Positions 1 to 43,244 of a stretch of 43,244 nucleotides of DNA are shown here, piece after piece. Position 1 is the first letter of the stretch; each line of letters begins with the position of its first letter. The DNA is from Clostridium thermobutyricum (lineage in GTDB: Bacteria > Bacillota > Clostridia > Ch29), in the NCBI GenBank assembly GCA_016842005.1, contig JAENYD010000020.1, positions 1 through 43,244 on the forward strand, read 5' to 3'. The translations under genes were made by a program, and so were the position numbers. Under the pieces are notes generated by a model, which worked only from the letters and a program-made list of their open reading frames with translations, searched no databases and was not told where the DNA came from.

Positions 1-2
1 TG

Positions 3-479
3 TCAGCAACTTCCTCGGATTAGATGAGGCAGTCTAATAACTTGTAAACTGGTGTCCCATAAAATAATATCGGCTTTGGCAAACTGTCTTGAATCCGAGT
101 AAAAATCTTTTAGCCACCCGTATAAACGCTCAGTTAATCTACATACCTCTTCAAATCCACTTTCCCCTTCATTTTCCATGCTCTCCAGCACCTGAAGGAA
201 AGTGGGCCCTTTTATATATTCCATGACAATATAATTTTCACCTGTATATTCTACTGCCGGGACTTTGACCCCTCTCTTATACAGGCCTTTCAGGAATTCA
301 GCCTCTTTGCCCAGCAAGCAGCTCCGTTCCGGCCTGAAAACCTTGACAACAAAATTCTTTTCATTGCCGTCAAAATAAACCGTCTTAATCCTGAACACCT
401 GATTCTTCTTACTCGGATATCTCTCATGTATAATACATTCAGCAACCCTGTATTCACCCATAAAGCCCCGGAGCATCAT
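3..479 (-). CDS. Truncated kinase-like protein (N-lobe only)
   Basis: This 158-residue product looks like the N-terminal lobe of a lipopolysaccharide-kinase or Bud32-type protein kinase fold. It has a beta-rich start, a lysine in the run NFVVKVFRPE, a glutamate-containing stretch after it, and a hinge-like IVMEYIKGPT. No catalytic loop (HGD or GDxxxxN) follows; the last 20 or so residues do not resemble the family and the frame stops near the window edge. It is therefore probably truncated or frameshifted. Its ATG overlaps the stop of the MobB-like gene (ATGA), so it is translationally coupled and is the last gene of the operon seen here. The kinase assignment rests on pattern only; substrate unknown. 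Confidence 0.5.
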   Translation of the reverse strand: MMLRGFMGEYRVAECIIHERYPSKKNQVFRIKTVYFDGNEKNFVVKVFRPERSCLLGKEAEFLKGLYKRGVKVPAVEYTGENYIVMEYIKGPTFLQVLESMENEGESGFEEVCRLTERLYGWLKDFYSDSRQFAKADIILWDTSLQVIRLPHLIRGSC

Positions 480-1231
480 CAGCCATTACCACCTATCTTA
501 ATTTCAATATTCGCCCCCGGTTTATATCCTTCCAGTTCCCTGACAACCCCTTCAACGGTATTAAAAAGGATATCCTGTACAAAGGGCACCATATCCACCT
601 CATGGCCGTCTATCAGAAGTTTTATTCTGCCCTGGGAAATGGAACACTGGGACCTGCGGGCCTCTCCTTTCAGAATTCTGGCTCCCAGTTCGCGGCAGGA
701 ATATCCGCATTCACCGCAGCACTCGGGAGGAAAGTCAGGCAGCTTTTCATAAACCTTTTGTTCAATAAGGTCCACAAGTTTGTCCGCACTATCAATCGAA
801 TTGATTACCGGGATATTTTTATATTCTTTCATGCTGTTGGCTATGCGCCCCGAGACAGCGAAAACGCTGTCATCCAGCCTCTCCTCAATTTCTTCTGTAC
901 TGTGGGCGGTAATGATTTTGGGTGCGTTAACATCAGTAACCCCTTCAAGGACCACATAATCATGATGATAAAACCGCAATATCTCTTCTATTGTCAGCAT
1001 CCTCTGAAACAGGATATCCGTTTCATAATACCCCCTGGCCGTGACCAGTTCAGACCCCGCCTCACGGTGCCGGAAAGTATTTGTACCTTCCTGGTCTATG
1101 GCAAAATCCTCAAAGTGTATCTCCTTGACCGAGCCCACCGAATACCTTCTCCTCTTGAGCTCCCTGATGATGTTCTCAATTGTGGTGGTCTTACCCGACT
1201 TGGTAATTCCGAAAACCGAAAAAACTTTCAT
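479..1231 (-). CDS. mobB: MobB-like P-loop GTPase with C-terminal cysteine cluster
   Basis: The protein starts with MKVFSVFGITKSGKTT, a P-loop at about residues 8-16, as in MobB, which helps attach nucleotides to the molybdenum cofactor. The motif VVLEGV near residue 95 fits a Walker B strand, and the conserved glycine-rich and histidine-containing segments of MobB follow the P-loop. Beyond the usual MobB length (about 170 residues) there is an extra domain with C171, C172, C175, C179 and C196, which could hold an iron-sulfur cluster or a metal. Such extended MobB-like proteins occur in anaerobes. It lies 23 bases after the EcfT gene and overlaps the kinase-like gene by one base. Its place in an ECF transport operon suggests a link to cofactor or metal use; the exact reaction is not certain. 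Confidence 0.72.
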   Translation of the reverse strand: MKVFSVFGITKSGKTTTIENIIRELKRRRYSVGSVKEIHFEDFAIDQEGTNTFRHREAGSELVTARGYYETDILFQRMLTIEEILRFYHHDYVVLEGVTDVNAPKIITAHSTEEIEERLDDSVFAVSGRIANSMKEYKNIPVINSIDSADKLVDLIEQKVYEKLPDFPPECCGECGYSCRELGARILKGEARRSQCSISQGRIKLLIDGHEVDMVPFVQDILFNTVEGVVRELEGYKPGANIEIKIGGNG

Positions 1232-1254
1232 CCTGTTCTCCCCCTGTTGTACAG

Positions 1255-1992
1255 TTATAGGTAATACACCGCCATGACTGTCGAAGTTAGAACAATACTG
1301 GATATAATCACCAGATAATCCCCGCAGTTCATTCTAAGCACCATGTAGCTGGTCCTGCGGGGAAATGCCCTGAATGCCCTTGTTTCCATTGCTGTGGACA
1401 GGTCCCTGGATTTTATCATCACCCCGGAAACAACAGGCATTATTAAGTAAGAGTATATTTTTATCCTTTCTTTCACCGGTATTTTATCAAGCTCTATTCC
1501 CTTAAGCTGCATGGCAACAATAACATTTTTTATCTCTTCCGCCAGCAGCGGCATGAATCTGACAGCCACCGACACCATGAAGGCTATTTCATACGGAACT
1601 TTCCACTGTACAAATCCCTGGATTATTTCCCGGGAATTTGAAGTTGTCATTATGGTTGCTGAAACAAGTATTATGGTCATCCTGAGAACAGTTACAACAC
1701 CTTTGGTCAGCCCTCCGGAGGTAAGCAGGTCAATACTTCCGATACTCAGCAATACTTTGCCCGCAGGTGAAAAAACACTCTGTATAACGGCTATGGCAAC
1801 AAACAACCATAATATCCTTTTCATTTTCATCACGACAGAAAAAAGCCTGCTGCCGAAACATACAGACAATAATATAGATGCTGCAAGCACACCTGCCAGT
1901 ATGTAAATATCCTGTATGAACACCCCCAGGGTAGAAAGACACAGGACAATAACAAGCTTACTCCTGGGGTCCAGTTTAGCAGCTGCGGTCAT
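1255..1992 (-). CDS. ecfT: ECF transporter transmembrane subunit EcfT (CbiQ family)
   Basis: A 245-residue membrane protein with several hydrophobic helices in the N-terminal half and a cytoplasmic helical section. The arginine-rich motif METRAFRAFPRR near residue 205 matches the coupling helix of EcfT/CbiQ proteins, which grips the two ATPases. I chose ATG 1992 because GGGGGTGA lies 8 bases upstream; the longer reading (GTG 2004) would put the start inside that ribosome binding site. It overlaps the end of the upstream ATPase gene by 17 bases, a sign of coupling. It should join the two ATPases and the S component encoded at 5355-5939 to make an ATP-driven importer in the cytoplasmic membrane. 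Confidence 0.88.
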   Translation of the reverse strand: MTAAAKLDPRSKLVIVLCLSTLGVFIQDIYILAGVLAASILLSVCFGSRLFSVVMKMKRILWLFVAIAVIQSVFSPAGKVLLSIGSIDLLTSGGLTKGVVTVLRMTIILVSATIMTTSNSREIIQGFVQWKVPYEIAFMVSVAVRFMPLLAEEIKNVIVAMQLKGIELDKIPVKERIKIYSYLIMPVVSGVMIKSRDLSTAMETRAFRAFPRRTSYMVLRMNCGDYLVIISSIVLTSTVMAVYYL

Positions 1993-2650
1993 CAATAATT
2001 TCACCCCCGGAAATTACAATTATGCGGTCAGCATGATGCCTGACAAAATTATTGTCGTGGCTTATCACTACCATGCCTATCCCCTTTTTCCCAAGGTCTT
2101 CCAGCATACCCGACAATGTCTTCTTTCTCTTGAGGTCCAGTCCGGTTGTAGGCTCATCCATTATCAGAAAACCGGGGTCATTTACCAGTATGGAGGCTAT
2201 GGCCAGCCGCTGCCTTTCCCCCCTGCTCAACCTGAGGGGGAAAGCATCCTTCAGGTGGCTGAGATGAAAAGCTTCCAATGCATCGGCAACTATATCATGG
2301 ATTTCCTTTTCGCTTAATCCTCTGAACTTCAGTGCAAGGGAAATCTCTTCGACCACCGATGGAGCAAAAATCTGGTGGTTTGGGTTCTGAAACAGGTATC
2401 CTATCCGCTTCCCTACCTCGCCCAGACTCATTTCCCTGCTGTCCCGACCGTTTATAAGCACCTGGCCTTTGACCGGCTTGAAGATACCTGAAATAAGTTT
2501 CCCCAGGGTGGTTTTCCCGCTGCCGTTAGGCCCTGTTATGGCAGTAAACTGATTTTGATATAATTTCAGATTTAAATCCCTCAAAACCCATTCACCCCGG
2601 GGATATCTGTAACTCACATTTAATAGTTGTATGTACGGTTGGATTGCCAT
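1976..2650 (-). CDS. ECF transporter ATPase (second ATPase, EcfA type)
   Basis: ABC ATPase of the CbiO/EcfA family. Visible motifs are Walker A GPNGSGKTT, a Q-loop in LFQNPNHQIF, signature LSRGERQR, Walker B FLIMDEPT and the switch histidine in VVISHD. The reading frame is open further upstream to 2707, but that would overlap the preceding gene. ATG 2650 (MAIQPYIQLL) has AAGGGGG just before it and leaves a 22-base gap, so I use it. It forms the ATPase heterodimer with the product of 2673-3359 and powers the EcfT/S-component complex. The Q-loop with NxxxQxF is typical of ECF ATPases. Confidence 0.88.
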   Translation of the reverse strand: MAIQPYIQLLNVSYRYPRGEWVLRDLNLKLYQNQFTAITGPNGSGKTTLGKLISGIFKPVKGQVLINGRDSREMSLGEVGKRIGYLFQNPNHQIFAPSVVEEISLALKFRGLSEKEIHDIVADALEAFHLSHLKDAFPLRLSRGERQRLAIASILVNDPGFLIMDEPTTGLDLKRKKTLSGMLEDLGKKGIGMVVISHDNNFVRHHADRIIVISGGEIIDDRSC

Positions 2651-2672
2651 TACCCCCTTAACTTGCAATGCA

Positions 2673-3359
2673 TCACAGGCTGCCATCGAAGCATTCCAGC
2701 CTTCCATCCCTCATCACCAGAACCCGGTCTGCAATATCCAGATTGTCCGGTTCATGCTCCACCATAATAACCGTCTTACCTGCATCTCGCAGACTCAGGA
2801 TTATATTCTTGATTGCTTTTTTCCCCTCTGTATCTATCTGGGACATGACTTCATCAAAAATCAATATTTCAGGCTGAAGACTCAACACCGAAGCCAGTGC
2901 AATGAGCTGTTTCTGACCGCCGGAAAGCTGGCAGGGATTGTTCAACCTGCTGTACTCCATACGCACCAGCTCGAGGGATGCTTTTATCCTGTCACCGATC
3001 TCTTCCCTATTGATGCATAAATTCTCGGGCCCGAATGCAATCTCGTCTTCTACGGTTGGTGAGAAGAGCTGGGTATCGGGGTCCTGGAATACGATGCCCA
3101 GTCTGGTAGCTATCTCGGGAATCCCCATCCCTGATATGTCCCTTCCCTGTATCAGCACCTTCCCCGATATTTTCCCACCAAAGACATGGGGGATTATTCC
3201 GCTCATGCAATAACACAATGTGCTTTTGCCGCTACCGCTCAGGCCCACTATCGCCAGTATTTCTCCCGGATCCACCCTCAGGTTTATCCCTTTAAGTATA
3301 TGAGTACTGCTGCCGGGATAGCTATAGCTTAAATCCTTTATTTCCACAGGTAATATCAT
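2673..3359 (-). CDS. ECF transporter ATPase (first ATPase, EcfA type)
   Basis: ABC ATPase with Walker A GLSGSGKST, Q-loop VFQDPDTQLF, signature LSGGQKQ, Walker B ILIFDEV and switch histidine in VMVEHE. Walker B ends in DEV rather than the usual DEP; the catalytic glutamate is kept. The start is placed at ATG 3359 (MILPVEIKD), which overlaps the TGA of the upstream gene as ATGA; the frame is open to 3392 but a start there would lie deep inside that gene. It pairs with the next ATPase. Both belong to the energy-coupling module and not to the substrate-specific part. Confidence 0.88.
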   Translation of the reverse strand: MILPVEIKDLSYSYPGSSTHILKGINLRVDPGEILAIVGLSGSGKSTLCYCMSGIIPHVFGGKISGKVLIQGRDISGMGIPEIATRLGIVFQDPDTQLFSPTVEDEIAFGPENLCINREEIGDRIKASLELVRMEYSRLNNPCQLSGGQKQLIALASVLSLQPEILIFDEVMSQIDTEGKKAIKNIILSLRDAGKTVIMVEHEPDNLDIADRVLVMRDGRLECFDGSL

Positions 3360-3868
3360 TGAAGCTCGATCTCCATCAGGAACTTGCACCACCTCTGACT
3401 GAAAGGGTCCTTACTTATTACCAGCTGGTAGGGACCGCTTCCCCCCTCCTCCTTTTTCCCCAGAGGTTCTCCGTCAAGTTTGTAGACTATGTATACATTG
3501 TCTTCTTCCATTGCTTCGTCCAGTGTCAGGGCCGAAGTATATCCGTCCACTGCCTTGGCTACTATCATACTCTTGCCTTCAATATCCACATCACAGGCTT
3601 CCAATACCGCTTTCAAAGGTACCCCTGTATACGTATGCCTGACAGGATCTTTCCCGCTTTTCTTCAGATTGGCCTCAAAATCCGTTTCTCCCAGGTCCCT
3701 GATAAAATCCATATCCACCTTTGCCACCTCATTACCTTTACTGGTTATCACCAAAAATGCCTTCTCCTGACTTTCATCCTTAAATGCAAGGTCCCCCCTG
3801 TTCAGGAATGCTGTCACTCCCACAACAACAGCCAGTACAATTACGGCAATTATTACCTTCCTGTTCAT
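3356..3868 (-). CDS. Membrane-anchored protein with a sulfite-oxidase-like domain
   Basis: A 170-residue protein with one N-terminal membrane helix (residues 4-22) and an extracytoplasmic domain. The pattern VPLKAVLEAC, then AVDGYTSALTLDEAM, then a YKLDGEPL turn and a final SGPYQLVISKDP strand resembles the SUOX (oxidoreductase molybdopterin-binding) fold. No cysteine sits where sulfite oxidases ligate molybdenum, so catalysis is not implied. It overlaps the stop of the preceding gene and the start of the ATPase gene by 4 bases each. Related domains occur in three other operon products, so it may bind the imported ligand. Function is inferred from context only. Confidence 0.55.
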   Translation of the reverse strand: MNRKVIIAVIVLAVVVGVTAFLNRGDLAFKDESQEKAFLVITSKGNEVAKVDMDFIRDLGETDFEANLKKSGKDPVRHTYTGVPLKAVLEACDVDIEGKSMIVAKAVDGYTSALTLDEAMEEDNVYIVYKLDGEPLGKKEEGGSGPYQLVISKDPFSQRWCKFLMEIELQ

Positions 3869-5358
3869 ATCTCTCCCTCCCCATCAGTTAATATGTACGG
3901 CACAATCATATCCCGGCATTGGAATTCACCATGGTCTCCTCCCTCATCGGTAGAATGCATACCATGGTCGGCCACTATGATTACCTTCCCTTCCCACCGG
4001 GAAATTAATTTTCCTATATAACCGTCAGTCCTGCTTATTGCCTTCATTGTCTCCTCACTCAGGTCTCCGCTGTTATGCCCGCTGTCGTCAATACCGTGGA
4101 AATGAACCGCCATTAGTCGGTACTCACCGTTCATGTTCTCCAGTGCCGTGTTCAGGATATCATCGTCAACAATACCGTTGGAATTGCTGTCAACATTAAG
4201 CCTGGGCTCTATTTCTGTATTCAGGATCTTTATATTCCCTTCTACCAGCAGGCTTTTTATACCCATCCTGGACGCAACTCCGAATATGGTCTCCTCATTG
4301 AGGTCTTTCTGTTGTCTTGAGTAAACACCATTGTCACAGGGAGGCTTGCCGGTAAACATAGCGGCCAGGCCGGCATTTGTCACAGGTGTGTATACGGTAG
4401 ACACAGGCTTTGCCATAGGCAGACTCTTCAGGACCGGTGCATACCAGTTGTCAACTGCATGACGGTACTGGTGGTATCCGAAACCATCCAGTATTATGAG
4501 CAGCACTTTTTCATCCTTTTCCAGGAAATGGACTGTATCATGGTAGGTGTCCATAATGCTCCCTGCCGGAGGGTCTTTCATGATACCCCTTACACCCTTT
4601 ATCCTGTTCTTCAGATCAGGATAAACATAATCAACGCTGTTCCCCTTTAGTTCAAGGTATCCGTCCGCATCCGCCCTTCCGTATGACCCGTTGTCTCCCA
4701 TTATAAGCAGGCTGCCTCCTGAAACATCGGCCAGTTCGCTGACCTTCAACAGCCTCCTGCGGGTAAGTATTCGGACCTGGTTGGTTTTGCCTTCTCGCTC
4801 CACCGAAGATTCTCCTTCAAACAGGGGATAATCAATGAATGCCCTTGAATATAACTGTCCTGGCGTCACCGTACCCAGATCGTCAACAGGAGTAATCAAG
4901 CTGACTTTGTTCCCGGCATTAGCATTCTTTGCCACCACCACTATTTCCTCTATTCTTTTGATATTGCTGCTTACCGGATGATTGAAGTTTACCGCTTCCC
5001 ATGCATTTTCACCTGTGAAGAGGATAAAACATCCCTCCAGGCTGTTGCCATCCAGACAGGCAGTAAGTCCGTCATCCCCCCGGAACAGGATTTCATATCT
5101 ATCGGCTAAAGGCCCGGCTCGGGAGACAATGTCAGCAAGGGCGGCAGCCTTTTGTTTCTTGCCATCATGCTCTATATCCGACACGGGTACATTCTCAATA
5201 TTCTTCAAAACAAAAGTATTCTCCACATCCCCTGTTATAGTCAGGAAGGGGACAAAACCGGAAGGTTGCCGGTTAAATACCGGCTGAACCATATACATGC
5301 CAATGAACACTCCCAATAAAACAAATACGGCCGCACCGGCTGTTGCTTTCCATTTCAT
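3865..5358 (-). CDS. Membrane-anchored alkaline-phosphatase-superfamily protein
   Basis: A 497-residue protein with an N-terminal membrane anchor (residues about 5-25), a domain of about 130 residues that again looks like the sulfite-oxidase-like fold, and a C-terminal alkaline-phosphatase-superfamily domain (from about residue 275). Metal-site motifs are VLLIILDGFG, TPVTNAGLAAMFTGKPP with the candidate nucleophile threonine, the VHFHGIDDSGHNSG segment and VIIVADHGMH. The family includes type I phosphodiesterases, phosphoglycerate mutases and sulfatases. Placed outside the membrane in an ECF importer operon, it may dephosphorylate or cleave a ligand before uptake. The substrate cannot be told from sequence. 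It overlaps both neighbours by 4 bases. Confidence 0.72.
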   Translation of the reverse strand: MKWKATAGAAVFVLLGVFIGMYMVQPVFNRQPSGFVPFLTITGDVENTFVLKNIENVPVSDIEHDGKKQKAAALADIVSRAGPLADRYEILFRGDDGLTACLDGNSLEGCFILFTGENAWEAVNFNHPVSSNIKRIEEIVVVAKNANAGNKVSLITPVDDLGTVTPGQLYSRAFIDYPLFEGESSVEREGKTNQVRILTRRRLLKVSELADVSGGSLLIMGDNGSYGRADADGYLELKGNSVDYVYPDLKNRIKGVRGIMKDPPAGSIMDTYHDTVHFLEKDEKVLLIILDGFGYHQYRHAVDNWYAPVLKSLPMAKPVSTVYTPVTNAGLAAMFTGKPPCDNGVYSRQQKDLNEETIFGVASRMGIKSLLVEGNIKILNTEIEPRLNVDSNSNGIVDDDILNTALENMNGEYRLMAVHFHGIDDSGHNSGDLSEETMKAISRTDGYIGKLISRWEGKVIIVADHGMHSTDEGGDHGEFQCRDMIVPYILTDGEGEI

Positions 5359-5939
5359 TTTTTTGCCTCCTCATGTTCAGGGTTAATGATGCTCATCTTC
5401 CTGAACTGCTTTATAACGCTGTAGGCAATTATGCCTCCCAGTCCCCCTGACAGGGCAGCACTGCTGAGACAAAGAATCAGCGGCACCAGGGGCAGCCTGA
5501 AAAATACCAGATTCACCAGAAATGTACCGCTCACATTGGCTGCTATGCCGGATATAAAGCAGCACGGCATACAGCACCCCCTGTGCCTCATGATTATTAG
5601 TACGGCATCTATGGCCAGGCCGGGTATTATGTATGTAAAAAAACTCATAATTCCATGGGTGCCGAATATCCCCAGTGAAACTATCATTATTGCCTGAACC
5701 ACCGATATGAGGGTTGCGGTCTCTCTCCTGCCCACCAGCCCTGCTCCCATGACTATCCACATCATATAGAAGCCTCCGGCGATAACACCGCCGGGTATAT
5801 ACAAAGGCCCGGTAATAATATGGGCAAGGGGAACCACCACCGGCTTTACAGCTATGCCCAGGGCTGCCATCATGGCTATTACCACAAGGTTAAACATACT
5901 GAAGCCGGCCATAAATTTTCTGAATGCCATCAGTTTCAC
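5355..5939 (-). CDS. ECF transporter substrate-binding membrane subunit (S component)
   Basis: A 194-residue, very hydrophobic protein with about six membrane helices. The pattern of a small integral membrane protein with a glycine/proline-rich first half (VKPVVVPLAHIITGPLYIPGG) in an operon with two ECF ATPases and EcfT identifies it as the S component, which binds the substrate. It does not match the S components for thiamin, riboflavin, biotin or folate as I remember them. Two adjacent cysteine pairs (GCCMPCC) in the middle are unusual and could bind a metal or form disulfides. Substrate open: a metal, a pterin or another cofactor precursor. Confidence 0.72.
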   Translation of the reverse strand: MKLMAFRKFMAGFSMFNLVVIAMMAALGIAVKPVVVPLAHIITGPLYIPGGVIAGGFYMMWIVMGAGLVGRRETATLISVVQAIMIVSLGIFGTHGIMSFFTYIIPGLAIDAVLIIMRHRGCCMPCCFISGIAANVSGTFLVNLVFFRLPLVPLILCLSSAALSGGLGGIIAYSVIKQFRKMSIINPEHEEAKK

Positions 5940-5946
5940 TCCCCGG

Positions 5947-6423
5947 CTATTTAACTACTTCTATCCTGACAACGTTTTTAATCCACCACTTGGCGCTCTC
6001 CCCCTGAACTACAAGCTGCACAGGGGCCGCGTCTCCTTCAAGCTCTTTCCCGTCGACTTTCAGTCCCAGTATGGTGCCATCCCTCTCAACCATTTCAGGG
6101 GTATACTCCCTCGAGTAGCCGTCGCGGGCTTCCACAACCACAGTACTGAACTCTCCTGCGCCTGCATATTCGAGCACCTGTTTCAGCGCCACCCCGACCC
6201 ACTGCTGCTCGGTCTCGCTTCCGTCACTTTTCTGCAGCACGGCGGTAATATCAACCGTTCCCACCTTTTCTACATCAAGGTCGGTGAATTCCACACTGTC
6301 ACCCTCAACCCCATCGATAGTAATAACCCATGCCGGCTCCTGAAGGGCAGTCTGCTGCGGAGCACATCCCGCCAATGATACCACCAGCGTTATCAGTAAA
6401 AGCATACTTATAACTTTTCTCAA
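5947..6423 (-). CDS. Lipoprotein with a single sulfite-oxidase-like domain
   Basis: A 158-residue lipoprotein: the signal peptide ends in the lipobox LAGC at residues 17-20. The rest reads like the SUOX fold: VGVALKQVLEYAG, ARDGYSREYTPEMV, a LKVDGKEL turn, VQLVVQGESAKWWIKNVVRIEV. In sulfite oxidases the same strand ends in KWLTRIEV. The only cysteine is the lipidation site, so there is no molybdenum ligand. It ends 7 bases before the S-component gene. It probably acts as a surface ligand-binding partner of the importer; this is inference. Confidence 0.62.
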   Translation of the reverse strand: MRKVISMLLLITLVVSLAGCAPQQTALQEPAWVITIDGVEGDSVEFTDLDVEKVGTVDITAVLQKSDGSETEQQWVGVALKQVLEYAGAGEFSTVVVEARDGYSREYTPEMVERDGTILGLKVDGKELEGDAAPVQLVVQGESAKWWIKNVVRIEVVK

Positions 6424-6582
6424 TTATATATACCTCCTTGCTTATTTGATTGTCTATCCGATGGCTTACCGCCGCTAATACTCCCGTCCTCTTAGGCAGG
6501 AAATAAGCGGCGCTACGCGCCTGGATAACGATTTCTAAGCTTCATACGGGGTTAAAATCCCACCTTAAGCCAGGAATCCTGT
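6424..6582. other. Structured gap inside the operon, possible IS200/IS605 end remnant
   Basis: A 159-base gap in an otherwise tightly packed operon. It holds a perfect small hairpin (GGCGC TAC GCGCC, 6509-6521), an enclosing stem CCGCT/AGCGG (6472-6476 with 6506-6510) and a GGGGTTAAAATCCC loop region near 6555-6570. The layout resembles the right-end and guide-RNA part of IS200/IS605-type elements, but no tnpA or tnpB is present. It could instead be an internal regulatory RNA. No family was recognised with confidence. Confidence 0.3.
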
Positions 6583-7329
6583 TTATCTAAGTCTCTTAAA
6601 TACCTGCCGGACACTGCCTTCGAGGGAGAGCCCTCCCCCGCCTTCGCTTGCAATCCGCAGTACTCTCTGCGGGTCTATCACTTTGACTCCGGCGAGTAAA
6701 CTTACGCCATAATCTCTGAAGATATGGGGGCAAAGGGTTGCTGTAGGCCCCATAACGGCTATTTCCCTGGCACCTGTGCATTTCTCCAGTATGTGGTCGA
6801 TAGTCTTGTTCAGAAGAGTAGTACCGGTAATAAGTACCACATCACACCGGGGCAGATATATGTCCTCGGCCCAGTCGGGATACAGGTACTTATCATCTGT
6901 GATATTGCGCTCAAATATGAATATTCTGTCCGTTTTATCCGCCACTTTATCAAGAACGGGCTTGAAGTATCCTATCATGCCCAAAGTATCATCCGGCCTT
7001 ATATCTATCTGAGAGAAGGCATCGCCTCGGGTAAACCCTTCAAGGTCATCCTGGTAAATTGCATTGATTGCAGCAAGACCGGCAGCAGCCCTGACAAGAT
7101 TTGTGCTCATAGCCCATTCTATGATATCACTACAGCTGATACCGGTCACATTCCCCGCCTCTTCCACCAGGCCGCATTTCGGACCAAGCTCATTCCTGAA
7201 GGTGAAAGTCAGGCCGCAGCTGCCATTATCAAGAAGTACAGCTGTATATCCAATGCCCACCCTCAAATCTTCAATCTTTCTTTCTGCAGCCTTATCCCTT
7301 ACACCGTCAATAAGCCTCTGTACAATCAT
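6583..7329 (-). CDS. DUF4213/DUF364 putative heavy-metal chelation protein
   Basis: A 248-residue cytosolic protein with two parts: an N-terminal enolase-like DUF4213 section (GIGYTAVLL to about residue 95) and a C-terminal Rossmann-like DUF364 section (LGMIGYFKPVL, then VLITGTTLLNKTIDHIL and MGPTATLCPHIF). Family members are linked in the literature to metal handling and sit in metal or cofactor transport operons. The start is ATG 7329 because GGGGAG lies 5 bases upstream; the frame is open to 7347. In this operon it may receive the imported metal or cofactor. That role is inference from position. Confidence 0.8.
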   Translation of the reverse strand: MIVQRLIDGVRDKAAERKIEDLRVGIGYTAVLLDNGSCGLTFTFRNELGPKCGLVEEAGNVTGISCSDIIEWAMSTNLVRAAAGLAAINAIYQDDLEGFTRGDAFSQIDIRPDDTLGMIGYFKPVLDKVADKTDRIFIFERNITDDKYLYPDWAEDIYLPRCDVVLITGTTLLNKTIDHILEKCTGAREIAVMGPTATLCPHIFRDYGVSLLAGVKVIDPQRVLRIASEGGGGLSLEGSVRQVFKRLR

Positions 7330-7373
7330 AATATCTCCCCTTTTCAATCAACAGCTGCCGTCTATACCGGATA

Positions 7374-8483
7374 CTACTCAACTGCGCTGATTGACAGCAG
7401 GCCCTTGACTGTAGTATTCTTGGGGAGTCCGTCAAAGCAGGTTCTCACATGGCCACTATTGTCAGCATATACTATCCCCTTTGATATGTCTTCTGCAGCC
7501 ACCTCTACACTGTATCCATCCGAAGCAGTAAATCTGTACATACCGGCTTCCGCCATACCCGTTTCTGCAAACAGGTCTGCAATGGAGATACCTTCCTTAT
7601 CTCCTGCCTTTCTTTTTTCAAAGACTTCCGCACTTTTCCCGGCAGAAACAAAAGCATTCTCTCCATAAGAGAACCACAGTATATTCTTCACATACATGCC
7701 CTTTGGAATGTCCGGCGACAGGAAGACAGGCGCATCTTCACCGGTATACTTTATGTATCCTGATTTAAATATCTCTGTCTGCTCGTTTTTCTCAAAACCA
7801 TCCGCAGCCTTCATAAACACAGTATTTACTGTTTTATCTTCCGTACTGCCTGTCAAGTCATTAACCTTTACTGCCCTGTCCAGACTTTCATAATATGTAT
7901 ACTCTTCACTGGGCACACAGGATATTTTTGTTTCCAGGAAATATATGTTTTGGGTCGCTAATTCGCTGCTCTCCCCCAGGATTTCTATTCTTGCAAGATT
8001 CCTCACCCAGTACATGGCCCTTTCGTCAGGTATTATTATTCTTAAAGGTTTGTCTTTGTCCTCCAGGGGTTTACCGTTAATAGTGTGTGCAAGGATAACA
8101 TCCCTTGCCTTTAAAACTTCACCCGGTACCTCTATGGAATAACCATCTCCCGCAATTAATCTTATAGCGAACAGCTGCGATTGCCTTTTATCGTATTTGA
8201 CCAGCAGGTCCGCAAGCAAAGGCCCTGTCACCGAATAATTGGTCTTGTTGCCGGCAGAATCAATTGCCACCGCATCCATGGTAACTGACTCCATGCTCTT
8301 TAATTCTTCAATAGTTACATCAACCTCTCCACCATCCAGCCCCGCTATTGTAAATTTCTCCACTGCCGTTTCACTCTCAGTCCCTTTCCCGCCTGTATCT
8401 GCTGCATTTGAACACCCCGCAAGAACCAGCATAAGCACCAGAACAAGTGCTACCGGCTTTAATGTTCCCTTATTCTTTCCCAT
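7374..8483 (-). CDS. Lipoprotein with two sulfite-oxidase-like domains
   Basis: A 369-residue lipoprotein: signal helix VALVLVLMLVLAGC with the lipid cysteine at residue 23. Two tandem domains of about 140 residues follow. Domain 1 shows LLADLLVKY, AGDGYSIEVPGEVL, HTINGKPLEDKDKPLRIIIP and MYWVRNLARIEIL. Domain 2 shows the same order in weaker form (ISIADLFAETG, TASDGYSVEVAAEDI, near residues 300-340). Cysteines outside the lipobox lie between or after the domains, not at the usual molybdenum-ligand place. It overlaps the FMN-binding gene by 14 bases. It is the largest of the four secreted proteins with this fold in the operon. Confidence 0.62.
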   Translation of the reverse strand: MGKNKGTLKPVALVLVLMLVLAGCSNAADTGGKGTESETAVEKFTIAGLDGGEVDVTIEELKSMESVTMDAVAIDSAGNKTNYSVTGPLLADLLVKYDKRQSQLFAIRLIAGDGYSIEVPGEVLKARDVILAHTINGKPLEDKDKPLRIIIPDERAMYWVRNLARIEILGESSELATQNIYFLETKISCVPSEEYTYYESLDRAVKVNDLTGSTEDKTVNTVFMKAADGFEKNEQTEIFKSGYIKYTGEDAPVFLSPDIPKGMYVKNILWFSYGENAFVSAGKSAEVFEKRKAGDKEGISIADLFAETGMAEAGMYRFTASDGYSVEVAAEDISKGIVYADNSGHVRTCFDGLPKNTTVKGLLSISAVE

Positions 8484-8940
8484 TAATATTAACCTCCCTT
8501 TTTATCCGGTTATAGTTCGCCATACATATATTAACTGTATCCAGTACCGCTCTGCTGCTACAGGTAGCCCCCGTGATTGCTACCACCTCTTCCGGTGACC
8601 TTGCCGAAATCTTAACCAGGGCAAGCTGCCTGTCCGTACTTTTCCCCCCGAACCTGTCCAGGAACCACTCTTCGGACAGATATGCCCCATAATCCTCGGA
8701 CTCGTGATGTTCAAGCACCTTGACTTCTTCTACAATGTCCTGCCCTGTATCTATAATAACCAGAAGCTTTATTGTATCTTTAAATCCTTTTTCGTTTACT
8801 ATCTGGATTATGGTCCTGTTCTCACCATCGCTTTTTTCAACAAGATACACTCCCTTGTATACTATGAGCAGCAGCCGATTTGGAGGTAAATTTCCAATTC
8901 GGAAGTTGCTCATATTGTTTTTTGAAAACTTAATAAACAC
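8470..8940 (-). CDS. FMN-binding domain protein (RnfG/NqrC-type), possibly 5'-truncated
   Basis: A 156-residue product with the FMN-binding domain seen in RnfG, NqrC and related flavoproteins: GFKDTIKLLVIID, then VKVLEHHESEDYGAYL, and the terminal ITGATCSSRAV, which matches the SGATxS motif where flavin is attached to threonine. Such domains are normally exported, but no signal peptide or lipobox is visible and no good ribosome binding site lies before GTG 8940 or ATG 8913. The 5' end may have been lost where the repeat region begins. It is the first gene of the operon, which suggests a redox step outside the membrane. Confidence 0.66.
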   Translation of the reverse strand: MFIKFSKNNMSNFRIGNLPPNRLLLIVYKGVYLVEKSDGENRTIIQIVNEKGFKDTIKLLVIIDTGQDIVEEVKVLEHHESEDYGAYLSEEWFLDRFGGKSTDRQLALVKISARSPEEVVAITGATCSSRAVLDTVNICMANYNRIKREVNINGKE

Positions 8941-8998
8941 TGTTTTCTATGTGACCTTTGTCTTTTTTCTTAAGCGGAATTATTTATCGTAGCCGGGG

Positions 8999-9105
8999 CT
9001 TGTGGATATGTGGTCAACGCATAGCGTTGTCCAAGCAGTTGTGGGGCCTGTGGGTAACTCGTCAGAGTTATCCATCAGAATCCACAACTGCGGCATATCC
9101 ACAGC
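8999..9105. repeat. Multi-branched inverted repeat (cruciform or RNA junction)
   Basis: About 105 bases fold almost completely into nested stems. The outer stem TGTGGATATG (9001-9010) pairs perfectly with CATATCCACA (9094-9103). Inside are a perfect hairpin CAACGC ATA GCGTTG (9015-9029) and a second long stem GCAGTTGTGG (9035-9044) with CCACAACTGC (9082-9091), which is capped by a 9-pair hairpin GGGTAACTC/GAGTTATCC around GTCA. The one wobble pair (G9054 with T9071) works on the plus strand only. It lies upstream of the ECF operon. It may be a palindromic intergenic repeat or a structured RNA. Confidence 0.6.
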
Positions 9106-9171
9106 CCAGCAGTTACAGTCTCTTTAACGGTATAAGCTTGCCTGTTACACTATCTTTCTTAATAAAGTTTG

Positions 9172-9434
9172 CAGTCTTGGGATGTCTTTGGGAAAATATA
9201 GCCAAAGGTGTCTACCAAGGGAATGTTCCAACGCCTCCTGTTGCCCCGTTATCGGGTGTCTTCCTTTTTGAGAGTGTTCCCCTGGTCCCATGATATAGAC
9301 CTACACGCTGACTGTTTCCCGGTTACCCCTCCCTCCTGCAAGCAGAGGGAGGCCTGTGCATCGAGGGGTACCGGTGTATTCCAATAGCTCGCAAGGCTGT
9401 CGTTCATGGGTTTCCCAGGGACATCCCAGGACTG
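9172..9434 (+). ncRNA. Candidate structured RNA closed by a 24-pair terminal helix
   Basis: The ends 9172-9195 and 9411-9434 are inverted copies of 24 bases with 3 differences. On the plus strand all three are G-U wobbles, so a plus-strand RNA forms an unbroken 24-pair helix, while the minus strand would have three C-A mismatches. Inside is a strong hairpin (CCTCCCT 9328-9334 with AGGGAGG 9346-9352, plus CTGC/GCAG) and a competing pairing, TACCCC 9324-9329 with GGGGTA 9365-9370. I do not recognise the family, and no good promoter was identified. The open frame at 9301-9495 on the minus strand is not convincing as a gene. Confidence 0.45.
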
Positions 9435-9606
9435 TAGACATCATATCCTTTTTAGGTAATTGTGAAACTATAAGATAAAAATTTACAGTTAGCATTCAAT
9501 AATAGAAGATATAGGGAAAATACAGAGTACCAGAGAGTGAATTTAATCAAGAAAGGTCTGAATTTTATTGATGAACATTGAAAACAGAAAAAACAGGCAT
9601 GACAAT

Positions 9607-11237
9607 TAGACCCCAATATTTATGCAAATGAGGTAGATGCTTAAGTTTAGCGGGTTGTGCGAATTAAGCAGCTATAGATTTAACAGAACGGATTTTATCT
9701 ATAGCCCCCATACGGTATGCCAGTAAAACAGTAATAAGATGCGCAGCACCAGCCATAAAGAAATCTGCCTTGATGGTTTTGCGGTCTCTAGCCCGGAGAT
9801 TACCAAGCTGTAGAGGAAGTTTGAGCCTTGAGATAACCTGCTCAATGATATGACGAAGTCCTGCTATTTGATTCCATTGCTCTGTATCTCTAGGGATAGG
9901 GGTATGAGCTCTGTAATTATCTTTGGGATATGTATAAAACATTCTGCCACAATCGGAAGTTGTACATTTATCCTCGCAGGAGCAAACATATTTGCCACCA
10001 GGTAACTTTTTAGTTTTAGGGCAAATAAACTTATTCCTAAAGGAACGGTTTTTACCTTTACAAGAGCCATCCCATTTCATTGGAAGAGATGGGTCCTTTG
10101 GACAGGTAGGGATGCCATTTTCATTAATTCCTGGTTTGCCGAAATCTTGTCTGGTATTGCGAGGATTAAGAGCAATAACAGGCAGTATACCATGATTCTC
10201 AAAGAGGTATTGATAGTTGGGAACATCATCGAATCCCGAATCAGCAGTCATAGCATAAATATTAAAGTCATGATGATGCTCAAAGAAGTTTTCCATAGCA
10301 GGTATAAGCAGTTTTCCATCCCATGTAAGTTTAACTTCTTCAGGGGATGAAAGCTCAGAATTATCGGTGGTATTATCATTAAAATCCGGTTGGAAATCGC
10401 AAAAGTCCATATGTCTTAGAATACCGAGAGCATTGGACACCGCTATAGTTTTGTGAGCATAACAGAAAGTGCCATTGATATATTGCAATTTAATATTAGG
10501 GTCAACAGAAGCAGTTTTAGGCATTTGATTATAGGCCATTTTATAGATGTCTTCTTTTGACTTGTCCTTGTTAAGGTATTGAAGCTTTTTAACAAGAGCA
10601 TTAAAGAATTTGGGGTTGTTTTCCTTAACATAGCATTCAATACCAGTAGTATCCATAATATAAACTTCAGCAGGATTGATGTCTAATTCTTTTTCAAGGG
10701 CTTGGCCAATTTCCTGACAAATGGGTTCAGTAATATCAACTAACTTATGAAAGAAAGCTTCAATGTCATCACAGTAATCCTGTTTGAACCTTGAGTAAAA
10801 AGAAGCGTCAGGGACGGTATTAAGCCCACAAAAATCACGGAGTTCTTTTGAAAAGGACAAAAAAGTAATAAGCAAACCAATAGTTGGTATAGATAGTAAC
10901 TTTTGCAGCAGTAAAGTTGAAATAATTGAATCGAGAGAGTTATCATGAGGGCGACCAGTAGCTTTATTATAGTGGAAATACCAATTTACAGGGATTAACT
11001 CACAAATATTAATATACTGGTCAAGAAGTTGAAGTAACTGTGGTTTTTGAACAACAACAAATTTATGAAAATCATCAATAAAATCAGAAAAATGAAGTTG
11101 TTTTATCATGCAGGATTTCCTTTCGTTTTGGTTAGATTTTGAATATTTGGTACAATATATAATTCGACAAAAGTGGAGGAAAATCCTGCTGATATATAAA
11201 ATAAAACCCTTTAAAATCAAAGATTTTGGGGTTTTAC
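9607..11237. mobile_element. IS4-like insertion sequence (approximate limits)
   Basis: The element carries one transposase gene on the minus strand. A weak inverted match was found between about 9607 (TAGACCCCAATATTTATG) and the reverse complement of 11221-11237 (GTAAAACCCCAAAATCT). No target duplication could be read, so the limits are estimates. The right edge lies directly against the IS110-type gene. Confidence 0.4.
9664..11109 (-). CDS. IS4-superfamily DDE transposase
   Basis: A 481-residue transposase. Catalytic acids are likely in MDTTGIE (first D), MTADSGFDD (second D) and IEQVISRLK (E), the usual pattern of the Tnp_1 DDE fold. A cysteine-rich stretch (CSCEDKCTTSDCGRMF) before the last motif resembles the zinc-ribbon insert of IS1182-like and related transposases. 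I start it at ATG 11109 (MIKQLHFSDF), with AAAGGAAAT upstream; the longer frame to 11220 lacks a binding site. The gene looks complete, so the element may be active. Family placement within the IS4 superfamily is uncertain. Confidence 0.8.
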   Translation of the reverse strand: MIKQLHFSDFIDDFHKFVVVQKPQLLQLLDQYINICELIPVNWYFHYNKATGRPHDNSLDSIISTLLLQKLLSIPTIGLLITFLSFSKELRDFCGLNTVPDASFYSRFKQDYCDDIEAFFHKLVDITEPICQEIGQALEKELDINPAEVYIMDTTGIECYVKENNPKFFNALVKKLQYLNKDKSKEDIYKMAYNQMPKTASVDPNIKLQYINGTFCYAHKTIAVSNALGILRHMDFCDFQPDFNDNTTDNSELSSPEEVKLTWDGKLLIPAMENFFEHHHDFNIYAMTADSGFDDVPNYQYLFENHGILPVIALNPRNTRQDFGKPGINENGIPTCPKDPSLPMKWDGSCKGKNRSFRNKFICPKTKKLPGGKYVCSCEDKCTTSDCGRMFYTYPKDNYRAHTPIPRDTEQWNQIAGLRHIIEQVISRLKLPLQLGNLRARDRKTIKADFFMAGAAHLITVLLAYRMGAIDKIRSVKSIAA

Positions 11238-11256
11238 AAAAGGCTAATATCCTTTT
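11236..11256. repeat. Hairpin before the IS110 transposase start
   Basis: CAAAAGG and CCTTTTG form an inverted repeat 19 bases upstream of the transposase ATG. It could be a subterminal repeat of the element or a control hairpin close to the ribosome binding site. Confidence 0.5.
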
Positions 11257-11274
11257 GCAAAGGAGGTGAAATAG

Positions 11275-12522
11275 ATGTCTAACCCTTTGTTTGTCGGTAT
11301 TGATGTAAGCAGCAAGGACAATGTGGTCTGTTGTCTGACTAACAATGATGAGAATAGACCCTTATGCAGATTTACTGTCCTTAACAACCGGCCCGGTATT
11401 TTGGAGCTTAAGGAACGGATCAACCGGTTAGTGCAAAATCATAACTTCACCGAAATACGTTTCGGGCTTGAACATACCGGCTGTTACTCTACCCATGCGG
11501 CCATGTACTTACAACGTCATCTGGACTTCGGTTGCCCCAATGTCAGGGTATACATGTTTAACCCCAGCCTCATTAAGGAGTTCAAAAAGGCTCATTTCCT
11601 GGATGCTCCTAAAAATGACAGGGTCGATGCCTGGTATATCGCTTCCAAGCTTATGGCCGGCCACCTGCCTCATCCTTTTACCTGGAGTGAGCCTATGATG
11701 GCCCTACAGAGGCTAACACGGGCCAGATACCATCTTATGCAGGCCCTGGTACGGGAAAGCAATTTCCTTATGACCAACCTGTACCTAAAATGCAGTGATT
11801 ACACGCTTGCTTTTGATAACAAGCTGTCTGCTACCTCTTTGGCCGTCATGGAAGAGTTTGAATCCGCAGAAGCCCTTGCAGAGGCTTCCATGGACGAGCT
11901 TACCCAATTCCTGATCCAGCATGGTAAGAACCGGTTCGATGACCCTGGGGCTGTAGCCAGGGAGCTACAAAAAGCTGCCCGTTCTTCTTACCGATTGCCT
12001 AAGGCCATGGCTGATTCGGTCAATCTGGCTATGGCCTCCAGTATTCGGGTTATCAGGACGATCCAGGAACAGCTGAAGTCTCTAAAGAAGGCCATTGAAG
12101 ACCATTTAAAAACTATTCCTCAAACACTGGATTCCGTACCTGGTATCGGCCCCATCTTTGCCTCCGGTATCCTGGCTGAAATCGGTGATATCCACCAGTT
12201 TGACAGTCACAAACAGCTGGCCAAGTTCGCAGGCCTGGCTTGGACACAGCACCAATCGGGAAATTTTACTGCCAGTCAAACTCGACTTATTCGTTCAGGC
12301 AATCGCTTTTTACGCTACTACCTCATAGAGGCGGCTGACAGTGTCAGGATGCACGACCCTGTCTTTGCCGAGTACTATGCAATGAAAAAAGCGGAGCCTA
12401 AGCAATTTGCCCATAAACGTGCCCTTGCGCTTACTGCCCGGAAACTGGTTCGATTGGTCTTTTGTCTGCTAAAGACTAATCAACTCTACCAGCCGAAAGG
12501 GGGAAACCGACATGATAGTTGA
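11275..12522 (+). CDS. IS110-family transposase (RNA-guided recombinase type)
   Basis: A 415-residue transposase with the two-domain IS110 layout: an N-terminal RuvC-like DEDD domain (FVGIDVSSKD, FGLEHTGCYS, DAPKNDRVDAWYIA) and a C-terminal Tnp_20 domain (VPGIGPIFASGILAEIG, then LIRSGNRFLRYYLIEA). IS110 elements use a bridge RNA from their non-coding ends to pair donor and target DNA. AGGAGGTGA lies 7 bases before the ATG. Upstream there are only about 37 bases before the IS4-like element, too short for a typical IS110-group left end, so the guide RNA may be at the 3' side or the left end may be lost. Confidence 0.9.
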   Translation: MSNPLFVGIDVSSKDNVVCCLTNNDENRPLCRFTVLNNRPGILELKERINRLVQNHNFTEIRFGLEHTGCYSTHAAMYLQRHLDFGCPNVRVYMFNPSLIKEFKKAHFLDAPKNDRVDAWYIASKLMAGHLPHPFTWSEPMMALQRLTRARYHLMQALVRESNFLMTNLYLKCSDYTLAFDNKLSATSLAVMEEFESAEALAEASMDELTQFLIQHGKNRFDDPGAVARELQKAARSSYRLPKAMADSVNLAMASSIRVIRTIQEQLKSLKKAIEDHLKTIPQTLDSVPGIGPIFASGILAEIGDIHQFDSHKQLAKFAGLAWTQHQSGNFTASQTRLIRSGNRFLRYYLIEAADSVRMHDPVFAEYYAMKKAEPKQFAHKRALALTARKLVRLVFCLLKTNQLYQPKGGNRHDS

Positions 12523-12600
12523 ATAAACTATTCAATGTCTATTCCCACCCTGATACTGCGTTTAAGATTAATACTTTTCTATTAAGTTGGGTGGGTTTAG
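12519..12600 (+). ncRNA. Structured 3' flank of IS110 gene, candidate bridge RNA region or terminator
   Basis: Right at the transposase stop codon there is a perfect hairpin TTGAATA AAC TATTCAA (12519-12535). A second stem CCCACCC (12544-12550) with GGGTGGG (12589-12595) encloses a loop of 38 bases. The stop codon lies inside the first hairpin. In IS1111-type members of the family the guide RNA lies on this side. No T-run follows, so a simple terminator is less likely. The assignment is by position and folding only. Confidence 0.4.
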
Positions 12601-12851
12601 TTTAGTGATGCCTTTTTTCGGCATACACCTCCTTTGTAGCAGCAAATTCCTAAAAAAAATTCCCAGTTAGCACTTGACATCACACCGCTGCTCTCAATGT
12701 TTCTACCCTCATAGGCCTTTAATCGGGATACCTGTTCACTTCCCTTTATCACACCGTTGACAGCATCAGGAATATTCCCCACCGAACAGGATACAAGCAT
12801 TAAAACCATTACTATCCCGGCACCCAACCTGTTTTTGTATATGCGTAACAC
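12597..12851 (-). CDS. Small putative lipoprotein, C terminus probably altered
   Basis: An open frame of about 84 residues with an N-terminal signal-like segment (R/K-rich start, then GAGIVMVLMLVSC with a lipobox-like LVSC). The mature part is short and not recognised. The ribosome binding site ACGGAGG at about 12850-12856 is well placed for a codon ATA at 12842, not for ATG or GTG, so either a rare start is used or the original ATG has mutated; GTG 12851 overlaps the binding site. The final residues run into the IS110 flank (stop at 12597), so the original 3' end may be lost. A folded leader and promoter lie upstream. Confidence 0.4.
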   Translation of the reverse strand: MLRIYKNRLGAGIVMVLMLVSCSVGNIPDAVNGVIKGSEQVSRLKAYEGRNIESSGVMSSANWEFFLGICCYKGGVCRKKASLN

Positions 12852-12922
12852 CTCCGTACACTTAAGATTATCTCGCAGCACTTACCAAAACAAAAAGCCC
12901 CTTCCAGTTGAAAAGGACTTTT

Positions 12923-12957
12923 TTATCCAAAAATAAACACCTTCAGGGGAAGGTGTT
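12923..12957 (-). terminator. Intrinsic terminator or expression platform before the small lipoprotein gene
   Basis: On the minus strand, AACACCTTC and GAAGGTGTT (12936-12957) form a perfect 9-pair hairpin around four bases, followed by TTTATTTTT. A second, imperfect hairpin (12892-12923) with its own T-run comes next, before the lipoprotein start. Two terminators in the 5' leader suggest attenuation control. Confidence 0.6.
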
Positions 12958-12984
12958 ATAGATAAGCAAATCGGTTAATTTATT

Positions 12985-13098
12985 ACTGTATCCCCTTTCC
13001 TCACTGGGAGGCATGGCCGTTTCCAGCCATACCCTGACGGTCCTGTATCCATAGCCTACTCTGCCTCAGGTAATACAGGCTCGGAGATATGCAATTGT
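12985..13098 (-). ncRNA. Folded 5' leader, riboswitch-like, family not recognised
   Basis: Between a promoter (13105-13133) and a terminator hairpin (12936-12957) lies about 110 bases of structured sequence on the minus strand. CCTGTAT (13042-13048) pairs with ATACAGG (13073-13079). A second hairpin with ATGGC/GCCAT arms (13013-13017 with 13025-13029) has a purine-rich loop GGAAACG in the RNA. The order promoter, folded domain, terminator, coding gene is typical of riboswitches. It lacks the core motifs of c-di-GMP-I, SAM, TPP, cobalamin and glycine riboswitches. Confidence 0.45.
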
Positions 13099-13104
13099 AA
13101 TTAT

Positions 13105-13133
13105 ATTTTAAATTATTGTTATATGCTTGTCAA
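13105..13133 (-). promoter_or_regulatory. Sigma-A type promoter for the structured leader
   Basis: On the minus strand TTGACA (13133-13128) and TAAAAT (13110-13105) are separated by 17 bases, with AT-rich spacer. Transcription would start near 13098, directly before the folded leader. Confidence 0.65.
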
Positions 13134-13271
13134 TTGTTGATTAACAAGATAACTGACAAAACATGAGATGCGAAACGAAGACCCGGGATATAGTGGGAAC
13201 CGTTGGTATGACTAGGGATAACGAGGGATGGTTACGGAAACGAATGACAATTATTCTGAGATTAAAAACGG

Positions 13272-13292
13272 TGTGGATAATATTGTGGATAA
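13272..13292. promoter_or_regulatory. Two perfect DnaA-box consensus sequences in tandem
   Basis: TGTGGATAA, the reverse complement of TTATCCACA, occurs at 13272-13280 and again at 13284-13292 in the same direction with three bases between. They lie just upstream of a strong hairpin and outside any gene. They could bind host DnaA. Confidence 0.5.
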
Positions 13293-13301
13293 ATAAAAAG
13301 A

Positions 13302-13370
13302 AAAGAGCAGATAAAGCACTGGAAGCTTTGTAGCGTAAGGGATAAGGTGCTTTTTTACTGCTCTTTTTTA
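13302..13370 (+). terminator. Strong nested hairpin terminator at the left side of the prophage
   Basis: AAAGAGCAG (13302-13310) pairs with CTGCTCTTT (13358-13366); inside, AAAGCAC (13313-13319) pairs with GTGCTTT (13347-13353). A run of T follows on the plus strand. No plus-strand gene ends shortly before it, so it may end a small RNA or isolate the phage from host transcription. Confidence 0.6.
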
Positions 13371-13408
13371 TATTATAACAGGGGCAAGCGAAAAATGGAA
13401 TAGTTAAG

Positions 13409-13537
13409 GCGTGCGAACGGTGGCGTTACTGAGCGTGCATAAGCGTGTAATGAAATTACTTAAATGTTGAAAGTATAGTAAAAATCAGCGTTTGAGAGGG
13501 TAGGTTCACTAACGCCGGCGTGCGAATGGCGTGCGAA
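13409..13537. repeat. GCGTGCGAA-type repeats, candidate transposase end-binding sites
   Basis: GCGTGCGAA occurs at 13409-13417, 13518-13526 and 13529-13537; shorter relatives GCGTGCAT (from 13433) and GCGTGTAA (from 13443) lie between. The last two full copies are 11 bases apart. Mu-type phages have several transposase sites close to each end, so these may mark the left end. No equal cluster was seen on the right side, which weakens the idea. Confidence 0.4.
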
Positions 13538-13597
13538 ATTACATGAATTGGGTTTGTTTTTTGCTTAAAACCAAAGGGACAAATTGAACATTTTAAT

Positions 13598-13694
13598 AAA
13601 ACGATGTCCCATTGCAGTATTTATGCAGGTTCAAGCCGTTATTAGGTGCACAAAAAACTGCCAAAGCAATGGGACATCGTTTTGGCAGTTTTTA
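13598..13694 (-). terminator. Repressor terminator with an 18-bp inverted repeat
   Basis: ACTGCCAAA (13657-13665) and TTTGGCAGT (13681-13689) form a hairpin flanked by A and T runs, so it can stop transcription of the leftward repressor gene. An 18-base sequence, AAAACGATGTCCCATTGC (13598-13615), recurs perfectly in reverse at 13666-13683, overlapping the hairpin loop and right arm. The two could form a rival, longer stem. Confidence 0.65.
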
Positions 13695-13751
13695 CTATAT
13701 TATATGTAAAAATATAAAGGATGTATAATTCTATCTTTTAAGCTCAAAAAA

Positions 13752-14177
13752 TTAAGCGTATTCTTTAGTGGCCGCTTCTTCTCCGCTTTCGCCATTCATG
13801 GAGTTGAATGACATACCTTTTTTAACTCTATTGTACTTCATATTTATAGTTCCAATAACATCCTCATGGTCCCTGACATCTAATTGCCTAAATTTTAATA
13901 TCATATCCACTTCAACATCAGACAACCTTCCTACATCCCCGGTTAAAACTTCTAATTCTCTTTTAATATTAAACCTTTCTGTACCGGTAATTAGCCAGTC
14001 TGTTGTTACATTAAAAAGCATAGCCAATTCTAGTATAGCATTACAATTAGGAACTATTTGGTTGTTTTCAATTTTTCCTATATTACTTCTTGAAATACCT
14101 GTTATTTTTGCTACTTCTTCTTGCTTTAATTTAAGTTTCTCACGCATCATTTTCACTCTTTTTCCTAGAGTATCCAA
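13752..14177 (-). CDS. Xre-family phage repressor
   Basis: A 141-residue DNA-binding protein. Residues 5-60 form a Cro/C1-type helix-turn-helix (LKQEEVAKITGISRSNIGKIE followed by a second helical half). The C-terminal half is probably for multimerisation and shows no peptidase motif, so it is unlike LexA-type self-cleaving repressors. It is read leftward, opposite to the early operon, with three palindromic operators in the 240 bases between. It should keep the prophage silent by blocking the rightward promoter and may limit its own synthesis. GGTGG precedes the ATG. Confidence 0.85.
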   Translation of the reverse strand: MDTLGKRVKMMREKLKLKQEEVAKITGISRSNIGKIENNQIVPNCNAILELAMLFNVTTDWLITGTERFNIKRELEVLTGDVGRLSDVEVDMILKFRQLDVRDHEDVIGTINMKYNRVKKGMSFNSMNGESGEEAATKEYA

Positions 14178-14198
14178 TTAATTACCACCTCTTTCATG

Positions 14199-14306
14199 CT
14201 CATATATGAGAATAGCATAAAAGCTCGAAACCTAGTAAAAATGGGTATTTAAAGTATTATACTCTCTAATATGAGAAATTTCGCTTGACTTGTGCTCATA
14301 TTTGAG
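14199..14306. promoter_or_regulatory. Three repressor operators with consensus CTCATAT(A/T)TGAG
   Basis: Perfect 12-bp palindrome CTCATATATGAG at 14199-14210, CTCTAATATGAG at 14264-14275 and CTCATATTTGAG at 14295-14306. They lie between the divergent repressor gene and early operon. The third lies inside the spacer of the rightward promoter, the second near a leftward TATAAT (14256-14261), and the first just upstream of the repressor start. Confidence 0.75.
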
Positions 14307-14314
14307 AGTATAAT
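14285..14314 (+). promoter_or_regulatory. Rightward early promoter
   Basis: TTGACT (14285-14290) and TATAAT (14309-14314) are separated by 18 bases. The operator 14295-14306 fills the spacer, so a bound repressor would shut it. It should drive the early genes from 14418 to the transposition genes. Confidence 0.75.
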
Positions 14315-14417
14315 TAAAATGATATATTATCACATCACAATGATATTTTATCAGGCAATCAGCGCAAAATAAAGTATTTTATGGCAGGTCATCAAATTTT
14401 ATTCACAGTGTGAGGAG

Positions 14418-14603
14418 GTGAGGATCATTACAGAAAAAGTTCTTGATTGGATTAGGCGGCATTTCGATACCGCACACATTAATGTAGAGGCTTTTCCGGC
14501 CTTTCCTGGGGGACAGATTATCACCGACCAGGCCGGAGAAAAAATGGTTGTTTTCTGGGATATTCTTCACGATCGTGTAGCCTACAGGTTCCCCGGAAAC
14601 TGA
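14418..14603 (+). CDS. Small early phage protein, unknown
   Basis: A 61-residue protein (EKVLDWIRRHFDTAHI near the start) with no family I recognise. It is the first gene after the early promoter, where Mu-like phages often have a Ner-like regulator, but it shows no clear helix-turn-helix. The annotated GTG lies inside the ribosome binding site GAGGAGGTGA; the in-frame ATC or ATT 6 to 9 bases on would have normal spacing, so the true start may be a rare codon. Confidence 0.5.
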   Translation: MRIITEKVLDWIRRHFDTAHINVEAFPAFPGGQIITDQAGEKMVVFWDILHDRVAYRFPGN

Positions 14604-14663
14604 GAGAAAGACTGACTGAGAATCAGTGTATTAAGAAGTAAAAATTGAGAGGAGTGAAGTAAA

Positions 14664-15092
14664 GTGGATCAAAACAAGATGGTGGAAAATGTCATCCAGA
14701 AGAAAAGGTTACTTCAAAAGTATTACGAAATGGCTTGCCATAACTTGATGTGCTATTCCAGGAATTATCTCATGGAGCTGGAGCAAAAGGAAGGATTCGA
14801 GACTGAATGGAAACAGGCTAATGAAGAGTGCTTATTGCTGCAGGAAATGATGGATGAACTGGATGCCCAGGGACAAAAAGAAGCTGCTCAAAAAGTACCA
14901 GTTCATGAGCAGCTGAAAGTGGTCACAGTATATAGCCCAGGGATAATAAGTTTTGGCAATATATTCAGACACAGCCTGCTATTTAACTACATAGGCAGTA
15001 AGCTTAAAATCCATCATGCAACAAATGACCGTATCCTGATTTTTGACTTAGAAGACAAGTTTATTGGTGAAGCAACGGCTGTCGAGAATTAA
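14664..15092 (+). CDS. Early phage protein with a MuA C-terminal-like barrel segment
   Basis: A 142-residue protein with GTG start and GAGGAG 9 bases upstream. Residues 1-75 are helical and charged. Residues about 105-138 (YIGSKLKIHHATNDRILIFD, then LEDKFIGEA) resemble the small beta-barrel at the end of the catalytic core of Mu and IS30-like transposases, where the pattern is a valine-rich strand, a D/R turn, then a GxFIGEA-like strand. It lies ahead of the MuA-like gene in the same operon. It may be a regulator of transposition or a stray domain. The similarity is judged by eye. Confidence 0.45.
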   Translation: MDQNKMVENVIQKKRLLQKYYEMACHNLMCYSRNYLMELEQKEGFETEWKQANEECLLLQEMMDELDAQGQKEAAQKVPVHEQLKVVTVYSPGIISFGNIFRHSLLFNYIGSKLKIHHATNDRILIFDLEDKFIGEATAVEN

Positions 15093-15337
15093 TCATCGTT
15101 GGAGAAATCAACAAAATCAGGAACATTACTTTCATCAAGTTCACCAAGCGTTTGTTCAATAAATTTTCTATTTATGTAAGAACATGCTTCCTGAAGTTCG
15201 GTTCCGCTGATTATACCTTTATCAATCAAGACTTTAGCAAGTGCTTTAGCATATAACTCATTGGCACAAAGTTTTGTTGTTAATTCATTAATCAGCGGGG
15301 TTTTGCTCATAAAGTCTACATACTTTTCTTTCTTCAA
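15089..15337 (-). CDS. Small protein on the opposite strand of the early operon
   Basis: An 82-residue protein read leftward inside the rightward early region. TTG 15337 is chosen because GGAGG lies 8 bases upstream; the frame is open to 15352. Composition is mainly helical (ELTTKLCANELYAKALAKVL). No family recognised. It overlaps the 3' end of the neighbouring gene by 4 bases, so the two are convergent. A leftward promoter was not identified. Confidence 0.55.
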   Translation of the reverse strand: MKKEKYVDFMSKTPLINELTTKLCANELYAKALAKVLIDKGIISGTELQEACSYINRKFIEQTLGELDESNVPDFVDFSNDD

Positions 15338-15395
15338 AATAATCACCTCCATCTATATATTTTACCACGGGAGGTATGTAAAAAGGAGTGAGGTC

Positions 15396-15542
15396 TTGAA
15401 ACATGGCAAGAGGCCCACAAGGGCGCAGAAAATCAGGATTAAATCAAAAGGATTAAACCCGAACAACTGGCTTGTAGTGAAGGACTGTAAAGAGTGTTTT
15501 GAAGTGGTTCACAGGATTTCAGGAAAAACAAGAAGGTTATAA
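15396..15542 (+). CDS. DUF6906-like small phage protein
   Basis: A 48-residue basic protein beginning MKHGKRPTRAQKIRIKS and ending in HRISGKTRRL. This is the pattern of a small family found in Firmicutes phages (KHGKRPTREQK, GLNPxNWLVVKD, SGKTRRI). It starts at TTG 15396 with AAAGGAG 8 bases upstream. Role unknown. It lies between the opposite-strand gene and an Xre protein. Confidence 0.75.
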   Translation: MKHGKRPTRAQKIRIKSKGLNPNNWLVVKDCKECFEVVHRISGKTRRL

Positions 15543-15560
15543 CTGAAAGGAGGATGCTTG

Positions 15561-15776
15561 ATGCAACGCAAAAGACAGCTGACACCCTTTGGCATGTTGG
15601 TCAAGAAAGCACTCATTGACAAGGGTATGACCCAAATTCAACTTGCAGCAGAGGTTGGAACAAGCGACAAGTACCTCAATCTCATTCTATATGGGGACAG
15701 GTCGGGAGACAAATACCTTGTAAGTATCGTAAGGGTGCTTGGTCTGGATCCTGAAGTATTAAAAGAAATAGCGTAA
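15561..15776 (+). CDS. Small Xre-type helix-turn-helix regulator
   Basis: A 71-residue Cro-like protein: KGMTQIQLAAEVGTSDKYLN forms the helix-turn-helix. ATG 15561 is used, 7 bases after AAAGGAGG; a TTG three bases earlier is also possible. Position before the transposase gene fits a Ner- or Cro-like early regulator that turns down early transcription or the repressor. Confidence 0.75.
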   Translation: MQRKRQLTPFGMLVKKALIDKGMTQIQLAAEVGTSDKYLNLILYGDRSGDKYLVSIVRVLGLDPEVLKEIA

Positions 15777-15789
15777 GGGAGGAATAGGT

Positions 15790-16128
15790 TTGAAGAATAT
15801 TGATGATTTTATTCTTGAGCTGAATAACTTCAAGGCTAAGATGGGTTTAGGTGAGGATAATCCCACAGATAAATATTTTACAACAGATGACAATAACGAA
15901 AGGGTTCTTATTCTCGACCTTATTCTTAAGAGGAAGCAAAATGAACTGAAGAGTAAGGCAAAGCAGATCCAGGAGGAGATTGAGAGAGAAATCAATGACT
16001 TCTTTGACTATCTTCATATGAAACAGGCAAGTATTGAAACGCTCCATGGTATAAACACCTATATCCAGGGCGAAACCGAGAAGGTTGAAGAGATGATCAG
16101 CAAAATCAAGGTGATGAAAGGCGAATGA
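15790..16128 (+). CDS. Coiled-coil early phage protein, unknown
   Basis: A 112-residue acidic and lysine-rich protein with TTG start after GGAGGAA. Residues 45-75 (KRKQNELKSKAKQIQEEIER) predict a strong coiled coil. No family recognised. It lies 13 bases after the Xre gene and is cotranscribed. Confidence 0.6.
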   Translation: MKNIDDFILELNNFKAKMGLGEDNPTDKYFTTDDNNERVLILDLILKRKQNELKSKAKQIQEEIEREINDFFDYLHMKQASIETLHGINTYIQGETEKVEEMISKIKVMKGE

Positions 16129-16143
16129 CCGGAGGGATGAAAA

Positions 16144-16314
16144 ATGGTTGGAGGTAAAGGAAAAGAGCGCCCAGCCCACAAGCAAAAACGCTCTTTACCA
16201 AATAAACTGATGAAAACCTTCATCTTCTCTATTGTATCACAGCAGATTACAAAGTGTAAGGGGGGAAGGATTTGGCTGAAACGTTTGTCACGCTTGAAGA
16301 AGCTGCTGAGCTAG
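16144..16314 (+). CDS. Possible 56-residue basic peptide overlapping the transposase start
   Basis: ATG 16144 follows GGAGGG by 7 bases and opens 56 codons rich in lysine and arginine, ending inside the transposase gene at 16314. A hairpin AAAGAGCG/CGCTCTTT (16160-16197) lies within it, so this stretch may serve as control of transposase synthesis by translational coupling instead of making a stable protein. Confidence 0.3.
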   Translation: MVGGKGKERPAHKQKRSLPNKLMKTFIFSIVSQQITKCKGGRIWLKRLSRLKKLLS

Positions 16315-18335
16315 AAGGGTTAAGTTATGAAGCTATGAAAAAACGTGTCCAAAGGAACACAAGTGATTTCAAAATAAGGACTGAGAAAAGAAACGGAGGG
16401 AAAGACAGGGTTTTGGTTGCTCTCTCCTCTCTCTCTAAAAAAGCAAGACGAGGTCATAAAGAAAAGATGAATATAGAAGGGAGGGATGTTGTGATTGATC
16501 AAAAAGCGAATCAGGAAGAGACACCCTGGTACATAGATATTGACTTGAATTGGTATATCGAAAATCATGGTAAACAGTATTACCAGGCGGTGGAACTTTC
16601 AAAGAGTATTCAGGAATTTTTAGACTATGAAGGTGAGCGGACAACGTTTGCAGATGAATTTGCAAAGAAGCTTGGTATCAGCCAAAGAACATTATACAGG
16701 TACTCCAAGGATTATCTTGAGGCGGCAGCCTGGGCCGGGAAGCTTCACGATTATACCGGCAACAATTACGACTTCTTCAAGGTTCTCTCTCTTTGCAGAA
16801 AGCCGAAAGAAAGCAATACATTCCCGTCACTGACGTCAGAAGTCAGGGCGTACATTGAAAATATATGGTTTGATAAGCATTTTGCAGCTAATGACGGAAC
16901 GGTGGAAATGCTCTACTCTAAGCTTGAAGAGGTTGCCAAGGCCAAAGGCTGGGAATACCCATCCTATCAGACGGTGACAAGATACATTACTTACTTGATG
17001 GAAGAGAAGAGAGCTAAGAACGCCCATTTCCTTGCAGCTAAAGGTTTGAGAGAATACAAAAACAAGGTGATGGTCAAAGGATCAAGGGATACCAAGTCAC
17101 TTCCGGTCATGGGTCTTGTGCAGGGTGACGGGCACACATTTGACTGCTGGGTGGCATATACTCATCCGAACGGGAAGGTCTCAGCAGTAAGGCCCAAGCT
17201 TGTGGCATGGATAGACACTCGAAGCAGGGTGATTCTTGGAGATGTGATGTGCTTAAATGCCAACTCACAGATATTGAAGAAGTCCCTGCTCAAGATGATC
17301 TATAGTACACCGGGCGGAGTTCCTCAGTGGCTGCTTATTGACAATGGCAAAGACTACAAAGCGGAGACTATGACAGGTAAGAAACGAAGTCAACGGAGAA
17401 ATGAATTATGCTTTGATAGTGAGACTCAGGGCTTCTATCGGAGCATAGGAATTCAGGATGATATATATAGTTTGCCATATCAGCCTTGGTCAAAAGCGCA
17501 GATAGAGAGATTCTTCGGAACGGTGTGCTCCAGCTTTACAAAGTGGATGTTCTCATATACCGGTACACTGAGTGGATCCAAGACGGCAGCGAAAATCAAG
17601 AAAGATATTAAAAAGATGCTGGAATATGGAGAGCTTTTGACACTGGAAGAGTTCTACGAGATTTGGAGCAGATGGCTCAATGAAGTATATCACAAGAAGC
17701 AGCACTCGGGGCTAAAGCGGGCGAAAGAACAATATACAGTACCGATTGAGTTATACATGAAGGCTGAAGAGCGATACTACAAACCGGCTCCTCCGAAGTC
17801 GTATGCTTCTATCCTGATGATGAAAGCGGAAAGGGTCCATGTGTACAACATCGGCATCAGAAAGTTTGGATATGAATACAGGGCCCAGGAGCTATGTGAT
17901 TACATCGGAGAAAAGGTAGACATAAAATGGGATGCGGACGATGTGACCAGGCTCTATGTGTATACAACGGAAGGTAAAAAGATTTGCGAAGCAATATCCC
18001 AGGAGCTCTTAATGATAGCTCCCAGGGTAAAGCAAAAAGCACTTGAGAAACACATCAAGATGCAAAAGAAACAAATCAGGACCGATATGGAACGTATTAA
18101 GGAATATACGACACCATTTGAGGAGACGGTTACCCAGTATAACCAGACCGGTGAGGTTATAGGGGATCTGATGATCAAGGGCAAGGGTAACGACAAAGTT
18201 GTGGCCCTGCCTCAAGACAAACAATTCAGAGAAGAAACCAAGGACAAGAAAAATAAGAAGAAGCAAGATGTCGACAACGAGTTTTTCGATAAGAAAGCTC
18301 GGGAAGCGCTTTCAAAGTTAAGATTATTGGGGTAA
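16272..18335 (+). CDS. MuA-like DDE transposase
   Basis: A 687-residue transposase, close to MuA in size. Residues 1-65 form a Mu-type N-terminal DNA-binding domain (TLEEAAELEGLSYEAMKKRV). A second helix-turn-helix is near 125-150 (KKLGISQRTLYRYSKDYLE). The RNase H core has D286 (GLVQGDGHTFD), D357 (LLIDNGKD) and E412 (SKAQIERFFG), so the catalytic triad is intact. The beta-barrel after it (residues about 535-580) ends in YVYTTEGKKICEA. It starts at TTG 16272. It joins phage ends to new target DNA during lysogeny and replication. Confidence 0.95.
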   Translation: MAETFVTLEEAAELEGLSYEAMKKRVQRNTSDFKIRTEKRNGGKDRVLVALSSLSKKARRGHKEKMNIEGRDVVIDQKANQEETPWYIDIDLNWYIENHGKQYYQAVELSKSIQEFLDYEGERTTFADEFAKKLGISQRTLYRYSKDYLEAAAWAGKLHDYTGNNYDFFKVLSLCRKPKESNTFPSLTSEVRAYIENIWFDKHFAANDGTVEMLYSKLEEVAKAKGWEYPSYQTVTRYITYLMEEKRAKNAHFLAAKGLREYKNKVMVKGSRDTKSLPVMGLVQGDGHTFDCWVAYTHPNGKVSAVRPKLVAWIDTRSRVILGDVMCLNANSQILKKSLLKMIYSTPGGVPQWLLIDNGKDYKAETMTGKKRSQRRNELCFDSETQGFYRSIGIQDDIYSLPYQPWSKAQIERFFGTVCSSFTKWMFSYTGTLSGSKTAAKIKKDIKKMLEYGELLTLEEFYEIWSRWLNEVYHKKQHSGLKRAKEQYTVPIELYMKAEERYYKPAPPKSYASILMMKAERVHVYNIGIRKFGYEYRAQELCDYIGEKVDIKWDADDVTRLYVYTTEGKKICEAISQELLMIAPRVKQKALEKHIKMQKKQIRTDMERIKEYTTPFEETVTQYNQTGEVIGDLMIKGKGNDKVVALPQDKQFREETKDKKNKKKQDVDNEFFDKKAREALSKLRLLG

Positions 18336-18363
18336 AAAATATTAGAAAAGTGAGGGATAAGAA

Positions 18364-19332
18364 ATGGAAGCAGTAGCAATTTATACATCTGGTGAAGTGA
18401 AAGACTTGGCCCAAAGGGTCAATGAACATTTGAAGGCAAACAAAAAGACAAAGGCAGAACTTGCCAATGAACTGAATTATTCCAGAAGTACTATCTCAAG
18501 GTATTTGTCAGGGAAATACGATTGTGATGTAACGGAGATTGAAGCAAAACTTGAAGAGTACCTTAATAACAATTCGGCAAACAATGAGGCACCGGCAGCA
18601 GACCAGACAAGTGTCATAAAGCTTACTAAACGGCGAAGCTTCTTTGAAAGCCGTGATTCAAAAAATGTCATAGGTGTATGCAGCTCATGCCAGGAAGATA
18701 TGGGGCTTGGGATCGTAGTTGGGAAGTCAGGCTTTGGCAAGACTCATGCTTTGAAGTATTATGCTAAGATGCCACATGTGGCATATATCGAATGTGATGA
18801 TACCATGTCAAGCCGTGACCTGGTAGAAGCTATTGAAAGGGCTCTCGGCATACCGCAGACATACGGAACAATTTGGAAAAGGGTCAACGGCATCAGAGAG
18901 TTCTTTAATGTGAATCATGGTTATTTACTTATCATTGATGAAGCCGACAAGCTTATAAGCAAGTATACTCAGAAAAAAATGGAGATCCTCCGGGGAATAT
19001 TTGACCAGTCGGATGTAGGCTTGGTCATTGCCGGAGAACCGAAGCTTGAAGCGCAGATTAAGAGCTATCTTACCCGCTTTGCAAACAGGATCGATTTTTA
19101 TGCTGCACTCCGGGGGCTCACTTCTCAAGAGGTTGAGAAGTACCTGGAAGGCTACAAGATTGAGCAGGATGCGCTGCAGGAAATGATTTTTCGGGCATGC
19201 AACAATCAAACAGGGTGCTTCCGGCTGCTTGACAGGACTTTGAACAATGTTATCAGGATTATGAATGAAAGCGGCAAGGATGTCATCACTCTTAAGATAA
19301 TAGCTCAGGCAAGCAGCATGATGATGCTGTAA
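18364..19332 (+). CDS. MuB-like AAA+ ATPase, target DNA activator
   Basis: A 322-residue ATPase. Residues 25-60 form a helix-turn-helix (KAELANELNYSRSTISRYLS) as in MuB. Walker A is GKSGFGKTH (120-128) and Walker B is LLIIDEAD (near 188-195). In Mu, MuB binds DNA, chooses the target and stimulates MuA. The gene follows the transposase after 28 bases with GAGGG before ATG. C-terminal helices after residue 250 fit the MuB C-terminal domain. Confidence 0.92.
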   Translation: MEAVAIYTSGEVKDLAQRVNEHLKANKKTKAELANELNYSRSTISRYLSGKYDCDVTEIEAKLEEYLNNNSANNEAPAADQTSVIKLTKRRSFFESRDSKNVIGVCSSCQEDMGLGIVVGKSGFGKTHALKYYAKMPHVAYIECDDTMSSRDLVEAIERALGIPQTYGTIWKRVNGIREFFNVNHGYLLIIDEADKLISKYTQKKMEILRGIFDQSDVGLVIAGEPKLEAQIKSYLTRFANRIDFYAALRGLTSQEVEKYLEGYKIEQDALQEMIFRACNNQTGCFRLLDRTLNNVIRIMNESGKDVITLKIIAQASSMMML

Positions 19333-19352
19333 AAATGATTGGGGGTATATCG

Positions 19353-19802
19353 ATGGATAAGGTCAGAATAAGAGACGATGAAAATATAATAGTGTTTGTG
19401 AACATGGAAGCAGGTATTAACGTCTGTAGGCTTGATGAGCTTTGGGCGCAGGAAAGCTATGGTACATATGCCTCAGATGAGGAATATGAGAAAGTGAAAC
19501 AAGAGAATGAAGCGAAAGAACGGGCAAAAAGAGAGAGAACTAAGAAACAAATGATTTCCTCAATATCGGCTCACAGGCATAATCAGGGACCATATAAGGT
19601 TGGACCATTTAGCGAATGGGAACGGGAACAATTAAAGTATCTTTTGGATCAAGGAATATCTGAAGAGAAAATTGCTGAAATACTGCACAGGTCTTTAAGA
19701 GGCATCAGGGCTGCTAAAGGATGGATTAAACGCCCGGAAAAGATGAATAGCTCAAAAAGGCAAAAGGCGCTATACCGGGGGGTGAGACAATGCACGGGCT
19801 AG
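19353..19802 (+). CDS. Early phage protein with C-terminal helix-turn-helix
   Basis: A 149-residue protein. A charged coiled-coil stretch (EYEKVKQENEAKERAKRERT) is followed by a SANT- or GcrA-like DNA-binding part (SEWEREQLKYLLDQGISEEK, then IAEILHRSLRGIRAAKGWIK). ATG 19353 is used with GGGGGT 6 bases upstream; the frame begins 18 bases earlier. The end overlaps the next gene by 13 bases. Likely a phage regulator; target unknown. Confidence 0.6.
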   Translation: MDKVRIRDDENIIVFVNMEAGINVCRLDELWAQESYGTYASDEEYEKVKQENEAKERAKRERTKKQMISSISAHRHNQGPYKVGPFSEWEREQLKYLLDQGISEEKIAEILHRSLRGIRAAKGWIKRPEKMNSSKRQKALYRGVRQCTG

Positions 19803-20152
19803 CATTTAAGAAAACGGATTTAAAAGAAGCTTTTGCAGCCAAGGAAATAGCCATACAGCGCTTAAATTATGCAGTGGACCCTGACTTTATAGATGCGGCC
19901 ATATTTGAACTGGAAGCTGCGGAGAAACGCCTAAAAAAAGTGGCGGGGGTTATTTGCCAGTATGACATTCATAACGTTGGCGGCGAAATTGTAACTCCTT
20001 CGGGTATAGGCAGATATGTAGGGTTCAATCCAACGAACGGGGAAGTGATTGTGGAGATGGATTTTGAATACCTGGTAGCGTTTAATGGTAATGAATGTTA
20101 TCCCGCAGCCGCAGAAAATGCAGTTAATACAGAGGCAGAAGAAATACGCTGA
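19790..20152 (+). CDS. Early phage protein, DUF2508-like N-terminal half
   Basis: A 120-residue protein. Residues 15-50 (LNYAVDPDFIDAAIFELEAA) resemble DUF2508 proteins, helical pairs of unknown role. The C-terminal half is beta-rich (VGFNPTNGEVIVEMDFEYLV) and not recognised. It overlaps the previous gene by 13 bases, a sign of coupled translation. Confidence 0.5.
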   Translation: MHGLAFKKTDLKEAFAAKEIAIQRLNYAVDPDFIDAAIFELEAAEKRLKKVAGVICQYDIHNVGGEIVTPSGIGRYVGFNPTNGEVIVEMDFEYLVAFNGNECYPAAAENAVNTEAEEIR

Positions 20153-20207
20153 AAAGAAAAAATGGAGGAAGAAAAAGAAGGAATAATTTTTAAAGGAGGA
20201 ATAATCA

Positions 20208-20699
20208 ATGGCAAGAGTGAGGATCCCGGACGACCCGGTATTAAGAAACTGGGACGATGTCAACATAGTTCTCAAGGAAATCGGTGAATGTCAAATACAG
20301 ATTGAAGAGATTGAAGCTGATATGAACACAAAAATTTCTGATGTTAAGCTGGAGGCTGAAATGGATGCCAAGCCTCTGCAAGATAACATCAAAAAGCTGG
20401 AGGCCCAGATAAAAGAATTTGTTGAAGCAAATAAACATGAACTACAAGGTAAAACCAAGACTCTTAATTTTGGCAAAACCGGTTTCAGGAAGAGTACAAA
20501 GATAATGTTAAGAAAGGTCCAGAATGTGATTAAAAACCTTGAGGCATTCGGTATGCTGGATTGCATCACGATTACCAAAAAGGTTAATAAAGAAGTGCTG
20601 AAGAAATATTCTGATGAGGATATTGCAAAAATAGGAGCGCAGAAAAAGGTGGAAGATATATTCTGGTATGAAGTAGACCGTGAAAAACTTCAATGTTAG
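20208..20699 (+). CDS. gam: Mu Gam-like DNA end-protecting protein
   Basis: A 163-residue protein of the Mu Gam family, distantly related to Ku. A long N-terminal coiled coil (residues 20-80) is followed by the typical LQGKTKTLNFGKTGFRKST strand section and a helical end (VLKKYSDEDIAKIGAQ). Gam binds the ends of double-stranded DNA and shields them from exonuclease. AAAGGAGG lies upstream of ATG. Length is close to Mu Gam (174). Confidence 0.88.
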   Translation: MARVRIPDDPVLRNWDDVNIVLKEIGECQIQIEEIEADMNTKISDVKLEAEMDAKPLQDNIKKLEAQIKEFVEANKHELQGKTKTLNFGKTGFRKSTKIMLRKVQNVIKNLEAFGMLDCITITKKVNKEVLKKYSDEDIAKIGAQKKVEDIFWYEVDREKLQC

Positions 20700-20710
20700 G
20701 AGTGGCACTC

Positions 20711-21151
20711 ATGGCTGAAAAAGGAAATAGGTCCCAGATAAAAAGTATCTGGGGCCTTGCTAAATCAAAAGAACTAAACCTGGCTGATGAGGACCTGTAT
20801 GCCATCATTATTCGGGAGACCGGAAAAGATAGCATGAGGCAACTGACGACCAAGGAAAAAAATCGTGTCATTACAGTTCTTATCAATATGAAAGACTCCG
20901 TCAAAGGCAAGAGGACTGATACTGGTGGGAACACCCGTACAACCAGGCAGAGGAAAAAGATATACATGCTTACCAAGGAGCTTGGCTGGAACAATAACAA
21001 TGCAAGGATCAACGGTTTTGTCAAAAAGATGTTTAATGTCGAGCGGCTTGAATGGCTGGATAATAATCAGTGCAGCAGGCTCATCGAGATGCTAAAGAGC
21101 ATGGTTGAGAGAGAGGCCGCCAAGAAGGGAGACGGCTCATTTGGCAGCTAA
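20711..21151 (+). CDS. GemA-like regulatory protein (DUF1018)
   Basis: A 146-residue protein with the arrangement of Mu GemA: SQIKSIWGLAKSKEL at the start, ETGKDSMRQLTTKEKNRVI in the middle and an arginine-rich link before a C-terminal helical part (QRKKIYMLTKELGW). GemA modifies host gene expression and DNA topology in Mu. The start is ATG 20711; the open frame starts 18 bases earlier inside the gam gene. Confidence 0.82.
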   Translation: MAEKGNRSQIKSIWGLAKSKELNLADEDLYAIIIRETGKDSMRQLTTKEKNRVITVLINMKDSVKGKRTDTGGNTRTTRQRKKIYMLTKELGWNNNNARINGFVKKMFNVERLEWLDNNQCSRLIEMLKSMVEREAAKKGDGSFGS

Positions 21152-21281
21152 GAAGAAGTATAAGAAGCTCACCAACATGGAAATCAAGAAGTTTGAGGAA
21201 GGAATAAAAGCCAAGGGTGAAACAACATACAATATTGGAGAACTGTATAAGGAAGTGGTTGCTCCGGTGATGGAGCTCTAA
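21141..21281 (+). CDS. Small basic phage protein (46 residues)
   Basis: A short frame from TTG 21141 (MAAKKKYKKLTNMEIKKFEE) to TAA 21281. AGGGAG lies 8 bases upstream and it overlaps the GemA-like gene by 11 bases, filling an otherwise empty gap. Lysine-rich N terminus, then an acidic helix. No family recognised. Confidence 0.55.
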   Translation: MAAKKKYKKLTNMEIKKFEEGIKAKGETTYNIGELYKEVVAPVMEL

Positions 21282-21295
21282 AGGGAGGAGATAAA

Positions 21296-21529
21296 TTGGA
21301 AAGCATCAAAATCAAGCTTGAGTTTACAGTGAACATTGATATCATCAAAAAGGTTCTTATAGAAAGAGGTCTTGCAGTGAATATCAGCAATATAAAGAAG
21401 GTCGCAAGCGTATACAAATCAAGACAATATTCCATAAAGGATAATAAATTCTTTGATGACTTCCCAAGAGACAAGGAAACATTGCTAATGTATGGGTTCA
21501 AGTTAAACAATGAGGAGGGCAATAAATGA
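21296..21529 (+). CDS. Small phage protein, unknown
   Basis: A 77-residue protein starting at TTG 21296, 7 bases after GGGAGGAG. It contains a hydrophobic beta segment followed by helices (IDIIKKVLIERGLAVNIS) but no known motif. It overlaps the amidase gene by 4 bases (ATGA), so the two are coupled. Confidence 0.6.
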   Translation: MESIKIKLEFTVNIDIIKKVLIERGLAVNISNIKKVASVYKSRQYSIKDNKFFDDFPRDKETLLMYGFKLNNEEGNK

Positions 21530-22332
21530 TAAACTTCAAACAGAAACTGGGATTTGTTCCACTACTTATTTTGGATGATGGTCACGGGGAGGAAACGGCA
21601 GGTAAGAGGACGCCTCAATTCCCTGACGGGACTGTAATCCGTGAAAATCAATTCAATAAACCGGTCGTAAATCTCATCGAACAGGATGCAAAACGGCTTG
21701 GCTTTAATACTCTGCAAGTAGCTCCTGAAGACGATGACGTTTCGCTTCCAACGAGGAGCAGCAGGGCAAATGCAGCTTATAAAAAATACAAAGCCGAATT
21801 GAAAGCCCAAGGCATAGATATAAACGGCAAAGTCATTGCAGTCTATATCAGCATCCATTTCAATGCTCTTCTTGGAACATGGGAAAGTACGGCCGAAGGG
21901 GTAGAGACCCATTACTATCCCGGCAGTACAAATGGGAAAAGGCTGGCAGAGTGCATTCAAAAACAGCTGATCAAAGGCACTATACAAAATAATCGTGGTA
22001 TTAAAGAGTCAGATTTTCATGTACTAAGAGAAACGGCAATGCCTGCTGCACTGGTGGAAGGCGGGTTTATGGATAATCTAAGGGAGGCTTCACTGATGCT
22101 CGACAAAGACTTTCAAAAAGAAGTTGCAACGGAAGTTCTCATGGGCGGGTGTGAATTCTTTGGAGTTGAGTATATTAAAGAAACACCGGCAAATGTCCCT
22201 CAATGGCAGATCGATGCCTTCAGAAAACTCGTTGAGAACAAAGTCATCAATACTCCTGAAGCCTGGGGAAACAGGCTGGCAGAGGTACCCACCATCGGTG
22301 AGGTCATGGGCCTCCTGGCGAACATGTTTTAG
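21526..22332 (+). CDS. N-acetylmuramoyl-L-alanine amidase (endolysin, Amidase_3)
   Basis: A 268-residue endolysin. The Amidase_3 zinc site is visible as H20 (LILDDGHGEE), E40 (VIRENQFN) and H111 (ISIHFNA), with catalytic E178 (ALVEGGFMDN). It cuts the amide bond between muramic acid and the stem peptide in the host wall. A C-terminal part (residues 222-268, WQIDAFRKLVEN) resembles a small wall-binding or helical phage domain. It has no signal peptide, so it needs the holin encoded after the terminator. Its place before the Mor-like gene, not next to the holin, is unusual. Confidence 0.92.
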   Translation: MINFKQKLGFVPLLILDDGHGEETAGKRTPQFPDGTVIRENQFNKPVVNLIEQDAKRLGFNTLQVAPEDDDVSLPTRSSRANAAYKKYKAELKAQGIDINGKVIAVYISIHFNALLGTWESTAEGVETHYYPGSTNGKRLAECIQKQLIKGTIQNNRGIKESDFHVLRETAMPAALVEGGFMDNLREASLMLDKDFQKEVATEVLMGGCEFFGVEYIKETPANVPQWQIDAFRKLVENKVINTPEAWGNRLAEVPTIGEVMGLLANMF

Positions 22333-22396
22333 CGGTGATCTCAGGATTTATTGAAAAATAGCTTAAAATAATGTATTTTAAAAGGTGGTGAGGTCA

Positions 22397-22720
22397 TTGA
22401 ATAAAGATCCGTTAAATAATATAAGATCTGATGAACTCCCGGAACCATACTCAACAATTTCGGCAAAAATCGGTATAAAAAATACGCTGGCTCTTGCAGA
22501 AATCGTAGGCGGCACATATATATATTTTCCAAAAGTCGATACAATAACAAGACCTCACAGAAATAAAGACATACGAGAAGAATTTAACGGGTACAACCAC
22601 AGAGAGTTAGCCATCAAATACAATCTAACCGAAAGATGGATAAAAGAAATATGTGCCGACCTTATAAAAAAAGAGAGGAATAAACCTCTGGACGGGCAGA
22701 TTTCAATATTCGAAGTATAG
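22397..22720 (+). CDS. Mor-like middle/late transcription activator
   Basis: A 107-residue protein with the Mor/C family plan: an N-terminal dimer part (IGIKNTLALAEIVGGTYIYF) and a C-terminal helix-turn-helix (NHRELAIKYNLTERWIKEI). Mor switches Mu from early to middle transcription. TTG 22397 is chosen; the GTG 12 bases earlier lies in the binding site GGTGGTGAGG. It ends just before a terminator that separates early from late genes, so it probably activates the late region. Confidence 0.88.
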   Translation: MNKDPLNNIRSDELPEPYSTISAKIGIKNTLALAEIVGGTYIYFPKVDTITRPHRNKDIREEFNGYNHRELAIKYNLTERWIKEICADLIKKERNKPLDGQISIFEV

Positions 22721-22770
22721 AACAAAGCTTTGGAATTGCTTCATGCCAAGTATTCCAAGAAAAAGTTTTA

Positions 22771-22816
22771 AAATCATAGTATAAGGAAAAATTTTCTTGT
22801 ACTATGATTTTTTTAT
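22771..22816 (+). terminator. Terminator between early and late phage genes
   Basis: AAATCATAGTA (22771-22781) pairs perfectly with TACTATGATTT (22800-22810), with AAG/CTT continuing the stem, and a T-run follows. It ends the early transcript after the Mor-like gene. The holin gene begins only 22 bases further. Confidence 0.8.
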
Positions 22817-22837
22817 TTTAGAAAAGGAGGTTAAACA

Positions 22838-23362
22838 ATGAAAAGGTTTTTGACATTCGTTATTACTCTGGTACTGATATTCGGCACCGTGCATATCGCC
22901 ATGGCCGCACCATCGGATGTGGGAGGCACAATAATTGAAATGCAAAATACTGTGACAGAAATCCTTGTTAATGTATTGTTGGCTCTGATTACACTGGTCG
23001 GCGCATACGCAACTTTGTACATCAAGAAATCATCAGAAAAACTGAAGGCGGAGACGGAAAAGATTCAAGAGGAAAAACAGCGGAATATTGTCAATACTGC
23101 CCTGGAGTATATGGAGCGGACAGCTGAAAAGACTGTAAATAAAATTGAGCAGGTGACAGCCAAGCAGATCCGTAAAGCGGTCAAGGAAGGAACCGTTGAC
23201 AGAAAAGCATTGGAAGCTCTGGCCCAGGAGGCTTTCAATGAAATTAAAGAAACCCTTGGCCCTGAATATATTCAGGTTCTGCAGGAAAGCTTGGGGAATG
23301 CTGAAAAGTATATCCTGAATACCATTGAGGAGAAAGTAGCGGAACTTAAACGTAAGGGATAG
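22838..23362 (+). CDS. Phage holin, LLH type
   Basis: A 174-residue protein with an N-terminal signal-like segment (residues 1-23), a second membrane helix (VNVLLALITLVGAYATLYI, near 46-65) and a long C-terminal coiled coil. This is the plan of LLH-family holins of Firmicutes phages. It should open the membrane for the amidase encoded upstream. GGAGG lies 9 bases before ATG. It is the first gene after the early terminator. Confidence 0.8.
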   Translation: MKRFLTFVITLVLIFGTVHIAMAAPSDVGGTIIEMQNTVTEILVNVLLALITLVGAYATLYIKKSSEKLKAETEKIQEEKQRNIVNTALEYMERTAEKTVNKIEQVTAKQIRKAVKEGTVDRKALEALAQEAFNEIKETLGPEYIQVLQESLGNAEKYILNTIEEKVAELKRKG

Positions 23363-23371
23363 GTGGTATAG

Positions 23372-23659
23372 ATGGATTCTACGTGGATTATTCAAACAAT
23401 TACCATGCTGGGCATCGGAGCTTTGACATACTTTGTCAAGGACTTAAAAAAAAGCATTGACAAAAAGATTGAACAGAATTCAAAGAGCATTGAGGGTAAC
23501 GTGCAAAAAATTGAAACTTTGGAAGAGAAGTTTTACGACTATAAAGAGCATGTGGCAAGCCGTTATGTCCAAAAGGATGAATTTATTCGGGCAATCACCA
23601 GTCTGGATAAGAAACTCGACAAGATTTATGACAAGGTGGTTGAACAGAAAGGAGAATAA
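23372..23659 (+). CDS. Small membrane-anchored coiled-coil protein
   Basis: A 95-residue protein with an N-terminal membrane helix (IIQTITMLGIGALTYFV) followed by a coiled coil. It has the shape of XhlA-like lysis helpers and of the Mu gp25 (DUF2730) protein; its position next to the holin supports a lysis or membrane role. Exact family uncertain. Confidence 0.55.
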   Translation: MDSTWIIQTITMLGIGALTYFVKDLKKSIDKKIEQNSKSIEGNVQKIETLEEKFYDYKEHVASRYVQKDEFIRAITSLDKKLDKIYDKVVEQKGE

Positions 23660-23661
23660 AA

Positions 23662-23973
23662 ATGGGATTAGGGAATGAGAATATCGCTCAAGTTATGCGA
23701 AACAAAAAAATGCGTGGACAAATAATGAGAACCCTGGCAATCTTCTACCCTGATCCGGTAATGGTCTGCGATTTAAAAGTGGCCTTGATAACCAGAGGTG
23801 CCAACTCCGTAGCCGAACTAGAGAGACACCTAAAATACCTGGAGGATGCCGAGTATATTCATCTCAAAGACGGGCTTGATAAAACAGTCAGGGACGATGA
23901 CTTGATTGAGATCACTGCCGCAGGCGTAAAGCTGTTAGAAGGTGATATTGAGGATATAAGCGTGATGCTTTAA
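23662..23973 (+). CDS. Winged-helix phage protein (Mu gp26-like position)
   Basis: A 103-residue protein with a winged helix-turn-helix pattern: LRTLAIFYPDPV-like helix, then LITRGANSVAELERHLKYLE and a wing ending in VKLLEGD. In Mu the gene before the small terminase (gp26) has a similar size. It may aid packaging or regulate late genes. Function inferred from position. Confidence 0.6.
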   Translation: MGLGNENIAQVMRNKKMRGQIMRTLAIFYPDPVMVCDLKVALITRGANSVAELERHLKYLEDAEYIHLKDGLDKTVRDDDLIEITAAGVKLLEGDIEDISVML

Positions 23974-23981
23974 GGAGTTGA

Positions 23982-24557
23982 TTGCTGGTGGGCAAGGAAC
24001 GACAGCGTAACAGAATAAAATCACGTGTTGACGAGCTGCCGGATGACATCCGGGAATTGCTTGATGAGATGCTTGCAGACGTTAACTATTCATACAAGGA
24101 AATTGCAGATGAAATTACCGACCGTGGATTTAATATCAGCAAGTCAGCTGTCGGGCGGTACGCTATCAGGCAAAATGCCATATCGAAAAGGCTTAAGGAA
24201 GTTGCAGAGCAGACCCGGGTGATTGTGGAGGCTGCACAGAATAATAACTTTGATGCTGTGGGCGCCACCACTTCTATGTTGACAGCTGGACTTGCAAGGA
24301 AAATAGCAACCGCCCAGGAAGAGATTGATAATATGCCGATTGATAAGGCGGCCAGATTGGTTGTCCAGCTGGAACGCAGCGCCGTTTACAGGGAAAAATT
24401 CAGGCTGCAGTATGAAAAAGGTGTTAAGGAAGCAATCCAGGAAGTCAAGAAGGAACTGCAGGCAGAACTTGAGCATGAGCCTGAACTGTTATTAAGAATG
24501 GATGAGCTGGCTGAAAGGGTTGCGGCCAGGATGGAAAAACGGAATCAGGAGGGGTAA
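23982..24557 (+). CDS. Small terminase (DUF3486, Mu gp27-like)
   Basis: A 191-residue protein. Residues 15-65 contain a helix-turn-helix (YSYKEIADEITDRGFNISKS), and residues 80-190 are largely helical with DKAARLVVQLERS, the usual DUF3486 features. This family is the small packaging subunit in Mu-like phages and binds the packaging site. Start is TTG 23982 or GTG 23988; AAGGAG lies at 23972-23977. Repeats that could be its binding site follow at 24651-24688. Confidence 0.85.
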   Translation: MLVGKERQRNRIKSRVDELPDDIRELLDEMLADVNYSYKEIADEITDRGFNISKSAVGRYAIRQNAISKRLKEVAEQTRVIVEAAQNNNFDAVGATTSMLTAGLARKIATAQEEIDNMPIDKAARLVVQLERSAVYREKFRLQYEKGVKEAIQEVKKELQAELEHEPELLLRMDELAERVAARMEKRNQEG

Positions 24558-24570
24558 ACATAGATTAAAC

Positions 24571-24620
24571 ATAGATAAAGTTATAAAGCTCTGAGCGCCC
24601 GTTTAAATGACTTTATCTAT
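24571..24620 (+). terminator. Hairpin after the small terminase gene
   Basis: ATAGATAAAGT (24571-24581) pairs perfectly with ACTTTATCTAT (24610-24620), with a 28-base loop and TTTT after it. The large loop makes it a weak terminator; it may give partial termination or shape the packaging site. Confidence 0.5.
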
Positions 24621-24650
24621 TTTTGATATCTACGGTCGCAAAAAATTTTG

Positions 24651-24688
24651 TAACGCAAAATAACGCAGACTAACGCAATAATAACGCA
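24651..24688. repeat. TAACGCA iterons, candidate packaging site
   Basis: Four copies of TAACGCA start at 24651, 24661, 24671 and 24682, so they are spaced 10, 10 and 11 bases, one helical turn. All face the same way and lie between the small and large terminase genes, outside coding sequence. Small-terminase binding sites often have this form. Confidence 0.65.
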
Positions 24689-24712
24689 CTTTTAACGGGT
24701 AACCTCTCTCGG

Positions 24713-26173
24713 ATGGTGATATGTTTGAGTATAGTCATGGAACTTACCGGAAAACAAAATCGGAAAAGACACCAAATAATTAAAACCGGGCAAAAAAACT
24801 TCAGAGAGTTTTGCAATGCCATGAACCCGGAGTTCTTCAGGCCGTCAAGGAAGTTTCAGGATATTCTGTGTAATACATTGCAGGCCATCTACGAAAAAGA
24901 ATTAATAAACCCAAAGACGGGAAAACCCTATGACATACTGGTCGTATCACTTCCGCCAGGACACGGCAAGTCATATACGGCAGGAATGTTTTGCATGTGG
25001 GCATACGGACAAGACATATCAAACCAGGTAATAACGGTATCATACAATGGTACGCTTTCAACCAGGTTTGCAAAAACGGTCAGGGACCATATAGAAGATA
25101 AGGAGATACCTGACGACACGGACTATTATGTTGTGAATAGCTTCTTTCCTAACCTGAAGATTAAATCCGGCGATGGTGCAATGGACCTTTGGAGTTTGGA
25201 AGGCTCATATATGTCATATCTGGCGACATCTTTTGAAGGCTCCATCACGGGTATGCGTGGCAATATAGGCATAATAGACGATCCTATCAAAAACAAAGAG
25301 GAAGCGGTAAATGAAAAGGTTAAGAAGAAGCACTGGGACTGGTACAAAAACACCTTTACATCCCGTATGGTTGAAGGAGCTATCCAGATAATCATCCAAA
25401 CCAGATGGGCTACCGATGACCTTGCGGGACGCATCATATCAAAATTTCCGGACAGGACATATGTACTTAATATGCCGGTACTTAATGAAAATGATGAACC
25501 GCTGTGTGATGAAATATTGTCCTATGACGCTATCATGGAAAAGAAAGATACCCTTGATGAGGATATATGGCTGGCTAACTATATGCAGGAGCCCATTGAC
25601 AAAAAAGGCGGTCTGTATAAGGGCTTCAAATATTATGACTTCCTGCCGTCGGAGGATTTTGAAATGAGAATAGCCTATATTGATACGGCAGATGAGGGGA
25701 CTGACAATCTTTGCTGTATCGGTGCAGGGGTCAAAGATAAGCTTGGGTATGTGCTGGATATATATTATACCGATGCGCCGATGGAAGTTACCGAAGAAAA
25801 GACGGCAATATTCCTGTTGGAAAACGATATCCGGTATGCAGTCATAGAAAGTAACAATGGCGGGAAAGGCTTTGCCCGGGCAGTCGAAAAGATTCTTCAA
25901 ACGAAGTACCATAGCAGGAAATGTAATATCACATGGTTCCACCAGTCAAAGAATAAAAGGGCAAGGATCCTGGTTAATGCATCCAATGTCATGAACCAGT
26001 TGTTATTTCCTCAGGACTTAAGCAAACGTTACGAGAAATATTATTTCGACATGATCAAGTGGCAGCGTACAGGCAAGAATGCACACGATGATGCGCCGGA
26101 TGCGACGACCGGACTGGTTGAAGTGATAAACGGCGATGTGAAAGTAAAAAGCAGATGGGGCTGGTATAGATGA
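24713..26173 (+). CDS. Large terminase subunit (packaging ATPase and nuclease)
   Basis: A 486-residue terminase. The ATPase part has Walker A SLPPGHGKS (near residue 80) and Walker B IGIIDDP (near 185). The nuclease part from about residue 320 has AYIDTADEGTDN and VIESNNGGKG with acidic residues, and HDDAPDATTG near the end, the usual third acidic motif. It drives DNA into the capsid. The start is unsure: ATG 24713 has no binding site and ATG 24737 is possible. It overlaps the portal gene by 4 bases. Confidence 0.93.
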   Translation: MVICLSIVMELTGKQNRKRHQIIKTGQKNFREFCNAMNPEFFRPSRKFQDILCNTLQAIYEKELINPKTGKPYDILVVSLPPGHGKSYTAGMFCMWAYGQDISNQVITVSYNGTLSTRFAKTVRDHIEDKEIPDDTDYYVVNSFFPNLKIKSGDGAMDLWSLEGSYMSYLATSFEGSITGMRGNIGIIDDPIKNKEEAVNEKVKKKHWDWYKNTFTSRMVEGAIQIIIQTRWATDDLAGRIISKFPDRTYVLNMPVLNENDEPLCDEILSYDAIMEKKDTLDEDIWLANYMQEPIDKKGGLYKGFKYYDFLPSEDFEMRIAYIDTADEGTDNLCCIGAGVKDKLGYVLDIYYTDAPMEVTEEKTAIFLLENDIRYAVIESNNGGKGFARAVEKILQTKYHSRKCNITWFHQSKNKRARILVNASNVMNQLLFPQDLSKRYEKYYFDMIKWQRTGKNAHDDAPDATTGLVEVINGDVKVKSRWGWYR

Positions 26174-27612
26174 ATATACAGGCTATGATCGATGACAGTA
26201 AAATGGCCGAATTAGCAAAGTTAATAGGCAAATATGTAGATGACTTTGAGACGTCGCAGTTTAGAAAATACATGACTGAAGGTGTAGCCTATTACAACAA
26301 AAATAACACTGAAATCATGCGGCGGCAAAAACTATATTATATTCGCCAAGGGCAAACGGTAGAGGACCCATATAAAGCAAATCATAAGCTTCCTTCCGGG
26401 TATATGAAACTGCTTGTAAAGCAAAAGGTGAACTACAGCATCAATAACCGGATTAAGATTGGCAGCAGTGACAATATAGATATCAAAGCGATTGAAGATG
26501 CATTAGGAAATTGGAAAAAAGGCCTGAAGCAGGCGGCATATGAAGCGAGCAAAAAGGCCGCCGCATACTGGCAGTTCTATATTAATCAAAATCAGGAGTT
26601 TGACTATAAATTAATTCCCGCTGAACAATGCATTGCTATCCCGGCTCCTGATGATCCGGACACAATAGAATACTTTATCCGGTTTTACCAGCAGCAGATT
26701 TATGATGCTAAAAGTAAACCTGTGACCATTAAGAAAGTCGAGTTCTGGACAAGTGATAAAGTGTATTACTTTATCCATCAAGATGGTGGCTGGGAATTTG
26801 CACCGGAAAGCATTGAACCGTATAATCCGAAGCCTCATATTAAAGCAGTTTACAGGTATGGCGACAAGGTATCCAAAGAGCAGGAACAGTCCTGGGGGCG
26901 CCCTCCCTTTGCAGTGCTTTACAATAACGACGAAAAACAGAACGACCTATATCCCGTCAAAGAATTCATAGACATATACGATATCGTGAATTCCGACTTC
27001 GCAAATAACCTGGATGATTTCCAGGATATTTACTGGATACTAAAAAACTATAACGGCCAGGATCTTGACGAATTTTTAACCGAGATCAAGGAGCTAAAAG
27101 CAATACGCACTGGAGACGGTGGTGATGCCAGGGCAGAAACCATCAATATCCCTACGGAAGCCAGGATAAAAATGCTGGATAACACGGAAAAACTCATATA
27201 CAAGTTTGGAATGGGGGTTAACCCTGACGATATAGAGGGCAATATTACGAATGTCCGGATCAAGGCCTTATACTCCAATCTTGACTTGAAGGCGAACGAC
27301 TTTGAAATCGAGCTACAGGACTTCATGCAGCAGGCACTGTACTTTTTAAAAAAATACTTTGAGATAAAAAATACAGGCTTTGATTTCGACGAAAGCAAGA
27401 TATATTTGGTGTTTGACAGATCAATGATTATCAATGAAGCTGAAATGCTGCAAGTGAATGCAGGGCAGCAGGGGTCCATATCCGAAAAAACAAGGCTTGA
27501 GCATCATGCATGGGTGCAGAATGCAGACGATGAACTTAAGCGTATTGAAAAAGAAAAGCCGGATATTGAGCTTGACGATCCATTAGAAGATGATCAGGGT
27601 GATGAACAATGA
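26170..27612 (+). CDS. Portal protein (SPP1 gp6 family)
   Basis: A 480-residue portal of the SPP1 gp6 type: the N-terminal helical section (YMKLLVKQKVNYSINN), a central clip and stem region (EFIDIYDIVNSDFANNLDDF) and a C-terminal helical crown with acidic tail (DDPLEDDQGDEQ). It forms the dodecameric ring through which DNA enters and leaves. It overlaps both neighbours by 4 bases. Portal type differs from that of Mu (gp29), a sign of module exchange. Confidence 0.9.
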   Translation: MNIQAMIDDSKMAELAKLIGKYVDDFETSQFRKYMTEGVAYYNKNNTEIMRRQKLYYIRQGQTVEDPYKANHKLPSGYMKLLVKQKVNYSINNRIKIGSSDNIDIKAIEDALGNWKKGLKQAAYEASKKAAAYWQFYINQNQEFDYKLIPAEQCIAIPAPDDPDTIEYFIRFYQQQIYDAKSKPVTIKKVEFWTSDKVYYFIHQDGGWEFAPESIEPYNPKPHIKAVYRYGDKVSKEQEQSWGRPPFAVLYNNDEKQNDLYPVKEFIDIYDIVNSDFANNLDDFQDIYWILKNYNGQDLDEFLTEIKELKAIRTGDGGDARAETINIPTEARIKMLDNTEKLIYKFGMGVNPDDIEGNITNVRIKALYSNLDLKANDFEIELQDFMQQALYFLKKYFEIKNTGFDFDESKIYLVFDRSMIINEAEMLQVNAGQQGSISEKTRLEHHAWVQNADDELKRIEKEKPDIELDDPLEDDQGDEQ

Positions 27613-28517
27613 CCGGTGAAGAAAAGAAGTTGCAAAAACTCCAAGCGATGACACACGCTAAGGAAGTGCAGCTGAAGAAAGCACTGACAAAGGAATACAG
27701 CGCAGTGCTGAGAGAGATTACCAAAGAGATTGCGTTCTATACGTCAAAGATGACTGACGGTAAGCTGACCAGGACAGAGATGTATAAGTACAACCGTTAC
27801 CAAAGCCTTTCAAAGGCTATCAGTGATTATTTAAAGGATATTAATACCCTTAATGCAAAGTCTCTTTCAAAATATGTAGCTGACCAGTACGAACTAAACT
27901 ATTTCTATACCGGATATATCATGGAAACCGAATACCAGGTTAAGCTGGCATACCAGCAGTTTAAGAGGGAAACGGTCTTAAAGGCAATCGAAAACCCTAT
28001 AGCCAATATCAGTCTGGAAAGCAACAAAGCTGCTGTCAGAAATGCCATACAATCAGCCATTACTCAGTCGATCATTAAAGGAGAAGGCATTAATGATGCC
28101 GGCAAAAGAGTAAAAAGAGCCCTTGAGCAGAATGCCAACAATGCATTCAGGATCGTCAGAACCGAAACAACCAGGATCATGAACCAGGGCGAATTGGACA
28201 GTATGGCACATGCAAAAGATGTCGGTCTGCCAATAAAAAAACAGTGGGTATCCACTTTGGGTCCCACTACGAGATCGTCACATGCAGCGCTTGACGGTGA
28301 AATAAAAGATATTGACGAACCATTCTCAAACGGGCTTATGTATCCCGGGGATCCTTCCAGGCCGCCTGAAGAGATTATAAATTGTAGCTGTACGATGATA
28401 ACCGTCATTGAAGGATATGAAAATGCATACCAATACAGAGCCGCAAGGGGGGTTACCGGGAATGAAATAATACCATACCGCAATTTCAGGGAATGGCGTC
28501 AGTATAGAATTTTTTAA
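27609..28517 (+). CDS. Head morphogenesis protein (Mu F / SPP1 gp7 type)
   Basis: A 302-residue protein. The C-terminal domain (residues 170-285) has the Mu F-like pattern: IVRTETTRIMNQGELD, WVSTLGPTTRSSHAALDG, MYPGDPS and EIINCSCTM. Such minor head proteins bind the portal and enter or line the procapsid. The cysteines in NCSC stand where NCRC is usual. It directly follows the portal gene, as expected. Confidence 0.88.
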   Translation: MTGEEKKLQKLQAMTHAKEVQLKKALTKEYSAVLREITKEIAFYTSKMTDGKLTRTEMYKYNRYQSLSKAISDYLKDINTLNAKSLSKYVADQYELNYFYTGYIMETEYQVKLAYQQFKRETVLKAIENPIANISLESNKAAVRNAIQSAITQSIIKGEGINDAGKRVKRALEQNANNAFRIVRTETTRIMNQGELDSMAHAKDVGLPIKKQWVSTLGPTTRSSHAALDGEIKDIDEPFSNGLMYPGDPSRPPEEIINCSCTMITVIEGYENAYQYRAARGVTGNEIIPYRNFREWRQYRIF

Positions 28518-28529
28518 GGAGGGAGTATC

Positions 28530-29153
28530 ATGAACTGGCAAGAGATTTTAAACAATGCACTGAAGACTTATATGACCAATCAGGAAGACATTGAAAAGGC
28601 AACAAAGGAGATTACGGAAGCCATCAATGCAGAAATACCCAAACATTATGTTGAGAAGGAAAAGTTTGATTCAACGGCTGATGAATTGAAGGCTGCCAAT
28701 ACAAAGATGGCAGAAATGGAAGGGAAAATCGGTGAATTAAGCAAATCGTCTGATGTCAATGAAGAGCTGAAAACAAAACTTGAACAAACACAGCAGGAAT
28801 TTGCCCAGTTTAAAGTGGACACTGAAAAGCGTGAAAACAACCGCAAGAAGTCCATTGCAATTGAAAAGAATTTGCGTCTGGCCGGTGCTGCCGAGGACTC
28901 CATTGACCTTCTCATAAAAGAGTTCGACATCGAAAGCATCACACTTGACCAAGAAGGTAAAATTGTTGATTGGGATACCAAGCTTAATGACCTGAAGACC
29001 AAACGTAAAAGCTTGTTTACAGAAGTTTCGCATGAAACCGATAAGCCGGGGGATCAAAAAACATCCGAAACAAAGAAGATAGAGGAGATGAGCACTGAAG
29101 AGTATTATAAAAGCATCAACATGAAGCCGTTTAACCAGGCGATCAGGGGCTGA
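28530..29153 (+). CDS. Capsid scaffolding protein (GP20/DUF4355 type)
   Basis: A 207-residue, highly charged coiled-coil protein between portal-side genes and the coat gene, the standard place for a scaffold. Residues 50-110 form the coil (TKMAEMEGKIGELSKSSDVN); the C-terminal end is basic then variable, and helical, for coat binding. GGAGGG precedes ATG. The family is set by pattern and position. Confidence 0.8.
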   Translation: MNWQEILNNALKTYMTNQEDIEKATKEITEAINAEIPKHYVEKEKFDSTADELKAANTKMAEMEGKIGELSKSSDVNEELKTKLEQTQQEFAQFKVDTEKRENNRKKSIAIEKNLRLAGAAEDSIDLLIKEFDIESITLDQEGKIVDWDTKLNDLKTKRKSLFTEVSHETDKPGDQKTSETKKIEEMSTEEYYKSINMKPFNQAIRG

Positions 29154-29197
29154 TTGCCTGCGAAAGTAAAATTTGAATCCAAGAAGGAGGTATTCAT

Positions 29198-30340
29198 ATG
29201 TTAACAGCAAAACTGATTGCAAGAAGAGCGCTGCCTATTTTACAGCAAAACCTGGTATTTCCTGCCCTTGTTGCCCTTGATTTTTCAAACACGTATGCAA
29301 AGAAGGGTGATACCATCCAGGTCAAAAGGCCTGCGGTGTATATAGCGGATGAATTCGGTAGTACCATAAATCTTCAAGACATTAATCCTTTTCCAGTGTT
29401 TGTGAAAATGGATAAGATAGCGGATGTATCTGTCGCAGTGACAGCCAAGCAATTGGCACTGGAGTTGGATGATTTTGAAAATGACGTATTACGTCCGGCT
29501 GTAATAGCTATTGCAGAAAAAGTAAACAGGGATGGTCTTGATCTATACAAGTATGTCCCAAATTTTGAAGGCGCCAGCGGCACAACTCCCGATGGGTTGG
29601 ACGATATTGCAAATGCAAGAAAAGCATTGAATATCGCAAAGGCACCCAATACTGACAGATTTGCCGTATGGGATCCTGATGCGGATGCCAAGCTTTCAAT
29701 TGTGGATGCCATTGTCTCGGCTGAAAAGTCCGGGTCAACTGCTGCATTAAAGGAAGGTGCCATTGGACGGGTACAGGGTATTAACAACTATATGTGCCAG
29801 GACGTGAAGGTTCATACTGCCGGGGGATATACGGCCCTGGAAGACGTAACAGTAACCGTTGAAACCGCTAATAACGCCTATGACACAGGAGCTACAGGAC
29901 TACCTTACAGCCTTGCAACCTTTACAAGTGCGGCAGGGACTTCTACAGAAAAGCTGCTTAAAGGTGACATCATGACTATTGCGGGAAAACAGTATACCGT
30001 GCTTGCAGACAGTGCCGCAGCTGTTGCAGGGGTAGTATCGGATGTCAAGCTTTTCCCGGCATTGACAGAAGATGTGACCAATGAAGAAGTAACCTTTGCC
30101 GATGTTTTGGCCGGCGCCCATGTTGCAAATATGGCATTTAACCGCAATGCGTTCGGTTTCGTGACAAGGCCGTTAGAGCCGGCTGCTGGAGCGGATAATT
30201 CCATAGAGTCATTCGGAGGCCTTTCCATCAGGGTTGTTATCCAGTATGACATAGATACGAAAAAGACAATCATGTCTATAGACGCACTTTATGGTTGGGC
30301 TCCTCTCTACCCGGAGCTTGCAGTAAGAATACTGGGTTAA
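29198..30340 (+). CDS. Major capsid protein (P22 coat-like)
   Basis: A 380-residue coat protein. The start (ARRALPILQQNLVFPALVAL) and the early RPAVYIADEF and VTAKQLALELDDFE strands match the P22 gp5-like coat family with HK97 fold. A region of about 100 residues (near 205-305: YTALEDVTVTVETANNAYD onwards) looks like an inserted domain. AAGGAGG lies 8 bases upstream. Mu's own coat (gpT) is different, so head genes were taken from another phage line. Confidence 0.88.
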   Translation: MLTAKLIARRALPILQQNLVFPALVALDFSNTYAKKGDTIQVKRPAVYIADEFGSTINLQDINPFPVFVKMDKIADVSVAVTAKQLALELDDFENDVLRPAVIAIAEKVNRDGLDLYKYVPNFEGASGTTPDGLDDIANARKALNIAKAPNTDRFAVWDPDADAKLSIVDAIVSAEKSGSTAALKEGAIGRVQGINNYMCQDVKVHTAGGYTALEDVTVTVETANNAYDTGATGLPYSLATFTSAAGTSTEKLLKGDIMTIAGKQYTVLADSAAAVAGVVSDVKLFPALTEDVTNEEVTFADVLAGAHVANMAFNRNAFGFVTRPLEPAAGADNSIESFGGLSIRVVIQYDIDTKKTIMSIDALYGWAPLYPELAVRILG

Positions 30341-30364
30341 AATCCTGCCTATTAAATTCAAAGC

Positions 30365-30396
30365 ATAAGGCCTGGTATATCCGTATCAGGCCTTAT
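30365..30396 (+). terminator. Hairpin after the major capsid gene
   Basis: ATAAGGCCTG (30365-30374) and CAGGCCTTAT (30387-30396) form a perfect 10-pair stem with a 12-base loop, 24 bases after the coat gene. No T-run follows, so it more likely protects the coat message from 3' decay or gives weak termination. Confidence 0.6.
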
Positions 30397-30414
30397 GTTG
30401 AAAGGAGTGGTTTT

Positions 30415-30759
30415 ATGAAGTGTAAATATTGCGGCACAAATTTTTCTATGAGAGTGTGGGCCATTCATGAGAAAAACTGTCCCAAGAAAAATGACAAAAA
30501 TGAGCCACAGAAAAAAGCTGTTAACTACAATGAGTTAACAGTTTCAGAGCTGAAAAAGCTTCTTGAAGAAAAGAAGATTGAAATCCCTAATAAAGCTAAA
30601 AAGAATGACCTTGTAACACTGCTGGAACTGGAAAAGCTTCTTGAAGAAAAAGGGATTGAAATTCCTGATAAAGCTCAAAAAGATGATCTTGTAGCATTGC
30701 TTAAAAACGATGCTGAGGACGCTGCTGAGGATGATGAAGCGGTGAATAAAGATGATTAG
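30415..30759 (+). CDS. Zinc-finger protein with two HeH/SAP-like repeats
   Basis: A 114-residue protein. Residues 3-23 hold a small zinc finger (CKYCGTNF and HEKNC, a C-x2-C, H-x4-C plan). Two tandem helix-extended-loop-helix units follow (SELKKLLEEKKIEIPNKA and LEKLLEEKGIEIPDKA), coded by 78-base repeats, then an acidic tail. Such HeH domains occur in phage head-completion proteins. ATG 30415 has AAAGGAG upstream; the longer frame lacks a site. It overlaps the next gene by 8 bases. Confidence 0.7.
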   Translation: MKCKYCGTNFSMRVWAIHEKNCPKKNDKNEPQKKAVNYNELTVSELKKLLEEKKIEIPNKAKKNDLVTLLELEKLLEEKGIEIPDKAQKDDLVALLKNDAEDAAEDDEAVNKDD

Positions 30760-31240
30760 CCAGGTTATGGACTATTGCAAAAACCATTTTGCAAGATCGG
30801 TTGAGGCAGGAGCATTTGAAATCGTATTTGACGGGATCCAGGGCAGTTTCAATCAAAAGTATATTGCCGGACAGTATTTATGGATAAAGGAAAGCTTTGC
30901 AAATGACGGTGTGTATAAGATAACGGAAGCAACGGCCAATAAGCTTACACTTGATGCAACGCTGGTCCCTGAAAACACCGGAGAGGCATTTTGTATTTAT
31001 GGATGTTCTCCTCCGGCCGGATTTCTGGCATTAGTTACGGACATCGAAAATTTTATATCAAATAACGGAGCAAAGGACGGGATAACCAGTGAACATATTG
31101 ATGATTATTCCGTTTCTTTTGGGTCAGGCGGCGGCTGGGCTGATGCGTTCAAGACACGTCTTGGACAATACCGGAGAATATACGATGATGATGAAAGGCT
31201 AAGGGTTCACTACAATATCAGGAAGAAAGGGTATTATTAA
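30752..31240 (+). CDS. Head-tail connector protein
   Basis: A 162-residue protein lying just after the coat module, in the place of SPP1 gp15-type adaptors. An N-terminal beta part (EIVFDGIQGSFNQKYIAGQY) is followed by a helical part (FLALVTDIENFISNNGAKDG) and a C-terminal tyrosine-rich end (YGGGWADAF-like turn). It should bind below the portal. Family set by size and position. Confidence 0.65.
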   Translation: MISQVMDYCKNHFARSVEAGAFEIVFDGIQGSFNQKYIAGQYLWIKESFANDGVYKITEATANKLTLDATLVPENTGEAFCIYGCSPPAGFLALVTDIENFISNNGAKDGITSEHIDDYSVSFGSGGGWADAFKTRLGQYRRIYDDDERLRVHYNIRKKGYY

Positions 31241-31578
31241 TGGCTATCCAGGATTACTATAAATCCATACAGGTAGTAAGCAGGCAAGGGACACCGAACG
31301 GCCGTGGAGGTACTAATTATATATGGATAGTTGATGGCGAAATACTAGGGCTTATAAATCAAATGACCTCCCGGGAAAAAGAAGCAGCACAAAAGCTGGA
31401 TATTGAAGCTGATTATAAGCTGTTTACTGATGTGGGCAATCAGCTGGATAATAATAAGCTGCTTTTATATAACAATGAATACTACCGTATTGTAAGTGAA
31501 CCCAAGAACACTGTGGAGCGAAACCATCACTATAAGGTGCTGCTTAAGAAAATAGGCCTGGATCAGGAAAATTTCTGA
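31240..31578 (+). CDS. Head closure / head-tail joining protein (SPP1 gp16-like)
   Basis: A 112-residue beta-rich protein with the pattern of phage head-tail joining proteins: a first strand VVSRQGTPNGRGG, an ADYKLFTDV middle and a final NNEYYRIVSEPKNTVERNHH strand pair. It closes the portal channel after packaging. It overlaps the stop of the previous gene by one base. Confidence 0.7.
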   Translation: MAIQDYYKSIQVVSRQGTPNGRGGTNYIWIVDGEILGLINQMTSREKEAAQKLDIEADYKLFTDVGNQLDNNKLLLYNNEYYRIVSEPKNTVERNHHYKVLLKKIGLDQENF

Positions 31579-31588
31579 GGTGTTTAAT

Positions 31589-32008
31589 ATGGGATACGAG
31601 TCAAACGTAAATGACTTCATAAAAAAACTTGATGATAAAGAATACAAGTTTTTAAAGGCTGTGGGCTCTCTCTGGAAGTCGGCTGCTAAGCTTTTGTGTC
31701 CGGTCGGTAAATTTTACGGTGGAAGTTTACGTCAGGATATTGACGACAAAGTGTTGGAAAAGGAAAAAGGTATTGCAGTCGGCAATAACCTTGATTATGC
31801 AATTTATGTCAATAAAGGTACCGGTATATACGGCCAGGACGGTGACGGGAGGAAACAGCCCTGGAAGTATTATGATCCAAAGACTGACAAATATTATTGG
31901 ACACATGGTATGCGGCCGCAGCCGTATTTAGAGGAAAGTCTTATGCAGCAGCAGTCAAATATCAAAAAACTTGCAGCAGATATATTGGGGGGAGTGGATG
32001 ATGGTTAA
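31589..32008 (+). CDS. HK97 gp10-like tail completion protein
   Basis: A 139-residue protein of the HK97 gp10 type, seen as LKAVGSLWKSAAKLLCPV, then GGSLRQDIDDKV and VNKGTGIYGQDGDG, and final RPQPYLEESL. It helps join head and tail. ATG 31589 is used, with GAGGTG 6 bases before; the frame begins 9 bases earlier. It overlaps the next gene. Confidence 0.78.
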   Translation: MGYESNVNDFIKKLDDKEYKFLKAVGSLWKSAAKLLCPVGKFYGGSLRQDIDDKVLEKEKGIAVGNNLDYAIYVNKGTGIYGQDGDGRKQPWKYYDPKTDKYYWTHGMRPQPYLEESLMQQQSNIKKLAADILGGVDDG

Positions 32009-32405
32009 TATTATAAAGCTTAAAGAAAGCATATACAGCCAGCTAAATACGGTGCAAAAAACTTTTGAAGTGGGTCAGGTACCCAAAGGTGAAAAAATGC
32101 CTTATATCACATATGCGTTAGGGGTAAGCGCTGAAGATGCAGTTGATAACACTGATGCTGTTGCATTTCATCTTGAAGTAACCATATTGGACCATAATAA
32201 AGAAAAGAATACGGATGTTATTGAAGATTTAGTAAATCAAGTGGATGCAGCCCTGGCATACAAGAATATTATTGCTGAAGGATTTTATTACTTTTGCATA
32301 AGAGGAACAATCAATCCAAATCTTCCTACAACTGATGAATTCACATTTCGCAGAGAATTAAGGTATACAGTCAAAACATATGTAAGTGAGGAGGAATCTA
32401 AATGA
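31998..32405 (+). CDS. Tail terminator protein (gp17-like)
   Basis: A 135-residue protein in the tail-terminator place, after gp10 and before the tail tube. Pattern: IIKLKESIYSQLN, MPYITYALG, a HLEVTILDHN strand and ENDLVNQVDAAL-like helix. It caps the tail tube. Two ATG codons (31998 and 32001) are possible; GGGGGGAG lies upstream. It overlaps the tail tube gene by 4 bases. Confidence 0.75.
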   Translation: MMVNIIKLKESIYSQLNTVQKTFEVGQVPKGEKMPYITYALGVSAEDAVDNTDAVAFHLEVTILDHNKEKNTDVIEDLVNQVDAALAYKNIIAEGFYYFCIRGTINPNLPTTDEFTFRRELRYTVKTYVSEEESK

Positions 32406-33184
32406 ATAAAGCCTATTCAGGGGTTAGCAACCCTGTGCATGAATTCTTGGGAGCTGGTGCAGTATATTTCAACTGGGGGTTGACTGGTGAGATAAAAATC
32501 GGAGTTACAAAAGGTGGTTCGGAATTCAATGATAATGCTGAATTCCGTGAACGTGAGGCTGATGGCGATTATGCGCCAGTGAAAAACCACCGTGATTTGA
32601 CAAAGCTGATGCCGCAGCTATCAATAAAGTCACTCAGATTATCCACTTCAAATATCATTAAGTTTTACGCAGGCATGAAGCAGGATAACAGCGTAGCTGG
32701 TGAGACAAAAATATACAGGACCATTGATTTATCATCCAGTTATATTGATAACGTGGCTTTTGTCGGTGCCAACCGCCAGGGGAAATTGATGGTCGTTGTG
32801 CTGAAAAATGTGCTGGGTGACGGTGCATTTAACCTTCCGGCAACCGGCAAGGATGAAGAAATTGTTTTGGATGTACAGTTTACGGCTCATATTGACGACA
32901 CCTTTGACCCGGATGATGAGACAACATATCCGTATTACATTGTTAAAGATACCAGCCAGGTCACCTTTACTGTTGATGATGGTGTCGATCCTGTTGAAGG
33001 AGCAGAAATTGTATTTGACAACCAGTATCTTATGACAGAGGCAGACGGGACAGCCGTATTTACAGCAGATAAAGGTACGGGGCTTAAATATACTGTCACA
33101 AAAACGGGATTTCAGCCCGCTTCCGGCAGCTTAGACGTGAATGATGATGTTGAAGCTGTTCCTGTCACCTTGACGACATCTTAA
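32402..33184 (+). CDS. Major tail tube protein with C-terminal Ig/CarboxypepD-like domain
   Basis: A 260-residue protein. The N-terminal 180 residues give the tube fold (GAGAVYFNWG, DLTKLMPQLSIKSLR, VVVLKNVLGDGA). Residues 185-260 form an added surface domain (VDDGVDPVEGAEIVFDNQ, ADGTAVFTADKGTGLKYTV), like carboxypeptidase-regulatory or PEGA-like beta modules. Added Ig-like domains on tail tubes of siphophages may bind the host surface. AGGAGG precedes the chaperone gene that follows. Confidence 0.82.
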   Translation: MNKAYSGVSNPVHEFLGAGAVYFNWGLTGEIKIGVTKGGSEFNDNAEFREREADGDYAPVKNHRDLTKLMPQLSIKSLRLSTSNIIKFYAGMKQDNSVAGETKIYRTIDLSSSYIDNVAFVGANRQGKLMVVVLKNVLGDGAFNLPATGKDEEIVLDVQFTAHIDDTFDPDDETTYPYYIVKDTSQVTFTVDDGVDPVEGAEIVFDNQYLMTEADGTAVFTADKGTGLKYTVTKTGFQPASGSLDVNDDVEAVPVTLTTS

Positions 33185-33203
33185 GAATTAAGGAGGGTTT
33201 TAA

Positions 33204-33545
33204 GTGAAAGTTAAGATAACAACACCAAGTATATTCAAGTTTTTGAAGATACTTAAAAAAATAGATATAAACCTCAAAGACTTGCTGGGTAAAGCGGATA
33301 TAGCAGAAGACATTGAGGAAAAGCAGGAACAACTAGGGATGGAGCTTTTTACTTTGCTTTTGGAGAACATTGATAAAGCTGAACAAGACATATATGAGTT
33401 CTTTGCTGAAATACTTCAGATATCCGTGGATGAATATAAGCAGCTTGATGTGTTTTCAGAAGTGCTGCCGGTACTTTCGGATTATACGGGCTGGAAAGAT
33501 TTTTTTACCAGGTTGGCATCTTTGGAGAAAAGCCTGAAGAGATAA
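33204..33545 (+). CDS. Tail assembly chaperone, short form (gpG-like)
   Basis: A 113-residue protein between tail tube and tape measure, the place of gpG-type chaperones, mainly helical and acidic. AGGAGGG lies 9 bases before the GTG/ATG region. A run of seven T near its end allows a -1 shift into the next frame to make a longer form. It should help fold the tape measure and tube during tail assembly. Confidence 0.78.
   Translation: MKVKITTPSIFKFLKILKKIDINLKDLLGKADIAEDIEEKQEQLGMELFTLLLENIDKAEQDIYEFFAEILQISVDEYKQLDVFSEVLPVLSDYTGWKDFFTRLASLEKSLKR
33500..33506 (+). other. T7 slippery site for -1 frameshift
   Basis: Seven T in a row are read GAT TTT TTT ACC in the zero frame. A -1 slip of both TTT codons continues TAC CAG GTT GGC ATC with an open frame to 33835. 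The zero-frame gene stops 39 bases later. Confidence 0.75.
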
Positions 33546-33835
33546 TAGACCTACTATTGCACAGGTATGGAGGCAATATTGATTTTATACTAGGATTGCC
33601 TCCTGAAGATGCCATTAGTATTGTAAATACAGCCATTGAAAAGCAGGCAGAAGAAAGGATATGGCAAATGTATTCCATTAAGAGTCTATTTGCCGGCAAG
33701 AATTATCCAGCTTTTGATGAAGTGATGAAGATGGCAAAGGATATAGCCAGAGTACAATCGATTTCATGGGAGGAAGCTGAAAAAGCTGCTGACAGGGCGT
33801 ACAAAGCTTTTCAGAAAAAAAGGCTGGTGAAATAG
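33506..33835 (+). CDS. Tail assembly chaperone extension (gpT-like, made by frameshift)
   Basis: 109 residues in the -1 frame: YQVGIFGEKPEEIIDLLLHR leads straight into the frame that contains IDFILGLPPEDAISIVNTAI. The joined protein would be about 210 residues. A separate start (TTG 33557) has no ribosome binding site. The two-frame plan is known from lambda gpG/gpGT and many siphophages. It ends 1 base before the tape measure gene. Confidence 0.78.
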   Translation, partial: YQVGIFGEKPEEIIDLLLHRYGGNIDFILGLPPEDAISIVNTAIEKQAEERIWQMYSIKSLFAGKNYPAFDEVMKMAKDIARVQSISWEEAEKAADRAYKAFQKKRLVK

Positions 33836-33836
33836 T

Positions 33837-35477
33837 ATGGAGATATTCAGGGTGTTTGGTTCTGTCTTTCTAAAGGGCGGCTCCGAAACCAAAGGGGAAC
33901 TTAAAGAAATCGACAAACAGGGCGAAAAAACAGGCAGTAAGCTTGGCAAAATGGGTAAAGCAGTTGCAAAAGGTGCTGCTATCGCCGGTGGGGCTGTCCT
34001 GGGCCTTGGTACCGCTATTAGCGGTATGGCCCAAAAAGGTGCTGCAGCTGCAGATCGGGTCGATAAACTGAGCCAAAGGCTCGGGTTATCAAGGGAAGGC
34101 TTTCAAAAATGGGATTTTGTATTGAGTCAAGCGGGTGTAAGTATTGATTCAATGCAAATGGGAATGAAGACCCTTTCACAGCGTATGGGAGAAGCAATTG
34201 AAGGTGCGGGTAAGGGTTTTGAATTATTTGATCAGTTGGGTATCAAAATAACTGAATCGATGTCGCAGGAGGAAGCTTTTAACGAAACCATAAAGGCGCT
34301 TCAGAATATGGAAGATGGTGTAGAAAAGGCTGTTTTGGCACAAGAATTATTCGGAAGAAACGGCCAGGATCTATTACCACTTCTTAATTCTACAGCAGAA
34401 AGCACGGAGGAATTAAAGAAAAAAGCTGAAGAATTAGGTCTGGTTATGAGTGACGAAGCCATTAATGCGGGTGTTAAATTAACGGATACATTGGACCAGC
34501 TTAAAAGGACTCTATCTGGTGCAATGGTACCTATATTGGCAGGGGTTATGCCATTAGTTACAGAGATTGCACAATTAATAATTCAATATATACCACAGAT
34601 AACAGGGCTTTTAAAACCATTGTTTGAAAGCATTATGCCGGTATTTTCGAACCTGGTTGCATCGCTGTTACCGGTATTGATAACTCTTTTTAATGCCGTT
34701 GCCACAGAAGTAATGCCGCCGTTTTTGGAAATATTCAATATATTGATCACCCAGATTCTGCCTCCATTTATCGAGCTTTTTAATGAGGTTATAGTGGCTA
34801 TATTGCCCATAATTATTGACTTATTGAAAATCAGTATGGAAGTTTTGAAACCGGTACTTGAATTATTGGCAGAACTGTTGGAGGTAATTATGCCGCCTCT
34901 CATCTCCATATTGAAGTGGGCTTCAGAAGTTATTCAGGATGAACTGCAGGCAGCTTTTGAAAGTATCAGGCCGGTCATAGATGCAGCGTTAAAAATATTT
35001 AAGGAAATCATTGATTTTGTCAGAAATGTGTTTGCCGGTGACTGGGAAGCTGCATGGAAAAATGTAGCCAATATATTTAAGAATATTATGGGCTCTCTAA
35101 AAGAGATTGTAAAGGCTCCCATTAATTTTATTATCTCTTCTATCAATACTTTATTCAGGGGCCTTAACAAGCTCAAAATACCTAAATGGGTGCCGGGAGT
35201 TGGTGGAAAGGGTATCAATCTCCCGCTTATCCCAGAGCTTGCAAAGGGTGGTGTTATTACCAGCGCCGGAGCGGCAATCATAAACGAAGCAGGTCCGGAG
35301 GAGGTAATATTACCCACTGGAGCAAAGGTACGGCCACTGACGGAAGATGAAAAGAGTGGTGATACAAGAACTGTAACGATTAACATGTATAATCCTCAAT
35401 TTAAAGACGGTACTGATTTTGGCAAAAAGGTCAATAGAGTACTCTATAATGAAAAGGCTCGGGGTGTATTCGCATGA
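33837..35477 (+). CDS. Tape measure protein
   Basis: A 546-residue protein, with a coiled and glycine/alanine-rich start (AIAGGAVLGLGTAISGMA), a helical middle with repeated hydrophobic stretches (PPFLEIFNILITQILPPFIE) and a C-terminal domain with LAKGGVITSAGAAIINEAGP, a common end motif of tape measures. It sets tail length; by the usual rule of about 1.5 angstroms per residue this is a short siphotail near 80 nm. It overlaps the Dit gene by 4 bases. Confidence 0.88.
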   Translation: MEIFRVFGSVFLKGGSETKGELKEIDKQGEKTGSKLGKMGKAVAKGAAIAGGAVLGLGTAISGMAQKGAAAADRVDKLSQRLGLSREGFQKWDFVLSQAGVSIDSMQMGMKTLSQRMGEAIEGAGKGFELFDQLGIKITESMSQEEAFNETIKALQNMEDGVEKAVLAQELFGRNGQDLLPLLNSTAESTEELKKKAEELGLVMSDEAINAGVKLTDTLDQLKRTLSGAMVPILAGVMPLVTEIAQLIIQYIPQITGLLKPLFESIMPVFSNLVASLLPVLITLFNAVATEVMPPFLEIFNILITQILPPFIELFNEVIVAILPIIIDLLKISMEVLKPVLELLAELLEVIMPPLISILKWASEVIQDELQAAFESIRPVIDAALKIFKEIIDFVRNVFAGDWEAAWKNVANIFKNIMGSLKEIVKAPINFIISSINTLFRGLNKLKIPKWVPGVGGKGINLPLIPELAKGGVITSAGAAIINEAGPEEVILPTGAKVRPLTEDEKSGDTRTVTINMYNPQFKDGTDFGKKVNRVLYNEKARGVFA

Positions 35478-36286
35478 TGCAAAGAGGCTTTAAATACAGA
35501 AATATTGACAGCAGCACATATCACATAACAGTAAAAACTGATAATATCCCGGTCATTCCTGCCAAACGGATTGTACAGGAAGAAGTTATTGGTCGTGATG
35601 GTTCATATATATTTGAAGACAAACACTCACCGAAAGAGATTGAACTCACATGCGAATTACACGGCCATTTAAAGTACAGTGAAAGGCGGTATTTAGTCAG
35701 GGAGATAACGGCATGGTTAGATATCCCCGGCGAATTGATTTTAAACTATGAACCGGATAAGAAATACCAGGCGCATTTATCTGAACAAACCGATCTTTCC
35801 ATGCTTGCAGTGTATGATGTTTTCACGCTTGTATTCGTTGTACAGCCTATTGCAAAATCCATATATGAAAATGACGGGCTGACCTGGGGAGAAGCTGCAA
35901 TACCCTGGGGGTATGCCAGTATCCCATGGGGAGGGTATCAGACAGTATTTCAGAATATTACGGGAGACACAACGGTTGATGTAACAAATGCAGGGACATA
36001 TGATGAACTTCCGGTTATAGTTCTCTCCGGGGAGGCCGCAAGCATTACCATTACCGATGATGCCGGGAACAGCTTTACTTATACAAACTTAGTATCCGGA
36101 ACGGATATATATATTGACTGCAAGAATAAGCTTGTTTACAGCATATCCGGGAGCAGTAAGGTGAACAAGAGAAGTTATTTTACCGGGGATTATATCAAGC
36201 TATTACCCGGAACCAATTCCATAGATATATCGGGAACTATTACAAGCGTCAATATTGATTTTGATTATAGGAATGCATACCTGTAA
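35474..36286 (+). CDS. Distal tail protein (Dit)
   Basis: A 270-residue protein of the siphophage tail component family: VIGRDGSYIFEDKHSPKEIE and LVREITAWLDIPGELILNYE match the N-terminal Dit ring domain. The C-terminal part (from residue 140) is a beta-sandwich (TYDELPVIVLSGEAASITIT). It forms the ring at the tail end that holds Tal and receptor-binding proteins. Confidence 0.88.
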   Translation: MMQRGFKYRNIDSSTYHITVKTDNIPVIPAKRIVQEEVIGRDGSYIFEDKHSPKEIELTCELHGHLKYSERRYLVREITAWLDIPGELILNYEPDKKYQAHLSEQTDLSMLAVYDVFTLVFVVQPIAKSIYENDGLTWGEAAIPWGYASIPWGGYQTVFQNITGDTTVDVTNAGTYDELPVIVLSGEAASITITDDAGNSFTYTNLVSGTDIYIDCKNKLVYSISGSSKVNKRSYFTGDYIKLLPGTNSIDISGTITSVNIDFDYRNAYL

Positions 36287-36300
36287 GGGTTGGTGATAAG

Positions 36301-37812
36301 ATGAATGATTTGAAGTTATATGATGCTGCATTGGAGCCTCTGGCAGATCTAAATAATCTGCAAGATGCCAGAGTAACACGGGAAGTAAACGGCCAGTTTG
36401 TACTTACCTATAGTGCATATAAGCAGGAGCTTAAGACGGAATATATCCTTAATGGAAATATTACGGAAGCTGACAATCAGTACTTTGACATAGTGTATTA
36501 TGAGAAAACACATGAGGAAAACAACAAGATAAGCTTTGCGGTAGAAGCCTGGCATGTGTTTTACAGATTAAAGCAGAAAAAGTTTGATTACTACACCTAT
36601 GATGGTACACCGGAGCAGATTATGACAGACATACTATCCGGTACACCGTTTACGGCCGGACAGGTCGATTTTTCGGATGTGATGACCTTTGCGGTTAATG
36701 AAGCAGTTACCGCAGCGGAACTGATATACCTCTTGGCCGCAAAATTGGGCGGTGAAGTTGAATTTACACAAAAGGGCTTTGAAATAAATATACTTGACAC
36801 CATCGGCCAGGATAATGGTTTTGAAATACGGCTGGGTAAAAACATCAAGGGGATTGCCGAGGCTGCGGATGCCAGAACAGGAGAGGAAGTGAAAAGTTAT
36901 GAGGTAGATATACTGGAGCTGAAAAATAGTACGGAGTATATAGAACATGGCCTTCAGGAGCTGGAAATCATAGAATTGGGTGATACGGTATATGTCATTG
37001 ATCAAGAAGCCGATATCGATATAATCAACCGGATCGTAAAGGTTGAGTATGATCCCAGATACAGAAAGAATACTGCGGTAACGATTGCTAACAGGATTGA
37101 ATTATTAACAGACAAAGTGACAAATATTGAGCGTACTTCTGTTGCGAAAGAAGCAATATATAACGGCATAAAGATTGGCCCGGATGAAGGCTATGTTGCG
37201 GAACGCTCTGACGGTAAAGCAAAAACTATCATGAACGCCACTGAAGGAATAAGCATATACAGCGATACGGGAGGCGGGTTGGAACGGAACTTCTTTGTTG
37301 ACCTAGCTGGTAAGATACAGGCAAAGGAAATCGAAATTGACGGTAGCGGTACATTTGCCGGGACGGTCACCGCAGCGACAATTGTCGGTTCGACTATTCA
37401 AGGTGGAAGTATCTCAATAGGAGATAACTTTGCAGTGGATATAGATGGCAATATGACAGCTGTAAATGGAACGTTTAGCGGAGACATTACAGGATCAAAT
37501 ATATATGGTAGTGAATTTCATGGGAATGGGACTGATAGTGCGTACGCCATAATAGGAGTATCTGGTGGCAATTTGGGTGATTTCACTTTAATGAGAGGTG
37601 GCATAGGGGGTAACTTTTTTAGAATATATGATTCAGTCCCTGCAGTTGCTTTGCAAGGAGTAGATGCAAGCGGTGATTTTGAAACATTTTTAGCACATTA
37701 CGATGGTTTTAGTACAATGTATGGGAGCTGGCATTATAAAAGCTATGAAGTAGCCACTATTGATGATATCAATAATGCTATTGATTTACATGAAGCTATC
37801 TATCATAGCTGA
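36301..37812 (+). CDS. Tail-associated protein (Tal, prophage endopeptidase tail type)
   Basis: A 503-residue protein. Residues 1-270 fit the gp27-like Tal fold (LYDAALEPLADLNNLQDARV, SFAVEAWHVFYRLKQKKFDY, then IEYGD-like strand ELGDTVYVID and VTIANRIELL). The C-terminal 230 residues are repeated beta strands (AGTVTAATIVGSTIQGGSIS) as in tail fibres. It plugs the tail and touches the host wall. No peptidase triad was identified. Confidence 0.82.
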   Translation: MNDLKLYDAALEPLADLNNLQDARVTREVNGQFVLTYSAYKQELKTEYILNGNITEADNQYFDIVYYEKTHEENNKISFAVEAWHVFYRLKQKKFDYYTYDGTPEQIMTDILSGTPFTAGQVDFSDVMTFAVNEAVTAAELIYLLAAKLGGEVEFTQKGFEINILDTIGQDNGFEIRLGKNIKGIAEAADARTGEEVKSYEVDILELKNSTEYIEHGLQELEIIELGDTVYVIDQEADIDIINRIVKVEYDPRYRKNTAVTIANRIELLTDKVTNIERTSVAKEAIYNGIKIGPDEGYVAERSDGKAKTIMNATEGISIYSDTGGGLERNFFVDLAGKIQAKEIEIDGSGTFAGTVTAATIVGSTIQGGSISIGDNFAVDIDGNMTAVNGTFSGDITGSNIYGSEFHGNGTDSAYAIIGVSGGNLGDFTLMRGGIGGNFFRIYDSVPAVALQGVDASGDFETFLAHYDGFSTMYGSWHYKSYEVATIDDINNAIDLHEAIYHS

Positions 37813-37841
37813 ATAAAAAAACAGCAGTATTATCTGCTGTT
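37812..37841 (-). terminator. Terminator for the leftward cargo gene
   Basis: ACAGCAG (37821-37827) and CTGCTGT (37834-37840) form a 7-pair hairpin whose loop carries the stop codon of the leftward gene. On the minus strand a T-run follows at about 37820-37812. It also separates the convergent Tal gene. Confidence 0.7.
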
Positions 37842-38405
37842 ATTCATTAAGGGCTTGATGTGTTCAATAAAATATTCATTTTCAATAAATGCAGAGCCTT
37901 GATAAAGAATGTAATTTTTAATATTTGTAAGCACAGGCTGACTATCAATAGTGAAAATAAGTGATTGAGTATTGTAATCCCAAGAAAGCGTACCAGATTC
38001 TGATCTAATATCAGCTGCACGGATATACTTTTTACTTTGATACTCTAAATAAGTGTAACCACCCTCAGTATAAACTTCATATTCAGATTGAGTAGAAGTT
38101 TCGGAGCCGGTAGGAGGAGTAACAGATTGCTGCGGCTGGTTTCCTACTTCCACCTGACCCAGCTCAGAATTCCAGGATACATCAGCTCCTAAAATGTCAC
38201 CCAGGGCACGAAGGGGAACATAAGTATTATCACCGCTTTCAGTCTTAAGCGTCAGAACAGGCAGCTCGGGATCGTTGTACTCGGTACCATTGACAATCAC
38301 CTTGTAGCTTACTTTCTGGAGTACATATTCTTGGACTGCTGCTTGTATTGGAATGAAGGTGAACATTATAGCACCGATTATCAACCCGGATATAAACTTT
38401 TTCAT
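37830..38405 (-). CDS. Secreted stalk-domain (copper amine oxidase N-like) protein, phage cargo
   Basis: A 191-residue secreted protein: signal peptide (residues 1-23, FISGLIIGAIMFTFIPIQA) and a domain with VTYVPLRALGDILGADVSW-like sequence (NTYVPLRALGDILGADVSWN), the usual stalk domain of Clostridia and Bacilli. A second part (YLEYQSKKYIRAADIRSES) follows. It is read leftward against the tail operon, has its own binding site GAAAGGGG and its own terminator, so it is a moron: a host-type gene expressed in the lysogen. Role at the cell surface is likely but not shown. Confidence 0.82.
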   Translation of the reverse strand: MKKFISGLIIGAIMFTFIPIQAAVQEYVLQKVSYKVIVNGTEYNDPELPVLTLKTESGDNTYVPLRALGDILGADVSWNSELGQVEVGNQPQQSVTPPTGSETSTQSEYEVYTEGGYTYLEYQSKKYIRAADIRSESGTLSWDYNTQSLIFTIDSQPVLTNIKNYILYQGSAFIENEYFIEHIKPLMNNSR

Positions 38406-38474
38406 TGGTTTATAACCCCTTTCAAAATGGTTTTACTATATTTTATATATTACCAAAAAGGAGTGTGCTTATAA

Positions 38475-38741
38475 ATGGCAAAACAAAAAATTTTACAAAA
38501 AAAGCATAAAATCACCAATGATACGGCTGTAATTACTGAGACTGTTGAAAAGACTCTGACCCATTCTGAACTGCTTATGGAAAAACAGCGTTATATACAT
38601 GAGCAGCATGGTATAGTTGAGCAGATGAAGAAGCTAAGACAAAGACATGACCAACTCACTGACGCCATAGATCAGGTTGAAAAGATAATATCAGGGTTTA
38701 AAAATATAGTCCCTGAAATCCCTGAAGAAACTAAGAAATAA
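38475..38741 (+). CDS. Small coiled-coil protein before the tailspike
   Basis: An 88-residue lysine- and glutamine-rich protein. Residues 30-75 (ELLMEKQRYIHEQHGIVEQM) predict a coiled coil. AAGGAG lies 14 bases before ATG. It could be a tail-fibre assembly helper; no family recognised. Confidence 0.6.
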   Translation: MAKQKILQKKHKITNDTAVITETVEKTLTHSELLMEKQRYIHEQHGIVEQMKKLRQRHDQLTDAIDQVEKIISGFKNIVPEIPEETKK

Positions 38742-38755
38742 GGCAGGTGTTTACA

Positions 38756-40723
38756 GTGGCAAACAAGTATTGTAATCTAATATCGAGTGCATTAATCAAG
38801 GATGACTTTAATAACATAAATCTCGGTTTCGATGCTGTAGAAGCTGATATAAATGATGTAAAAGCTGACTTAAACAATCTGAGTTTCACCGGCTCTGAAC
38901 ATGACGCATTAGTAACAGCTGCTCTAGTAGATGAGGAAGGCGAAGATTTCGGCCCCGAGGGAACAGCTACCTACCTAGACGGCCGGTTAGGCAAGTGGGA
39001 ACAGAAGATTATTGCGCATTTGGAAGATAGCGAGTATTATGTTACTGAATTTGGCGCAGTTGGCGATGGTATAACCGATGATGCTGCCGCCATACAAGCC
39101 GCCATAGATGCTGCCGTTACTGCCGGGGGTGGTATTGTATATTTCCCTGCTGGAACATACCTTATCGGAACAACTCTATCATGGACTGGTGATAATATTA
39201 TATTATTGGGGGCAGGTAAAGATGTAACGATTATTAGAGACCATGCAAATCTTGGTGCAAATCGCCTTATCTATCTTCAAGGGACAGCGTTGGACTATAT
39301 TCAGAATGTCACTGTTGAGGGCATCACTTTTAGAAATGGTACTGCCAGTGATGCAGAATACACATTAGGCAAAGATGCAATAAGGGTTGAATATGTCGAT
39401 GGATTAAATATAAGAAATTGTAAATTTACCGAAGTGCAAGGTGCATTCTGTGTCGTTCTTAAATATAGTAAAAACATTAAAATCAAAGATAATGAGTTTT
39501 ATAGGTGGACATATTCTGCGATTTCAATATTAATAGAATGCGAAAATATTGAAATCGAAAACAATAAACTAGATACGGCCACATCATTAACCCAAGCTAA
39601 TGTATATGCTATTGCCACCGGATACGAACAATTAGAAGAAGGGGACTTTTTTGTAAAAAATTTGTGGATTAGGAATAACAAGATATATAACAATCCTCGC
39701 TGGGAAGCTATTGACACTCATGGCGGTGAAAATATATGGATTGAAAATAATTATGCGGAAAATTGCAAAATGGGTATAATGTGTGGAATAGTTACTGGCA
39801 TTGTTGGTAACCCTGTTTTGAAGAACGTTAATATTATAGGAAACACTCTGATACAAGGAACTGGCGAAGATGGTATGTGTGGTATTATAGTGCAGGGAAG
39901 CGATGATGGGGTAATAAGAGCGGAAGGCATCAACATACATCGAAATAAAATAACTGGCTTTGGCGGAACTGGTGATTCTAATCATGGAACTATTCAACTT
40001 TCTATTGTTAATAGATTTAGTGTACAAAATAACGAAATAAAGGAATATGCTCAATTTGGAGTAAATCTATATTATTGGGTAATGAATGGGACGATAAAGA
40101 ACAACAAATTTGGTAATGCAAGAGGCGGATATGTTCCCTCATATATTAGTGCTATATGTATAGGACGATCCTTTGGTGGTGGTTATAACGTTACAATCGA
40201 AAATAATGTATCTGAAATTGATGATTTGGCAAAGGCTCCAGGACAACTTATTTATGCGTTTGTCCCATTTATAAGCACGCAAATTAGGGGTAATTCGGCA
40301 AACCACGTTTTAACTGCTTTATATCAAAATTATGGGTATTTACCGGTGGAAAAATCTTCACAGCCAACCACGAACCTTACCCAAAAATACGGAGATGTGA
40401 TTTTAACAGATACCGGAAAGCCCGGGTGGTATGTATCTGCTCCGCAAATTGGATATGGCTCGCTTTACACAGATGTAATTGTAACGGTAGATATTACATC
40501 GGGCAGTAATGTTGCTACTATTAATACTAATCAGGCCGGTGACTATCGCTGCCTACCTGAAGGAATGAACATAACTATTGCCGGAGCTGGTGCTGGTGGA
40601 GCGGACTTAAACGCTAGGATAATTAAAAATGAGAAAACCACTATTATGCTGGATACTAATGCGGAAACAACTGTTACAAATGCAAACTTAACTTATCAGA
40701 CATTGACTTTGGCCGCTGTTTAA
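38756..40723 (+). CDS. Beta-helix tailspike / receptor-binding protein
   Basis: A 655-residue protein with the pectate-lyase-3 right-handed beta-helix entry motif VTEFGAVGDGITDDAAAIQA near residue 100, followed by FPAGTYLIG and many beta-helix coils with NxxI-type ladders (NIKIKDNEF, NIEIENNKL, NIWIENNYA, GINIHRNKI). The N-terminal 90 residues form a head-binding part. Tailspikes of this type bind and often cut surface polysaccharide. GTG 38756 is used (AAGGCAGGTG upstream); the frame opens 9 bases earlier. Confidence 0.85.
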   Translation: MANKYCNLISSALIKDDFNNINLGFDAVEADINDVKADLNNLSFTGSEHDALVTAALVDEEGEDFGPEGTATYLDGRLGKWEQKIIAHLEDSEYYVTEFGAVGDGITDDAAAIQAAIDAAVTAGGGIVYFPAGTYLIGTTLSWTGDNIILLGAGKDVTIIRDHANLGANRLIYLQGTALDYIQNVTVEGITFRNGTASDAEYTLGKDAIRVEYVDGLNIRNCKFTEVQGAFCVVLKYSKNIKIKDNEFYRWTYSAISILIECENIEIENNKLDTATSLTQANVYAIATGYEQLEEGDFFVKNLWIRNNKIYNNPRWEAIDTHGGENIWIENNYAENCKMGIMCGIVTGIVGNPVLKNVNIIGNTLIQGTGEDGMCGIIVQGSDDGVIRAEGINIHRNKITGFGGTGDSNHGTIQLSIVNRFSVQNNEIKEYAQFGVNLYYWVMNGTIKNNKFGNARGGYVPSYISAICIGRSFGGGYNVTIENNVSEIDDLAKAPGQLIYAFVPFISTQIRGNSANHVLTALYQNYGYLPVEKSSQPTTNLTQKYGDVILTDTGKPGWYVSAPQIGYGSLYTDVIVTVDITSGSNVATINTNQAGDYRCLPEGMNITIAGAGAGGADLNARIIKNEKTTIMLDTNAETTVTNANLTYQTLTLAAV

Positions 40724-40756
40724 AGTTTATTGCATACTAGAGCGTAAGGGGGATAA

Positions 40757-40861
40757 ATGTTGGATGGGTACTATGAACTTGATATAGAACACTATAAACT
40801 GCAAACACTAGGATTTGCTCTACATCAGGTTTTAAAGGTTAATAGAATTAGCTTTGATTAA
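40757..40861 (+). CDS. Small phage peptide (34 residues)
   Basis: ATG 40757 has AAGGGGG 4 bases upstream and opens 34 codons (MLDGYYELDIEHYKLQTLGF). It lies where PBSX-like phages have XkdX-type small tail proteins, but it does not show the XkdX signature. A real but unassigned gene is likely. Confidence 0.45.
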   Translation: MLDGYYELDIEHYKLQTLGFALHQVLKVNRISFD

Positions 40862-40889
40862 GAGTCCCACTGGCTTTTTTATAGAGGTG

Positions 40890-41109
40890 ATGGCTTTGTC
40901 TAAAGTAAAAAAGTTAAATATACATAGAGATAGGAAAGAAGCTAAAATAACTTCCGAGGTGCGGGAAGTTAGATAGCTTAATTATTATATATATTGATAC
41001 AGAAGGCTACCTTAGCCTAGGATATACGGAAATGTATCTTAGCGAGCTAATAGGCAGATTGGAGATTGCAAAGGGTCTGGCAAAAGAGATATATAGTAGT
41101 AATAGCTGA
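40890..41109 (+). pseudogene. Small phage gene split by a frameshift
   Basis: ATG 40890 (after GAGGTG) opens 28 codons and stops at 40976. From 40981 a second frame reads on for 42 codons (YIDTEGYLSLGYTEMYLSEL) without its own start. The two together would make about 70 residues; a one-base change between 40960 and 40981 would join them. No family recognised. Confidence 0.4.
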
Positions 41110-41211
41110 GTTAAATAAATGTGGGAAATAGTTCATAAAAACAATATTATTTTTGCCAAATATATTGCAACTTTTTGCCAAAAATCTTGAGCGGCCACAT
41201 CAATTAAGGGT

Positions 41212-41220
41212 GACATTTTC
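41212..41220. repeat. Left target-site duplication of the ISLre2 element
   Basis: GACATTTTC, repeated at 42956-42964 on the other side of the element. Confidence 0.85.
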
Positions 41221-42955
41221 GATAGCGTCAAGATACTGTAGGAAAAAAATCAAGAGACTTTTCCCAGCACTATGGCATTGTGCCTTATATGCGGCTTGAC
41301 ATGGAGCCTCTGTGGGCATGATTTCCGGCATAAGGGGCAGCACCCAATGTTCTGCCAGGCAACTTAGCCTATCATGCCCACTTCTCCATGTAAAGCCGTA
41401 GTTTTTACTCTAATCGCCGCATCTGCCATAGCCTAAAACCTGTTTGATTACGCCCTGTATTTTTAATATGCATTCCTTAACGCATTCACAGCAAAGTATG
41501 ACGGGTTCCTCTTCCCGTATCTTATAACGGGTATTTCAACATTGATATCGGTGATGTTTTTCTTTAGGTTTTTCTTTATCTTCTTTGCATAGCTCTCCGG
41601 CAGCTTTGTCCTTTCCTTTTTCTTGTTTGAAAGTACCAGTTCATATACATTACCGCCATTATATTTAAACGCCCTTAACCGTGCCATATTGTCCGCACCT
41701 TCTTTGCTCCAGCCTAATGGCCTTGAACTTAACCTGTCGGACAATACATGGCTTACATGGCCTTCTGCGCTGCAGCCTACGATGGTTTCTCTGTCAGTTC
41801 CATATATCTTTATTCCATCCCAATTGTTCAATAGATACTTCCTGCAGTCTGATATGTTCTGCTCTCGGCTGCTGCTATCGGCACGGGCCAGCGCTTCTTT
41901 TAACGTCCCCTTTACCTTCTTCTTATCACATGTATTTATTGCATCCCACAGCTTAAACCTTAACTCCTTTGCATGCCCGGTTGCTTTTAATACATATTTG
42001 TTTATATGATACCGATCCAGTACAAATACGCTCTTCTCTATATAGTCAAGCCCGGACCTTATCCAGGGCGCTCCATCGCCTGATATGTATATTTTCTTTA
42101 ACTTATCAATATCGTAGGTCTTTGTTATATATTCATACGCCTTGTTCCATATTTCCTCCGAACCTCTGTAATCACCGGATATGTAAAATGTATCTTTTAA
42201 TCTGTTCCTTTTTCTCTCTCCCGTTACCTCTTCATAGCCCTCATGTATATATACCAGCTTGGGGAAAGAAGTACCGCCATTTTGTAACGATACATGGTCT
42301 TCATCGGCTTCTATATACAAGTATTCAAGCTCTTTCTTTTCGTCTCTTTCCGGTACCTTAACCTCTATATCTTCAAGACTTACGATACTTTCCATTACCT
42401 TTTGTTTGCTTATATCATATGGTTTTGCACTTTCTTGGTATGAATTATTGATCGCACTTTCTACCATCCGGCTCTCTACCAGCGTTTCTACCTTCTGGTG
42501 CGGTTTTATACCCAGCAGTTCATCGGATAAATATTTGTATTCATTTTCATTCTTTGAAACATAATATGTCCTTTTGTATTCTACTTCACCAAATATCGTT
42601 ACCAGTGTGTTCTTGTCAGCTTTCCTTTCTACCTGCCATTTCTTCTTGCGCTCTGGGTCATCCTTAACTGCTTTGTTTAGCTCTTCCAACAGAGTTTTGA
42701 TAACCCTGCAGCCTATATTTTTCAGCCTGGCCTCTAAACCCTTTGTGAATTCTGATAAATCTCCCTGCTCTGTTATTACTTCCATGAACTGTTTTTCAAT
42801 ATTTCCTAGCTCTTCCGCTGCTATATGGTGTATAATATCTAACATAGGGATTCGCCTCCTTGATATTTAGATTTTCAACAACTTCTATTTTATCAGAGGC
42901 GTAATCCCTTTTCCATTTTCCTTTTCTTTTTTTCCTACAATAACTTTACACTATG
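41221..42955. mobile_element. ISLre2-family insertion sequence, intact with 9-bp target duplication
   Basis: A 1,735-base element. Left end GATAGCGTCAAGATACTGTA and the reverse complement of the right end CATAGTGTAAAGTTATTGTA match imperfectly and continue into GGAAAAAAA on both sides, so the terminal repeats are about 29 bases. It is flanked by the direct repeat GACATTTTC at 41212-41220 and 42956-42964. ISLre2 elements are known to make 9-base duplications. It contains one full transposase gene. It lies just right of the last phage gene. Confidence 0.9.
41463..42845 (-). CDS. ISLre2-family transposase (UPF0236 type)
   Basis: A 460-residue transposase of the ISLre2 family: FGEVEYKRTYYV near residue 90, an acidic YIEADEDHVSLQ near 205, IYISGDGAPWI near 275, VLDRYHINKYV, and C-terminal EGHVSHVLSDRLSSRPLGWS. 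Conserved D and H residues in these motifs are intact. It runs from an ATG with GGAGG 9 bases upstream to TAA close to the left end of the element. Full length, so the element may be active. Confidence 0.93.
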   Translation of the reverse strand: MLDIIHHIAAEELGNIEKQFMEVITEQGDLSEFTKGLEARLKNIGCRVIKTLLEELNKAVKDDPERKKKWQVERKADKNTLVTIFGEVEYKRTYYVSKNENEYKYLSDELLGIKPHQKVETLVESRMVESAINNSYQESAKPYDISKQKVMESIVSLEDIEVKVPERDEKKELEYLYIEADEDHVSLQNGGTSFPKLVYIHEGYEEVTGERKRNRLKDTFYISGDYRGSEEIWNKAYEYITKTYDIDKLKKIYISGDGAPWIRSGLDYIEKSVFVLDRYHINKYVLKATGHAKELRFKLWDAINTCDKKKVKGTLKEALARADSSSREQNISDCRKYLLNNWDGIKIYGTDRETIVGCSAEGHVSHVLSDRLSSRPLGWSKEGADNMARLRAFKYNGGNVYELVLSNKKKERTKLPESYAKKIKKNLKKNITDINVEIPVIRYGKRNPSYFAVNALRNAY

Positions 42956-42964
42956 GACATTTTC
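42956..42964. repeat. Right target-site duplication of the ISLre2 element
   Basis: GACATTTTC, the same 9 bases as at 41212-41220. Confidence 0.85.
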
Positions 42965-43057
42965 TGAAGTTGCTGACATTGCATCCGTTTAGTTGTAGCA
43001 GTACATTGTATAACTTCCGCGTCAGTGGTCAGGGGACACACCATATGTAAGGTGAAA

Positions 43058-43244
43058 AGTCAGAGGTGAGAGGTCGGATTTAAGCTTTGCTCCGAAACAC
43101 TGATTCCAGGAGTTCTCACATCAAACATTCCGCCTCTCACAGCCCAAAAGGCAGGAATATTCCCATCGGGTGGTAGTTATCGGATAAAAATCCTACATTC
43201 CCGGAATTTATAACGAGGGTGGTTCCACTCCTAATGCAGTGTAA
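43058..43244 (+). promoter_or_regulatory. Possible T-box leader (cut by the window end)
   Basis: GTGAGAGG (43066-43073) pairs with CCTCTCAC (43133-43140), enclosing smaller stems such as CGGA/TCCG, like the stem I of a T-box. AGGGTGGTTCC at 43216-43226 is close to the T-box core AGGGTGGNACC, whose TGGN part pairs with the tRNA end. A T-box would control an aminoacyl-tRNA synthetase or amino-acid gene beyond the window. The core differs from consensus at one base and no specifier codon was fixed. Confidence 0.4.

Follow-up and report, generated by a model that had tools for sequence, protein, structure and literature searches.

The operon at the start of the window, the whole 43,244-nucleotide stretch of Clostridium thermobutyricum DNA that was analysed (contig JAENYD010000020.1), probably specifies an importer that salvages the molybdenum/tungsten cofactor (Moco/Tuco), with transport itself being putative. 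In silico, the evidence consists of a conserved set of genes, an upstream Moco/Tuco riboswitch, extracellular domains with the sulfite oxidase (SUOX)/PruR fold but no Mo ligand, an enzyme of the pyrophosphatase family, and carriers that still have Mo/W enzymes and MobA after losing MoaA, MoaC and MoeA. A previous sequence-only reading of this DNA had suggested that molybdopterin, a pterin or a metal complex is taken up or salvaged. Salvage is supported by the riboswitch, the likeness to PruR and the Moa-less carriers that keep Mo/W enzymes, while import of a metal complex only is less likely because such carriers would still be without pterin.

With somewhat less confidence, we favor import of the intact, metal-loaded cofactor. 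A carrier lacking MoaA, MoaC and MoeA would then live on scavenged cofactor by way of SUOX-fold capture, pyrophosphatase stripping and the ECF transporter, making the cofactor a shared "vitamin" of anaerobic communities. For the genome of the window, the in silico analysis indicates that de novo cofactor synthesis is intact and that the salvage operon is in decay, with insertion sequences interrupting its first gene.

Gene Content of the Operon

The genes previously read as one operon (ECF transporter, SUOX-like, FMN_bind, phosphatase-like, DUF364 and MobB) were all found in place on the minus strand. The limits given for it, 479-8940, did not hold, as the operon runs on past 479 into a kinase gene and is stopped by the contig end. 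The FMN-binding domain is present, but only as a 3' fragment with its signal-peptide half beyond two insertion elements. The earlier reading had missed the third domain of the 369-aa lipoprotein, as well as the riboswitch, the kinase gene and the break in the first gene.

Table 1. Features of the operon and its upstream region in the window.
Feature	Position	Strand	Basis
APH/RIO-type small-molecule kinase gene, 5' part; diverges from homologues after 'ILWD' at contig end	3-479	-	
MobB GTPase with FeS domain (PRK14494 type)	479-1231	-	profile matches
ECF T component, CbiQ type	1255-2004	-	PF02361 E 2e-28
ECF ATPase A2	1976-2707	-	profile matches
ECF ATPase A1	2673-3392	-	profile matches
Membrane-anchored SUOX-like protein (PF00174), gene adjoining ECF genes	3356-3868	-	profile matches
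Anchored nucleotide pyrophosphatase/phosphodiesterase with N-terminal SUOX-like domain; 7 putative metal/catalytic residues kept	3865-5358	-	
ECF S component (PF09819), proposed specificity subunit	5355-5939	-	PF09819 E 5e-12, 194 aa
Single-SUOX-like-domain lipoprotein (PF00174)	5947-6423	-	profile matches, profile comparison
DUF4213/DUF364 protein, lineage-specific member	6583-7347	-	profile match
Three-SUOX-like-domain lipoprotein (PF00174; ~40-170, 172-275, 272-369), no Mo-ligand cysteine	7374-8483	-	
FMN_bind lipoprotein gene, 3' part (homologous part 8856-8488), TGAT(C/S)S flavinylation-type motif	8470-8940	-	
IS1182-like transposase (DUF772/DDE) within split first gene	9664-11220	-	profile matches
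IS110-family transposase within split first gene	11275-12522	+	PF02371 2e-25, PF01548 6e-20
FMN_bind lipoprotein gene, 5' half (signal peptide, lipobox), severed by insertion sequences	~12645-12851	-	tblastn with intact homologues E 1.7e-4, 3.5e-4; translation
Two intrinsic-terminator-like hairpins, likely expression platform	12957-12936 and 12923-12892	-	
Moco/Tuco riboswitch aptamer (RF01055), without P3 stem	12976-13098	-	67.9 bits, cut-off 36
Sigma-70-like promoter TTGACA-17-TAAAAT just upstream of aptamer	13105-13133	-	11/12 consensus positions; consensus match only

The transporter is predicted to be of the ECF type, as judged from two ECF-type ATPases, a CbiQ/EcfT-type T component and a small hydrophobic S component. 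A1 and A2 match TIGR04520/04521 with E values of 1e-64 to 1e-51, the scores lying under the curated cut-offs. When the S component was compared by sequence search to solved structures there was no meaningful match, and no solved ECF S-component structure was hit; the kinase likewise gave no meaningful match in this search. The PF09819 family is annotated as a cobalt/YkoE-type permease, and DUF364 as metal chelation.

The enzyme previously called alkaline-phosphatase-like is present and can be narrowed to a nucleotide pyrophosphatase (NPP) by its fold matches and residues. It was closest to nucleotide pyrophosphatases, its best fold matches were NPPs, and D291, T327, D424, D464, H465 and H476 were invariant among 28 sequences, with H428 nearly so. 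From family knowledge, we take these seven residues to be a putative bimetal site and the Thr nucleophile.

About 80 loci retrieved from Clostridia, Halanaerobiales and a few Dehalococcoidia share the conserved operon core. Since these loci come from other genomes and most carry the core in the same order, the gene set is far beyond chance; the genes are thus not together only here, but co-located in many genera. The DUF4213/DUF364 gene was present in just 3 of the 80 relatives, and the FMN_bind gene was missing from most (best match in 22/80 loci).

Extracellular SUOX-Like Domains

The four secreted or anchored proteins had been credited with five SUOX-fold domains. All four were recovered, and the count rises to at least six: three in the 369-aa protein, delimited by profile-profile comparison and an AlphaFold model, and one each in the proteins encoded at 5947-6423 and 3356-3868 and in the N-terminal part of the phosphodiesterase. 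A seventh candidate, phosphodiesterase residues 148-264, was not counted: in profile comparison it reached 47% against the domain next to it in the same protein and about 0-3% against the others. The anchored SUOX-like protein also had a weak Pfam hit to a viral VP30 domain, which was judged to be due to chance.

The AlphaFold model of the 369-aa lipoprotein (pLDDT 88) matched 7KOM with a TM score of 0.75, 7KP2 with a TM score of 0.72 and sulfite oxidases with an E value of 1e-7. The predicted folds are therefore those of SUOX and PruR and not unrelated ones, the pterin-binding PruR being the nearest solved structure besides the sulfite oxidases. SUOX-family molybdoenzymes bind the metal through a cysteine; the mature domains of A4 and A5 had no conserved cysteine, in agreement with the earlier claim that the Mo ligand is missing. 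In silico, the extracellular domains are thus predicted to have a PruR-like SUOX fold without Mo ligand, and their binding of pterin or Moco is putative.

PruR (7KOS, 7KOM, 7KP2) shares with the operon domains the SUOX fold, the missing Mo-ligand cysteine and secretion, and binds metal-free pterins (PMC13259868). A tyrosine in PruR of V. vulnificus aligns with the DGY tyrosine of the anchored protein of the operon. In Proteobacteria, PruR works together with c-di-GMP or kinase regulators, whereas the operon domains, up to three to a chain, are parts of lipoproteins or anchored proteins encoded with an ECF transporter. The pocket of PruR is reportedly not long enough for Moco, which counts against the Moco reading.

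Riboswitch Control

The riboswitch survives in the window but is severed from the main operon by the insertion sequences that split the first gene. RF01055 was also found in the loci of relatives. Of 63 testable loci, 50 had a Moco/Tuco riboswitch upstream of the operon according to a covariance model built in this analysis, and some had two or three in tandem. It was kept in 16 of the 18 carriers without MoaA and MoaC, where it would be without ligand unless cofactor enters the cell, which counts for import.

The operon in the window shares this RNA family with the Moco riboswitch regulon, which according to the accessible part of Regulski et al. (2008; PMC2408646) includes moa, mod/tup and Mo/W enzyme genes. 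The same part of that paper links aptamers lacking P3 to Tuco, reports tandem Moco RNAs in Syntrophomonas wolfei, and does not name an ECF operon among the targets. ECF vitamin importers are classically recognized by a cofactor riboswitch upstream (PMC3766115). The operon shares this feature with them, as it does the presence together of two ECF ATPases, a T component of the CbiQ type and a small membrane S component, here of PF09819. It differs from them by the addition of multiple extracellular binding proteins, the pyrophosphatase, MobB and the kinase. It also differs in its proposed substrate, as Moco/Tuco was found for no ECF importer in the literature searched.

Gaps in Cofactor Synthesis

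We examined 53 genomes carrying the S component, and compared them with 21 MoaC-negative class-mates without it. Most carriers still synthesize the cofactor, but 18 of the 53 lacked both MoaA and MoaC, among them Anaerosalibacter massiliensis ND1 and Clostridiaceae bacterium M8S5. MoeA was also missing in 16 of these 18, being kept in G087 and G099. All 18 encode Mo/W enzymes (PF00384 and/or AFOR), compared to none of the 21 class-mates (Fisher p 1.6e-11). Full-length MobA, the enzyme of the last step, was kept in 15 of the 18, within about 2.5 kb of the FDH gene in 12. These carriers have thus lost the pathway through metal insertion and retained the step that follows it. The losses require 8-11 changes on the S-component tree and were therefore repeated. 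Many carriers are metagenome bins in which the absence of one contig with clustered moa and moeA genes can mimic gene loss; this does not apply to G102 (locus L096), a Moa-less carrier with a complete chromosome and a Sec-type FDH. MoaE (PF02391) was tried as a marker of MPT synthesis and was uninformative, being rare and weak even in clostridia positive for MoaA and MoaC.

In a class draw of 393 genomes, AFOR was present in 15 of 16 with the S component versus 36 of 377 without it, which counts for the salvage reading. Counting against it, enrichment of the S component among AFOR-positive, MoaC-negative genomes was not found in this draw (MoaC loss in 2/15 with S versus 4/36 without, p=1). 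As 4 of the 6 AFOR-positive, MoaC-negative genomes lacked the S component, either the importer is not the sole route or some bins are incomplete.

Proposed Salvage Route

The secreted and anchored SUOX-like proteins may bind free or protein-released cofactor, and the anchored pyrophosphatase could release the mononucleotide pterin from dinucleotide forms (MGD/MCD). Together with A1, A2 and T, the PF09819 S component would then bring metal-loaded molybdopterin into the cell, where MobB and MobA may rebuild MGD for formate dehydrogenase and tungsten aldehyde oxidoreductases may use the nucleotide-free form. Sufficient cellular Tuco/Moco would switch the operon off through the riboswitch. The model assigns no role to the FMN_bind protein, DUF364 or the kinase.

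Free Moco is unstable, which counts against import, and Moco/Tuco is generally treated as too unstable for exchange. Ready-made external Moco is used by Caenorhabditis elegans when its own synthesis is lost (PMC9793310); this is an animal, its transport mechanism is unknown and no bacterial importer is involved. In the literature searched we found no bacterial Moco/Tuco importer and no system joining an ECF transporter to Moco, molybdopterin or the Moco riboswitch, and the statement that no system with this gene set has been described stands for that literature. Prokaryotes with Mo enzymes and an incomplete Moco pathway have been noticed before as "orphan molybdoprotein" organisms; the accessible part of that paper (PMC6147048) offers new biosynthesis or Mo-independence rather than import, and proposes no transporter. 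If the salvage reading is true, part of these organisms would be explained, Moco/Tuco would be a vitamin-like public good among anaerobes, an unassigned ECF S component and the set of SUOX-fold lipoproteins would gain a likely function, and there would be a route for delivering the cofactor into cells. The reading is directly testable in cultured carriers without Moco synthesis.

Alternative Explanations

The substrate of the importer could instead be a pterin without metal (molybdopterin, precursor Z or a breakdown product), with the metal inserted inside the cell. This would fit the ligands of PruR and the MoeA kept in two Moa-less carriers, but we consider it unlikely, since the other 16 have no MoeA and yet carry Mo/W enzymes and mostly MobA. 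Import of molybdate, tungstate or a metal-chelator complex, with the riboswitch present because the cofactor needs metal, is still less probable. Moco riboswitches are also found on molybdate/tungstate transporters, tup genes lie near some of the relatives' operons and the DUF364 annotation points to chelation. However, metal uptake would not benefit carriers without MoaA, MoaC and MoeA, separate Tup-type importers are found next to some of these operons, the extracellular fold is a pterin-binding one, and taking up an oxyanion does not call for a nucleotide pyrophosphatase.

We give little credence to another vitamin-like substrate, such as a thiamine precursor, as suggested by the YkoE-type annotation of PF09819, or a flavin for the FMN_bind protein, with Moco control being incidental. 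FMN_bind does belong to the operon, as do ApbE and a Gx-type protein in locus L014; however, most relatives have no FMN_bind gene, the S component resembles no solved ECF S component by sequence, and the riboswitch and the pathway gaps would be left unexplained. Least probable of all is that the SUOX-like proteins are redox or signaling proteins resembling PruR, which acts in pterin signaling in Proteobacteria, and that the transporter merely co-occurs. Against this, no DcpA/DTB-type regulator gene was seen among the annotated genes of the operon neighborhoods, where most flanking genes are unannotated, 60 of 80 loci carry the gene for the SUOX3-like protein midway along the ECF operon, and the whole set is kept together in Moa-less carriers.

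Operon Content and the Broken First Gene

The genes that the sequence-only reading had named were all found on the minus strand between 8940 and 479, where they are consecutive and overlap or are separated by short gaps. They encode three PF00174 (SUOX-fold) proteins, a PF09819 S component, a phosphodiesterase, two ECF ATPases (A1 and A2), a CbiQ-type T component, a MobB+FeS protein and a DUF4213/DUF364 protein. A Moco/Tuco (molybdenum/tungsten cofactor) riboswitch that the sequence-only reading had overlooked was found further upstream, preceded by a good promoter-like sequence and followed by two terminator-like hairpins. Its aptamer lacks the P3 stem, a form linked to the tungsten cofactor (Regulski et al., PMC2408646). 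The lipoprotein reading frame that begins directly after the riboswitch matches intact FMN_bind homologues at their N-terminus, and the rest of this gene is the "FMN-binding domain" at the start of the operon. The two parts are separated by IS110 and IS1182-like elements, so that in this genome the first gene is broken and the riboswitch cut off. In two other genomes, G002 and G003, the intact operon is immediately preceded by the riboswitch.

Features in the window, in its own genome (G000) and in loci of S-component relatives (L-numbers)
Feature	Location	Strand	Remark
Moco/Tuco riboswitch	13098-12976	minus	Operon's strand; Rfam 67.9 bits, cut-off 36
FMN_bind, remaining part	8856-8488	minus
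SUOX1, 369-aa lipoprotein	7374-8483	minus
SUOX2, lipoprotein	5947-6423	minus
S component	5355-5939	minus
SUOX3, anchored protein	3356-3868	minus
APH/RIO-type kinase gene	3-479		Downstream of MobB; reaches contig end
Mu-like transposase (DDE_2/Mu-transpos_C), TniB-like ATPase, Xre repressor genes	14664-19802
UPF0236-family gene	41463-42845		PF06782, E 7e-93; transposase-like
moeA-moeA-moaA-moaC	G000:C20:39591-34788		Preceded by another Moco riboswitch
AFOR-family tungsten enzyme gene	G000:C7:133137-131748		Moco riboswitch immediately ahead
Three tandem Moco riboswitches	L086:8183-8649		Ahead of S operon
2434-aa S-layer-anchored surface protein	L014:11780-19084		Propeller repeats and PF00174 domain
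Operon with FecCD/BtuF-type ABC genes	L010:3977-8646		G003/G004 lineage; also 249-aa TiaS-like protein
Distant PF09819 S component	L017:5465-7711		Beside methyltransferase, NTPase_1 and LysR/ModE-type HTH gene

Conservation of the Operon and Its Riboswitch

A scan for the S component, run on a single genome for each species, yielded 242 relatives, and 80 loci were fetched. Most share the order FMN_bind, SUOX1, (SUOX2), S, pyrophosphatase, SUOX3, A1, A2, T, MobB, kinase. Best-hit counts were 72 for A2, 70 for T, 67 for A1, 60 for SUOX3, 52 for MobB, 51 for SUOX1, 47 for the pyrophosphatase, 35 for the kinase, 22 for FMN_bind, 17 for SUOX2 and 3 for DUF364. DUF364 and FMN_bind are thus accessory; the central members are the ECF core, SUOX3 and MobB. 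The G003 copy of the operon has an FmdE-like protein in addition.

With our own covariance model, trained on eight riboswitches, 62 copies were found in the 1.26 Mb of fetched loci; about two would be expected from the 4 copies in the 2.6 Mb of the window's genome. Counted by operon, the riboswitch was present in 50 of the 63 loci having enough upstream sequence. Riboswitch pairs were seen in loci L030, L083, L088 and L070.

Cofactor Synthesis and Mo/W Enzymes in Carriers

We searched 53 genomes with the S component (carriers) and 25 class-mates without it for MoaC, MoaA, MoeA, MobA, the DMSO-reductase/FDH family and the tungsten AFOR family. MoaA and MoaC were both missing in 18 of the 53 carriers (G003, G065, G067, G069, G070, G071, G076, G082, G087, G088, G092, G094, G097, G099 and G102-G105), and 16 of these also lacked MoeA (exceptions G087 and G099). 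All 18 encode PF00384 and/or AFOR enzymes, whereas neither family was found in the 21 MoaC-negative class-mates without S (p 1.6e-11). The PF00384 family takes in non-Mo subunits such as NuoG; most matches in carriers were FDH-like frames of about 900 aa, many with an in-frame TGA. MobA acts in the step after metal insertion. It was full-length in 15 of the 18 and adjoined an FDH gene in 12. The losses in G102, a complete chromosome, are not assembly gaps, and the 8 (starred branches) to 11 changes needed on the S tree show that Moa loss happened repeatedly. The riboswitch before the S operon was kept by 16 of the 18, and Rfam's own model confirmed it in seven loci from such carriers; it would have no ligand if the cell had no cofactor source.

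MoaE was uninformative as a marker, since it was rare even among MoaA/C-positive genomes. In the majority of clostridial genomes encoding MoaA and MoaC no MoaE could be recognised, and these genomes seem to have a different or highly divergent molybdopterin synthase.

The argument is limited by an even sample of 393 genomes from across the class, in which S was counted when the hit was strong. AFOR was present in 15 of 16 genomes with S and 36 of 377 without (p 1e-13). Among AFOR-positive genomes S was not enriched in those lacking MoaC (MoaC was missing in 2 of 15 genomes with S and in 4 of 36 without it), and the four MoaC-negative genomes without S show that there are other routes or incomplete bins. 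Most carriers also synthesise the cofactor, as does the window organism, judged from its moeA-moeA-moaA-moaC genes. In these the import system may be a supplement that the riboswitch would shut off when cofactor is plentiful.

Extracellular Proteins

The fold predicted for SUOX1 (pLDDT 88) had sulfite oxidases and pterin-binding PruR proteins as its top solved matches (PruR 7KOM, TM 0.75 by target length; 7KP2, 0.72), and sequence profiles agreed. Profile-profile comparison gave three SUOX-like domains in SUOX1 and placed SUOX2, SUOX3 and the phosphodiesterase's N-terminal domain in the same group. SUOX1 and SUOX3 have no conserved cysteine ligand. PruR, also without the Mo cysteine, is a SUOX-fold pterin binder by experiment, and its pocket is considered too short for Moco (PMC13259868).

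By sequence and fold, the nearest kin of the phosphodiesterase are nucleotide pyrophosphatases/phosphodiesterases, and across 28 relatives its seven putative metal/catalytic residues show little or no variation. Enzymes of this kind cleave nucleotide-phosphate anhydrides, the bond type found in MGD and MCD, which we infer to be the substrates. The large surface protein of L014 is encoded by the first gene of an operon that is led by a Moco riboswitch and contains these ECF genes; relatives are present in many loci.

A Proposed Route of Cofactor Import

We propose that the system is an ECF-type importer whose new element would be its substrate; binding, hydrolysis and transport are predicted steps. 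By the PruR precedent, the surface SUOX-like proteins would hold the cofactor, the anchored pyrophosphatase would remove GMP or CMP, and the ECF transporter would bring in metal-loaded molybdopterin. MobB, with MobA encoded elsewhere in the genome, would rebuild MGD. Tungsten AFORs would take the nucleotide-free form, consistent with G003, where AFORs are present and MobA is absent. As a guess, the kinase might rephosphorylate dephosphorylated pterin.

Riboswitches were the route to the discovery of ECF vitamin importers (PMC3766115). As far as our literature searches reached, no bacterial importer of Moco, whether an ECF transporter or of another kind, has been described. Organisms with Mo enzymes and an incomplete pathway were noticed before, and possible new biosynthesis was left open (PMC6147048). 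Ready-made Moco is also taken up by the nematode Caenorhabditis elegans, through a mechanism not yet known (PMC9793310), and the system proposed here would be its counterpart in bacteria.

Neighboring and Distant Elements

The distant S component of L017 perhaps represents a sister subfamily. In the window, the genes at 14664-19802 mark where a Mu-type prophage or transposon begins, and open frames beyond them run on the plus strand up to about 40 kb.
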